64,000 nucleotides of DNA from positions 19,901 to 83,900 of the forward strand of contig WTXI01000161.1 of NCBI GenBank assembly GCA_022376515.1. The letters are read 5' to 3'. Numbering within the stretch: the stretch's first letter is position 1; the number at the start of each line of letters is the position of its first letter. This stretch comes from Lactifluus volemus (lineage: Eukaryota > Basidiomycota > Agaricomycetes > Russulales > Russulaceae). The notes beneath the pieces were generated by a model. The model searched no databases and was not told the origin of the DNA. It worked only from the letters and a program-made list of their open reading frames with translations. Position numbers and translations under genes: made by a program. Positions 1-64,000 of this stretch are shown here, piece after piece.

Positions 1-740
1 GGAAACAGGTAGATGGTGACACATTTCTGTTTCTTCCATTCGCTGATATTGTTCCGTTGAACAGGGGGTCATTTGGTTTTTACTTGCCGCTGTTGCTGAG
101 GTTCCGCCAACGGTCAGCATTCTACCAGTCCCTCGACTTGGTTTCGCTCACCTCTATGATTTTGTGTTGCAGGTGTTCCTTGTTTTGAACCTGAATGGTA
201 ATTGTTTTCGCTCCTTTTACCGATGAGAGAGTTGACCTGGCTCACTTCTACTTGAAATTCAAGATGCTCTCAACCAAGTACGTTCTTCCTTTTCCGTGAC
301 TCTGGGAGAAATGATTCCTGTTTCTCACACATCCCGCAACACAGATGTTTCAGATCCCGGCTCTGATAGTATTGTCCATCGGTGCAACGCGAATGTATCG
401 CTCTCTGATAAACTTTTCCTCTGACATGTACGGTCTCCTGACTTGATTTTCTTCTTCCCACTCACGTGGCTGACGTCTATACAGGTCCAGTGACGTTCCA
501 AGTCACTCGTTCCCGAGGGTCACCGGGAATTCCAGGGTTATGCCACCCAACCGAATGCATGTAGCCATACACACCACACGCGAAGCCTGGCAACAGACTT
601 CAATTTCACAGACCAACCAGTTTAATCCTCACGTCTGCATTGACGAGCAGCTGCACGCGAAAGCGTGGGAATTGGGATCAGACGGAGGTCTAGAGACCGA
701 CGTGGAAAAAATGACTTCGATGGTTGATGCGCCTGTTTAG
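1..740 (+). CDS. 7-TM integral membrane protein family, copy 0 (3' half, cut by window edge)
   Basis: This is the C-terminal half of a fungal seven-pass membrane protein whose function I do not know. Exons read by comparison with the complete copies: 1-8 (end of the LWKQ exon), 65-112 (TM6), 173-197, a 14-nt microexon at 264-277, 345-427 (TM7, with the MFQIPALI start and ATRMYRSL end) and 485-740 (cytoplasmic tail ending TAG). Phases agree throughout and no stop is met. The tail shares the MHVAIHTT stretch and a Val-containing end with other copies. The gene starts left of the window, so completeness cannot be judged. Confidence 0.75.
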
Positions 741-924
741 TTTATGATACAATATGTTTATGATTCAATGTCATAAGTTGGCAACCGCAGCACGACGCAA
801 CGCAATGGTCGGGCCGACTGGGCCGCCCCGGAACATTGATAAAATTTTAGCGCCACAGTTTCGGAAACCGTCATGGCCCGGATTTCCCGGAATGCCCCTT
901 CAGACCGGCGTGCTGCCCCTCACA

Positions 925-1057
925 AGCCAATTGTCCGTCCAGAGTAAATTTCGCCTACCTACGCATTCGCCGCCTGTTCCAATACTGTACCCTGTGGACC
1001 GCGTCTTTGTCATAGCTACATGTTGCAGGATAAAAATGCAGATTAAAAAAAAAAAAA
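925..1057 (+). mobile_element. 3' tail of a non-LTR (LINE) retroelement with poly-A
   Basis: About 130 bp ending in 13 A's at 1045-1057. It matches, in the opposite orientation, the 3' end of the LINE at 54780-55209. Shared stretches include CGCCGCCTG, ACCGCGTCTTTGTCATAG and ACATGTTGC just before the A-run. No coding part remains. The 5' limit is unclear: similarity fades upstream of about 925. It lies just after the 7-TM copy 0 stop codon. No target duplication was found. Confidence 0.6.
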
Positions 1058-2118
1058 CCGGCATGCGGCCCCACCTGCCAGCTTAAGTGATCTAGTGATC
1101 TCTCAACCAAAAGTCCTTCTTCTACACACGAGGTAGCCATATCTTTATATCATTGGTCGCGATGGCATGGTGTCTCAACTCTTGTTGTTCCTCGATCATT
1201 TCCGACATTCGTTATGCCGAAAAGAGTGGGGATGATCAATCTGCCGCAGCGTTTGATGAGTCGACTTTTCGCTGCGGCTGCCTTGGTGGTCGCATATCGC
1301 GTCCCAGAAATTTCGCATGCTAACTTCTGCGGGCAGCGCTTGTGGGGGAATCAAGGCCCGCGACGGGAACAAGGAAGAGCCTCACCTTGATTAGCATTGT
1401 ACTTTTCTTGACTACGGACTGTATATTTATTCAACCAGGCAGAGGTAGCATGAGTCTGTACAAAGGAATGCAGTACGTCACTTTAGTCTGTTCAAATATC
1501 CACCTCACTTGTGATGATGTTGACACCTCTTGATGACCGTCAACATGAGGCGAGATGGCACCTTACTAGGCTGGAAGAACGAAACCCTGACAACGATGAA
1601 ATTTGTACTAGGGTTTGATATGTTAGACTCATCGCAGGAAGATTATGTGATAAGCTATTAATTCACCCGGTAGAAGTAGCCTTCTTCAGAGGCTGTCGGG
1701 AAGCCGGTTGGCTATAAAGATGTGAGTGATGTCCGCGTCCGAGTCATGTATAAGACAAGATAGTGGCATTGCGAAAACGAATGCTTCAGTTGTTGCCTGC
1801 TGCCTTTCAACACCTGCCATCTAGCGTGTTTGAAGGCGGTATTAGGGCCATGCAACAAGGATTTGTGCACCAACAATGATTACGGTCTCATTGTCCGTCG
1901 AGGCCTCGTATCCCGTTGTCAACATCGCGCACCTCACCACAGCGCGGAGCGTTGGGTCATTGAGTAATAGGGACCCTCATTTCCGGACATTGTCTCAACA
2001 CAAGCCTGCTAGACATTTTGAACAGAGGGAGAAATGCCACCAACAGCATAGTGATGATGAGCGTAAAGGGCGGGGAGGAACGGATTCGATATTTGAAACC
2101 AGGCTTACCGTACTGCTG
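1058..2118. other. Intergenic, no gene recognised
   Basis: Only short open frames without recognisable motifs occur here. No conserved splice pattern or repeat was noticed up to the hairpin that begins near 2119. Confidence 0.4.
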
Positions 2119-2342
2119 GTTGAATTCAATGCTAGACCAGGTCCGACTTCGCTTACGATTTTATGTTTTACATTTGGAGCTAGTAAAAATAAACTATGCC
2201 AAATATGGTATGATTCCGTACCTTCAGTCCAGTGACTCAAGTCCGCAACAGGCATAGTTTGTTTGTACCAGCTCCAAATGTAAACAAAAATCGTAAAAGC
2301 GGATCGCGACAAAACCCGGTCTATTTGATTGAATATTGGCCT
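2119..2342. repeat. Long imperfect inverted repeat (hairpin, about 80-nt arms)
   Basis: The best-matched arms are 2150-2200 and 2251-2301 (51 nt each, about 85-90% complementary by eye), separated by a 50-nt loop. Both share ACATTTGGAGCT and end in AAACTATGCC / GGCATAGTTT at the loop side. Weaker pairing continues outward to about 2119 and 2342 (ATTCAAT..TAGACC on both arms). It lies 105 bp upstream of the 7-TM copy A start. It could be a MITE-like element, a relic of inverted duplication, or a source of hairpin RNA. Confidence 0.65.
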
Positions 2343-2446
2343 TGCAATTGTTCAAGCCATCCGATGGCTCAAAGGTTCCGTCGTTCGCTGTTGCTTAAAT
2401 AATCACAGCAAACCCATCTCCTTCCACTCTCGAGCTTGCCTTCAAG

Positions 2447-4244
2447 ATGGTAAATTTCCAAGATCCCACCGTAATCTTCCATGATTTGTGTGCGCATCCT
2501 CCTTCAAGCCTCTGCGCCTCGCCTCGCTCTAGATTTAGAACGCCCTGCTAAATCCGTCTTTTAACAGGGGCGGTGGTGAAACTCTGGCATGCTTTTGATG
2601 GCCTCTTCCTGTGTGTTGCCTACCTCGCGAGGCCTTTCTCTGGATGTCTCTCATGATGCCAACTCAACCTTTGGCTTGTCAGTTGGGAATTATTCATCAC
2701 TCTGGACCTTGAGTGGAGTGTTATCCGAGGGCGTCGCCCCTACCGTTGGACAATATGGGTCCGTGGTGATGGGGCCTCTTTGGGCCTTTCGAAGCCGCCA
2801 AGATTTAACTTTTCCCCTTCATCAGGTTTACTCCATGGCGCGGATAACCACACTCGTTGCTGTAATCCTCAACATTCTCAGGATCGATGATTCAAGGTCG
2901 ATTAATTGTCAGGTACGTGTGGTGTCCCTGATCTACACTCCGATTGACGACCCCTAGCTCTGGGTCATTTTCGAACACGTAAGTGCCCTCTAAGAAGTGG
3001 AAGCTAATCAGTCACCACTTACTCTCTCTTTCTCCTTGTAGGTATTCGCCTACTTGGCGTTGGCCTGCGCCTTGCTATTGATAGTGCTTCGCATGTACGT
3101 CGGGTCCTGCACCATTGCATTAGGCTGGAACAAAGGGCTGATGGTGGTGGCAGCATCGCCATTTGGGGTAGAAATAAAACCGTTTTGGCGCTTGCAACCA
3201 GTGTCTGGGGAATAAACGTTGCGTTCCTCATCCACGGTAAGTCTCGCCTTTCTCCACTAAAGGTAAACCGGGGCTCTCACGCACATGCGACTTGGCGCCA
3301 GGGCTCGTGCGGGTGAATAATGACAGTCAACCTCTATGTTCTGACCGTTGTGGCTTATCTATCCCTAGCTCCATGCTGTATGGGAACCTGCAGAAAACAC
3401 ATGCATGGTGACCAATTCTTACAGCTTCAAACTTAACATCCTTATTACGCTCGTTACCGAAATCATATTTTTCGTTTTCATGCTCGTCGGCTTGCTTCGC
3501 GTACGCCTACACGACGGCGGCCTGCTTAAGCTGGGGCCCTTCCTATGGAAACAGGTGGGTGGTAAAACACACCATCCTCTCAACTCGCTGATGTAAGGGA
3601 AGGGCGTCATTTGGTTCTTACTCGCTATTGTTGCCGAGATACCTCCAGCAGTCAGTTTTGATTTCTATTCCGTCGGCTCTTCCTTTTTCTCATCGCTATT
3701 TTGGGTCTCAGGTGTTCCTTATTTTGAACCTGAATGGTAATCTGTTTCTCTGCATTTCGCCAATGAGAAAGTTGACCTAGCTCACTTCTATTCAAAATTC
3801 AAGCTGCGCTCAACATTGTATGTTCTTCCTTCGCTATGGATAAAAGTTGCCTCTCTTACTACGCGTCCTCAATACAGATGTTTCAAATCCCGGCGCTGAT
3901 AGCATTGACCATCGCTGCAACGCGAATGTATCGTTCTTTAGTCAACTTCTCCTCCTCCGACATGTACGACCCTTCTAACTAGTATTCTTTCTCCCCCGCT
4001 CATGTGGCTGATGCCTCTTTGCAGCTCCGAGAGCTTGCAAACTACTAGTCATGGCGCTAGTAACCCGTTTGCGAAGGTCAAAGTACTTTCTGGCTCCGGC
4101 GCGATTGTCCCGCTCGGTCCGATGCGTGTGGACGTAGACCCCACACGCATGCGTAATTCCTTGTCACAGAAGACTAATTTTGCAAGTGGTAGTGGTTTGC
4201 AAGACAGTCCCAAAGGGGACATAAATGGCGGGCGGGACAAGTAA
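2447..4244 (+). CDS. 7-TM integral membrane protein family, copy A (13 exons, 324 aa, intact)
   Basis: Exons: 2447-2489, 2568-2610, 2683-2758, 2826-2912, 3042-3094, 3154-3236, 3302-3312 (11-nt microexon), 3369-3554, 3603-3650, 3712-3736, 3804-3817 (14-nt microexon), 3878-3963, 4025-4244. They sum to 975 nt in frame with a TAA stop. Seven hydrophobic segments are visible, one each around the WELFITLDLEW motif, YSMARITTL, YLALACALLLIVL, LALATSVWGINVAFL, the TEIIFFVFMLVGLL stretch, VIWFLLAIVAEIPP and ALIALTIAATRMYRSL. A hydrophilic tail of about 70 aa follows. The pattern matches a family of hypothetical membrane proteins multiplied in Agaricomycetes; function is unknown and no enzyme motif is seen. 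The start was chosen because the same first exon occurs in all copies and ends at a GTGCG donor. Confidence 0.8.
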
Positions 4245-7200
4245 ACGTGGCGCCTGCTTTAAAGTCTCGGACCGCTTGGCTACTATCTTATGTACTATAC
4301 CCGTATATCTGTCTCAAGTTACTAGTAACCGAAACTTGAAGCTGTTTGTGGACACAGGCTGACCCTGGCACGGACGGCCCGGACTTTCACCGCGACCACG
4401 TGCCCTTCAATTTTTGCTTGGTTGCCAGGGGCCGTATCTTCTGGAGACTTGTCGAAGCAATTGTAGATGAACCCGATTACACAGCCGAGCTTGTGTGCGA
4501 ATGTCGGTGTCCTGCTGTCCAGGGATTGACCGCTAGCCATGTGTACGATCATCGTAGCATTTTCGTCTATCTTTGCTCTCCTCGTTTAATTTCATCCCTT
4601 CCAGGTCTCATCCACTTTCACTTTTCGTCTTCGGCACTCGCGAAAGGCTCTGAATCTTTAACCATGCCACTCGCTCAGTCGCGCGTCCTACGACGTCAAC
4701 CTCGGCCACGATAGCTCTGCACCTCGGGCTCGGGCTCCTTGTCTCCGTAGTAACCCTTTCTGTTCTTCCAAGACTCTCTTGTTTTCCTACTACGGCTGCT
4801 CTGTCATGTTGTCCCGCTAGTCTCGGATCGCGTACATTTTGCCTACCGTCGCGTCTGATAACTCACAGTAAGTTTATTGCATTGTGATGATGTAGGGTGT
4901 GTCGAATTGCACCCTCCTGATGCGACGTCTCCCGTGTGGCTCCAGCAACGTCGTTTTGGCGTGAAGAAATTGTGGTGAGTACTGTAATGAGACCATACAT
5001 ACATTGCCTCTTGGCAACCCCCTTTTGTTTTCTGAATACTGGCTCCTTCCTCAATGCAGAGCCTTAGAGAAATCGATGACAAAGCAGAGGCGCGCAGGCG
5101 TGGTTCCCGAAGCGCACCAAGTTCATTGAACACATGATATGCATAGAACAGATCCTCGTGAAGGAAGCCGAATGAGCCCTTTTCACGTTCCGTCACCGAC
5201 GTACGGCAGTCCGGCGCGAACACAGGCTCTTCGCGCTTGTCTTTGTTGGGCTTGCTGGCTTGTTGCATGGCTTTCTCCACAGATGAGAGATCAGACAAGA
5301 CCTGCCGCGGTGGCAGCATCTCTCGTCACCCGGACCTCTCGGTCTCCATAGAGATATTTCAGGCGGCCCCAGGTCCCATCACGTCAACCTCCACGTTCTC
5401 GACATGGGCTGACTGTACGCCACGCCCCCGGAGGGTGGATGATCTTACGCATTCACCTTCGAGTCGAGCTTAGTGCGTGCATCCAGCTGTATCTGCTCCG
5501 TCGCTGCCCTGGACGGGTTAGCACCTGCGATTGGTTAGAGGTACGGCCCATGGCCGAGTGCACTGCGACCTTATCCTCATTTACAGGACCTCAGTATTCA
5601 TCAAATCGCCTCTAACGGTGCGGTTTATGTCTCGTTCAGTTCTGCATCTTGATGATGACCGATAACTCCAGCTTGTCATATGCTTGGCGTGGTAGGTGAT
5701 GGTGTAACTCTAGATCAGGCCCTCGCCGAATTACTGCCGCCTCTGAAGTGACAAGGCAAACATAGTTCAATTCTGTGTGCTACAGGATGGCTTAATAATA
5801 ACTAGGAGAAGCCCACGAAGGACGATCACTGTAATACCAAGAATAGCCACAAGTGAGAAGGTCGCTAAGAGAACTCATCCCGCATGCTCAAAGCGGGGCT
5901 TGCCTACTAGTATGTTCTGCCTAGAATATCATGATCACGACGTCAAGTGTTTTCTCGTTCCAGCTCTAGATTGCTTCGGTACTCACCATTGCGTCTTGTG
6001 ATATCCTTTGTTTTCGATTCTATGGACAAGCCTATTTGAAGGGAAATCCTTCCATCAACGTCTCCTGCCAGTGCGGTTAAAGTTATAAAGCCTCTAGATC
6101 TGGTCTTCGCGACCTATAATAATGCTTCGGCTCTCCGCACCCTCTTTATGTTCACGACCCTTTTTGATCTCCCAGTCACCGTCGCTCAAGCGCTCACGGT
6201 CCACCTGTTGGGCCATTACATACCTTCCCGCCTTTTTTTTCCCCTTCTTTCTGAAGCCAACACCTTCTCAAAGCGGAAACTTTAAGGAAGTGTTCCCGAA
6301 GCGCATCAAGTTCAAGTTTAATTGTAATAATAACTCTAGCGGGGGCGGGGAGCCTGAAGGCCAAGACAAGAAGCCTGATATTGGGGGCGATAAGCCTCAG
6401 GGACAGGACGAGAGGTCTCATGGCTTACTAACTATGCTAGATTATTCTTGGTCACGGCGTGGGTACTTGCAGCATCTCAGAGTCACATGCTTGGTATAGC
6501 ACAGGTAGTGTCAGTGTATTTTTTTATGAGCTATATAATTTATGGGTGAAATGCGATCCAAAGTTCATGGTTAATGGTTGGGGACCGATGGTATTTCGAG
6601 GGCAGAGGCTCACTAGCGCTCATTCTTGTTGCCACAGTGAACTGTGGGAGAACCCTGACCCGGTCGGAGCTTATCGGGAACACCACGGGTTTGGCCGATG
6701 GAAATGTCGAAATGCGGACGACACGTGGTTGAAGCTCTTGCCTCACTCACTTATCTCCTCAAATACCTGGAATGGAGTATCTTGGCCGCGTTCAACCCAC
6801 TGAAATGCAATCGTACATGTCCCTACTACAGGTGACTAGTACGTATCTTTTATATCCCTTTGTGACCAATACTAAATCTACTGGCCAGTCCTCAGAGCGC
6901 ACAGTCTTCCCCGTTTCAAAACCCTCCTTTGGAATGAAAACCGATTCTATGCTACTGTATCCGATGGGGCGAGAACTTTCCGGACACGGTCTGTGCGGAG
7001 CGTGGGGGATCATGTGGAGTGGAACGAGAATATCGATGCTCTGTAGGAAATGTCGCATTTCTATTTTATTTACAACTGAGTCTCCAGCAGTGCCGTTCCA
7101 CCACTCTCTCGCATGACGATATCTCTCTATGCGAAAAGGACAATGTCGGAAGACATCCTTGTTGGAAGGCAAGAAGTAACTTTAGAAGCCCGACACGGTT

Positions 7201-7353
7201 CGTTTCTTTTTAGGATTCTTACTCTTGTATAGCTGAGCACCATACATAGAGCTTGATATCAATTTCGGCAGTACTGATGGACATGCTGGACGTCCAGCGG
7301 AGCCGGCCACAGTGACACCCCATTTAACTATCGCCGTGTCAGCGAGTCCTTCT
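4245..7353. other. 3.1 kb without a recognised gene
   Basis: The longest open frames are 4843-5319 on the minus strand (158 codons) and 6122-6499 on the plus strand (125 codons, with a hydrophilic Gly/Asp/Lys-rich stretch). Neither shows a family motif I know or convincing splice continuations. They could be decayed gene fragments or chance frames. The last few hundred bases must hold the promoter of the downstream NLR-like gene, but no clear TATA box was chosen. Confidence 0.4.
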
Positions 7354-10300
7354 ATGACTGAAGCAATCAACATTTTGAACCATTCATCGGCCGATCTTGA
7401 TAACCCCACCCGTCTATCCAGAGCGGATGATCTCCCCATTCGGAGCGGTAGTTTTGTGGGACCAGTAACGGACAGCCAGATGAAGATGTCACATACTCTT
7501 GATCGCGCTGAAGAAGCTATGGATATGGTGAAAACCTGGAAGAATACCGTTGATATTATCAAACGGGTGATGGACACAGTCAGTCCAATCCTAGAAGTAT
7601 GTCCAATATCTTATTTTCCTGCCGTTCTCTGAGCTCATTCCTACCCCACCCTTCAGTTGCATCCTTATGCTGGCTTAGCATGGAATCTCCTCTCAAAGAT
7701 CCCTGAGGTGCGTGTCTTGCCTCATTGGAGGACATGGCATATTCACTCGTCTTTTTTCATATCTCCCCCAGACTTTGTTACAGCAGTTTCAGCGTGATGA
7801 CAATGTCCGAACACTACTTCAGGCTATTCGGGATGGGTTTGAGTTTGCCAAGGAGGCCGACATTTTGAGGAACATCCAGCCGGCATCTACACAGGCAAAA
7901 ATTCTCGATGAGATGCTGCAGTGCGTATCCGAATGTGCCGAGTTTATTCAATCGTATGCGAACGACGTGCAAGTCGGTACGTCGTCTTAACCTCTCTCGT
8001 TGCTTATTATTATAACATGATTTTCAGGAAAGCGGATTTTGAAGCATACCGGTGGTCAAGTAGACGAAAAAATCGAACGCTACCGCACTACCCTCGTCCG
8101 ACTGCGAGAAATGTTCCTCGCATATGCTGCTGTCACCACTGAGGCTGCTGTCCTTCAAATGCGGAACGATATGAGAACACAAGTAACGGAGAGGTCAAAC
8201 CAAGCGTTGGAAGCTGGTGCGTGATTCTGATGGCTACAAGATCCTCGGATCGTCGACCTGACAGGGCGAACACAGAATTGTGTGCCATAATCGGAGAATT
8301 GCCTTCTATCGGAGGCTGGCGATTCAACGATAGGAAAGGCTGTCACCCAGGCACGCGGAAATATTTCTTGGACCACATCATCGAGTGGGTTGAGAATCCT
8401 GACACTGAACGTGGCCTCGTTCTCCTCGGCCAGGCAGGTACAGGAAAGTCCTCGATTGCCCACGAGCTCGCACGTCTCTTCGACAAGAAGTGTCTCGGTT
8501 CTTATGTCGCTTTTCTGCGGAAGGAGAGTTTCAAAGATGAGGCTTATCATCTCTTCACTACGCTTGCCCGCGATCTCTCCGATCGCTATCCTCCGTTCAA
8601 ACGCGCCCTGGGGAAGGTCGTTATGGGCAATTCGTCAATTCGCAATACCCGAGACTATCCTAGACTCTTTGAGTGGCTCCTCATTGATCCACTCAAGGAT
8701 CTACAGCTTGGGGGTCCAATCCTTATTGTAATCGATGGATTGGATGAGAGTGGTGTCACGATTGGCAAAAATGGACTGCACACGTTTCTTGGTCAACGTC
8801 TCGTTGAGCTCCCATCAAACTTTCGTGTATTCATCACCTCGAGGCCCGAGAGAGGTATCGAACCCGCGTTCATGAACGCGCCGTCTGTTCGTACTCTCTA
8901 CATGGACGACGCGCAACTCGCAGCAAATACGGAGCAAGATATTGCCGTGTATCTTCGGAATGAGCTCCCCGAGGCAGTGTTCAGAGACCACGGTGACAAA
9001 TTGGCGAAGGGGGCAGAGGGCCTATTTCAGTGGGCATCCGTCGCATCCGGGTTCATAAATAGCCCTGTCAATCTCGGCCTCGGCTTGAAAAAGCGCGTAC
9101 AGTACCTGTTGGGACGGTCTCCTGGCCGCAATGGGGAAGGTCTGTTGGATAACTTGTACGAAGAGGTCCTCAAAGAGTACTTCCAATCAAGTGAAGCGCA
9201 AGCTCTATTTCGGTCCATCATTGGACAGGTTTTAGCTGCGATTGAGCCCCTCTCCATCAATTCCTTGATTGCTCTTCGACGACATGCACCCGTTGATGAC
9301 CCTGAAGATTCTGATCCAGTTCTCGTTATTGAAATTCTCCGCCACCTTGGCTCGCTCCTGAGCAATGTCACTTCATCTGATCAAACCCGTCCCATCGTCC
9401 CTCTCCATACTTCATTCCGTGACTTTCTGATCAATAAAACGGACAAAGTGTTCTACGTGGATCTTGCCGATGCCCACCATCAGTTGGCACATTCCTGCCT
9501 TGGTCTAATGCTTGATAACCTCAAATTCAACATCTGCCAACTCCAGTCATCATACCTCGCCAACAGCGACGTCCCAGACTTGGCATCGCGAGTTGCCAAA
9601 TACGTTCCACCTGGTCTATCGTATGCCTGTATTTACTGGCACGATCATTTAGAACATCATCTTGTTTTTGACGACCATATCTTCAAAAAACTTCAATCGC
9701 TTTTCGAGACAAAATTTCTGTTTTGGCTAGAAGTGCTTAGCATCAAGAACAGTGTGGCCCTTGCTTTAGGAGCATTATCATCTCTATTGATATGGTTGCA
9801 ACGGGAGGTAGGTGCACCCTTTAGCTCAATGCGGCATGTAGTGACTTTTTGCCTTTTACGTAAGCGTTCGCAACCGAAGGTGAAGAATTTGTTTGCATTG
9901 GTGGATGACGCGTCCGCGTTTGTGCGGTATTTCGGAATGGCGATGGCACGGAGCGCACCGCACATTTATATCTCTGCCCTCCCTTTTTCACCAACATCTT
10001 CCTGCATCCTCAATCAATATCTCCGCGAATTTCCTTGCACATTGACCTTGGAACGCGGGGAGGTGTCCCACTGGCCAGCATTGGAAATGACGATCCGGGC
10101 ACATGACAAATGTGTCAATTCTGTTGCATTTTCGCCTGACGGGCATCGCATCGCATCGGGCTCGGACGATCACACGGTCTGCGTGTGGGACTCCACGACG
10201 GGCAAGGCCGTAGCGGCCCCATTGACTGGACACACGAATTCGGTTACATCTGTTGTATTCTCGCCGGACGCGCAGCGCATCGTATCGGCCTCAGACGACT

Positions 10301-12174
10301 GCACCATTCGCGTGTGGGATGCTACAACAGGACAGGTCGTAGCGAGCCCGTTTACTGAGCACACCTCTTTTGTCACATCAGCTACATTTTCGCCGGATGG
10401 ACAGCGCATAGCATCGGCCTCGTACGATCGCACAATTCGCGTGTGGTATGTCACAACAGGCAGGGTCGTAGCGGGCCCACTTACTGGACACACCTCGCCT
10501 GTTACTTCCGTTGCATTCTCGCCGGACGGACAGCGCATTGCATCTGCCTCTTACGATACCACGATTCGTGTGTGGAATGCCGCAACGGGCCAGATCATAG
10601 GAAACCCGTTTATTGGACACACCTCTTGGGTCACGTCTGTTGCATTCTCGCCTAACGGACAGTGCATTGCATCGGCCTCAAGCGACTGCACGATTCGGGT
10701 GTGGGATGCCGCAACCGGACGAATCGTAGCAGGCCCGTTTACTGGACATACCCATTCGGTTAGATCTATTGCATATTCGCCGGACGGGAATCACATCGCA
10801 TCCGCCTCGTACGATTACACAGTTCGTGTATGGGATTCTGCAACAGGACAGGTCGTAGGAGGCCCGTTTGGTGGACACACCTACGCGGTCAGGTCTGTTG
10901 CGTTCTCGCCGGACGGACAGCGCATCGCGTCGGCCTCGGACGATGATATGATTCGTGTGTGGAATGCCACAGCAAGACAGGTCGTAGCGGACACGTTTAC
11001 TGGACACACATCTTGTGTTACATCTGTAGCATTCTCGCCAGACGGACAGCGTATTGCATCGGCCTCGTTGGATCGCACGATTCGTGTATGGGATGCCGCA
11101 ACTGGCCAGGCCGTAGCGGGCCCATTTGTTGGACACACTTCTTGTGTCAGATCTGTTGCATTCTCGCCTGACGGGTATCGCATCGTATCGGCCTCGGACG
11201 ATCACACGATTCGCATATGGCATGCCCTAACGGGACAGGTGGTAGCAGGACCGTTTACTGGACACACTTCTTTTATCTCATCTGTCGAATTCTCACCAGA
11301 CGGGCTGCGCGTCGCATCGGCATCCTACGATGACACGATTCGCGTGTGGGATGCCATAACGGGGCAGGTCGTAGCGGGACCATTTACTGGACACGCCGAT
11401 TCGGTCACATCGGTTTCATTCTCGTCAGACGGACAGCGCGTCGTATCCGCTTCAGACGATCACACGATTCGTGTGTGGGATGCTGCTACAGGACAGGTCC
11501 TAGTGGGCCCGTTTATTGGACACACCGATTCGGTCACATCTGTTGCATTCTCGCCAGATGGTCGTCGCATCGCATCGGCCTCGGAGGATGACACGATTCG
11601 CGTATGGGATGCCGCAACAGGACAAGTCATAGCAGGTCCATTTACCGGACACACCAGTTCAGTCACATCTGTGGCATTCTCACTGGACGGGAAGCGTATT
11701 GCATCGGCTTCGACTGATCGCACGATTCGGTTGTGGGATGCTACAACGGGACGGGTCATAGCAGGACCGTTTACTGGACACACTTCTTATGTCTCATCGG
11801 TTGCATTCTCACCCGATGGACAGGGCGTCGTGTCGGCCTCATACGATCGCACGATTCGCGTGTGGGACACCATAACAGGACAGGTTGTAACGAGTGGATA
11901 TACTGATTTGGCTTCAGAAATTCATGAGGAGAATGCTATCGCAGAAAATATCGAGAAGATTCAGTTTACGGACCAATCCCTGATCGATAATGACGGTTGG
12001 ATATGTGGAGAAAAAAAAGAACTCCTTATATGGATTCCCGAGCTTCATAGATCAGCTCTTCATAGACCTAGCACTGTCTGGATTTCAGGAGGACATGAGA
12101 CCAGGCTTGACTTGTCAAAGTTTGTGCATGGATCAAATTGGGCTACTGTACGTGATCACAATCTATCTGAATAG
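7354..12174 (+). CDS. NACHT / WD40-repeat NLR-like protein (about 1533 aa, 5 exons)
   Basis: A STAND NTPase of the fungal NLR-like (HET-D/HET-E, NWD) class, presumed to act in non-self recognition or heterokaryon incompatibility in the cytoplasm. Modelled exons: 7354-7596, 7657-7707, 7772-7976, 8028-8220, 8265-12174; total 4602 nt in frame. N-terminal helical region at about residues 1-230 (LHPYAGLAWNLLSKIPE type), usual for Agaricomycete NACHT-WD40 proteins. Walker A GQAGTGKSS near residue 287, Walker B ILIVIDGLDES near 382, then a helical linker. Fourteen 43-residue WD40 repeats follow (about 838-1444), then a conserved tail with DNDGWICGE and HGSNWATV. The long frame starting at ATG 8224 is probably not the true start: 8221-8264 reads as a 44-nt intron that restores the family sequence. 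The true N-terminus may lie in an exon before 7354. Confidence 0.85.
10087..11905 (+). repeat. Fourteen tandem 129-bp WD40-encoding repeats
   Basis: Each unit encodes 43 residues of the pattern GHTxxVTSVAFSPDGxR, then IASASxDxTIRVWDA and ATGQVVAGPFT. Fourteen units would make two seven-bladed propellers. The framework is almost invariant, while the two residues after GHT (SF, SP, SW, HS, YA, SC, DS, SS, SY) and the residues flanking the SAS-x-D position (H, C, R, T, Y, D) change from unit to unit. The first unit (HDKCVNSVAF) and the last (GHTSYVSSVAF, followed by SGYTD) are the edges. Confidence 0.92.
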
Positions 12175-12895
12175 AAACGATTCTATCCCTTTGTTTTTTA
12201 CATGCCATTGCCATTACTCTGTCTGAACTGGTCTTACTATCGCAATGGGAGATCATACAGAAAGAGAAAATCCACCAGCTTGAGACATCGTGATTTAGTG
12301 ATATGAGATATGGGTTAGGGTGATCCGGGGTCCCTGTGGAGCCAAGTACGTAAGAAACGCGTCAGAGCCCGACTTTCATCGAGTCTCCACCGTCGTTGGC
12401 CCTAACCTTGCTTGCGCGTGGCACTATAGTCAACTCAACAATCAGCTTGTTGCCTGATGTGACGATGTTGAGAACTACTACAGTCCGTTGTGTCACCCTC
12501 ATTATTCCCTTTAATTACTCGTTTTTTCTATGCACACACCACGATAGGGGGCCTGGCACGGGACCATGACCCTTCATGTGAGTACAACTCAAGGACGGGA
12601 ATGTGGTACACGGAGAACACAGTAGAAAAATTTACGCGAGTTTGTAGCAAAAGACATTAAAAAAAAGTACTCATTGGACAAAAACATACCAGATGCTAAG
12701 TGTGTCGGAAAATGTGTTATGGATACAGCTTATACATCACTGTTCGTGTGCGTAGGTAGCCAGCCATGAACTTGGGCAGGGTGTGTTCGTGAGTATGAGC
12801 ATGTCATAATGAGTATGTCATGATTACGCACAACGCCATCAACAGAGGTGATGCAAGCAGTACGGTACAAACCCACCAACTTTGATTGCGGAGGG
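12175..12895. other. Intergenic between NLR-like gene and KDZ element
   Basis: No gene or motif was recognised. It ends with GATTGCG at 12884-12890, which is repeated at 33692-33698 outside the opposite inverted repeat and may be a target-site duplication. Confidence 0.4.
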
Positions 12896-13219
12896 ATCCA
12901 TGTAGCCTAATTACATTGTTTCCTGATAATTTGTACACGACGTGTTATAATGTCCCAGGCACCTTACCACATTACAATACGCCAATTACCACCTATACCC
13001 ATTATAGTCATAATACATTGTAAAGTCTTCATAATTATAATGTCACTGACATTACAGTGCGCCGACATTGTAATGTCCCAATTATGATGCACCTACATTG
13101 TAATGTGCCAACATTATAATGTCATCAACATTAAATTGCGCCTACATTACAATGTCAGTGACATTATAATGTGCTCACATTATAATGCACCGACATTATA
13201 ATGCGCCGACATCATAATG
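12896..13219 (+). repeat. Left terminal inverted repeat (324 bp)
   Basis: Starts ATCCATGTAGCC and is the exact reverse complement of 33363-33686, with no substitution or indel that I could find. Identity stops after CATCATAATG, where the array units begin to differ. It holds scattered variants of the array palindrome (CATTACAATG, CATTGTAATG). Confidence 0.9.
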
Positions 13220-14530
13220 CGAGCACATTATAATGCGAGCACATTATAATGCGAGCACATTATAATGCGCCGACATTATAATGTGCTCATTGTAATGTCC
13301 CAATTATGACGCACCTACATTGTAATGTGCCGACATTATAATGTCATCAACATTAAATTGCGCCTACATTACAATGTCAGTGACATTATAATGCACTGAT
13401 ATTATAGTGTCACGGACATTATAACACGCACACATTATAATCTGACATTATAATACGCTGACATTATAATGCGCCGACATTATAATGTGCTCACATTATA
13501 ATGCGAGCACATTATAATGTGCCGACATTATAATGCGCCGACATTATAATGCGCCGACATTATAATGCGTTGACATTATAATGCGTCGACATTATAATGC
13601 GCCGACATTATAATGCGTCGACATTATAATGCGTCGACATTATAATGCGTCACATTATAATGCGTCAACATTATAATGCGTCAACATTATAATGCGTCGA
13701 CATTATAATGTGAGCACATTATTAATGCGTTGACATTATAATGTGAGCACATTATAATGCGCCGACATTATAATGTGCTCACATTATAATGCGCTCACAT
13801 TATAATGCGCTCACATTATAATGTGCTCACATTATAATGCGCTCACATATAATGTGCTCACATTATAATGTGCTCACATTATAATGCGCTCACATTATAA
13901 TGCGCTCACATTATAATTCGCCGACATTATAATGCGCTCACATTATAATGTCGGTGCATTATAATGTGTGTGCACATTATAATGCGCCGACATTATAATG
14001 GGCACATCGGCGCATTACAATGTGTGCACATTATAATGCGCCGGCATTATAATGCGCCGGCATTATAATGCGCCGGCATTATAATGGCGCATTATAATGC
14101 GCCGGCATTATAATGCGCCGGCATTACATTATAATGCGCCGGCATTATAATGCGCAAAACGGCATTATAATGCGCCGGCATTATAATGCATTATAATGCG
14201 CATTATAATGCGGCATTATAATGCGCCGGCATTATAATGCGCCGGCATTATAATGCGCCGGCATTATAATGCGCCGGCATTATAATGCGCCGGCATTATA
14301 ATGCGCCGGCATTATAATGCGCCGGCATTATAATGCGCCGGCATTATAATGCGCCAACATATAACGTACACACATTATAATGCGCACACATTATAATGCA
14401 CCACTTGTAATGCGCCAAACATTGTAATTCCAGGGACATTATAACGCGCAGAAATTATAATGTCAGTGACATTACAATGCACCTAAATTACAATGTAGGC
14501 GTATTATAATGCGCTTATAATGCGTGGAAA
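13220..14530 (+). repeat. Left array of 16-bp CATTATAATG palindrome units
   Basis: Dozens of copies of the 10-bp perfect palindrome CATTATAATG separated by 6-nt spacers. Outer spacers are mainly CGCCGA, TGCTCA, CGAGCA or CGTCGA; inner ones (about 14040-14350) are CGCCGG, so that the AT palindrome alternates with a GC palindrome (GCGCCGGC). Most spacers contain one or two CpG. A few units are shortened. The inner edge fades into degenerate units near 14530-14600. Confidence 0.92.
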
Positions 14531-15157
14531 TTGCAATGCAGATACATTTCAACACGGAAACACTACAATTCGGAAACACTAAATGTGAGGATATTACAAT
14601 TTGGGGACACTACGATACAAGGACACCTCCGGATGCCACGTGCCAATACTTGTCAAGCCCCAACTTTCACGTTTCGCCCCCTCCATGCTGAGACCTCTCC
14701 GATAGTCCCCCCAACTGTCGTGACCGAGAACTGCTCATACCACTTTCATATTACTAATCGCCCCACGTTCCGAGATCTGCGGACGCTTGAAGGATCCAGA
14801 AACCATTTAATTTGTTTCACTTTCAATCAAATGTCCCAGTATTGTCTTTGTCTCGTGTTATTTCACTTTCTTACTGCACATTCTCTTACATTCCACTTAA
14901 AAGGCGGCCAAAGAGGCCTTCAATGATCAAGTTGCGACTCTAATTTGACCTCCCCATTTCACGCGTGTCCATTATCCTTTGCCTCACCCATACCTCTCAC
15001 CACCACTGTTGTCATGTGTAGTCAACATCAACATATAATGTGATTACAGTAGAAGTACGCAAATAATCTGAAAATTTATTCCGAGGGAATCCATGCCCAA
15101 CCTGGCCTAGGCGCTAGTGAGTGAGACAGACACCCCAGAGCAAACTGCCACGGTGAC
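14531..15157. other. Array edge to accessory gene 3' end, no gene
   Basis: Decayed array units to about 14620, then unique sequence without recognisable coding features up to the stop codon of the minus-strand accessory gene. Confidence 0.4.
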
Positions 15158-17314
15158 TTACTTTCTGACTTGTGTTGGTAATTTGGTAGGATCAATGACT
15201 GTATGAACGCCGCGGTTGGGCTTCTTGGATTGACGTCCACTCTTACGTGGCGCATCACTAGTGAGTGCTGCACGCGTCACCTCCGAGTCATGATGTCCCC
15301 TTGAGGCTTCTTGAAGTTCCCCATCCGTAGCGGCAGCCTTCCGCTTTGTCAACTTCCTTTGTGCAGTCTTGGTTTTGGTAGGAGTGGTAGATGGCGGATT
15401 ACACAATGGTACAGGTGACGTCGTGGGAGGAGGAGCAGGGGAGTCGGGGACAGGGTTCAAGGGAGCAGGAGGCATTTCCGCAAAGGAGGCCAGCAGCTGT
15501 GCCAAAGAGGTCTCCGAGTCGTTGAAGGGTATGACGGGGTCAGTTGGATTCAAAAGAATAGGATTTGAGGGAGGAGCTGGGTCACAGCACTGGGTAGTTA
15601 GAGATCGTCCCGAAACCGAGTGATGAGCCAAAGAGAATAGACAGGGAGGAAATCAGCTCACAGGATGTGACGACCCAGCTTCAGGCTCGAAGGAGAATGG
15701 GGGCGAGTTAGTCCACGAATCCGTGGTGTAAACATGGTCTCCGTCCGGAGACCCCCGGCCAGGAGGCTGAGGAAGCTCTCCTGAGCACGACTTGGAATAG
15801 CGGGAAAAGCGGTTACGGGCCCCAGCACGGGAGAGCCCGGGCCTGAGTCAGCTCCATCCCAATCACCACGGTTTCTCCTCACTTGCAGATCAGTGTTGTT
15901 CGTACCGTTTCCTAGGTCTCCATCGTCATCTTCATCGTCATCGCCATCGCCATCGCCATCGGCGGCATTGATTGTTTGATCTGGTTCTGGGGTCTCAGCT
16001 GGGTCCGTACTACTTCGGCCTGTGCGTTGAGTTCCCTCATTGCCCTCTGTGTTTTCTTCCTTTTCAACAAGTCGAGTGTCATCTCCTGAAGTGAAGACTT
16101 GAGCATTCGCCCAGGATCTTGGCATGAACACGGTGACTCACTGAAATATGCCGATGCGTATTTCTTCATAGTTTGAAGGTGCTCTGCCCACTCCGTTTCA
16201 AATGCCTCCCCTATCGTCTGTTTGATGTGGCCCCCGGACGTGTCAGATTGCACACTGCGGAAGGGTGGTAAGCTTTCAGGAAAACATTTCATTGCATGAT
16301 ACTTACGCTTGCATTTGTAGGTCTCCTTCATGAGGAGAGACGGCTGTGATAACAACAATCCCCCCTATCCACTCACCAAGCTCTTTTGCCAATGCGGGGA
16401 GAAAGTGGTTCGCCATTTCCCAAGCGCTTTCGGAGCTCGGGCTGGATTTGATTATTATACTCGCTTTCTAAGCACCGAAATTGGCAACTTACTTGTCCGT
16501 ACTAAGTGACTTTGCGGATTTCAGTTGGTTATCCCATCTTATCAGCGCTTGCTGGTGTTCCATCTCAACCTGTACTGTGAGCTCTTCACGGAAGGCTTCA
16601 TCTTCACCGCACCAGTGAGCTTTGATGAGTTCCGTGTAGTTCTTTAACCGCTCGTTCTCGTCAAAGCCTGTGGACTTGAACCATCTGTTGAACCTCCCCT
16701 TCCACTCGTCGTCACAAAGGATATCAGAATATTCATCTAGGACTCTGCGTTTCCTAGGTGGCCGCATGATTCTTGAAGTGATGAAGGCATCGATGAGCTT
16801 CAAAACAACGGGTGTCCGGGAACGGTTGTCCTTTTGATTGTTCCGGTACCACGTGCTAAGTTTCTCGTTTTGCACCGTAAGACACAGTGCATCGCAAGTA
16901 TAATAATGGCCTACTCACTTGTCGAAGCTTTTCACGATATTCATTGCGCCGATCATCCTCGGCCGATCGCTGTTCTTCGGGGAATGTTGTGATTGGCACT
17001 GGTTTCAGGTTCGCTTCCGTCATGTGGTCCGGAGGGTTCTCGCTGATATCGTAGTCATACCCAAATTTTTCTATGAATTGGTATGTCAGGCGAGTATAAA
17101 ATATTCCCGCTGCTGGGGGATTGGGTTCTGCTTTGTACGCATTGCACTTGTCCTCTAGGAAGGCGAGCTTTATGCCTGTAAAGTGGCTTGGAGGTCCACG
17201 ACGTCGTCCTGTGTCCTCGTCCCCATCCTGGTGAGTCGCCTTGCACTTGGAGTGTTTACCTTTTGGTGGTTTTCCCCCCACCTGAGTAGCCATTGGTTGA
17301 CTTGGACGTGGCAA
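15158..17314 (-). CDS. Accessory gene inside the KDZ element, unknown function (at least 5 exons)
   Basis: The minus-strand gene starts at ATG 17314. Readable exons: about 17314-16917 (with FLEDKCNAYKAE and FYTRLTYQFIEKFGYDYDI), about 16863-16489 (STWYRNNQKDNRSR, then WKGRFNRWF and ALIRWDNQL), a Cys-poor middle region about 16440-16140, an acidic DGDGDGDDDEDDDGD stretch about 15990-15900, and a last exon about 15595-15158 with a Pro/Thr-rich part and a basic end (PRKSGRQSKKPNR). Donors and acceptors (GTGAGT..AG) join these in open frame. It resembles multi-copy hypothetical proteins I remember from Agaricomycete genomes with the same order: FYxKxTxxxxxKYGYD, WYR, acidic linker, basic tail. 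No catalytic motif was identified. Its place between an array and the transposase suggests a transposition or DNA-binding partner, or cargo; that is inference. Confidence 0.6.
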
Positions 17315-18196
17315 GAGGGTCAGAACGTTTATTCAGTCAAGTGAGGTATAAAGGACATTTGAAACAGGGCCAAACAGCTGCGTGCTAGTCCCTGGTCAAG
17401 TGTCCATCACCACTGATCGAATACACCGCTTACAGATTTGTACATGGCCGCCTTTTTTCGTCCCCCTATAGTGAACCTCATCATCTCAGTTGCAGTATCC
17501 GTCGGCCATCGGTAAAACTTCGAAAATTTTAGCCAAGGAGAGCGTTACCACTGCAGGGGAACCTCGGAATGAGTCCGAGTCCTAGTGTCTTGTCTCTGCA
17601 GTATCAATGTCACCGCCATATGTCATGTGGTTGCCCCTGGAAATTTGCCGGCGCTGCAAGGTTAGGTCGCGCCGTCATAGGCATTCTCAGGTTGATCTTG
17701 GTTCTGCCTCTGACTCTGTGCCGCTTTCACTATGTAACTGAGCAAGGCAGTTGTCCACGTCTGCAGGGCCCTCCTGCTAGTGCCCTCCTCTTCTCGGGTC
17801 TCCCAATGACTTGTGGCCATAGTCTGCTTCATCAAATGAAGCAGTGCTCTAATGAAGATCTTCTTGTGTGTGGTCTCTGTTCAAGTGAATGTGTCGTGCA
17901 CATGGTTCAAACTTGTCAACCGTCCGAGTCCAAGGAGCCAGTCTTGGTGCATTTCACCACTCACTTCTATCTAACTCAGTGACGAAACACTTTGTGTATG
18001 ATGCCAGTTCGAGTCTTCTGATGTTGCGGATATGGCGTGCAGGCTTCATCGGGTGAAGCAGTCCTCACTAGAAATTTCTAGTGTGTTACAGTTCAAGCTT
18101 GTCTAACACCCGGCCAACTATTCACATCCCTTGTTTTTTCGTTCCCCCTCCCTGAACATCGGTCGCCTTCCCGTTTACTGTACTCGCCCAGTAAGC
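17315..18196. other. Upstream region of the accessory gene, no gene recognised
   Basis: An open frame at 17569-17982 has no recognisable motif and uneven composition, so it was not called. The stretch next to 17314 should hold the accessory gene promoter. Confidence 0.35.
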
Positions 18197-19850
18197 ATGT
18201 CTTCTCGTAATGACCTTAGTGTGGGATATGAGCACACCAGAAGAAAACAGGTACGTAGTACGTACTCACCTTACTTTTTTTGCGACATTGGCCCCCATCT
18301 CTCTCCCCTCCCACCCTCACCCCGCGCGATGCGTCCTATGTTTTCCACTCTTAGGAATCAGCCTGAGGAATAAAGCCAAACAATGCGTCAAACCCAAGAC
18401 ATCCCTGAGTTTCGGGGGGCTGAGGAAGAGATAACTTGACTCAGTATGGTATCACTTTCCCCAGGTTTAACTGTCAGCTTTCGGAAGGAATGAGCAAGTC
18501 TTCAAATCAAAAAGTCTCGTCTTAGGTTCAGAACTCCCATGCGCAACCTAATCGGAGCCCGCCCTGAGCGGCAACATAGCTATCCACTCCCGCTCCCGCC
18601 ACCCACTGAATCGTACGCCGATGCCACAGTCATGCGAACTTCTCCAAATATGACTCCTATTACTGCTTCGCATGTAAAAAATACTGCCTCTAACTCTATC
18701 ATATCTGCGGAACTGGCCCAGCTTGACGACTACGAAACTGACTTATGAGAGTCTATCGCAAATACCGAGAAAAGGGGCTGGTTTGCTGACTTTAGAGAAA
18801 GGCTACTAGTAGATAGTGTCGCCACTTTTCTCGATGAAAGGTACGATCTTGAAATGGTTTAACCCTTCTTTTTGATCCCTTAGTGTCCAGTTCCTCAGGT
18901 GAGACAACTGGAGGAGTATATCTCGATATTGAAGGAACTCGCGACATGATCTCCACCCGGCGTCGTGCCGAGAATGAAGGTGACCTCTCAAATTTCTTCG
19001 GTTCCCTTCCCGTTACTTCAAGTTCGCATGAGGCAACAGAACAACTGGACAATATGGGATGCATCATCCCTCGGTTTAATGCAGAGGCTACACGGAATGA
19101 TTGATATGCTGCGCGTGCCAACCGTCGTGCCCTTAGGCTAACGAACAGTCATCAGGCCAAAGATGAGGAAGGCTACTCCACAGATGCCACACTACCATCG
19201 TCTGATGCCACCGATTATCTCGCCACCCTCCAGCAATGGAACCAATTCTAGGTCAATTTCGCACAATCGCCTGCATGACGTATCTCTAATCAAACTTGGT
19301 TCTAGGACTCGAAGGATACAACGTTGGTCTGCTAGAGAATGGTCGCGATGGACGTGCACCCGGTCTACCAAATGGCATGGGCACTCCAGCATTCTTGGAC
19401 TACGGCGGCCCTACGCTGGATCGCAGTCTTTTGGGCCACCATTGTCGTTGACGAGGTCTCTAAACCCCCTTATTCAGTTGAATTGCAATCGCGGCTCAGA
19501 AGTGCAGCCCTGGTACCATCGAAAATCAGGCATAATCGGGATCGCCATAGTGGCCGTCCTCATGATCATCGGCAGTGCAATTGGCAACAGTCGTTGACAC
19601 CCATCATAGCTGTCACTCTCGCAGTGGAAGCATAAATGGCCCGAATGGCACCATCTCGAGCAGCAATGGCTCAACCGGCACAAACATCAGCACAAATGTA
19701 AGGTCAGCTCTGTGCCCACCCTCGACTTCGACCAATTTCGTCCTGACTCAGATTTGGACATCTAGACTTCATCTAATCTCACCTTTGCCTCCGACCCGTT
19801 TCGACTTCCTCTACATCAATCGACTCCGATGCGTCTTTGGCTAAAACAGG
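18197..19850 (+). pseudogene. Decayed reading frame inside the KDZ element
   Basis: Protein-like segments are broken by stops and frame changes. ATG 18197 opens a short exon (MSSRNDLSVGYEHTRRKQ) with a GTACGT donor. Around 18539-18840 a segment reads YETDL, stop, then ESIANTEKRGWFADFRERLL. Near 18883-19250 follow acidic/Ser-rich segments (AKDEEGYSTDATLPSSDAT), and near 19330-19700 a Gly/Asn/Ser-rich part. I do not recognise the family; it may be another transposon-borne gene. Coding decay contrasts with the intact accessory gene and transposase nearby. Confidence 0.35.
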
Positions 19851-20447
19851 ACTATTGACCAGCAATTTTGAACGTGTTCATTTGTATATACCAAGTACAT
19901 ACCTTACGAAGCATCCCCTTTACACTCTCACGTTCCATTTTTTGACCCTACGTGCGACGTCTCGGACTGGTTCACGGAACTTACTATTCTCGTAGACTAT
20001 GGAAACTTATCTTAGATCTACTGTAAAGTAGATAAAAGGCCAAGCTAAATGGCCAGTAAGCACATTCAATACATCTCTTGTCGATTCGGATCACTCTTTG
20101 TTTGCTTCCTAAGTTCTGGTCTCTCTCTCTCGCCGCCATCTAGATCACATCGTGCAGTTCTTTCACTCGTAACACTCTAACGCCTCATGCTTGCCTCATG
20201 CTTGCATGTCCGAGTGCCTCGTGCCCCCACTATCTCCGAGCCTTCCTGTGGGCGTTCTCGGTATTCCCGCGCATGTCCCTCTTGGTTCCCTCTTTGGCAA
20301 CCACTCTGCGCCCCCTTCGAACTTGCCCGTGCTCCTTAGAGTATGTTCACCAGATTGAGTGGCTCAAATGGCACCGGCTCAAGTAGTAAGAGCACAAATA
20401 GCACAATTGGAGTGACTTGTCGTGGCATGGAGTAGCTGTATGGTACA

Positions 20448-20466
20448 ATTGTAATACATTACAATG
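20448..20466. promoter_or_regulatory. Array-like palindrome upstream of the transposase start
   Basis: ATTGTAATACATTACAATG lies about 96 bp upstream of the KDZ ATG. CATTACAATG (20457-20466) is one of the variant units found inside the 324-bp inverted repeats. It may be a single transposase-binding site used in autoregulation, or chance in AT-rich promoter DNA. Confidence 0.3.
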
Positions 20467-23027
20467 ATGCGATTGGACTCGAAAGTTTGACCCGCATCGC
20501 GCTTCTTCCACTATCAATTGGGGCTGCTTTCCACTCTACAACTTGAGCTTGTCAGGTAGTCATGCCACGGAAGAAGCAAAGGACAAACAATCTCCAAATC
20601 GTCAATCTCTCTCAGCTTAATGCACCAGTAGTAGATCGTGTTCCTCTGAGGACCAATACCGCAGGACGGACACGCACTATCATTACCCATCTACCTGCCA
20701 CTGTCAAGGAGCCTATGCCTGAAGATCTCATTTCTGATGTACCGCTAGTCGGCTCATCTGATTCCCCCATACCTGAGCCTATCCAAGTCCTGGGCCCGAC
20801 ACATGCAAAACGCTACGAGAACTCGGTATGGGCAACTATTTATTATACCTAATATACCATGACTCGGGCTGATGGCGTTTCACTGGCAGGATGTGCCACT
20901 GGAAACATGGAAACAACATCGCCAGCCTTACCTTGATGCTTGTCTTTCTCTGGAGGGCCGTGGACACTATTCTTATGTGTGTGCAAGTGGTTCCTGCCAG
21001 GCATCGGATTCTCAGTTTCGCTGTCGCGATTGCTTCGGAAATCGGCTCTATTGTCAGCCATGCATTGTGAAGGGACATCAAAGTCTTCCTTTGCATCGCA
21101 TTGAGGTGAGCTCACAGCATCCCACACCTATCCGAGCCCTCCATGGTATTGACAACCCATATTGTAGGAATGGAAAGAGACGCATTTTAAGGCCACATCC
21201 CTCAGACAGCTAGGCCAGCACATTCAGCTTGGGCACGGAGGGTTGCCCTGCGATTTTCGTACTCAGGCTCGTGGCCACAAAGATTTTGTTGTCCTTGACA
21301 CGAACGGAATTCACTTGGTCAACATCAGCTTTTGTGGTTGCCTTGGTGCAGCCACCCACTGTGATCAACTCCTTGAGGTCGGTTGGTGGCCATCCACACC
21401 TTTGGAGCCTCAAACCGCTGCAACTATGTCCGCTTTACGATCTTTTCATATCACGAATCTCCAGGGTCATGTCTCACCAACGGATTTCTATCGCTGCCTT
21501 GAACAAACAACATGTGGCGATGGCTCAATCAACCTCCCTGTAAGGATCTCGTTTTTCTCTAGCATCCTTGTGTTCTCGTTTACAATAGTGTCAGGATCGA
21601 CTTGCGCAATGGATGGTCATGGTTCGGGAATGGCGGCACATCAAGATGGGAAAACGTGCAGGCCGAGGTCATGACCCTGCCGGCTTCCATGAAACATCAG
21701 CAGGTGCCCTTGTCATTCCGTGTCGCGCTTGCCCGGTTCCTGGAATCAATCTCCCACAGAATTGGCACATTGCACCTGAAACCACTCGGTTTGTCGCATA
21801 GTTCCTTTCAAGTTCTTAGCGTTGTTATTGAACCACTAGATTATAATAAGGTGGCTCTATGATCTTATCCTTTCTATGGACGCAAACTTTAGACAGAAGG
21901 CTCGACTGAGATCTGGTCAGTCCGACAAGGACGCCCTCGGTCCTGGTTGGGGCACGTTTGTGTCAAATGAACCTTATCTAGATTATGTATCGCAGTTTGC
22001 GAATCAGGACGAGGTGTGCCTGTTCACATGGCGTCAATAATTAATTGTCCTACTCGTTATAGATTTCCCATTGTGTTGGATTTGCGGCGCTGTGGTCAGC
22101 AAATACTAAGCGCTCGAAGGGCCTTCGTGCAACTGGAATCGCAGCTGTCAGCTGCGCTCGTCATCAGATGTACCAACCAAATGGGATGGGGGATTTGCAG
22201 ATTGGGGAAAGGTGAGTGTCCTTCCGAGGGACAATGGCGACATTCTGGACATTTGATGCATAGGTACTGCAATATGGACTATCTCCTCATGTCAAGCTTA
22301 GCCTGTACCTCAGTTCCCCGAGTCATCATATCATATGACATCGGGTGCCAATGGGGAATCAATTTTCATCGCCGCGTTGCCAAGATGCCGGACCACCTTC
22401 GAGTACCTCTGTCACAGAAGATAACACCCCTCGTTCCGAAATTCCATCTTGAAGCTCACACAGTTAAATGCCACGCGCAGTATTCCTTCAACTATGCTGT
22501 GGGGGTTGGACGCACCGATGGCGAGGGTGTAGAGAGGAATTGGTCATTACTCAACAGTATTGCGTCTTCAGTTTCAATGATGGGTCCTGGTGGCCGGTGG
22601 GATACAATGGACGACTTTTGCAACTTTGCAAACTGGCGTAAGACAGTTGATCTTCGTGCGTAACCTCAAGCAATCGAAAAGATGCAGTATTCTAACTTTA
22701 TCCCACTGGCAGCATCCACACTGTTTCGGAAGCTATCTTTAGCAATTCCCCAGGCGATCATCCATCACCGGGCGTTCCTGGCATTCAGCGAGAGTCTTCG
22801 GGTCAATCACGCAAAGGAGATGGCTGATTGGGAAGATCAAGTTACAGATTGGGAGCGCAATCATAATGCATACTGCCCATATGATCTCCCAGATCAAAGT
22901 GAGTTATTCTCTTTCCCTGTATTACATCGACATATCAAGACATATTCCTTTACTACTAGCGATCACATTTGCGGACGTGAAGCGCCAATTATCACAACAA
23001 GAATATGACAAGGCCATGAGGGGGGAA

Positions 23028-23426
23028 TGTTGAAGTATGGACATTGACCAGCCCTAAAGTGGCTGCGCACGGACCATCGACGCATCGTAGCTGATCGTTT
23101 CTACTATAGCCTTTTTCTGCCCTTTCATACCTTACTTGGTCTACCTCTATCCCTCTTCACTCTTTTCTGGTAGATTCTACTCCACTTGGGAGCACCTGGG
23201 CACATTTTATTTTCACATGGCTCCATAGCCGATACTGTGTATTTAAGCCTGTCGCAAGAGCGGCAGCAAACCTCAGCGTTTTATCTTCTCGCGCTGAGGT
23301 AAGTTTTCTCTCACTTTTCACTTCGTAGCCTAGAGCACTTATAATGTATTCTAGTCTTAAACCTTTTCAGGTTAGCTACGAAATAGCAGCGTTTTATCTT
23401 CTCGCGCTGAGTCTTAAACCTTTTCA
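23028..23426 (+). repeat. 5' LTR of the copia element
   Basis: 399 bp, starts TGTTGAAG and ends CCTTTTCA. It holds a TATTTAAG box near 23239 and an internal duplication: GCGTTTTATCTTCTCGCGCTGAG occurs twice, and so does TCTTAAACCTTTTCAG. Confidence 0.92.
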
Positions 23427-23485
23427 GATTACGAGACCTGAGTCTCTGCCTGAGCCTACCCACGCTGTCGCCGATCACACGAAGT

Positions 23486-26400
23486 ATGAGCCAAGCCGCT
23501 GCAGCGCAAGCCGCTGCGCATACCGTTGCACCGCCGCAACTCTTCAACCCAACCGACGACGACGTTGTCGCCGGACCTGCTGTTTCTTTTCACGGTTCCG
23601 CTCAAGGTTCCGTTTACGGCCCCGCTCACACTTCCGTTCATGGGTCAGCCCACGGTTCTGTCCAAGGTTCCGTCCACGGCTCCTCCCAAGGTTTCGGTCG
23701 CGCCTCTGCCTTGACCTCGGCGGCTAGTACTCCAGTCAGTACACCTTCGCCTTTTCAGCACTACGCAATCCCGCCTATGCACCATCACGCTGCGATCCCC
23801 CCGATCCCACCGGTGCACCGTCAAGCCGCGATTCCGTGGGCGCACCCACAACCTATGGTCCCGCCTGCTCACCCGCCTCCTTTGGTGCCTCCAGCTCACC
23901 ATGTGCCCCCTCTCGCTCCGCCACTCCACTTGCCTCCTGCGATGCCTGGGCCAACAGTCATATCCCAACGTTATGACATCCCTCCGCTCGAGCAAGATGG
24001 CAGTAACTTCTCAGTATGGCAATTCCACATGCGTGTAGTCTTGAGGAGCTACAAACTCCTAACCGTCCTTATCGATCCGCGTCCGCATCCCTTAACCTTC
24101 CCAGCTGAAGCCGCTGCCTGGGATGAAAAGGACCAACAGGCGTTCTCCCTCATCGCGTTGTCGCTCACCGGGGAACCGGCTCACCTTATTTTCCACGCGC
24201 AGACAGCCAAGGATTGCCTAGACTGTCTTGCCGCTCGTTTCGAGGGCCGAGGAAGTCACAAACTTTCTCACCTGATGACTCGCCTCTTCAGCACACCCCT
24301 CAACGACGCCGAACCCCTCGAGCCACAAATCAACGCCATGATCGATGCTTCGCACCGCCTGGCCGAAGCTGGCTCACCTTTCACCAACCAGCAAATTGCG
24401 CTTGCCATTACCAACGCCCTCCCTGCACCGCATCGGATGCTCAAAGTCGTTCTCAATAACCTTAGTCCAGCTGAACAAACTCCTGAGAACATCAAACTTC
24501 GCATCCTCACCGACGAGGACTCGCGCATCCGCGAATCGGGCGAGGGGGCAGCCGCGTTTTACGCCAAGGCTGCCAAAAAGGGTAAAGACGGCAAAAAGAA
24601 AGCTGACAAAAAGAGTTCGGACAAGGACAAAAAGAAGGGAGAGCAGAACAAGCGGAAGGACCAGCAGAAGAAGCGTTGTACCCACTGCAACATCAATGGT
24701 CACGATGTCAGTGAGTGCCGGAAGCTCAAGGCGCAGAAGGAGAAGGACGCGAAAACAGCTACGGCCACGCCAGCGACTACGTCCACGTCAACGCCTACCT
24801 CCCCTTCTGCCCCCGCTTCCGCGAAAGTCGCTATAGCATCGCTTCCTGACGAGGAAATCTACCTTTACAGTGCTCATCCTCCCCAGTCCCGTCCGCTTCT
24901 CCAGTCCTGGATACTTGACTCAGGCGCATCCCGCACCATGTCGTGCAACCGCTCGTGGTTTACGCACTTTGCCCCCCTCTCTACTCCCATCAAAGTCACA
25001 CTTGGCGACGCCCGCTCTATCTTGGCCACTGGTATCGGTCGAATCCGCGTTCGCATGCACGCCGATAACAAGTGGAAAACTGCGATATTCCAAGAAGTGC
25101 TGTTCGTCCCTGACCTTCACGGCAACCTCCTCTCCGTCTCGTACCTTGCTCAACACGGCGCCAGCTTGCTCTTTAGCGGCGCCTCGTGCTCCCTTCGTGA
25201 CAAGACAGGAACTGTTACCTGTCAAGGCTACATGTCCTCAAACCTCTACATCATGGACATCCGAACTGTCACTTCGGAGAAGGTACACGTTGCGAGCGTT
25301 CCGACTTTCCCGCGAGAGAATGAGGAGCTGCCTGCACCTGGTGAAATTGCTTTCCTCACCGAAGGCGCTGGCTCCTCCGCTGACCTTGCAACCTGGCATC
25401 GTCGTCTCGGTCACGTCAACGCCGAGACTGTCGTGCGGATGGCCGAGAAGGGACTTGTCAACGGGATGACGATCGAGGGGACCACAGACGTCACCACGAT
25501 TTGCGAGCCTTGCCTAGCCGGAAAACAGAGCCGCGTTGATATCGCGAAATCGACCAACACACGGGCCACTGAAGTCCTCGGTCGTGTTTTTTCCGACATC
25601 TGCGGCAAATTGCCCACTCAATCCCGAGAGGGATACGAATATTTTGCGACCTTCACAGACGACAAGTCGCGAAAGGTATACGTCGCGGGACTTCGCCTAA
25701 AGTCTGACCTACTTAAGCATCTGCAAATTTTTGTGGCCCGAGTCGAGAGAGAAACGGGGAAGCTACTTAAAGTGCTACAATCGGATGGTGGAGGCGAATA
25801 CACGGGTAACGTACCCACTCAGTATTTCGAGGAGAAAGGTATTCAGCAGGAAATTACGACCGCTGACACACCCCAACACAATGGTGTCGCCGAACGCATG
25901 AACCGCACCCTCTTGGACAAGGTGCGGGCGATGCTCAACGACGCCGATCTCCCCTTTTCTTTCTGGTACGACGCCCTCCAGTATGCCGCCATCCTACACA
26001 ATAGCTCCCCCTCCGCTGCGCTTCCGAACGTTACTCCAGAAGAGTCTTGGAGCGGCAACAAGCCCGACGTCTCCCGACTCCGAATTTTTGGATGCAAAGC
26101 CCACATGCACGTTCCCGAAAGTTATCGCTCAAAATTATCTTCGCATTCCAAGCAGTGCACGTTCATCGGCCTCGCGACAAATTACAAAGCTTTCAAGCTG
26201 ATTCACCGCGCCTCTCACAAAATTTACCATTCTCGCGATGTTGTGTTCGACGAAGGGGGCCCAAAACACGAACGAGTCGTAATCGACGATGACGACAACA
26301 TCGACTACGAACACGACAATGGAGACGCCACGGTCGATGGAGATGCCGCGCCACCCGCGATTCCTCCTCCCGTACCTCCCTCTGTCACTCGCCCAACGCG

Positions 26401-28048
26401 CACAATTCGTGCACCGATCCGCGACGACGACCCTCGCTACGATGTAACCTCGTATAACCGCACTCCTGTGCGCGCTAGTGTCGCCGAGTCTGAAATCGGG
26501 AGTGATCCACGCACTTTCGATGAGGCGATGGCTCGACCAGACGCTGCCGAATGGAGGCTCGCGTGCGAGACGGAACGAATCGCCTTCGAACAAATGGGCG
26601 TTTACGAAGTTGTACCGCGCCCTCGTGGCCGCAAGGTAGTCGGCAGCCGTTGGGTATTCCGCGTCAAACGCGGACCCGATGGCAGCATACAAAAATACAA
26701 AGCTCGAGTCGTCGCCCAAGGCTTCACACAGATCGAGGGCATCGATTTCGACGAAACCTTCGCACCCGTCGCGAAACTCGCCTCACTCCGCGCCATCCTT
26801 GCGATCGCTGCGGAAAAGGACTTTGAGTTGCAGCAGATGGACGTCAAGTCAGCATATTTGAACGGTACGCTCAAGGAGGAGATTTTTATGAACCCTCCTC
26901 CAGGCTTCGATATCCCTGACGGCATGGTATTACGACTAATCAAAGCTGTCTATGGAACGAAGCAGGGCGGACGTGTTTGGTATGAGAACATCAAAGCGCG
27001 TCTCACCTCCATGGGTTATCAGAATACCCAGTCCGATCACGCCGTCTTCACCCGTTTTGCTGACCCACACACCTCTATCATCGCGCTCTATGTCGACGAC
27101 ATCACTATGGCCTCTAGCAGCCTTCAGGAGATTCAAAGGGACAAAGCCCTGCTCTGCCAGTACTATGAGATGACCGATTTGGGCGATCTTGCCTGGATCC
27201 TCGGTATGCATGTCACTCGCGATCGTGACGCCGGGTGGATCTCGCTCTCGCAAGAGAAGTACTCGAATGAGGTCCTCGAACGCTTTGGAAAATCCTCCAT
27301 TCGTCCCGTCTCCACCCCTGCCATCGCCAATGAGCATCTCCGTAAACTGTCACAACCGGAGTCTGATGCAAAACTTTATCAAAGCGCCGTAGGAGCACTC
27401 ATGTACTTGATGGTTGGCACACGCCCTGACCTCTCCTACGCCGTGTCGGCTCTCGGACGGCACAACGCAACGCCTGGTCCACCTCATCTCCACTCTCTTG
27501 AGCGCGTCTTCAAATACCTTCGCGGCTCTACGTCTTTGCGCCTCATCTTTCGACGCGGCACCCCCGAAGGAACTGTTCTACGTGGCTTCGTGGATGCCGA
27601 CTGGGCTAGTGACATCAATGATCGGAAATCAACCTCCGGTTTTGCCTTTATGCTCGGAGGGGGTGCAATCAGCTGGGGATCTAAGAAGCAAACGTCTGTC
27701 GCCTTGTCTAGCACAGAAGCCGAGTACGTTGCAGCCGCATACGCCGCGAAAGAAGCCGTTTGGCTCCGACGCCTCCTTCGAGAGCTCAACCTCGACGTAA
27801 CGCTCCCCACCATTCTGCACATGGACAACCAGTCCGCGATCGCCATCGCTCGAAACCCCGAGTTCCACGACCGCACGAAGCATATCGATCTTCGCCACCA
27901 CTTCTTACGCGAGAGGGTCGCCGCCGGCGACATTGACCTCACCTACGTCCCCACCGACGACCAGATCGCCGATGTATTCACAAAGGGACTGGTCCGCGAG
28001 AAGCATGGGCGGCTCACGCGCGAGCTAGGCTTGCACTTTCAGGTCTGA
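23486..28048 (+). CDS. Copia gag-pol polyprotein (1520 aa, open)
   Basis: Single frame in copia order. Gag is Ala/Pro/His-rich at the N-terminus, with a Lys-rich stretch before a zinc knuckle, CTHCNINGHDVSEC (near residue 397). Protease ILDSGAS near 474. GAG pre-integrase HRRLGHVN near 635. Integrase catalytic residues in FTDD (near 722), LQSDGGGEY (near 764) and AERMNRTL (near 801). Reverse transcriptase has MDVKSAYLNG and LYVDD (near 1201). RNase H has DADWASD, STEAEYVA and MDNQSAIA. No stop or frameshift. ATG 23486 is the first in frame after the LTR. Together with identical LTRs this suggests a competent element. Confidence 0.93.
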   Translation: MSQAAAAQAAAHTVAPPQLFNPTDDDVVAGPAVSFHGSAQGSVYGPAHTSVHGSAHGSVQGSVHGSSQGFGRASALTSAASTPVSTPSPFQHYAIPPMHHHAAIPPIPPVHRQAAIPWAHPQPMVPPAHPPPLVPPAHHVPPLAPPLHLPPAMPGPTVISQRYDIPPLEQDGSNFSVWQFHMRVVLRSYKLLTVLIDPRPHPLTFPAEAAAWDEKDQQAFSLIALSLTGEPAHLIFHAQTAKDCLDCLAARFEGRGSHKLSHLMTRLFSTPLNDAEPLEPQINAMIDASHRLAEAGSPFTNQQIALAITNALPAPHRMLKVVLNNLSPAEQTPENIKLRILTDEDSRIRESGEGAAAFYAKAAKKGKDGKKKADKKSSDKDKKKGEQNKRKDQQKKRCTHCNINGHDVSECRKLKAQKEKDAKTATATPATTSTSTPTSPSAPASAKVAIASLPDEEIYLYSAHPPQSRPLLQSWILDSGASRTMSCNRSWFTHFAPLSTPIKVTLGDARSILATGIGRIRVRMHADNKWKTAIFQEVLFVPDLHGNLLSVSYLAQHGASLLFSGASCSLRDKTGTVTCQGYMSSNLYIMDIRTVTSEKVHVASVPTFPRENEELPAPGEIAFLTEGAGSSADLATWHRRLGHVNAETVVRMAEKGLVNGMTIEGTTDVTTICEPCLAGKQSRVDIAKSTNTRATEVLGRVFSDICGKLPTQSREGYEYFATFTDDKSRKVYVAGLRLKSDLLKHLQIFVARVERETGKLLKVLQSDGGGEYTGNVPTQYFEEKGIQQEITTADTPQHNGVAERMNRTLLDKVRAMLNDADLPFSFWYDALQYAAILHNSSPSAALPNVTPEESWSGNKPDVSRLRIFGCKAHMHVPESYRSKLSSHSKQCTFIGLATNYKAFKLIHRASHKIYHSRDVVFDEGGPKHERVVIDDDDNIDYEHDNGDATVDGDAAPPAIPPPVPPSVTRPTRTIRAPIRDDDPRYDVTSYNRTPVRASVAESEIGSDPRTFDEAMARPDAAEWRLACETERIAFEQMGVYEVVPRPRGRKVVGSRWVFRVKRGPDGSIQKYKARVVAQGFTQIEGIDFDETFAPVAKLASLRAILAIAAEKDFELQQMDVKSAYLNGTLKEEIFMNPPPGFDIPDGMVLRLIKAVYGTKQGGRVWYENIKARLTSMGYQNTQSDHAVFTRFADPHTSIIALYVDDITMASSSLQEIQRDKALLCQYYEMTDLGDLAWILGMHVTRDRDAGWISLSQEKYSNEVLERFGKSSIRPVSTPAIANEHLRKLSQPESDAKLYQSAVGALMYLMVGTRPDLSYAVSALGRHNATPGPPHLHSLERVFKYLRGSTSLRLIFRRGTPEGTVLRGFVDADWASDINDRKSTSGFAFMLGGGAISWGSKKQTSVALSSTEAEYVAAAYAAKEAVWLRRLLRELNLDVTLPTILHMDNQSAIAIARNPEFHDRTKHIDLRHHFLRERVAAGDIDLTYVPTDDQIADVFTKGLVREKHGRLTRELGLHFQV

Positions 28049-28055
28049 GGGGGTG

Positions 28056-28454
28056 TGTTGAAGTATGGACATTGACCAGCCCTAAAGTGGCTGCGCACGG
28101 ACCATCGACGCATCGTAGCTGATCGTTTCTACTATAGCCTTTTTCTGCCCTTTCATACCTTACTTGGTCTACCTCTATCCCTCTTCACTCTTTTCTGGTA
28201 GATTCTACTCCACTTGGGAGCACCTGGGCACATTTTATTTTCACATGGCTCCATAGCCGATACTGTGTATTTAAGCCTGTCGCAAGAGCGGCAGCAAACC
28301 TCAGCGTTTTATCTTCTCGCGCTGAGGTAAGTTTTCTCTCACTTTTCACTTCGTAGCCTAGAGCACTTATAATGTATTCTAGTCTTAAACCTTTTCAGGT
28401 TAGCTACGAAATAGCAGCGTTTTATCTTCTCGCGCTGAGTCTTAAACCTTTTCA
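28056..28454 (+). repeat. 3' LTR of the copia element
   Basis: 399 bp, same sequence as 23028-23426 by eye. A G-rich polypurine stretch (CTGAGGGGGTG) precedes it directly after the gag-pol stop. Confidence 0.92.
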
Positions 28455-29802
28455 GGGAAACTCCGGCTGATTATGAATATTTGAGCCCAGGGGATTTCAT
28501 CATTATCGGGTTGGAACTGGAGGGTATCCAGTACGTCTTTCATATGTTGTTGAGGTCGCACTCATTCCTAAAGCGCAAACTAGGCAAGACTTGATTCTCA
28601 ATGCCAAAATGCCAAGTTCCACAGCCCGTGAAACAGCCCTGTTACGTCAACGAACTCGTCTACTCAAGCAGATGGAACGCTTCATGGTTGTGCGTGAGAA
28701 GTATCTCCCTGGCCTATCCATATACCTTGCTACACTCCCTCCTCAGCCCGGGGCATCTAATCCCTCCGCTGAATCCATCCCCCTCCACCTTCCCTCTTCC
28801 CTCCCAGCGCATAAACGTGCTGAAATTATTGTTCCAAACCTTGACCATATCGAAGAGGAACTACGTGTCGCGCAGGCATCAGATGCCCTGGTCCAACTTC
28901 GGCTCCAGCTCACGAAACGAACCTATGCTGCTCGGTACAAGGGACGAAATATTTGTTCACAGAACCACTACACACGTTTCCGTGAGTTGCAAGACCAAGT
29001 TGAAAACAAAATCAAGGCATCCCAGCTCAAGTACAACGTAGCAAGAAGCGCACTTCTAAATCTCCGTGGACCTGGTCCTTGGGAGAACTCACTTAAGGAA
29101 TTGCACACTGACCATATCCGAGGCCTAGGGGAACATTCTCTGCGAGCAGAGGAGCAAGAATCGGATCGCCAGATGCAGATCCTTGCGGGAGTGCAGTTGT
29201 CTAGCAGTTGGAGTCTCCAAGACATTTCTAGTATCCTCGAGAAGCCTCTCCCACCTACTAAATTCAACCCAAACCTTAGTTGCGGAGATGGTACACGAAA
29301 ACCCTCGTGGATTTGGTATAGTACGACAGGTAAAGAGATTGACGACAATGACACGCAAGCCTGTATTTGTCTTCCAGTACCTTGGAAACCATGACCTTCT
29401 GACTGACTGATTCTCTCAGATCTTCGCGTTGAGTGGCTGCGATGCCGTGCCAGGGCCGCACGATGGAAGGAGGAGATTCAACTCGTCGAGGAGGAGATGC
29501 GACGCACTCTCTCATTCTGTGAATGGAAAGCATCGTGGTGGGATGAACGGCATCAAGCCCGAGCCTTGGTACCCTTTCACGTCGCCGAAGGAGTTGCCGC
29601 TTATGCTGCTGAACAAGCTGAGGCTGAGCGTCAGCGCGCATTGCAATGGGCAGTTCAATGGACAGAGATTCGACAGCGTGCAGCGACTGTGTTACACAAA
29701 CATTTGAACGACTCAGAACCTGAGGATAGTATTTCCATGCCAATGGACACGTTTGATATTGACACTGAGGGTGATGGTCTTAATAGTGATGTCGACTTCT
29801 AA

Positions 29803-32134
29803 TGTTGTGTAGTCGTTGTACTATCTAGCAATCAATCATGTTATGTGTCGGTCGGTATACATGTTCGTCATCACGCCCATCATTCCTAGCCAGAGGCGCG
29901 ACACCTTACTCAGGGGAAACAGCTTTGGTCTGGCCCATCAAGCTGCATCAAGACGCAGCCGATTGCCTAGGGCCAGGGCATTTCCTTTTCTGGGGCGTCT
30001 CGTGTCTCGATCACTGTTCCCCCCCTTTTTTTTCTTTCCATCGCGACCATTAGACAGATGCCAATATCGCGTGTGTGGCGGTTATATTGTCGGTAAAGCC
30101 CTCGACGACAGGAAGCAGATAACGGCGGTAACCTTGCACACATTCCGCGATGTAAACAGAGCACAACTCTTTGATATTAATAAGCAGTTTGGGAGGTCAG
30201 CTGAGAATTATCATCAGGGGTAGGACGGTAGAAGACAGGAGACTGTCAAAATGGAGACGACATGGTCCATAAGAGAGAGATAGGGGTTTCTAGATAGCTT
30301 TGTGTCGATTTTGAATAAGCTCAATGGGTCGGGCATCCACGACAATCGGCGGTTGAAACTATCGGTGAACCGCTCGGTGCGCAGCACGTGCATGCAGTGC
30401 GCAACTGCTGCAACAACGCTCGACGTTCTTCCCGTAGACTGCGAAGACGGACTGCGCTGATAATCGGCGGTTGAAGCTACCAGTGAACTGCTCGGTGCGC
30501 AACACGTGCATGCACCCTGTCATGAGTCGCCAACCAATCAGAAGAGCCGACTGCGCGATCCGCCAATCAGAGCAGGAGGACGTCCCTCTTTTAATATAAC
30601 TAGCGTAGACCCGTGCTTCGCACGGGGCTCTCAGCCATTGTCGCCACGTTTCTCGGCTGCCGCAAGCTGGTGTCTTGTGGACGATGATGTCATTAGGCAA
30701 GATCTGGTGCTCGAAATGCCTTTCACGGAAAACAGGGGCTAGCTTTCGTGAACGCTCCAGAAAACGCGTTCAGAAACATGGTCGGCAACTGGAGCAAGAC
30801 AGTGAAAGAAAAAGAAGGAAAACTGAGAAATAGGAGTCGAACGTGCGAGTCGGAGTCAAATAGAAATCATGTGCACGATTATATGCAGACAGCCCCTGAT
30901 GCACCGCTCAGCTGGTGGTTTCAGCTGCGGATCGCTGGAAAAAGATTGTCCTCGTCAGCGTGATCGTGTTGACAGGGCAAGGGCATGACCCCGCGCCGGC
31001 TCCTTTAACGAACGGGCCACCTGGCCACAACGTGGGCCAGAGTCTGCGGATCCTTTGCGCGAGAGTCGGGCCACAGCGTGAGCCCAGAGTCTGCGGATCT
31101 TGAACGGTTCCTGCACCCCACACCGACCAATGAGAGTGCCCATCGAGCTACATCCTGAGCAGAGCCTGCGCATCGTGTTGACAGGTCAGGAGCACGACCC
31201 CGCGCGGACCAATGAGGGCTGGCCGACGGGGGCTGGTCCCGCGATGAGGGAAGAGGCGACGGAGGGGATGGAGGTGGGAAGAAGTCAGGTGCACGGCCAA
31301 GTGAGGAACGACCAAATGAGGCAGTTGAGGGGTCCGAAGTCTGCCATCAGTGATGTCATCCGCAAGAAAGTGCTTCCCCAACTGCCGTTTTGAGACAGCA
31401 CACGTGAGGAGACAGGGGGAGAGAGAAAACACTGAGAGCGACGAAAGTTGTCGTTGTCACACGTGAAACGCCATCTCCAACTGCATTTTTGAGAAGGAAC
31501 ATGCGAGGAGGAAAGAGGAGTGAGAGCTCAGCAGAGGAAGAAAACTGGGATGTGACGGAGCTGAAAGTATTTGTCTGAGTTGTAGCAGACATTGTAAGTT
31601 GTCGAAACGTAAGGCAGAGAAAACGATGCAACGAACTGTATCATCAAAGATTAAAGTCGTGCACCTTCTTTCCGAGTCGGAACCAGGTTGCTTGTTGCCT
31701 TGTCGTTGCATTGAACCGTCTTCAGCGTGCCACCTGTTGTTGACCAATCAGGCCCGCAGCCCGCATTGACTGGTGCCGCCTGCCTCAATCAGCTGACTGA
31801 ACCGTCTTCGGCCTACCGCGTGCTACTCAGGGGAAGAAGTCAGACGGAGGCTGCAGCCCACTTTGGCAAACGCGATGAGGGAACAGGCGACGGAGGGGAT
31901 GGAGGGAAGAAGTCAGGTGCACGACCCCGTGCCGACCAATGAGAGCCGCCCGACGGCGGCTGCAGCCCGCTTTGGCAAAAAGCAGTCTTCCTTTAATATA
32001 TTACTGAGTTTGTAATCACTGGATCAGTTACAGATGCAGTTAATTGTATATTTGGATTTTAACACCCTCTACTCGGAGCCGAACCGACAGGTGACCTGAT
32101 GGTGTAGCGAAATTATCTTGGAGATCCATAGTAG
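29803..32134. other. KDZ element right part: GC-rich repeats, no gene recognised
   Basis: No coding region is supported. Contents: two 56-bp direct repeats (30341-30396 and 30459-30514) beginning AATCGGCGGTTGAA after the first two bases; a hairpin at 30610-30626; and a GC-rich stretch, about 30950-31980, of diverged repeated blocks (GAAGAAGTCAG, ACCAATGAGAG, CGACGGAGGGGATGGA recur). Confidence 0.5.
30610..30626. repeat. Short perfect hairpin CCCGTGC-TTC-GCACGGG
   Basis: A 7-bp GC-rich stem with a 3-nt loop follows the AT-rich run TTTTAATATAACTAGCGTAGA. It could mark the end of a small nested DNA transposon. Confidence 0.4.
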
Positions 32135-33362
32135 CCATATTACAATGTCAGTGGCATTACAATGTTGGCGCATTAGAAGTGGCACATTTTTGTGCATTAT
32201 AATGTGAGCGCATTATAATGTCGGTGAATTATAAAGTGAGCACATTATAATGTGAGCGCATTATAATGTAAGCGCATTATAATGTCGGCGCATTATAATG
32301 TCGGCGCATTATAATGTCGGTGCATTATAATGTGAGCGCATTATAATGTTGGCGAATTATAAAGTGAGCGCATTATAAAGTGAGCGCATTATAATGTCGG
32401 CACATTATAATGTCGGCGCATTATAATGTCGGCACATTATAATGTCGGTGCATTATAATGTTGGCACATTATAATGTCGGCGCATTATAATGTCGGTGCA
32501 TTATAATGTTGGCACATTATAATGTCGGCACATTATAATGTCGGCGCATTATAATGTTGGCACATTATAATGTCGGCACATTATAATGTCGGCGCATTAT
32601 AATGTCGGCGCATTATAATGTCTGTGCATTATAATGTCGGCACATTATAATGTCGGCGCATTATAATGTGAGCACATTATAATGTGGGTGCATTATAATG
32701 TGGGTGCATTATAATGTGGGTGCATTATAATGTCGGCGCATTATAATGTGAGCACATTATAATGTCGGCGCATTATAATGTGAGCACATTATAATGTCGG
32801 CGCATTATAATGTGAGCACATTATAATGTCGGCGCATTATAATGTGAGCACATTATAATGTCGGCGCATTATAATGTGAGCACATTATAATGTCGGCGCA
32901 TTATAATGTGCTCGCATTATAATGTCGGCGCATTATAATGTGCTCGCATTATAATGTCGGCGCATTATAATGTGAGCACATTATAATGTCGGCGCATTAT
33001 AATGTGCTCGCATTATAATGTCGGCGCATTATAATGTGCTCGCATTATAATGTCGGCGCATTATAATGTGCTCGCATTATAATGTGCTCGCATTATAATG
33101 TGCTCGCATTATAATGTGCTCGCATTATAATGTGCTCGCATTATAATGTGCTCGCATTATAATGTGCTCGCATTATAATGTCGGCGCATTATAATGTGCT
33201 CACATTATAATGCGCCGACATTATAATGTGCCGACATTATAATGTGCCGACATTATAATGTGCCGACATTATAATGTGCCGACATTATAATGTGCCGACA
33301 TTATAATGTGCCGACATTATAATGTGCCGACATTATAATGTGCCGACATTATAATGTCCTCA
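32135..33362 (-). repeat. Right array of 16-bp CATTATAATG palindrome units
   Basis: Same unit as the left array but inverted: CATTATAATG with spacers TCGGCG, TGAGCA, TGCTCG, TCGGCA or TGCCGA. Local runs of identical units (TGCTCG about 33060-33180, TGCCGA about 33210-33350) and a regular alternation of TCGGCG and TGAGCA (about 32740-32900) show recent unequal expansion. Composition differs from the left array although the adjoining inverted repeats are identical. Confidence 0.92.
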
Positions 33363-33686
33363 CATTATGATGTCGGCGCATTATAATGTCGGTGCATTAT
33401 AATGTGAGCACATTATAATGTCACTGACATTGTAATGTAGGCGCAATTTAATGTTGATGACATTATAATGTTGGCACATTACAATGTAGGTGCATCATAA
33501 TTGGGACATTACAATGTCGGCGCACTGTAATGTCAGTGACATTATAATTATGAAGACTTTACAATGTATTATGACTATAATGGGTATAGGTGGTAATTGG
33601 CGTATTGTAATGTGGTAAGGTGCCTGGGACATTATAACACGTCGTGTACAAATTATCAGGAAACAATGTAATTAGGCTACATGGAT
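33363..33686 (-). repeat. Right terminal inverted repeat (324 bp)
   Basis: Exact reverse complement of 12896-13219; ends GGCTACATGGAT. Followed by TGTTG and then GATTGCG (33692-33698), the latter also present outside the left end. Confidence 0.9.
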
Positions 33687-34220
33687 TGTTGGATTGCGCA
33701 GCTCTGGTTCCCTTATTAAATTGTTCTCTCGCGAGCAGCATACAATCAATGCTGATGAGTATGGAAGGGAAAACGATGGAGATGGTAACGCCGGTGGTCA
33801 AATGATTCAAGCTCTCAAGCTCCGGTATGCCGCTTTGGTCACGTGGTTCAGCGCAAGGTACCAAACAGGACAGTCACTTACCAGCGCGGAACTGCGCCTA
33901 TGCCGAGCGGGGCGCGCCGGATATCCAAAGTTTCTAAACCAGATCTCAAAAACCCAACGAGCCCAAATCAAAGCCGTGTAAGAAGATTGAGTGCATTTCT
34001 TGGCCTGCCCCAATTTTCAGTCTTAGTCTTACATAGCCCGAGCAGAGCACGTCCGTGCGATGGGAAAGGGTAGTAAACTCACGCAGTTGGTCAGATCGCA
34101 GGCTGCTCGGCTGTCCGGAGACGAGTGTTCGGAGAATGAGTGCCATGATCATATCATGAAGTGAATGTCTATCGTCCCTTCGTTGTCCCCACGCTAGATC
34201 AGAGGAACGATGTCGGGTGA

Positions 34221-35930
34221 TTAAGTCTTTGAGATAGGTGAGACACGCACCGTGATGCCCACGACCCGCTCGTCGTCAATCAGTACCTCATGATACCCGT
34301 ATCGCTTTTCACTCGTCACCTCGCAGTAAGGCAAGGAGGAGACAATATCGTCCAGAAACTCGTCTCCCTTTTCTATTTTGCTCGACTCGGTGACCACCTT
34401 CAACCGGTTCTCATTCCACGAAGAACCCTTGCTCCGCGCGATAGCACGCCGCACACGCTCCGGATGAAAGTCACGGACAACGATGGGGTTTCCGATTCCT
34501 ACTTCGATCAACAGGGGGAAGAGAGCGCTGCGTGAGCCGCCAGGGCGACAGGGAGCGAGTCCATGCTCCCAATCCGTCCAGCGGGTGACGGATGGGCCCC
34601 ACGCATCCCAGGAATACGTTCGGTTGCCTCCGCGGGTGGCGTACTCGTATAGTGAGGAACGCCGGACCCAGAAGGAGACAGATCGGAGGTAATCGAAGCC
34701 GCCGACAACTTGGCGGAAACCGAGGGTGAAACATAACACTGTGGCAGTTGGATCGCTCATGAAGGGGAGGCGATGGGAGCGCAAAAGTATGTCGTGTAAC
34801 GCGACGATCTGGTCGCCTGGCACTCTACCATTACGCACGATATACCCTGCTGGAGTGCTGGTAGGACAAGCACGCAGTGCGTTTCCAAGCTGAGAGTGTC
34901 CCCAATAGTTATTTGGCACAGCTCAAGAGCGTTACCTTCTCTCTGCACAAGGATGAGGGTATCTTCAGAAAGGAAGGTGACTTGTGGGAAGTAAGTATCT
35001 GGCGGGCTGCGACGTAACTTTATTGCCGTCAGCTATATATCCCGGCGAAGATAACACACCTACACAGTGGGTCGTGCCCTCTCTCCAATGTATTACATGA
35101 ATTTCATCGAACTCACAACTCCCTCCATGGCACGTGAGAATAACTAAAAGGTTTCCAGCTACCTGCGCGTCCAATGTGCAACCAAGAATGAATCTTGATT
35201 TGAGTGAAATGTCAAGGTGCGGGTTTTTTGCAAGAGGATGTACTGTTGATTTGGACAGTGTGAGCATGTGCACGTTCAGGAGGATGGTGGGAGGCTGAGG
35301 GTCAAGGCCATAAGAAAGATTCTCTGTGGTTGCTAGTTTGCCTCTACAATATGGACATTTAAACAGTGAAAATGAGACCTCACGGAAAGATACTTACGTG
35401 GAAACTATGACCACTAGGTCATATTCGTCAGCAAACGCAAACGCATGAAGCGCGCCATCCTTGACTAGAGTATTGCCTCGCTCGATGGAGCGAAGGGGTA
35501 GCGCGTTGGGCAGAGAAGAGATATCGAAATAGGCGTAGGCGACGGGATCAGCATCTGTGACGATCAGGTGGCCGTTATGTAACGACCCGATAAGTGGGGA
35601 CCAGAGGTCGAGGTCGAAAGTGATACGCGTAGAAGTGTCGGGGATATCTAGGTTCTCCCAGCTCTTCTCCCAACTGTGTAACTTCTCTAGGCGCTCGGGG
35701 ACAGTGAATCCTGGGTCTATTGGGTCGTACACGCCGGTCCTGCCAGCTTCTTTGAGATACTTCAGCAGAAAGGAGTTCTTGACCACACCGTTGAGATGAC
35801 GACAGGAAGCTTCGCAGGAAATTATGTCTTTGAAGGGGAGGTAAGAAACGATTTGAACGAGAAGCTTTGGAGAGAGAGAGAGAAGACGGGGTAGCATGCT
35901 CATCGTTAGTTGAAGAGAGAGATAGCTCAA
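34221..35930 (-). CDS. F-box domain protein (probable substrate adaptor of an SCF ubiquitin ligase)
   Basis: Minus strand. Exon 1 is 35930-35398, ending at a GTAAGT donor, and carries the F-box motif (LSPKLLVQIVSYLPFKDIISCEASCR) in the first 45 residues, followed by a region typical of Agaricomycete F-box proteins (LEKLHSWEKSWENL). Later segments read HPLAKNPHLDIS and an Asp/Tyr-rich exon joined at about 35100-35000 (TYFPQVTFLSEDTLILV), and the last part, about 34880-34221, ends VRVSPISKT. Near 34755-34780 the frame appears to change between two overlapping readings, so there may be a small intron or a frameshift. About 450-500 aa in total. The substrate is unknown. F-box genes are highly expanded in these fungi. 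Confidence 0.65.
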
Positions 35931-36930
35931 GCCTCGGTCAGACGCTGCAAGATAAACGATTTAGATTCCAGATACCCCGAACCGGTTCATCGGTTCGAAC
36001 TGCCAGACTACTCTCTTGACTAAATGTGGCGGCTCTTAGTCGCCCAACTGTGCGACTTTCATCCCATGAGGCCTTTGAGTTAGATTCTCTAGTTCCAGAT
36101 GAATGTGCGTTTCTCTTCCTTCCACATCTTCCAGTCTTATATCCTTTGCAAAAAGCAGCCGAATTTTGACGTTTCGCTCAGCTATAACCTTTTAATCATA
36201 GGTGCCAGAGGTAGGTCCTACACACCAAGCCTCGCCCATGGTACCTCATATCCTTTTTCTTCCAGATGCTGGCGTACTTGAAGTCGTCTCCGCGTATAAA
36301 AGTGAACCAAGTCCCAGCTTCTCGACGCAGTTCCTCCGTGCGTATGAATTTTGGTTACTAGGTTCGTGCCAAGTTGACGCTCGGTGCCAGGTGTCAATCC
36401 GAAACCGCTGTGAGGTTGTCGGATAATCGTATTCTTATATTGAACATCATTCAGAGGCCAGGGGATATATTTCGGGAGTGCTATGGGTACGGTTATTACC
36501 CACCCTGGGTTGTACAGCTGATCGATGCTTATCTAGGGATCTGGTCCGGTCCAACGGTGTCCTTCTCGTGTATAATCCTGCTCTGCGACCTCCTTCCAGC
36601 ACGTCACGGGATTTTCCGAACAAATAACAGATTTCTGCCTGCTGTGCTCTTCTCCAACACCCCTTCGCACCTTGGCGTCACGGATGCTCTTGAATTCCGT
36701 GAGTTCCGCCCAGATTCCAGATGTTACCTCGTCGACGTCCTGCGCACTATATAAACCGATTACCAACAGTGGGCGTGATTACGCCCGGATAGATACCTGT
36801 GATGTTCTCAAAGACAGGACACGTATATCCGACGTGTATGCGCTGAACAAGCATCCGACCATCCCCTCATATAAATGACCACCTTTCCTGCAACTAATTC
36901 GCTTCAACCACTCGCCCATTTTCTCGTAGC
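35931..36930. other. Intergenic, no gene recognised
   Basis: Open frames at 36099-36426 and 36374-36754 lack recognisable motifs. Confidence 0.35.
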
Positions 36931-38502
36931 ATGCCTCGTCCTGGAATTTCTACCTTGATAGTATATGCTCCCTCCCAGTACGTGTCCCCACCGCGCACAG
37001 ACCCCGAGAAACGATATCACCGGGCGCTTTACGAGTTACAAGATGCGGAGCTGGAAGTGGAGGCGCATGTAGCCTTGGAGCGCGTTCATCAGGTCATTAT
37101 TCTCCTCCAACGTACTGTTGAAGCCGCACATCGTGAGTGTGCTTAGCTCTACTGGCCGAAGTTGAGCGTGGGGTCGCTTTTTAAAGTTCAGGCTGTGCTT
37201 GACTGAGCACGCTGTCAACAGCGTTCCTTCCTCCGTAGCCTTCGGCCCACGCCTGTTGCCAGGGATCATGACATTGGGACCCTGATTCTTGGAGATCAAG
37301 TAATTCGCAGCAACAGCCCTCGTCAGCACCCTCCTCAAAGCAGAGCAAAGCTCGAGTGGCCTTCAATGACATTTGGAATTCCTTCACAGGCCAGGGGTGC
37401 TACGAATGAACACTGACCCACTCATACGGTACGCTTTCCTATGTTAATACTCGGCCATCTAATTGATATTCACAGCAGACTCCCGTGTCTCAATCCGAGG
37501 TTGGCGGTGCCTGTGCCTGAACTTAGCCTCTTTGGGACCCCGCTTTACGAACACATTCAGGGTGGACTCGAACAAGAGTTAAGTGATATTGGCCAAGCTG
37601 TACGGCTCAGACTGCAGAAATGCAACGCTGTTGATGCGAAGAAGGGTCACGATAACAAGGCTCGCAGGTTTAGTCTCCTTTGGGGGTAAGTTTTTGCTTT
37701 CTGTTTGATCCATCGAGAATAACTGACTGCCAGTGTAAGACAGATGAAGATCGAAGAGGCTCCCAACCATCCTTCGAATTCACCCGCCGCGGCATATCCC
37801 ACTCGCAACGCTGTATCCGCCTTTACAATGTCCACGCCCACTGCTCCTCTTATTCTCGGCTTTGATCAATTTGAGCTTGCAGTCACTTCCAACAACGCAC
37901 CAATGCGCTCACGAGCAGGTGCTAAATGGCTTCCTCGAGCGGCCTGATGCCATAGAGAGTGGTGAAGAAATACGCAATCTCCGGAGAGAATTCGTAAGAG
38001 AGGTGGGAAAGGCACTTGAACACCTGGAGCGGAGAGTCAGTGAACAAGCTCTGGCGTCTGAAGACTTTGGCCAAACGTCGTCACCGAAAATGTAGAGCTC
38101 ACCGATGAGCCTGCTGCGGCAGTCCCCGTAGTCGATGCCAACGCTGATCTCGGAGTACATTTCAGTTCCCGCTGTGGCTGTGTCCGCAAAAGCTGTCACT
38201 TCAGAGATTTGATGATAATACCACATCATTCGCGAATGAGGACACCACTGCTCTTTACAGTGCTGGAGCTGCTCGTACTTCTGAGGTCGTTTCGGATGCT
38301 ATTGACACTACCTGCCTCCATGGCACCTGTGTCGCCCGGCCCCGAGACCTTTCTTGCATGTACGTCACACAACCAATTCACGTTTCCGCTTCAACCTGCA
38401 AGTTTCAACATGATCTCAGCTGCTGCACATGATGGTCCCGTATCTATGGACAACTGATGGTGGGAAAGCGTAGAGGACGGCTGGTCTAAGCTTGACAGCT
38501 GA
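36931..38502 (+). pseudogene. Family 2 gene, unit 1 (unknown function, probably decayed)
   Basis: ATG 36931 opens an exon with a predicted coiled coil (EKRYHRALYELQDAELEVEA) that ends at a GTGAGT donor. Further segments: about 37488-37688 (LFGTPLYEHIQGGLEQELSD), about 37740-37940, and about 37940-38095 with EIRNLRREFVREVGKALEHLE, closing at TAG 38095. More distal sequence similar to the 3' part of other family copies (38100-38502) is out of frame, with a stop after VSMDN. I do not recognise the family; it is present at least five times, each time just upstream of a 7-TM gene. It may be a shorter real gene or a pseudogene. Confidence 0.45.
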
Positions 38503-39116
38503 GAAACATGACGTTAGTGCGTTATATTTTCTTTGCCTGATAAAGATGTAATTGAGTCGTTTTCGTTGCCCCGATCTGTTACCGCATCAGCCCTCTGTTT
38601 TTATTGTAAGTATTCTTACAACTTTAGTGCGATGATCGCACATTTTTGATTATTACTAAGTTGTAAATTGCAGTAAGCTGCACTCAAAGTTGTGGATGTG
38701 AAGATTGTCCCCGATTGGGCTGTTGCGGCCTTCTTGGACTAGTGATCAGCTTGGCCCTTGATCCGTCCCACACTTTATGGCTTCTAGTACGTGTAAATGG
38801 TGCTTGTTTTAGTAGTTCAGAAAGGATCAATGAGTGCAATTGCCGCAATTGCCGCAATGGATCAATATTGATCACCGGCACATCTACTTTTCCGGATGTG
38901 GGAAAAGATCCGAGTCCAGCACTTGAGTGATGATCGTTGTCGTTGATTTCCCCTGCTCAAGCGCACAGTTTAATGGCCGATCTCCCCGCTTCGTACTACC
39001 GGTGCCAATAAATGTGACTTCAGAAGCACAGAGAGCGACGTGGTGATAGAAGCGTGAGTTTTATAGTAGCTTCTCCTGTTAGGAAGATGACATGAATAGG
39101 ATTTGGTCTAGATGCA

Positions 39117-39130
39117 TATATATTCATGTA
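39117..39130 (+). promoter_or_regulatory. TATA-like box of 7-TM copy B
   Basis: TATATATATTCATG, about 118 bp before the start codon. The equivalent TATATATTTGTGTAGC stretch recurs about 107-110 bp before copies C and D and, on the minus strand, before copies E and F. Confidence 0.5.
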
Positions 39131-39234
39131 GCGTCATTAGGGGGCAGTTCCACTGTTCGCTATTGTAAGGTCACAAGCCATCCGTGGCGCCCCCCACTCC
39201 CCCTTCTAGCTCAACTTGCCTGTTACCCGCTACG

Positions 39235-41177
39235 ATGACAAATTTCCAAGACCCCATTGTAATCTTCTATGATATCTGTGCGTATGTTTCTGATGCATCG
39301 CGCCAAGTCCGAGTCTGGATTTGGAATGCTTACGCCTGAGTGAATCCGTGTTTCAACAGTGGCAGTGGTGAAGTTCTGGCATGCTTCTTATGGCGTCTTC
39401 CTGTGTGTTGCCCGCCTTTCACTAGATGTTCTTATGGTGACAACGTTCCGCTTTGCAGTTGGGAATTCTTCACTACCCTGGACTTTGAGTGGAGTGTCAT
39501 TCGAGGGGGTCGCCGCTACCGTTGGACCATATGGGTCAGAAGATGGAATCTCTTGAGGTTTTCTCAGACAGCCTGGGACTGATCTTTCCTCTTCATTTAG
39601 ATTTATTCCCTTACGCGGATATCCACCCTCATAGTCGTAATCACTGACCTCATCGAATTTTCTGCCTTGGGACCAATCAATTGTCAGGTATGTACATTGT
39701 CTTGTGTCTGCACCTCCATACATCTGTGTAACGACTCGGAACCTGACGATCCCAAGATCTTGGGCAATTTTGAATTCGTGAGTAACGTCTCGGATACAAG
39801 TTGACATTCAGACGGAAAGCTAATCAGTTTCCACCTTGTCTTTTTCTGTTTCTCTCTTCTAGGCATTCGCCTCCCTTTCGATAGCCAGCGCATCATCGTT
39901 GATAATGCTTCGCGTGTACGTCAACTGAGAGTCCTTTACTCCCACTCTGGGCTTGTTTTCTGGAAAGAAAGCTGATGGGAGCACCAGCATCGCCGTTTGG
40001 ATCCACAATAAAATTATTGTGGCGCTTGCAACTGGCATATGGGTAACAAATGTTGCATTCCTCATCCATGGTAAGTCCCTACCTCGCTTTCCCCGCTGTA
40101 GGTGGACATAGAGCTCAGACACATGCGATTTGATGTCAGGAACCGTGCGGGTAAATAACGAAATTTGACTAATTGATTTCCTTTGGGACTTATCCATTCC
40201 CAGCTGCAGGGTTTATGGAGACCTGAGGAAAACGTCTGTGTGGTGCCCAACTCAGACATCACCAAATTTAATGTCATCGTGACGTTCGTGAGCGACATAA
40301 CGTTACTCATTGTAATGCTTGCTGGCCTGCTTCGCCTACGCATGGGAGGCGGTGGCATGCTCGATCTGGGGAGATTCCTATGGAAACAGGTAGGTGGTGA
40401 CATATTTTCATAACTGTCGTATTTTGATGTCTCTTCTGTTGGGAAGGGCATCATTTGGATCTCATTTGCTGTTGCTGCCGGGGTACCGCCAGTGGTCAGT
40501 CTGCCTACTAGTCATGCAGCGCCCGTCTTTTTTGCTCATCGTCCTTTTGTCTCTCACCGGAAGGTGTTCCTTATTTTGAATCTGAATGGTAACTTTCTTT
40601 TCTCTGCTGATCACCGGCGACATTGACTCTACTCGAAATTCCAGAGCCGTTCAACTTTGTACGTTCCTCTTTTTCCGTGAGTGGAGAAAATTTGCAAGTT
40701 TCTTACGCGTTCCGTGATGCAGATGTTTCAAATCCCTGCGCTGATAGCATTGACAATTGCCGCGACGCGAATCTATCGTTCTCTCATACACTTTTCTTCT
40801 GAGCCGTACGACTTCCTGACCTTACTTTCGTCACCTTACTCGCGTGGCTGACGTTTCCGCACCGCAGTCCCACCAGCTTTCGAAAAAGCAGTCTCTCGTT
40901 CGCGAAGGTCAAAGGGCCTTCCAACTCCAGTGAGATTGTCCCCCCCAGCCCGATGCACGTGACTATGCACACCGCATACGCACGCGAGCATCTTGGCGAG
41001 CATAGTCAATTGTCACAGAAAACCCAGATGAGATCGCATGTTAGCATCACGATAGGCGAGCAGCTACGCGTCAAAGTAAACGAACTAGGGCCTGAGGAGG
41101 ATTTAAACGGCGGAGTGGCGAAATTAATTTCCGTAGTTGACACCAAGGTTGACCAAGAGCTTGATACACCCCCTTGA
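39235..41177 (+). CDS. 7-TM integral membrane protein family, copy B (13 exons, 353 aa, intact)
   Basis: Exons: 39235-39277, 39360-39402, 39459-39534, 39601-39687, 39863-39915, 39988-40070, 40140-40150 (11 nt), 40204-40389, 40447-40494, 40564-40588, 40645-40658 (14 nt), 40723-40805, 40868-41177; 1062 nt in frame. The core carries WEFFTTLDFEWSVIRGG after TM1 and ITLLIVMLAGLLRLR in TM5; MFQIPALIALTIAATR marks TM7. The tail of about 100 aa holds SPMHVTMHT and an acidic LGPEED stretch and is the longest among the intact copies. Without the 11-nt microexon the frame would be lost, which is the main support for it. Role unknown; a plasma-membrane or endomembrane location is likely from seven hydrophobic segments. 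Confidence 0.82.
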
Positions 41178-41959
41178 TAACACGCTCAGCTAGGATACTA
41201 GCTATGGGTGGGAGAGAATTACTAGAACTACTTGTGTCTTTATATGTATATTTGTTAGAAGTGAAACCGCAACTTGAAGCTTGATGCCGCTGCGCTGTTC
41301 TCTGGAATTGAATCTGAGCTTCAACCTGATACCCCGACATTCACACCCCGTTCCGCTCCTCGCAGCGACTTGAACATCGAGCTCTGACTACCCTCCTCAA
41401 AGGGAAGGCTATAGGTCGGCGGGTGAGAAATTAATTTGTTGATTAAAAATTCTGACGCCCGTCCTGTTGACTACTGTCACGGTACACAGTGCCCTATTCC
41501 CGGCCCGCGCATGCTACTCCGCTTCACCGCCATACTCAAGGATGTACCCGACAGAGCATGGAGTTATTCCTAAATGGACTTCTTTGGGCTCCGACCTCGT
41601 CGCACCTTCCCCAGCATTGTTATAGACCTGCTTTGAGGCTAATTTCCCTTCTGTCTTTGCTCTCGAGGGACTTAGGTACATCCCCCCTTCCATCCTCATG
41701 GAACGACTGATTTCAAGATACAGATCGACGAAGCTCACGGCATCCTTCAAGTGGCACAGCATCTCCCACTCATCCCACTCGCCATACTGTATCTAGCTCC
41801 GCAAATTCCGCGCCCACTGCTCCTCGGCCAACCTCTCCCCTGACCACTGGTCGCTCTCTTCACACTCAGCTTTTTATGCGATCGAGTCGAGACCGCATTC
41901 AAGTTCCCTGTAATTCTCGGCTTTGAGCTTGAAGTCACCCCGAACAATGCACCGTGCAC

Positions 41960-42660
41960 GCTCACGATGAAGGGAAGTCGTGGAATAGGTGGAGAAGGCA
42001 TTTGAAGATGTATGGGGAAGAATCACATGGGTGCTGTATTGTGTGGATGTGGAGGAACCCAGAAGTCTGATTCCTAATAAGTTACCCTTAGCGAACGTCG
42101 CCTCCTCACCGGAGCTATCAAGCCCACCTACTAGGCAATTTCCCAGATCGCCATCTCTCGGGAGTATATGTCGGCTCCTGATGACGATACTGCACCCGTT
42201 GCGGCTACCGAAGCTACTTTTGCTTCCGAAGAGGTTTCGGATTCAATTAGAACTATTACGCCACCGATGTAGCGCCTTTGTTACCCGGCTCCGAGACCTT
42301 TCTTGTGCACGTCTACCTGGAACCTGGGCCAAGCTTCAGCGCCAACTCGGTCACTACAGATACCGTACTTTGTGAACAACCCTGGTACATCCAGTGATTT
42401 ATTTGTGAGTATACTGTGCATCTTTTGCTCCGATTAATCTTAATCGAGTTCTATGTTATAGTAGGCTGCATACAAAGTTGTGGATGTGAGCGTTGTAAGG
42501 TACCTTGGCAGTCGAGGATTATTACAGGTGGGTCGTCGCCCTCCTAAATCGCGGCATTCGCAACACTCAGCTTGGCAGGAAAAGCCCGGAGGCGTATTCT
42601 TCCTTCTCACGCTGAACAGCTTGGGCCTGACGGAGGCATCAATGATGTTTAGTTGAGAAG
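41960..42660 (+). pseudogene. Family 2 gene, unit 2 (3' part, decayed)
   Basis: Homologous to 57560-58400 (minus) and 63091-63835 (minus). Protein-like pieces EKAFEDVWGRITWVLYCVDV, TAPVAATEATFASEEVSDSI and the GTWAKLQ-type segment lie in different frames with stops between. The 3' non-coding part (42400-42660) is also shared with the other units. Confidence 0.45.
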
Positions 42661-42856
42661 CTATGCACAATCAGTAAATGGGATTATCGACCAATATCTC
42701 CTTTGTTCGGAGGCACAGGGCAACTACGTAAACGGCCAGGGCTAGCTATATATTTGTGTAGCCTGGCAGGTCGCTTTGTGTTTTACTGTTCGCTGCTGTC
42801 AAGTCACTGGCACAAGCAAATACCTTCCCCTCCACCTCAAAGCTTGTTTTTCAAGA

Positions 42857-43366
42857 ATGGCAAATCTCCAAGATCCCAGCGAACTCCTGCATGATACCTG
42901 TGCGTATGCTCCTGAGGTCTCGCTCCGGATTTAGAACGCCCAAGCCTGAGTGGATCTGCGAATCAACAGTGACTTTAGTAAAGCTCTGGCATGCTTTTTA
43001 TCGCATCTTCTTGTGTGTTTCCTGCCTTCCAACAGATGCCCTTTGATGTCCACGTTCCACTTTTCAGTTGGGAATCCTTCACTACTCTGGACTTCGAGTG
43101 GAGCATCATCCGAGGGCGTCGACCCTACCGTTGGACAATATGGGTCAGTAGTGATGGGGCCTCACTGAGACACCGGGGACTGACTTTTACGCTTCGTTAG
43201 AATTACTCGCTTACACGGATAAGCACCCTCGTACACGTAATCCTCGGCCTCATCGCTCGAGACCAAAACGGTTGTCAGGTATGCGTTTTCCTGTCTACAC
43301 CCGTATAAGTCAGTGATGGTCATGACGATCACAAGATCTTGATTATTCTTGAATTTGTGAGCAACG
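42857..43366 (+). pseudogene. 7-TM family copy C, truncated after exon 4
   Basis: Exons 42857-42899, 42970-43012, 43068-43143 (WESFTTLDFEWSIIRGRR) and 43201-43278 match the first four exons of the intact copies. Homology continues into intron 4 and stops near 43366 (TTTGTGAGCAAC), where the sequence switches to the 3' part of a family 2 gene. TM3-TM7 are missing, so this is a recombination-truncated copy. A TATA-like box sits at 42747. Confidence 0.75.
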
Positions 43367-43615
43367 ACTGTGTGGCCACCTGTCACTTCTGAGCCTGCTG
43401 ACGATGGTACTGTACTACCCGTAAACGAGTATGTCGTGGCTGCTACTGCTTCTTTTCTCTCCGAGTCGCACCATCGATTCCATCAACCTTCGCCTAGCTT
43501 GAGCCCGAGCTCGAGCTCGGCTACTGCACTCAACGCTGCTGTATTTGTGGACAACTCTGATGATGGCGCATTTGCGAAGAGCGCAGAGAAGGGCTGGTCT
43601 GAGGTTGATGCCTGA
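43367..43615 (+). pseudogene. Family 2 gene, unit 3 (3' fragment)
   Basis: Open from 43370 to TGA 43615. It holds the family 2 C-terminal signature VFVDNSDDGAF and KSAEKGWSEVDA, also seen at about 57900 (VFVDNPDGG, minus strand). It is joined to the truncated copy C by deletion of the material between them. Confidence 0.55.
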
Positions 43616-44168
43616 GAGATTTCGTCACGTTGAACTTGTTAAACACTCCCTAACCTGTCGTAATATGTTCCTAGGACGTCTTTGCTACGACCATTTTTAA
43701 TAGAGTTTTAGGTGTTACGGTAGGCTACATTCAAAGTCGTGGAAAGCCAAGTTACGGTACCTTCTGCCAATCGGAGATTTCGGCCCTTGCCGGTGAACCT
43801 TTACCCTAATCTCGGATCTCGACGTTGATTTACGGCAACACCCAGCCCTCAATGGGCTTTTAGAGCCTAACAGGCTGCCGCAGACTTGGTCGCTTCAATG
43901 TTTCCTGATAAATGGGAAAAGACCACAGTCAAGTGTTGATACGATAGTGGATGGCGCACCTGTGGTCATTGGTTATTACTCATTGGTTTTGATCGTCACT
44001 GGCAACACTCAAGCGCTCAGCGCTCAGCTTTGATTGCGGGTGCAGAGTTCGGAAGCACAGGGTGACATGGGGATGGAAGCGTGAGTATCATAGTACGTAG
44101 CTTCTGTGAAGAAGATGACATGAACGTGACTTGCAGTGGCCCATACGTATCAGGCTACGCCGGCTAGC

Positions 44169-44183
44169 TATATATTTGTGTAG
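44169..44183 (+). promoter_or_regulatory. TATA-like box of 7-TM copy D
   Basis: TATATATTTGTGTAG, 107 bp before the ATG; conserved in position and sequence with the other copies. Confidence 0.5.
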
Positions 44184-44275
44184 CGTTGTTACTAGTATGC
44201 GTTCCACTTTTCAATTCGCTGTTGTTAAGTCACAAGAAAACGCCCCGCTCTCTCCTTCCATGTCAATTTTTTAGG

Positions 44276-46159
44276 ATGGTAAACTTCCGAGATCCCAGTG
44301 TAGTCTTTTACGACGCCTGTGCGTATGCTTCTGAGGCCTCGCTCTCGGTTCGAAACTCCCAGACCTGAGTAAATCTGTGTTTCAACAGTGGTGGTGGTGA
44401 AGCTCTGGCATGCTTTTTATGGTGTTTTCCTGTGAGTTGCATGCATTTCACGAGACGTTTTTATGACCTCGACGGTTTACTTTTCAGTTGGGAATTCATC
44501 ACCACTCTGGACTTTGAGTGGAGTGTCATCCGAGGGCATCGCCCCTACCGTTGGACAATATGGGTCAGTACCTATGGCGTCTCTTTGAGATTTCCTTAGG
44601 CACCTAGAACTTACTTTCTTCTTTGTTAGATTTACTCCCTTACGCGGATAACCACCCTCATTTCCGCAACTATCAATATCGTCAACTTTGCATCCCCGAG
44701 ACCAATTAATTGTCAGGTATGTTCATTTTCCAGTGTCAGCCTCTCTACACCCGTGTAACTCGGAGGCCCTTCCGACTATTCTAAGGTCGTGGTTATTCTT
44801 CAATCCGTGAGTCAAATTCGCTGATGCACTTCAGTTTTCGAAGGGAAAGCTGATCGGTTTCCACCTTTTTTCTCTTTCAGGTGTTCGCCTCCTTTGCTAT
44901 GGCCCTCGCATCGTTGTTGATAATGCTTCGCGTGTACGTCGAGTCCTGTACTCTTGTGCTGGGTTTGAGGAAAGCTGATGGTAGCGCCAGCGTCGCCATT
45001 TGGAACCGAAAGAAGATCATTCTGGCGCTTGCAATCAGCGTATGGGGAACAGACATTGCGTTCCTCATCCATGGTAAGTCTCTCCCTGTTTTTCCGCTGT
45101 AGGTGGTTCAGGGATCTCATGCACATGTGATTTGGTGTCAGCAATCGCGCGGGTAAAATAATAACATTGAACTACTTGATGACCTTGGGACTTACTATAG
45201 TATTTATTCCCAGCTCCAGTTTGAATGGGAGCCTGTGAAGAGCACTGGTATCTGTACAATACCCAACTCAGACATCATCAAACTTAACGCCATTGTCTCG
45301 TTCCTCACGGACATAATATTACTCCTTATGATGCTCGCTGGCCTGCTTCGCCTACGCATTGGAGGCGGCGGCATGCTCAATCTGGGTAATTTCCTATGGA
45401 AACAGGTAGGTAGCGTCACTATCCCATAGCTGTAGTACCTTCGATTCGCTGATATGCCTTCTGTTGGGGAGGGCATCATTTGGATCTCACTTTCCATTGT
45501 TTTTGGGATACCGCCAGTGGTCAGTCTGACTCCTAGTTCATTGGTGCCTCTCCTTTTCGCTCATGATATCGTGCCTCAGTTATTCCTTATTTTGAACCTG
45601 AATGGTAAGTTCTATTCTCTGCAGTTCACTGGGGATCAAAAGTCGACTTTTCTCGAACTTTCAGAGGCATTTAACCTTGTATGTCACGGTTCTTCCTTTC
45701 TGCGAGTGGAGAAACCCCGCAGATTTCTTATGCGTTCCGCAATACAGATGTTTCAAGTTCCTGCTATGACAGCAGTGACAATTTCTGCGACGCGAATTTA
45801 TCGTTCTCTTACACACTTTTCTTCCGACGCGTACGGCTCCCTGACTTTGCTTTCGTCAACCCTACTCATTCATCTGATGTTTCTACAGTGTCAAGAGCTC
45901 AGGCTTCCCGAATAGTAGTGACCTCTCGTTTGCGAAGGTCAAAGTGGGTTTCGACTCCAGTTGGGTTGTCCCGCATAGTCAGACGCATGTGGCCGTACAA
46001 AACACACCCGAGCATACCCCATTTTCACAGAAAAGCGATTTGAGGCTGCAAGTCAGCATGGGTGAGCAGCTACCACTGGGAGTGCGCGTCAAAGTACAAA
46101 AACTGGGACCCGAAGAGGACGTAAATGTCGGCGTGGAGAAAATGATTTCTCCTGTTTGA
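44276..46159 (+). CDS. 7-TM integral membrane protein family, copy D (13 exons, 342 aa, intact)
   Basis: Exons: 44276-44318, 44389-44431, 44488-44563, 44630-44716, 44881-44933, 44991-45073, 45142-45152 (11 nt), 45214-45405, 45472-45519, 45580-45604, 45665-45678 (14 nt), 45748-45830, 45889-46159; 1029 nt in frame. TM1 region VKLWHAFYGVFLWEFITTLD, TM2 TRITTLISATINIVNF, TM3 FAMALASLLIMLRV, TM4 LALAISVWGTDIAFLIHG, TM5 DIILLLMMLAGLLRLR, TM6 GIIWISLSIVFGIPPV, TM7 MTAVTISATRIYRSL. The soluble tail has SLSFAKVKVG after a Cys-free linker and ends VEKMISPV. All donors are GT. It is the upstream partner of copy E (inverted), with the gypsy element between them. Confidence 0.83.
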
Positions 46160-46598
46160 TAACTACTGGACTATCTTATACCCTTATACGTATCTTCTTG
46201 GAGACTTCGAAGTAACTTTGAATCATTGATGATCCGCTTACACAGTGGACCTTCTTCGACGTTTATGACAGTACAGGTACAAGCCATACGGCTCCGTTTT
46301 ATACCGTACCCGGTCAAACCAGTGGAAGTTGTCCCAGACATTGATTATGATCGGACACTGCAACAATGACCGGAATTGAGTTGGGAAGAAAAAGATCTGT
46401 AAAGTATGGGCTGTATGAGCCAAACCATTGAATCGCATAGAACAAATCCAGTAGGTGTGGACTCAGCAGGCTCTGCATCTTTTGACAATTTGGACGTTGG
46501 GAAAATGCTACCTAACGAAAACAAAAAACTCAATCATCCACCAGTGCATGTTTGAAGTCGCTCGAATGTGAGAGGCTTGGAGGAGTGGGACGGGGGTG
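46160..46598. other. 3' flank of copy D up to the gypsy LTR
   Basis: No gene. The last 60 bp (TTTGAAGTCGCTCG to GGAGTGGGAC) recur at 60247-60295, beside an unoccupied gypsy site. Ends with the target duplication GGGTG (46594-46598). Confidence 0.6.
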
Positions 46599-47113
46599 TG
46601 TTACGGCTCGACTAGGGCCGGGTCCCAACAAGGGTTCTGGTTGTTCTGGTCTCTCCTAAGACCTGAGCTCAGGGACACTCCAAGTGTCGACGCGCTGAGT
46701 CCTGTGGTGTTGTAGCACAACCACCAAGCTTCGATGACCCTACTAGGGCGTATAGGAGGGTAAGAGAAGAGAGGGAAGAGGAGAGGAGAAGTTCTGTCTT
46801 TCTGGAGAGTGAAACAAGTCGATTTGAGTCAAAGCCGAAGCTGGGGTACAAGCTACTAGCTGAGGCCTATTTATACAGTTTATGCTAATTGTTCTACCAA
46901 ACTAGGGTGGACAATAGGCATGAGATCAAGAACAATAGGGGATGCGAACAATAGGGACTCGGAACAATAACACTGGACGGAACGAGACGAACAATAGGAA
47001 GTCAGAACAATAGAATCAGTCAGCACAATAAGAACGATGTGGAAGGGACGTCATCAGGGTGAGTAAGCGTGTTTAGGAAGCATAAGGTCCCACTTGTCCT
47101 GCATTCCGTAACA
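46599..47113 (-). repeat. Gypsy 3' LTR
   Basis: 515 bp, ends are the 8-bp inverted repeat TGTTACGG/CCGTAACA. In U3 it carries seven direct ACAAT motifs and one inverted (46887-47030). Preceded in element sense by the purine tract AGAGAGGGGGTAT (47114-47126). Confidence 0.92.
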
Positions 47114-47149
47114 ATACCCCCTCTCTAGAAGGCAGTCCCACCTGCCACC

Positions 47150-48490
47150 TTAGTCAGTTTTACGTCGTGACTGGGACGGACCGGCGACACAAGCGTCCAG
47201 TACTTCCATCTGTTTGCGCTTCCTCCTGATTTCCTCGGCTGTGCCATCCAGAAGACACCCACCGCCGTGCCATGTGTGGTCCTCGGGAACACGGCATACC
47301 CCAAGCCCTGGCATACACGAGAAGTGGGGGAAGGGGCACCCGTCGCTGTTGTGGGTCATCATTCTGTCATGAAAACGGCAGTGCTTCAGTTCTCTACGTG
47401 GCGTAGAGTCATTTGGAAAATCGAATCTCTGAAGACCTCCGGAATCGAGTCCCAGGCGATCAAGTCCGTGTGGGTGAAGAGTAAGGCGCGCTCGTGGTTC
47501 CATATTCCGATCTCTCTGCTGAGGACCCCTGGGATTACCGTCCCTCTGGTCGAGCCAGTACTCGGTGGTCCCATAGGTGGGGAACGCTTGAATGGCTTCG
47601 TCCTGCGTGCTAACTGGGGTCGTCTGGGTGCCGACATTGCGGGTCTGAGGGGGCGGATCCGGGAGCCAACCGTCTGTCTGCGCCGCCACGACAGCGGGGG
47701 TCGTGGGAGCACGAAGGAGGTTGATCTGCAATTTGCCTTCGTCATCTTCTTCAAACCATTCTTCTTCAGGGGTCTCTGGTCTAGCGAAGTCACCCAGCCT
47801 TTGGGCAACCATGGTGCTACGGCCGTCAGTAAAGATGCGGGTGCGTCTCTGAGCTCCGGGGTGGTCTCTTCTCCACTTGAAGTCGAAAAGGCAGTGAAGA
47901 CACTGTCGGGTATCCTCGTAGTACTTATAGGGATTGTAAGGCCACTCGTAGTTGTTTTCGCGCCCCACTGGCCAATCATAGGGGATCCCCAAGCACACGA
48001 GACGGACTTGACGATAATCAACAATAAAGGAGCCCGGGGAAATGCGATGTTCTCGTTTGGGTCGAAGAAGTCGGCGTCCGCCCGGGAGGCTTGGAAGATT
48101 TGAGGAAGGGAGAGGTCGATGTTCGCGGATTGGATTTCCTCCCAAGTGTAAGGGAGTGAGGTGACAGGGGAGTTAGTAATGGGAAGCGCAGATGGCCTCC
48201 CGACAGTAGTGTTTGTGTTCGCTATGATGGGAGTAGGTGATGTGGATCTGTCGTTTGAGGAAGAACTCGCGGAAATGAGGGATGAGGAAAGGGGGTTCGT
48301 TGGGCTCTTGAAAGAGGGAGCGAAGCTGCATTGTTCTTTACCCATTCTTCCTCGTCTTATTATAATCTTCTTCGCTTTTGTTGGGTTCTGTTTGTGGAAC
48401 TCTTCCACCAGATCGTCCGCGTGTACTTGATCAGCTGGCTCCCAGGTGTTATGAGCATGTGGGTATCCTTCCCATTTTAGGAAGTACTCG
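47150..48490 (-). pseudogene. Gypsy integrase C-terminal chromodomain and unusual Cys/His-rich extension
   Basis: In element sense, the chromodomain (YFLKWEGYPHAHNTWEPADQ) lies just upstream of about 48408 and is followed by a basic segment (KAKKIIIRRGR), a Ser/Pro-rich linker, then TWEEIQSANIDLSLPQIFQ. A frame change near 48040 leads into a long open region (to 47150) with YRQVRLVCLGIPYDWP, a CLHCLF pair and an HCRFHD...C..PHFSC cluster before the stop, 36 bp from the LTR. About 400 residues beyond the chromodomain is far more than usual for a Tf1/chromovirus polyprotein. Function unknown; the Cys/His groups suggest metal binding. It could be a separate 3' gene in an intact relative. Confidence 0.65.
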
Positions 48491-51400
48491 AGGCGCCCCT
48501 TGCCACGCCCTTTCGCCTGGAGTCCAATACTTGTTCGACCTCGTATTCTTCTTCTCCTTCTATTACGTCAGGAGCTGGCTCTGTGAAGGCTTGTCCATTT
48601 TCCTCCATCTCCTTATATGGGGATAGAAGAGACGCGTGGAAGACGGGGTGGACACGTTTCTGACGCCACTGATCCGGGAGTTTCAGCTTGAATACCACCG
48701 GGTTGATCACCTGGATCACAGGGAAGGGACCGTATCGTTTTGGGGCTAATTTGGCAAAGGGATGTGACGTTTTGAGATTCTTCCCATCTAGCCAAACTTG
48801 GTCCCCCTCCTTGAAAGGTACATACGCCCGTCTGCCCTTTTCCGCACGTTCCGCTTCTGGAGGAGATCTTGCGCCCTTTGGATCGCTTGGCGCGCTTGGT
48901 TACGTTTTTCCATCAGATAATCTTTGCGCCGTTCCACTGCTGGCATCTTCCCTTCCTTATCCGTTTGCCACACCGTGGGCGTGTGCCCCATGAGTAAGTC
49001 GAACGGGGTTTGTTTCGTTGTTTCATTGATCCACGAGTTGTGTACGAATTGGGCTAGGGGCAACCAGCTGACCCAGTCATTCTGTTGGAAATTTCCATAG
49101 ACGCGCAGGTATTGTTCTAGCCATTGGTTCGTTCGTTCCGATTGGCCATCTGTCTGGGGGTGGTATGCCGTACTGATGTTCTGGTCGATTCCTAATTGTC
49201 TACACAATTCTCTTGTCCATTTTGACGCGAAGCGCGGGTCGCGATCCGAGATCACCCGCTTTGGAGGGCCGTAATGGGGGAACACCTCTTTGGCGTAGCA
49301 TCTCGCAACCCCTTCGCTGTCGATGGTTTTATTGCAGGGGATGAAGAATGCTGCTTTGCTACAATCGTGGTCGGTGATGGTCAGAATGCTATCGTAGCCT
49401 TGTGACTCTGGGAGATCTGTGATCAGGTCTAAGGCAATCATCGAATACGGGGCGTAGCTTTGTTTCGGGGGTATAGGCACCAAGGGGACTTTAGGTCTGG
49501 TCGTGCCGCTCTTGGTGCTTTGGCAAGTTGCACATCCTTGCACGTATTTGGTGATGAACGTTCTCATTGTGGGCCACCAGTAGTCCTTGGCGATTGTGGA
49601 CCAAGTTCTCATGATTCCTGGGTGCCCTGCCATCTTGTGGTCATGGTACATTTGTAGGATGCTTCGGTGCACTGTGGGGTCTTCTGGAACTGCCAGCCGG
49701 TCGTGGTGATACCACTTGGTTCCAAAGCGTGTTTGGTGCTTTGCACTCCTTCTGTCTTTGTCCATTCTTCTAGCTGTTGTGGTGCCGTTCTTGGGCCGCT
49801 CCACTTCCTGCTCCAGCGACTGCTCTTCGGTGAATAGTCGTACAAAGAGTTCCGGGGGTAGGACCAGCACATCTTCGTGATCGCTCTCCCCTTGATCACA
49901 CCCCGGTCGCCGTGACAGAGGGTCAGCTTTGTTAGTCTTTCCAGGCCGGTGTACGATCTTCATGTTGTACTCCGCCATCTTTGGGATGTAGCGTGCTACC
50001 CGTCTACTAATCTTGTGGGCCTCCCGATAGTACTGGAGGTTCGCGTGATCGCTGACAACTGTAATGACGTGTGGGGAGCTTAGCAGGAGATGTCGCCAAT
50101 GTTCCAACCCTCGGATCATGGCTAATAGTTCCCGATCATGGATATCGTAGTTTCTTTCGGCTTGGTTGAACGTTCGCGAGTAGTAGCCCACAGGTCGCAA
50201 CTTCTGATCCTTGTCGGGTTGATGGAGAATCGCCCCACTAGCGTATTGCGAAGCGTCGACCTCTAGCACGAATGGCTCAGCTAAGTTAGGTCTTTGTAGA
50301 ACCGGATCACTAGTGACTGCATTAATCAGTTGGTCCACCGCCTTCGTACATTCTTCCGTCCATTCGAACTTGGTTGTTTTCTTTAATAGGTTGGTCAGGG
50401 GCCTAGCCACATTCGCAAATCCTGGAATGAACTGCCGTTGATAGCCCAAGACCCCAAGCGTGCTGCGGACCTCCCGCACTGATTTCAGTTGTCGAGGCCA
50501 GTCCGCCAGACCCATGCTTCTTGCTTGGGTCGATGCGAATGGTGCCCTGATCAATGACATACCCCAGAAACTCTATCTCCTTCCTGGCGAACTGACACTT
50601 TTCTGGCTTCAGGAAGAGCGACTCCTTTTCCAAGATTTCTAGGTACTCCTTGGTGATCTGGTCATGTAGTTCTGGGTCGTCAGGGGTTACAATAAGGAAG
50701 TCGTCCAGATACCAATGCACCCAACGAGGGTACTTCTTCTTCAGATCAGCAAAGATGCGATCTGCCATTCGCTGGAAGGCAGCCGGCGCGTTGCATAGTC
50801 CAAAAGGCATGACTTTAGCTTCAAATAGACCTTCGTTCGTTTTAACCGCCGTGATCCATTGGCTATCGGGGTGGATTCTGATGTTGTAGTATCCGTCTCT
50901 AATGTCGAATTTGGACATGAGCTTAGCGTCCCCCATTTGGTCGAAGATGGTGTCGATGCGGGGAAGGGGGTACACGTCCTTTATCGTCCATTCGTTCACC
51001 TTTCTGTAGTCGTAGACTGGTCTCAATTTCCCGTCCTGCTTCTTGATATAGAAGAAGGGGCTGGACCACGCCGACGTTGACCTCGTGATGTAACCTTTGG
51101 CCTGCTGCTCGGTGAGGAACGTTCGCATGGACTTGGTTTCTTCCGTCGTTAGTTTGTACGTTTGCAGTTGATGGTCTTTGGGGCATCCGGCAACAGTGTA
51201 ATGACAAGGTCTTCTGGTCGCGAGGGGGGGAAGCGTTTTGCCTCTTCTTCGGAGAAAACTTTGGCATACTTCTGGAACTGCTCTGGGACCGCCACCTTGC
51301 TCTGCCCCTTTCCTTCCCGTTGTGCCCATTGTTGGCTGAAACTTGTCTTGCATACTTTCATTCTTCGCGCTGCCCACTTCAACTTCCAGCTTCACCCCGT

Positions 51401-51841
51401 GGTGGAAAGCTTGATAGGTGGCCCACGAACCTTCCCATCCTTCCAATCGATTTGTGGGTCAAACTCTCGCAACCAAGGATATCCTAAGATAATTCGATCT
51501 TCGCCCAAGTTCATGATGAAGAAGACTTGCGCCACTTCCTTTCGTCCTTTCAGGATATTGAGGAGACAGTAGCTGGTGATCTTCCCATCTTGATTTTCCG
51601 TTCCATCTACGTTAAACACCGTCCGTGGCTCTCAGAGGTCTATCGATCCCAGACCTAGTTTTTCCACCATTCTTGGGTCGATGAAATTTTCTGTAGCACC
51701 ACTGTCGAGTAGTGCTTTTTCGGCAGCCGTCTTAGTCGCGCTCGTGAACGATAGGGGAACGTCCAGTGTATTGGTTCTCGAGATACGACATATTTGAGTA
51801 AGACGGGCTCGCACCCAGGCTGCATGGGTCGAGCCATTCAA
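48477..51841 (-). pseudogene. Gypsy pol: protease, reverse transcriptase, RNase H, integrase (frameshifted)
   Basis: The frame follows gag directly. Protease LLDSGATENFI near 51700; an in-frame TGA near 51632 sits where an Arg codon is expected; ILGYPWL follows. RT: KLRPVYDYRKVN, MPFGLCNAPAAFQ and the catalytic YLDD near 50715. RNase H: EVDASQYASG near 50260 and NYDIHDRELLA. Integrase zinc HHCC (HDHKMAGH, CATCQ), then catalytic residues in LDLITD, ISDRDPRF and GQSERTNQWLEQY. A chromo-shadow-like end HPVFHASLL is seen near 48640. Frame changes occur near 51392, 51165, 50520, 48790 and 48480. The element is therefore not autonomous now. Confidence 0.88.
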
Positions 51842-53816
51842 AAATCCTCTTCTTCTACCAGTCCGTCCAAGGCACCGTTGAAGGCTCCTTTTCCAATTTT
51901 GGCTCTGATGCTCCTGAGCATCTGGATGGGATCTTCGTCGTCGCCAACTTGAGTAGTTTCGTCATCTTCCTTCTTGCTAGCTCTGGCCTTGGGTTGCTGA
52001 GCTGGTCTGGGACCGTTTTGTCCTTTCTTTTTAGGACAATCCCTGGAGAGGTGGCCTTGTTCTTTGCAGAAGAAACACCGCCCTTCCCTTCTCAGCCTTT
52101 GCTTCTCGTCTGTTTTTGCTGAGTCGGTCCTGGTAACATCGATATCCATAGCCCAGGGGTCTTTCTGAGGGGGGGCCTCTTTCTTCTTGGCCATGAGCTG
52201 GCTGGCCCAGCGTGGCACGTCCTTCCTGAAGCTGATTTCATGCTTCAATTGTTGGTAAGCGTCGTGGTGCTGGGTGGCCAACTCTTGCCAGCCTCGCAGA
52301 GTGTTTGGGTTCGCCCCTACTTGTTTGAGCATACTGGTGAGAGCCCTAGGTCCAACCCCCTTTTGTACATTCTGATGGTGCCGTTGCTGTCGGCGTCCCA
52401 TCCTGCCTTCTTCCTGAGGCGGTTGAACTCAGCCGTATACTGGGCCAGGTTTCCTTTCTTCATCTCTAGGTGTTCTAGCCTCGTGATCGCGTCGTCTTCT
52501 TCATTGGTATCTTTGAAGGCGTCATCTAGGGCGTCCTCAAAGTTGGTCCACAGGATTTCTGCATTTTCCCCATGCTGGACTACTTCTTGCTCAATGGTGT
52601 CCAGGTAGTCTTGTACCCATGCCGACACCAGTGGTCCTTTAACCATTCCTAACATTGTCATGACGCGATTGTAGGGGATCAACATGTCATCGTGGTTTCG
52701 GTTGATGGCTTTGTACATGCGCCATTCGGTTTTGAAGACGTCGTACAGGCCTTTTTCTCCTTTAAATGGCGTGGGTGGTATTCCTTTTAGTCCGTTTCTA
52801 GGGGGAGCAACTGGTTGAGCTCCAGCTGCGCGACTGCTGCACCTCCGCCTCCTCCGCCACCGCCACCTCCACCACCGCCACCGCCACCGCCGCCACCGCC
52901 ACCGCCGCCACCCCCTTGACTGGGCCTGCTGCGGTCGTGGTTTGTACTGGCTGGGTCACTGTGGCCGAGCGAGTAAACATTGGTGTTGGCGAGGCGATGC
53001 TGAGCGCACTCATGGCGCGGTCTATGGGGGTAACTGGGGTAACCAGTCTGGGTCCTCATTTTCTTGTGTTGGCGGGGGCTGTCTGGTTTGGTTGCTTTCT
53101 GAGGAGGAGTTTTCTCCAGTTGAATCCTGTTGGGGGACGTTCCCCCACCTTCGTCCTCGCTTTCATCTTCACTTGTTTCTGATGGTTGCATCGAAGGGGG
53201 GAGGGCTAGTTCATTGAGGATGTAGTCGTATTTGGTGAACTTCATCGTGGGATCGGTCCAGTAATCTTCGTTTGACCAATAGATGTTGTACCACCGATTA
53301 TTGATGAATTCGCAGGGAGATCTGTACTTAGTTCTTGATCCTGCTTCTTCGTGATAGGAGTGATAGGTTGTCGGTTTCTGGTATAACTGATGCGTTTGTC
53401 TCCTTTCTTCCAGGAATCTGATGCTTCCTTTCTGCTCGATGGTTAGGTCGTCGTCTTCTCTGGGAGTGACTCTAGTTCCTAGGTCGTCTTCGTTTGTATC
53501 CCAGATCACGATCAAAGACCCGTCGTTATTCCTGTCCAGCCTTGCGCGTGAAAAGCATATGATCCCCCGGTAGATAGAGGATCAACGTGTTTCCTTGTTC
53601 AGACTGGAACAGCTCTGTTCCTGCACCCAAGATTATTTCTAGGTGCCCGATGGTGCGTACGCAGGAGATGCTGACTTCTTTCCAGCACCTTTGCTCCGAT
53701 CTTCGTTTGGCGTTATACTGTTTCTGTATTGCCTCGTTCTTGTTCAAGTGTGCGTCAATCAACAATTCTTTGATTCGCAGGTAGGTTGGTTGTTGTAGAT
53801 AGTCCCAGATGGACAT
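51838..53816 (-). pseudogene. Gypsy gag with zinc knuckle and polyglycine tract (frameshifted)
   Basis: ATG 53816 opens the N-terminal part (MSIWDYLQQPTYLRIKELL). A frame change occurs near 53526, then DTNEDDLGTR and YWTDPTMKFTKYDYILNELA. A GGN trinucleotide tract (52845-52915) encodes polyglycine, in which the frame also changes. The capsid-like region with WTNFEDALDDAF and AQYTAEFNRLRKKAGW spans about 52700-52400, with another shift near 52330. A CCHC knuckle, CFFCKEQGHLSRDC, lies near 52080, followed by an acidic end EEEDF and TGA at 51838. Pol starts without a gap. Confidence 0.85.
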
Positions 53817-53827
53817 CTACTGGTGAG

Positions 53828-53839
53828 AGCTTCGGCTTT
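53828..53839 (-). promoter_or_regulatory. Self-priming site of the gypsy element
   Basis: AAAGCCGAAGCT in element sense, directly after the 5' LTR. It is perfectly complementary to AGCTTCGGCTTT at 54071-54082 within the LTR, about 33 nt downstream of a TATAAG box, where transcription should begin. No tRNA-type TGG site is present. This is the arrangement of Tf1/sushi self-priming elements. Confidence 0.75.
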
Positions 53840-54353
53840 TGTTACGGCTCGACTAGGGCCGGGTCCCAACTAGGGTTCTGGTTGTTCTGGTCTCTCCTAA
53901 GACCTGGGCTCAGGGACACTCCAAGTGTCGACGCGCTGAGTCCTGTGGTGTTGTAGCACAACCACCAAGCTTCGATGACCCTACTAGGGCGTATAGGAGG
54001 GTAAGAGAAGAGAGGAAAGAGGAGAGGAGAAGTTCTGTCTTTCTGGAGAGGAAACAAGTCGATTTGAGTCAAAGCCGAAGCTGGGGTACAAGCTACCAGC
54101 TGAGGCCTACTTATACAGTTTATGCTAATTGTTCTACCAAACTAGGGTGGACAATAGGCATGAGATCAAGAACAATAGGGAATGCGAACAATAGGGACTC
54201 GGAACAATAACACTGGACGGAACGAGACGAACAATAGGAAGTCAGAACAATAGAATCAGTCAGCACAATAAGAACGATGTGGAAGGGACGTCATCAGGGT
54301 GAGTAAGCGTGTTTAGGAAGCATAAGGTCCAACTTGTCCTGCATTCCGTAACA
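53840..54353 (-). repeat. Gypsy 5' LTR
   Basis: 514 bp. Element-sense order: U3 with repeated CTATTGTTC motifs (54127-54270), a TATAAG box near 54113, the predicted RNA start near 54082, and R/U5 to 53840. Confidence 0.92.
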
Positions 54354-54358
54354 GGGTG

Positions 54359-54779
54359 TGAATATCAGGGCCGGGGTAACAGGTTAAAGCTCAGATTCAA
54401 TTTCAGCTGATATCAACTTGGCAATCTCCAGGAGCAGCAGCTGAGAGCAGATCTCTCCTCAAGGTTGCATATGAATGAGCGCCACTGGAGAGCACAGGTA
54501 TACTCAATTACGGTGTGTAGAGGTAATGCACGCTCTAAGCAACTTTGAGCGTCAAAGTCCAGCTCTCTATTTCATAACTCGTGACGTGCCTGGAGGTATC
54601 GCGTCTCGCAAGCGTCTCGTGGTCTATGTGTGACAAGGAATAGTGTGAATACAAATTGTTCGAGAGCAAAAGAAGAGCCTGAGGAATTGTCATCAAGGTA
54701 GAAAGTGATGGAGTGACAAGTAGCTCAAAGACATTAGAGTTAGTTGCTTTTCTTAGAAAAAAGGACCATTTGTTTTTAC
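54359..54779. other. Flank shared with the paralogous block at 60304-60842
   Basis: No gene. Sequence such as CAGGTTAAAGCTCAGATTCA and CTCCAGGAGCAGCAG recurs at 60320-60380. Ends with CCATTTGTTTTTAC (54766-54779), the left target duplication of the LINE. Confidence 0.6.
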
Positions 54780-55209
54780 TTTTTTTTTTTTTTTTTTAAA
54801 TCAGCATTTATATCCCGCAACATGTGACTATGACAAAGACGCGGTCCCTATGGGTACAGGAATGGATCAGGCGGCGGGGGAGTGTGGGTGAGGTATAACG
54901 TTGGGCTGGACGGAAGGATGGCTGTTTTGGGGGCGGGGAAGGGAGTAGAGAGTGGGTACTATCTACAGTGAGAAGGTGTACAATCTATCTAAGGGGACAT
55001 CATCCCGGGTTCCACGCTTCTCTCGGGGCTATGCAGGCGCGCGTCGCTTTCAAGAAGCGAGTCATGGCAGCACCACCCTCGGCTGTGCCTAGGAGAACGG
55101 GGGGGAAATATCGCGGTCGATCGGCGGAGGATTTCTTGGCGGGCGTCTGTATATAGTGGGCAATGCGAGACCACATGGTCTACGGTCTGAAGGGGTTCCC
55201 TGCAGGGGG
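54780..55209 (-). mobile_element. 5'-truncated LINE (non-LTR retrotransposon), 430 bp
   Basis: A T-run (54780-54797) is the poly-A tail on the minus strand. The 14-bp target duplication CCATTTGTTTTTAC flanks it (54766-54779 and 55210-55223). It retains the last codons of the LINE polyprotein: CREPLQTVDHVVSHCPLY followed by DARQEIL, the C-terminal Cys/His motif typical of fungal and animal LINE ORF2. Stop near 54989, then a 3' UTR homologous to 925-1057. Copy F's flank at 60829 (CCATTTGTATATCG) is the unoccupied paralogous site. Confidence 0.85.
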
Positions 55210-55525
55210 CCATTTGTTTTTACAAGGAACGACTGCTCTGTCGACACATACGCGTCGGCCCGGGATACACGGAATGAGAAAGAATCAGCAGAAACAGTGA
55301 GGCGGGGTATAGCGATATTGTACTCGAACCAACCCTCATCAGAGACAACCTCTGAGACTAGCGTAATGAGGAAAATCAACGATTTCTCCGAAGTCTCCAA
55401 AAGATACGTGCACTTTACAAACTCCTCTGAGCTCCCAGTCCAGGGCCTGTCGAGCCACCGCCACTCCCGCTACACCTCCAACACAAGAAAATGTATATAA
55501 ACTACATGAGATAGCCTGGTAGTCA

Positions 55526-57364
55526 CTAAACAGGTGACTCCACAATGGAAATGACCTTTTCCTTGCTCGAAGTTACGTCCTCATCGGACCATAGTTTGTG
55601 TTCTTCAACACCCAGTTGCTCATCAAGTGACCTCGAATCGGTTTTCCTTGGAAATGAGTCATCATGGCGTGTGGTGTGTACGACCACATCCATCGGGCTG
55701 AGCGGGATAACCCTACTGACGTTGGAATCCACTTTAACCTTCGCAAATGAGATACGACTAAGCGGAAGGCCCGAGCTGTTAACACCGCAGCAAGAATCAG
55801 CCACATGAGTAGGGAGATGCATGTCAAGGGGGCCATACGTGTCAGAGGAAAAGTGTATAAGAGAACGATAGACTCGCGTTGCAGAGATTGTCACTGATAT
55901 CAGGGAAGGTACCTGAAACATCTGAATTACGGACCACGTAAGAGACCGGCAGCATTTCTCTACTCGTGATAAAGGAAGAGCATACAAGATTAAACTGTTC
56001 TGGAATTTCGAGATCGATCAATCTGGATCGCTGGTGAGCTGCAGAGAAATAAATTTACCGTTTATGTTCAAAATAAGGAACACCTGAGACAAGAATGTGC
56101 GATGAGCAAAGAGGAGACGGTGAGGAACTATCAGTAGTAGTCGGACTGACCGCTGGTAGGATCCCAGCAAAAACGACAAGTGAGAGCGAAATAATGCCCT
56201 TCCCAACAGAAGACACATCAGCGCATCGAAAGGGCTACGGCCATAGAAATATGCCACCACCAACCTGTTTCAATAGGAAACTTCCCAGATCGAACATGCC
56301 ACCACCTCCCAGGCGGAGGCGAAGCAGACCGGCAAGCACCATAAGAAGCAATATGACGTCAGTGGCGAGCGTGGCGAGAACGTTAAGTTTAGTGATGTCT
56401 GAGTTGGGCACCTCACAGAGGCCGGCCACGGGTCTCCAAACAGAATGGAGCTGGGAATGGATAAGTCTGGCACCAACTAGTTCAAACATGTTGTTTACCC
56501 GCACTGTTCCTGACAACAAATCACATGTCTATGAGATTCCTGGTAAGGGAAGCAAGAAGAGATTTACCTTGGATGAGGAATGCAATGTTTATTCCCCATA
56601 CGCTGGTTCCAAGCGCCAGAACAATCTTATTATAGTTCCAAATGGCGATGCTGGTGCCATCATCAGCTTTCCTAATTTCCTTCCGGAAAACGAATCCAAG
56701 CATGAGAGTACAGAATTGGGCGTACACGCGAAGTAATATTAACAATGACGCGCAGGCTATTGAAAAGAAGGCGAATGACTAAAGAGTGCCAAGGTGGAAA
56801 TCGATTAGCGTTCACTTAGAAAACCGAAGTGCATCTGAGACGTTACCCACAAATTGAGCAATAATAAAACTCTTGTGATCATCATGATCGTCACTGACTT
56901 ACACGGGTGTAGAGAGGGAAATGCACATACGTGGCAATCGATTGGTCTCGAGATAGAAAATCGATGAGGCTGAGGATTATGTTGACGAGGGTGGCTATCC
57001 GTGTAAGCGAGTAAATCTAACGAAGAGTAAAAGTCAGTCCCCGATCTCTCAGTGAGGCCCCATCACTACTGGCCCATATTGTCCAACGGTAGGGGCGATG
57101 ACCTCGGATGATGCTCCACTCGAAGTCCAGAGTAGTGAAAAATTCCCAACTGAAAGTAGAACGTTAACATCAAAGGGTATCTATTGAAAGGGAAGCAACA
57201 AACAAGAAGATGCCATAAAAGGCATGCCAGAGCTTTACTAAAGTCACTGTTGATTCGCAGATTCACTCAGGATTGGGCGTTCTAAACCCGGAGCGAGTCC
57301 TCAGGAGCATACGCACAGGTATCATGCAGGCCCAGGAGTTCGCTGGGATCTCGGAGATTTGCCA
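55526..57364 (-). CDS. 7-TM integral membrane protein family, copy E (functionality doubtful)
   Basis: All 13 exons are recognisable on the minus strand from ATG 57364 to TAG 55526, including the 11-nt (56499-56509) and 14-nt (55986-55999) microexons. TM5 reads DVILLLMVLAGLLRLRLG; TM7 follows MFQVPSLISVTISATR. The tail carries RISFAKVKVDSN and ends VISIVESPV. Two problems: the donor after the WTIW exon is GC instead of GT, and exon 4 lacks one base before the usual donor. A strong GTAAGT 33 nt further on would restore frame and give a longer exon 4. It may be a working gene with altered splicing or an early pseudogene. Confidence 0.6.
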
Positions 57365-57559
57365 TCCTTGCAAAACAAGCTTTGAGGTGGAGGGGAAGGT
57401 GTTTGCTTGTGACTTGACAGCAGCGAACAGTTAAACGCAAAACGACCTGCCAGGCTACACAAATATATAACCCTTTACGTGGTCGCCCTGTGCCTCCGAA
57501 CAAAGGAGATATTCAGTTGATCGAGAATCACAATTTACTGATTGTGCATAGCTTCTCAA
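57365..57559 (-). promoter_or_regulatory. 5' flank of copy E
   Basis: Minus-strand upstream region, conserved with the 5' flanks of copies C, D and F, including the AT-rich TATATTTGTGTAGCC stretch about 100 bp before the start codon. Confidence 0.45.
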
Positions 57560-58510
57560 CTAAACATTATTGATGCCTCCGTCAAAAGGCCCCATAAGCT
57601 GTTCAGCGTGAGAAGAAAGAATACGTCTCCGGACGTTTTAGCACCAAACTGAGTGTTGCAGCAATCAACGGCGAGATTTAGGAGGGCGACGAGGTACCTG
57701 TAAGGGTCGCCCTAATCTTCGACTGTCAAGGTACCTTGGCAACGCTCACACCCACGATTTTGTATGCAGCCCACTGTAACATAGAACTCGATTAAGAATA
57801 ATCGGAGAAAAGATGCACAACAAGTATATTCACAAACAAATCGTTGGATGTACTAACGTCACAACACCTCTCAGGGATTAATATCAGATCAGCCGTCCTC
57901 TGCCCTCTTCATGGATGACCCACCATCAGGGTTGTCTACAAATACGGTATCTGTAGTGACCAAGTTGGCGCTGAAGCTTGGCCCAGGTTCCAGGTAGAGA
58001 CGTGCACAAGAAAAGTCTCGGAGCCGGTAACAAAGGCGCCACATCGGTGGCGTAATACTTCTGATTGAATCCGAAACCTCTTCGGAAGCAAAAGTAGCTT
58101 TGGTAGACGCAACGGGTGCAGTACCATCATCAGCAAGCTCCGAATTGGCAGTTTTCGGAGACACAGCCACAGTGGGAGCCGAAATATACTCCCGAGAAAT
58201 GTTGATCTGGGAGACTGCCTCAGGTAGGTGAGTTTGATAGCTCCGGTGATGGAGGCGACGTTCGCTAAGGGTAACCTATTAGGACTCAGACTTTTGGGTT
58301 CTCCCACCTCCACACAATACAGTACCCATGTGGTTCTTCCTCACACACCTTCAAATGCCTTCTCTACCTCTCCCACGACTTCCCTTCATCGTGAGAGCGC
58401 ACGGTGCATTGTTCGGGGTGACTCCAAGCTCAGATTTACGATTAATCAAGCCGAGAATAACAGGGAATTTGAATGCAGTCTCGACTCGATCGCATAAAAG
58501 CTGAGTGTGA
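57560..58510 (-). pseudogene. Family 2 gene, unit 4 (decayed)
   Basis: Homologous to 41960-42660 and to 63091-63900. Segments GEVEKAFEGV, WVLYCVEVGEPKSLS, ATFASEEVSDSIRSI, ARLYLEPGPSFSANLV and VFVDNPDGGSSMKRAEDG occur in more than one frame with a stop after the last. Lies directly upstream (minus sense) of 7-TM copy E, the same order as in units 1-3. Confidence 0.45.
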
Positions 58511-59513
58511 AGAGAGCGGTCAGTGGTCAGGGTTGACTGAGAAACAGTACAGTACGTTGATTCACGAAGGTGATGAGGGTGTTCAAGTTGTCAGAGTTCA
58601 TAACAGTGGCAATGGCACGTGTCTCGTAATACAAGCTCAGCTTGCTTCTCGGAGGCTGAGTTCGAGCCCGTGGTCATCCTTTCTGTACTCTTGTGTTGGA
58701 TGATAAAATACACGAGGGGTAATCGAGGCTCGATAAGCCGATAAGCGAGATATTCTGGAGAAACATATTGACTCGGTGGAAGGGCGGGCAGAGGTTGGGG
58801 ATGAAGATATGAAGTCGCGTTGGCCGTGAGTAGCGGCGGCCGGGCGGCGTCGGGTAACTGTACAACGCTACATTCCCACGCCTGTCATCCCTCGCCCTGC
58901 TGTCCCCGCTGTCCCTAATCTCGAAGTAGTAGCTTCGATACCCTGACTCCGAGTCGGATCGTCTGGCAGCTGCTGGTTCCGAACCTGCAGCTGCCCACGC
59001 TCTCTGTCATCCTAGCCCACCGTTTCTGTTACCCTTGCCACCCCACCGTCTTTGTCTCCGCCACTGCCCTGCAGTTTCTGTCACCACTACTGGCGCGCTG
59101 TGCCACTTTTGTCCTCATCACCGTCGCTGTCGCCATCACCGCCACTGTTCCTGCACACCAGCCATAACCCCATGCTAGTCGCTTGCGTCATTCTTCCACC
59201 TCACTGTCAGTACTCCCCCAGCCCTAACTGTCGTGAATGCCGTATAGCACCAGAAATGTGAAACCCTCCATTGCCCAGGCTGCATGGTCATGGCGGTGCT
59301 GACGCGACCAATCGACCAACATATGTCACCCCAAATTCGCTTTTCATGTCTTCAGTAATGTCTGCAGATGCGAAAGCCGGACTATCGTACCAGAGCAGTA
59401 CCACTCCCACCAACCAAACCTGCTGCCGAGGCGAGTGCTATCCTCCCCTGATTAGCCCGTCCTGCCACTGGGACTTCGCTCGTGCCTTCGTTCCCAGACA
59501 CACACTGAATTGG
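58511..59513. other. Intergenic, no gene recognised
   Basis: Low-complexity Ser/Pro/Thr-like frames without motifs; CTGTCCCC/CACCGCCAC-rich sequence near 58880-59170. Confidence 0.35.
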
Positions 59514-59615
59514 CCTGCTTTATTATATTCTCGCCTGATGTACAGTGCATCGCTTCACCCTCCCACAATCACACAATTTGTATGTGGCATGCGGTCGTGG
59601 GTCCGTGGGCATACT
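59514..59615 (+). pseudogene. Relic of a WD40 repeat
   Basis: The frame reads IIFSPDVQCIASPSHNHTIC followed by MWHAVVG and, a little later, SDTDLL. This is the same pattern as the repeats in the NLR-like gene (FSPDGQRIAS, DHTIRVWDA). Only about one repeat is legible; flanks are out of frame. Probably debris of another NLR-like gene. Confidence 0.5.
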
Positions 59616-59824
59616 TATCGGACACTGACCTCCTGCCATTCACGCCCTGTAGACCAGCCAAGCACGTTTTGCCACCAATCCCTGGCCTCGTTTGAATGGA
59701 AAACCGGGACTCCTAGTCCTGGGATGAGCAATCGTCCAGTATTATCTCAGATCTCGACTTTGATTCAGCTCGTATTTTCTCTGAACGGTTTTTGGTGCCT
59801 GTCAGGCCGACTTGATCTATTCGA

Positions 59825-60303
59825 CGTTTCCTAATAGTTGGGAAAATACCACAGTCAAGCGTTGGTACGATAGCGCATGGTGCACCTGTAATCGCTGATT
59901 GTTAATCATTGATTTTCCTTGTCAGCACTTCAGGCGCTCAGCTTTGATTGCGGGTGCAAATGCATCCGAGTTCGGAAGCGCGTGGTGACATGGCGATGGA
60001 AGCTTGAGTGTCATGATGGCTTCTGTCAGGAAGATTTTGAATTTGACTTGCAGTGGCTATTCGTATACGGCTATGCTAGGTACCTATATCTTCTGTGTAA
60101 CGTTGTTACTAGTAGGCGTTCCACTTTTCAATTCGCTGTCGCCTTGGGTGTCGCGGAAGGCTGTTTCAGGTGGCACAGACACGGGCCCCGGACCAGACAG
60201 ACCGGGAACAGTCGTAAAAAAACTGCCGGAATTGAACATTCCCGTCCAGCGCATATTTGAAGTCGCTCGGATGTGAGACTGCTTGTAGGAGTGGGACAGG
60301 GGT
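59825..60303 (+). other. Ghost 7-TM unit: D-type promoter joined to D-type 3' flank
   Basis: 59825-60140 matches the 5' flank of copy D (about 43895-44230), up to the TTCAATTCGCTGT stretch just before the start codon region. 60247-60303 matches the 3' flank of copy D (46540-46598). The coding sequence between is missing and replaced by about 105 bp of other sequence. Confidence 0.6.
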
Positions 60304-61148
60304 GTGAATGTCGGGCGTATCAGGTTAAAGCTCAGATTCAATTTTAGTTGATATCAACTTGACAATCTCCAGGAGCAGCAGATGAAGGAACGCTACTGGA
60401 AAACACAGGTATAGTCAATTCCGGTGTGTCGAGGTAAAGCACTCTTTAAGCAACTTTGAGCGTCAAAGTCCAGCTCTCTATTTCATAACTCGTAACGTGC
60501 CTGGAGGTATCGCGTCTCGTGGTTTATGTATGACAAGGAATGGTGTGAATACAAATTGTTCGAGAGCAAAGGAAGAGCCGGAGGAATTGTCATCAAGGTG
60601 AAAAGTGAGTGTGTGACGGTGGAGGGGCGTGTGCTGCCGCTCGAGTCGTGGTTTCGCGTCAAGAACCGTTGTTGCACCATTATGTCAGCGGTCTAACTAC
60701 GTACTCGCTCGCTTAGCCCTTCTCCTCGTGCCCTTGTCTCGCCTGTCCTCTAACCCCTATTCCAACGGGTACCAGTAGCTCAAAGGCGATAGAATTGGTT
60801 TCCATAGAAAAAAAGGACCATTTGTATATCGTGTCGGATACACGCATTGAGAAAGAATCAGCGGAAACCGTGAGGCGGTGACTTCGGCCAGACACGATGA
60901 CGCGTCGACGGGTCATGAAGATGAGGTGGGGTAGAGCGATATTGTACTCGAACCAATCCTCACCAGAGATAAACTAGCCCGGGCATGAGACTTGTTTAAC
61001 GAGAATCATCAAAAATTGTTTCAAAAGCCTCCGGAAGATACGGTCACTAGTATCATACAACACTCTATCGGGCCACCGCCACCGTGACTCTCGCTACACC
61101 TCCAACACATGCACCCGATATAAACTACATGAGATAGCCTGGTAGTCA
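60304..61148. other. Flank between ghost unit and copy F, with two empty insertion sites
   Basis: No gene. Collinear with 54354-55525 except that the gypsy (near 60300) and LINE (near 60829-60842) insertions are absent. About 170 bp of extra sequence lies near 60610-60775. Confidence 0.55.
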
Positions 61149-62993
61149 CTAAACAGGTGATTCCACAATGGAAACTACTTTCTCCTTGCTGGAATTTACG
61201 TCCTCCTCGGGCTCCAGTCTGTGTGCTTCCGAGTCAACACCAGTTGCTCATCAAGTGACCTCGAATGGGTTTTCCTTGGAAATGAGTCATCCCCGCGTGT
61301 GGCCACATTCATCGGGCTGAGCGGATAACCCTGCTGGCGTTGGAATCCCCTTTAACCTTCGCAAATGAGATACGACTAAGCGGAAGGCCCGAACTGTTAA
61401 ACTGCAGCAAGAATCAGCCACATGAGTAGAGAGACGCATGTCAAGGGGGCCATACGTGTCGGAGGAAAAGTGTATAAGAGAACGATACATTCGCGTTGCA
61501 GCGATTGTCATTGATATCAAAGAAGGTATCTGAAACATCTGAATTAGGACCACGTAAGAGACCGGCAGCATTTCTCTACTCGTGGTAATTAAAAGAAAGA
61601 ACATACAAAGTTAAACGGGTCTGGAATTTCGAAATCGATCAATCTTGATCACTGGTGAGTTGCAAAGAAATAAATTTACCGTTTATGTTCAAAATAAGGA
61701 ACACCTGAGACAAGAAAGTGCGATGAGAAAAGAGGAGACGATGAGGAACTACCATTAGTAGTTGGACTGACCGCTGGTGGGATCCCAGCAAAAACGACAA
61801 GTGAGAGCCAAATAATGCCTTCCCAACAGAAGACACATCAGCGCATCGAAAGGGCTACAACCATAGACTCGGAAATATGCCACCACCTACCTGTTTCCAT
61901 AGGAAAATCCCCAGATCGAATATGCCACCACCTCCCAGGCGGAGGCGAAGCAGGCCGGCAAGCACCATAAGAAGCAATATGACGTTAGTGGCGAGCGTGA
62001 CGAAAACGTTAAGTTTAGTGATGTCTGAGTTGGACACCTCACAGAGGCCGCTAGCCACGGGTTCCCAAACAGAATGGATCTGGAATGGATAAGTCTGGCC
62101 AAGTAGTTCAACATATTACTTACCCGCACTGTTCCTGACGACAAATCACATGTCTATGAGATTCCTGGTCCACCTACGGTAAGGGAAGCAGGAAGAGATT
62201 TACCTTGGATGAGGAATGCAATGTTTTTCCCCATACGCTGGTTCCAAGTGCCAGAAAATCTTATTATGGTTCCAAAATGGCGATACTGGTGCCATCATCA
62301 GCTTTCCTAATTTCCTTCCGGAAGACAAACCATGCATGAGAGTACAGAATTGGGCGTACACGCGAAGTAATATCAACAACGACGCGCAGGCCATTGCAAA
62401 GAAGGCGAATGACTAAAGAGAGAACAAGGTGGAAACCGATTAGCCTTTCCTCAGAAAACCGAAGTTCATCTGAGACGTTGCCCACAAATTCAGCAATATT
62501 AAAACTCTTGTGATCGTCATGATCGTCACTGACTTACACAGGTGTAGAGGGGAAACGCACATACGTGGCAATCGATTGGTCTCGAGATAGAAAACTCGAT
62601 GAGGCCGAGGATTATGTTTACGAGGGTAGCTATCCGTGCAAGCGAGTAAATCTAACGAAGAGTAAAAGTCAGTCCCGATCTCTCAGTGAGGCCTCCATCA
62701 CTACTGACCCATATTGTCCAAACGTGGCGACGACGTCGGATGATGCTCCACTCGAAGTCCAGAGTAGTAAAAAATTCCCAAACTGAAAAGTAGAACGTTA
62801 ACACCAAAGGGTATCTATTGAAAGGCGTGCAACGCACAGGAAGATGCCATAACAAGCATGCCAGAGCTTTACTAAAGTCACTGTTGACTCGCAGATTCAC
62901 TCAGGCTTGGGCGTTCTAAACCCGGAGCGAGAACTCAGGAACATACGCACAGGTATCACGTAGGAGTTCGTTGGGATCTCGGGAATTTGCCAT
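61149..62993 (-). pseudogene. 7-TM family copy F (frameshifted)
   Basis: Recognisable from ATG 62993 to the position of the family stop near 61149. Exon 3 has an in-frame loss of one codon (RRRRHVWTIW). Exon 4 carries the same 1-nt loss as copy E, and its downstream GTAAGT would not restore frame here. In the tail a 1-nt deletion (VIR instead of VIPL) leads to an early TGA near SPM, and a further deletion follows. The microexons 62124-62134 (11 nt) and 61607-61620 (14 nt) remain intact. Clearly a pseudogene closely related to copy E. Confidence 0.75.
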
Positions 62994-63090
62994 TCTTGCA
63001 AAACAAGCTTTGAGGTGGAGGGGAAGGTGTTTGTTTGTGACTTGACAGCAGCGAATAGTTAAACACAAATATATAGTTAGGACTGGCCGT

Positions 63091-63900
63091 TTACGTACTG
63101 GTGCCGCTGTGCCACTGATTCCTCCGTAGGCACCATAAGCTGTTCAGCGTGAGAAGAAAGAATCCGCCTCTGGACGTTTCAGCGCCAACTGAGGACCTGT
63201 AAGGGTCACCGTAGTCCTCGACTGCCAAGGTACCTTGGCAATGTTCACATCCACGCATGCAGCCTACTGTAACATAGAATCCGATTAAGAATAATCGGAG
63301 CAAAGATGTACAAGGAGTATAGATTCACAAAGAAATCGCTGGATGCACTAACGTCACAAGACCTTCAGGGATTAACATCAGATCAGCCCTCCTCTGCGCT
63401 CTTTATGGATGACCCACGATTGACCAAGTTAGCGCTGAAGCGTGGCCCAGGTTTCAGGTAGACGTGGATTGATCGAGCGAACGACATATGCACATTGCAC
63501 AAGCAAGATCTCGGAGCTGGATAACATAGGCGCCACATGGGTGGCATAACTATTCTAATTGGATCCGAAACCTCTTCGGAAGCAAAAGTAGCTCGATAGC
63601 CGCACAGGTGTGCAGCTCCGAATTGACGACGTAACCACAGTGGGAGCCGAAAAATACTCCCGACAAATGTCGATCTGGGAGGCTGGGTAAGTTTGATAGC
63701 TCCGGTGACGGAGACGACGTTCGCTAAGGGTAACTTATTCGCACCTTTAGGTTTTCCCACTCCACAACAATACAGTTGATTCTTCCTTTTTACCCCATAC
63801 AGTACAACTTCTAATGCCTTCTCCACCTCTCCCACGACTTCCCTTCATCGTGAGCGCGCATGGTGCATTGTTCGGGGTGACTCCAAGCTCAGATTGACCA
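63091..63900 (-). pseudogene. Family 2 gene, unit 5 (decayed)
   Basis: Homologous to unit 4 with further indels. GEVEKALEVV, ANKLPLANVVSVTGAIKLT and YRATFASEEVSDPIR are legible on the minus strand, then frames change. Stands upstream (minus sense) of copy F. The remaining 100 bp to the window end match the sequence above unit 4 (about 58510-58580). Confidence 0.45.
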
Positions 63901-64000
63901 ACAGACCTCATAAAAAGCTGAGTGTGAAGAGAGCGACAGTGGTCAACGTTGACTGAGAAACAGTACGGTACGTCGATTCACGACGGTGACTGTGTTCAAG

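Follow-up and report, generated by a model that had tools for sequence, protein, structure and literature searches.

The 64-kb stretch of Lactifluus volemus DNA analysed here (the window; contig C70:19901-83900) carries a KDZ transposase gene between two inverted arrays of short palindromes, and it raises the question of whether these arrays belong to one transposon and, if so, what they do for it. The arrays are the ends of a single KDZ DNA transposon, a conclusion that is well supported by sister copies, target duplications, empty sites and the confinement of the arrays to the element. The features of the locus are collected in Table 1.

Table 1. Features of the KDZ element and its insertion site, in window positions
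Feature	Position	Strand	Basis
7-bp target site duplication GATTGCG, left copy	12884..12890	+	single copy at empty site on C401
End-specific pentamer GAGGG at the left terminus, beyond the inverted repeat	12891..12895	+	common to 6/6 left ends: window, C466, C483, C591, C335, C324
Left terminal inverted repeat, 324 bp, exact	12896..13219	+	
Left array, 16-bp units (CATTATAATG + 6 nt), 64 exact cores	13034..14514	+	Tandem Repeats Finder, period 16
Second gene, predicted spliced, begins MATQVGGKPP; 3' exons uncertain	15163..17293	-	
Broken host-type gene fragment, between the two element genes	18749..19275	+	open relative C223:1439142-1439480, 84% amino-acid identity
CxC2-KDZ transposase gene, split by Copia element in exon 9	20562..29802	+	intact counterpart in C466
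Copia target duplication GGGAA, 5 bp, left	23023..23027	+	
Nested Copia LTR retrotransposon, 5.4 kb, outside the KDZ element proper; LTRs 99.5% identical	23028..28454	+	
Copia target duplication GGGAA, 5 bp, right	28455..28459	+	
Right array with 74 exact cores in 16-bp units, opposite in orientation to the left array	32194..33533	-	Tandem Repeats Finder, period 16
Right terminal inverted repeat, 324 bp, exact	33363..33686	-	
Right terminal pentamer TGTTG, end-specific	33687..33691	+	common to 6/6 right ends: window, C466, C17, C280, C591, C335
7-bp target site duplication GATTGCG, right copy	33692..33698	+	end comparison, empty site

The sequence-only reading had described a 20.8-kb KDZ transposon at 12896..33686, bounded by perfect 324-bp inverted repeats. 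The repeats are indeed exact, and the element is the same one, but comparison of the ends places its borders at 12891 and 33691, since the constant end sequence extends 5 nt beyond the repeat on each side. These limits are set by the constant pentamers and by the 7-bp direct repeats outside them; the TGTTG pentamer is also present in C596, a relic. The larger size does not stand as the native one, because about 5.4 kb of it is a nested Copia retrotransposon with its own GGGAA duplications; without it the window copy measures approximately 15.4 kb. The name Copia was assigned from reading the open frame of the insert, without a family scan. The insert is young, with nearly identical LTRs and one long open frame (23486-28048).

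The assembled genome (62.4 Mb, 628 contigs) was searched with the terminal repeat, as had been proposed from the sequence, and further copies with the same ends were recovered, together with empty sites. Seven full-length ends were found, two each on C70 and C466 and one each on C483, C17 and C280, and the 324-bp repeat is identical in all seven. C466 carries a second complete copy of 15,738 bp at a different site from the window copy; C483 and C17 each contain a single end, next to the sequence that borders the C466 insertion, and C280 contains a right end only. Outside the arrays, the interior stretches compared between the window and C466 copies match at 8,095 of the 8,099 bases aligned, apart from a few gaps of 1-4 bases, and the transposase gene is identical as well. 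All four two-ended copies of the element family and its short relatives are flanked by 7-bp target duplications (GATTGCG in the window, ATTATCT in C466, AGATTGG in C591 and CCCAAAG in C335). The site is uninserted in 3/3 related loci, namely C357, C591 near 16.6 kb, and C401; the C401 site contains exactly one GATTGCG, and the C357 and C591 sites differ by at least one base.

The flanks of the window insertion (12605-12890 and 33692-34386) form a repeated locus that is also present on C357, C401 and C591. There, part of the right flank sits on the opposite side and is inverted, so the window locus appears to be locally rearranged. Directly to the left of the element (8221-12174) lies a long open frame with many WD40-like repeats in 129-bp tandem units. 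Elsewhere in the window the same short-repeat pair occurs twice, 7.2 kb apart (46930-47034 and 54170-54274), perhaps as the LTRs of another retrotransposon.

Of the 138 occurrences of the 10-bp perfect palindrome CATTATAATG in the window, 64 fall in the left end, 74 in the right end and none elsewhere. In 100 dinucleotide shuffles the palindrome was found on average 0.04 times, with a maximum of 1, and inverted arrays by chance are thus ruled out. The exact cores extend over 13112-14398 and 32195-33470, roughly 1.28 kb per end, and the inward arrays of 1.2-1.3 kb described from the sequence, built of a core plus 6 nt, are confirmed with a period of 16. Neighbouring exact cores are precisely 16 bp apart in 45 cases on the left and 69 on the right, and the 324-bp repeat and the array overlap at 13112-13219. 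Across the element copies examined, 64 to 90 exact cores are present per end. Genome-wide, all 480 exact CATTATAATG-N6-CATTATAATG steps lie inside element copies (114 in the window, 134 on C466, 80 on C483, 75 on C17 and 77 on C280). An independent satellite is thereby rejected, and the earlier assignment of the array to the subterminal regions of one element is borne out by these steps along with the other copies, the 7-bp duplications and the empty sites.

Between the arrays, the expected KDZ transposase and second gene were both found, the former with PF18758 and CxC2, the latter on the minus strand. The transposase gene on C466 is uninterrupted, with 11 exons (intron positions placed by eye), GT-AG introns and no internal stop, and encodes 1068 residues plus stop; apart from the Copia interruption, the window gene is identical to it over 3,809 bp. 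The spliced C466 protein matches Pfam PF18758 (KDZ) over positions 1-217 of 217 (E 8.3e-63) and CxC2 PF18803 (E 1.2e-33). It has 324 database relatives at E 0.001 or better, the best-scoring from Moniliophthora roreri (47% identity) and the one with the highest identity from Amanita muscaria (64%, covering 60% of the query). In an alignment of the element transposase with nine relatives (n=10), D359 and E543 are invariant and D478 nearly so, and these three residues are the candidate acidic catalytic triad. The pieces of the second gene gave no Pfam match above cut-off, and its protein has no database relative at E 0.001, the query being a 399-aa splice prediction that may be wrong. The broken fragment between the two genes gave no Pfam match; given its similarity to an open frame on C223, it probably derives from a host gene that the element captured, and it may resemble a splicing-factor family. 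No TET/JBP domain was detected by Pfam in 20 ORFs of the element, and PF12851 had no match in the genome or in the control genomes, so that the negative is no proof of absence.

The element belongs to the KDZ superfamily, with a complete KDZ domain, a CxC-type cluster and conserved candidate acidic residues. Like the fungal members Kyakuja, Dileera and Zisupton, as far as the available accounts go, it is large, encodes a KDZ domain together with a cysteine cluster and has terminal inverted repeats a few hundred bp long; its 7-bp duplications are as reported for Kyakuja. Kyakuja of Laccaria is described in the available text as having 7-bp duplications and CA..TG termini without terminal inverted repeats, whereas the window element has GAGGG..TGTTG ends and 324-bp repeats (PMC12730594). 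An 8-bp target duplication is given there for Zisupton and for Zisupton-1_PGr (Dileera), against 7 bp in 4/4 two-ended copies here. Duplication length alone is a weak test, since the active Cryptococcus elements KDZ1-KDZ3, with terminal repeats of 139-241 bp, are reported in the accessible part of their description to have duplications of 4-8 bp, the lengths given for KDZ2 and KDZ3 (PMC12810828). The element is accordingly filed in the KDZ superfamily but not in Kyakuja, from which it is set apart by the latter's description.

The arrays of 64-90 exact palindromic cores per end distinguish the element from the fungal KDZ transposons, for which none are described in the available text of two accounts (PMC12810828, PMC12730594). 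In brown and green algae, giant KDZ elements are also larger than 10 kb and contain nested unrelated insertions and extra genes, according to the consulted portion of their description, in which array-built ends are not mentioned (PMC12477816). For Pristionchus Zisupton, terminal inverted repeats without target duplications are reported, and arrays are absent from the portion of the account available (PMC9297572). The sequence-only reading had stated that such ends are not known to be described for this family, and no description of array-built KDZ ends was found in the literature searched.

A precedent for ends of this kind is Galileo, a Foldback-like element of Drosophila; according to the available part of the source, secondary binding sites had been proposed for tandem repeats in transposon ends, such sites are present in at least one Galileo subfamily, and the trait is seemingly convergent (PMC3573991). 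Galileo belongs to the P superfamily and, according to the same partial source, has two or three copies of a repeat of about 210 bp, whereas the present element has a KDZ transposase, not a P-type one, and dozens of 16-bp palindromic units. By analogy, the array-built ends would work like the ends of Galileo.

The window element is a recently mobile KDZ-superfamily cut-and-paste DNA transposon with about 15.4 kb of its own DNA, and its arrays are probably, though with a fair share of doubt, multi-site transposase-binding ends as proposed for Galileo. Each end presents a platform on which palindromic sites follow one another every 16 bp. The transposase, with its CxC2 zinc cluster and KDZ domain, would most likely bind the CATTATAATG core as a dimer, perhaps together with the product of the second gene, and the array would load many transposase copies per end. 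The loaded ends of this very long element would then find each other and pair, and cleavage at the GAGGG and TGTTG pentamers would follow. The multi-site binding reading is favoured by the properties of the core: a perfect palindrome suited to a dimer, it is near-invariant, is spaced at about one and a half helical turns, is present at both ends and is retained in short relatives.

Array units turn over fast while the core varies little. From the element end to a common inner anchor, the left arrays of the window and C466 measure 1,710 and 2,074 bp, a difference of 364 bp, with 64 and 87 exact cores; the right arrays are 1,691 and 1,688 bp long yet just 94% identical, and the right array of C280 departs in length from that of the window by 128 bp. 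Differences also exist between same-site copies, at 2,074 bp (C466) against 2,103 bp (C483) on the left and 1,688 bp (C466) against 1,771 bp (C17) on the right; all of these lengths are assembly-based and may be affected by mis-sizing. Core positions have an entropy of 0.07-0.70 bits, with sites picked by core likeness, which favours low core values; spacer positions have 0.95-1.90 bits, with one exception, the final position of the spacer in right arrays, at 0.42-0.46. When core and spacer were counted in the same units, chosen only for having both neighbours with perfect cores 32 bp apart, differences from the consensus numbered 2/330 in the core against 49/198 in the spacer of the window left array, and 3/670 against 130/402 in its right array. 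Over the four arrays tested, about 25-34% of spacer positions are off consensus against less than 1% of core positions; Fisher-test P values for this comparison are too small, since array units are related by duplication and are not independent. It is plausible, from this pattern of a constrained core and free spacers, that the arrays bind transposase.

The main rival sees the arrays as passengers without a role of their own: slippage or unequal exchange would have multiplied short repeats within the long terminal repeats, and homogenisation alone would keep the core. It is consistent with the variation in unit number even between copies at the same site (C466 against C483 and C17). In the available parts of the literature, tandem repeats within the Galileo terminal repeats are also reported to grow and shrink (PMC3573991), and the terminal tandem repeats of Tetris to have given rise to satellite DNA (PMC4079207). 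Homogenisation alone should affect core and spacer equally, which the counts above contradict, and this origin is considered unlikely, all the more as short elements lacking a KDZ match have retained arrays, and arrays occur at both ends in each of the four KDZ families with mapped ends.

Two of these short relatives were characterized, one of 2.34 kb on C591 near 142.6 kb and one of 3.06 kb on C335, neither of which is among the KDZ matches of the genome. Both have the same end pentamers as the element and are about 87% similar to it over the outer 67-79 bp. Their arrays contain the same core (ATTATAAT, with ATTGTAAT/ATTACAAT) mostly at alternating distances of 17 and 14 bp, in a 31-bp unit; an alternation of 16 and 15 bp in C591 was ruled out. 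The core thus outlasts the unit around it. The sequence-only reading had taken a wide occurrence of the repeat and array without KDZ genes as the mark of an independent satellite. Only to a mild degree is this the case, since C591 and C335 have related ends and no KDZ match; both appear to be non-autonomous relatives that carry an array variant of their own, and not a free satellite. The short element on C335 contains a foreign insert with a poly-A tract between its arrays (L041:3560-5183), possibly retroposed. A lone left end of the related family, C324 (L043:4574 onward), matches over about 72 terminal bp and has no array; it sits in sequence resembling the WD40-repeat gene of window 8221-12174.

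The arrays could also act through DNA structure, with adjacent palindromes pairing as hairpins, the spacer as loop, and cruciform or fold-back ends being recognised by shape or driving array growth. About ten units (window 32640-32800), taken as single-stranded DNA, have a folding energy of -52.7 kcal/mol, compared with -20.1 (sd 2.6) in shuffled sequences (z -12.5), and the 2.3-kb C591 relative folds back with arms of about 1.1 kb at 81%. Constraint on structure alone would allow matched changes in adjacent units, yet the letters stay CATTATAATG, and the units of the C607 family are, by eye, not obviously palindromic. Recognition by structure is judged quite improbable, and the strong hairpin potential remains as a rival or as a helper in array growth.

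A regulatory role of the arrays, as promoters, silencers or boundaries that host factors recognise and not as transposition sites, is very improbable. The arrays do flank both element genes, and AT-rich palindromic sites are common targets of host factors; they are nevertheless located at the very ends, at both of them, and not at gene starts, and they persist in the short relatives without a KDZ match.

KDZ matches in the genome number 71 rows, often two or three per gene, and form about a dozen families by score grouping. Five families other than that of the window element were sampled, having been chosen before their repeats were seen (C224/C124, C89, C607/C446, C97 and C74). The C124 element (C124:23842-40033, 16.2 kb) has KDZ inside, and the family has inverted repeats and inverted arrays of a 75-bp unit; its 7-bp duplication (GATGACT) and CA..TG ends are Kyakuja-like, but it has inverted repeats as well. 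Eleven further copies start at the same place, and C379 and C373 contain two 2.77-kb pairs of similar ends (83-86% identity) without a KDZ match. On C89 the repeat ends at 58192-69520 (11.3 kb) carry, on either side, inverted arrays of a 21-bp unit with ATTGTR repeated at intervals of 10, 11 and 21 bp, and no target duplication was recognised there. In C607/C446, inverted ends lie 11.8 and 11.65 kb apart, with repeats of at least 491 bp and 121-bp units at both ends; no CxC2 was recognised in the five ORFs scanned, and tblastn gave no match between its KDZ protein and that of the window element. C97 contains 2.4 copies of a 338-bp repeat, and no long array was found within the 10 kb examined of C74.

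Of the six families looked at, the window element included, four have mapped ends, and all four have inverted repeats together with inverted arrays. The finding of array-built ends with other letters in three quite different families suggests that the arrays help the element to move. Tentatively, and with more doubt than confidence, array-built ends may be a general architecture of mushroom KDZ transposons, in which each family keeps inverted arrays at both ends while the unit is replaced. Array and transposase would then co-evolve, with a turnover like that of satellites, and it would be the arrays that let elements of 11-16 kb and larger join their ends.

With an intact gene copy, near-identical sisters, empty sites, short derivatives and ends defined by a 10-bp palindrome, binding of the protein to the core is directly testable in this system. 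Since one genome shows this layout with four different repeat units, multi-site ends seem to arise repeatedly, as in Drosophila Galileo, which would offer a natural experiment on the joint change of transposases and their ends.
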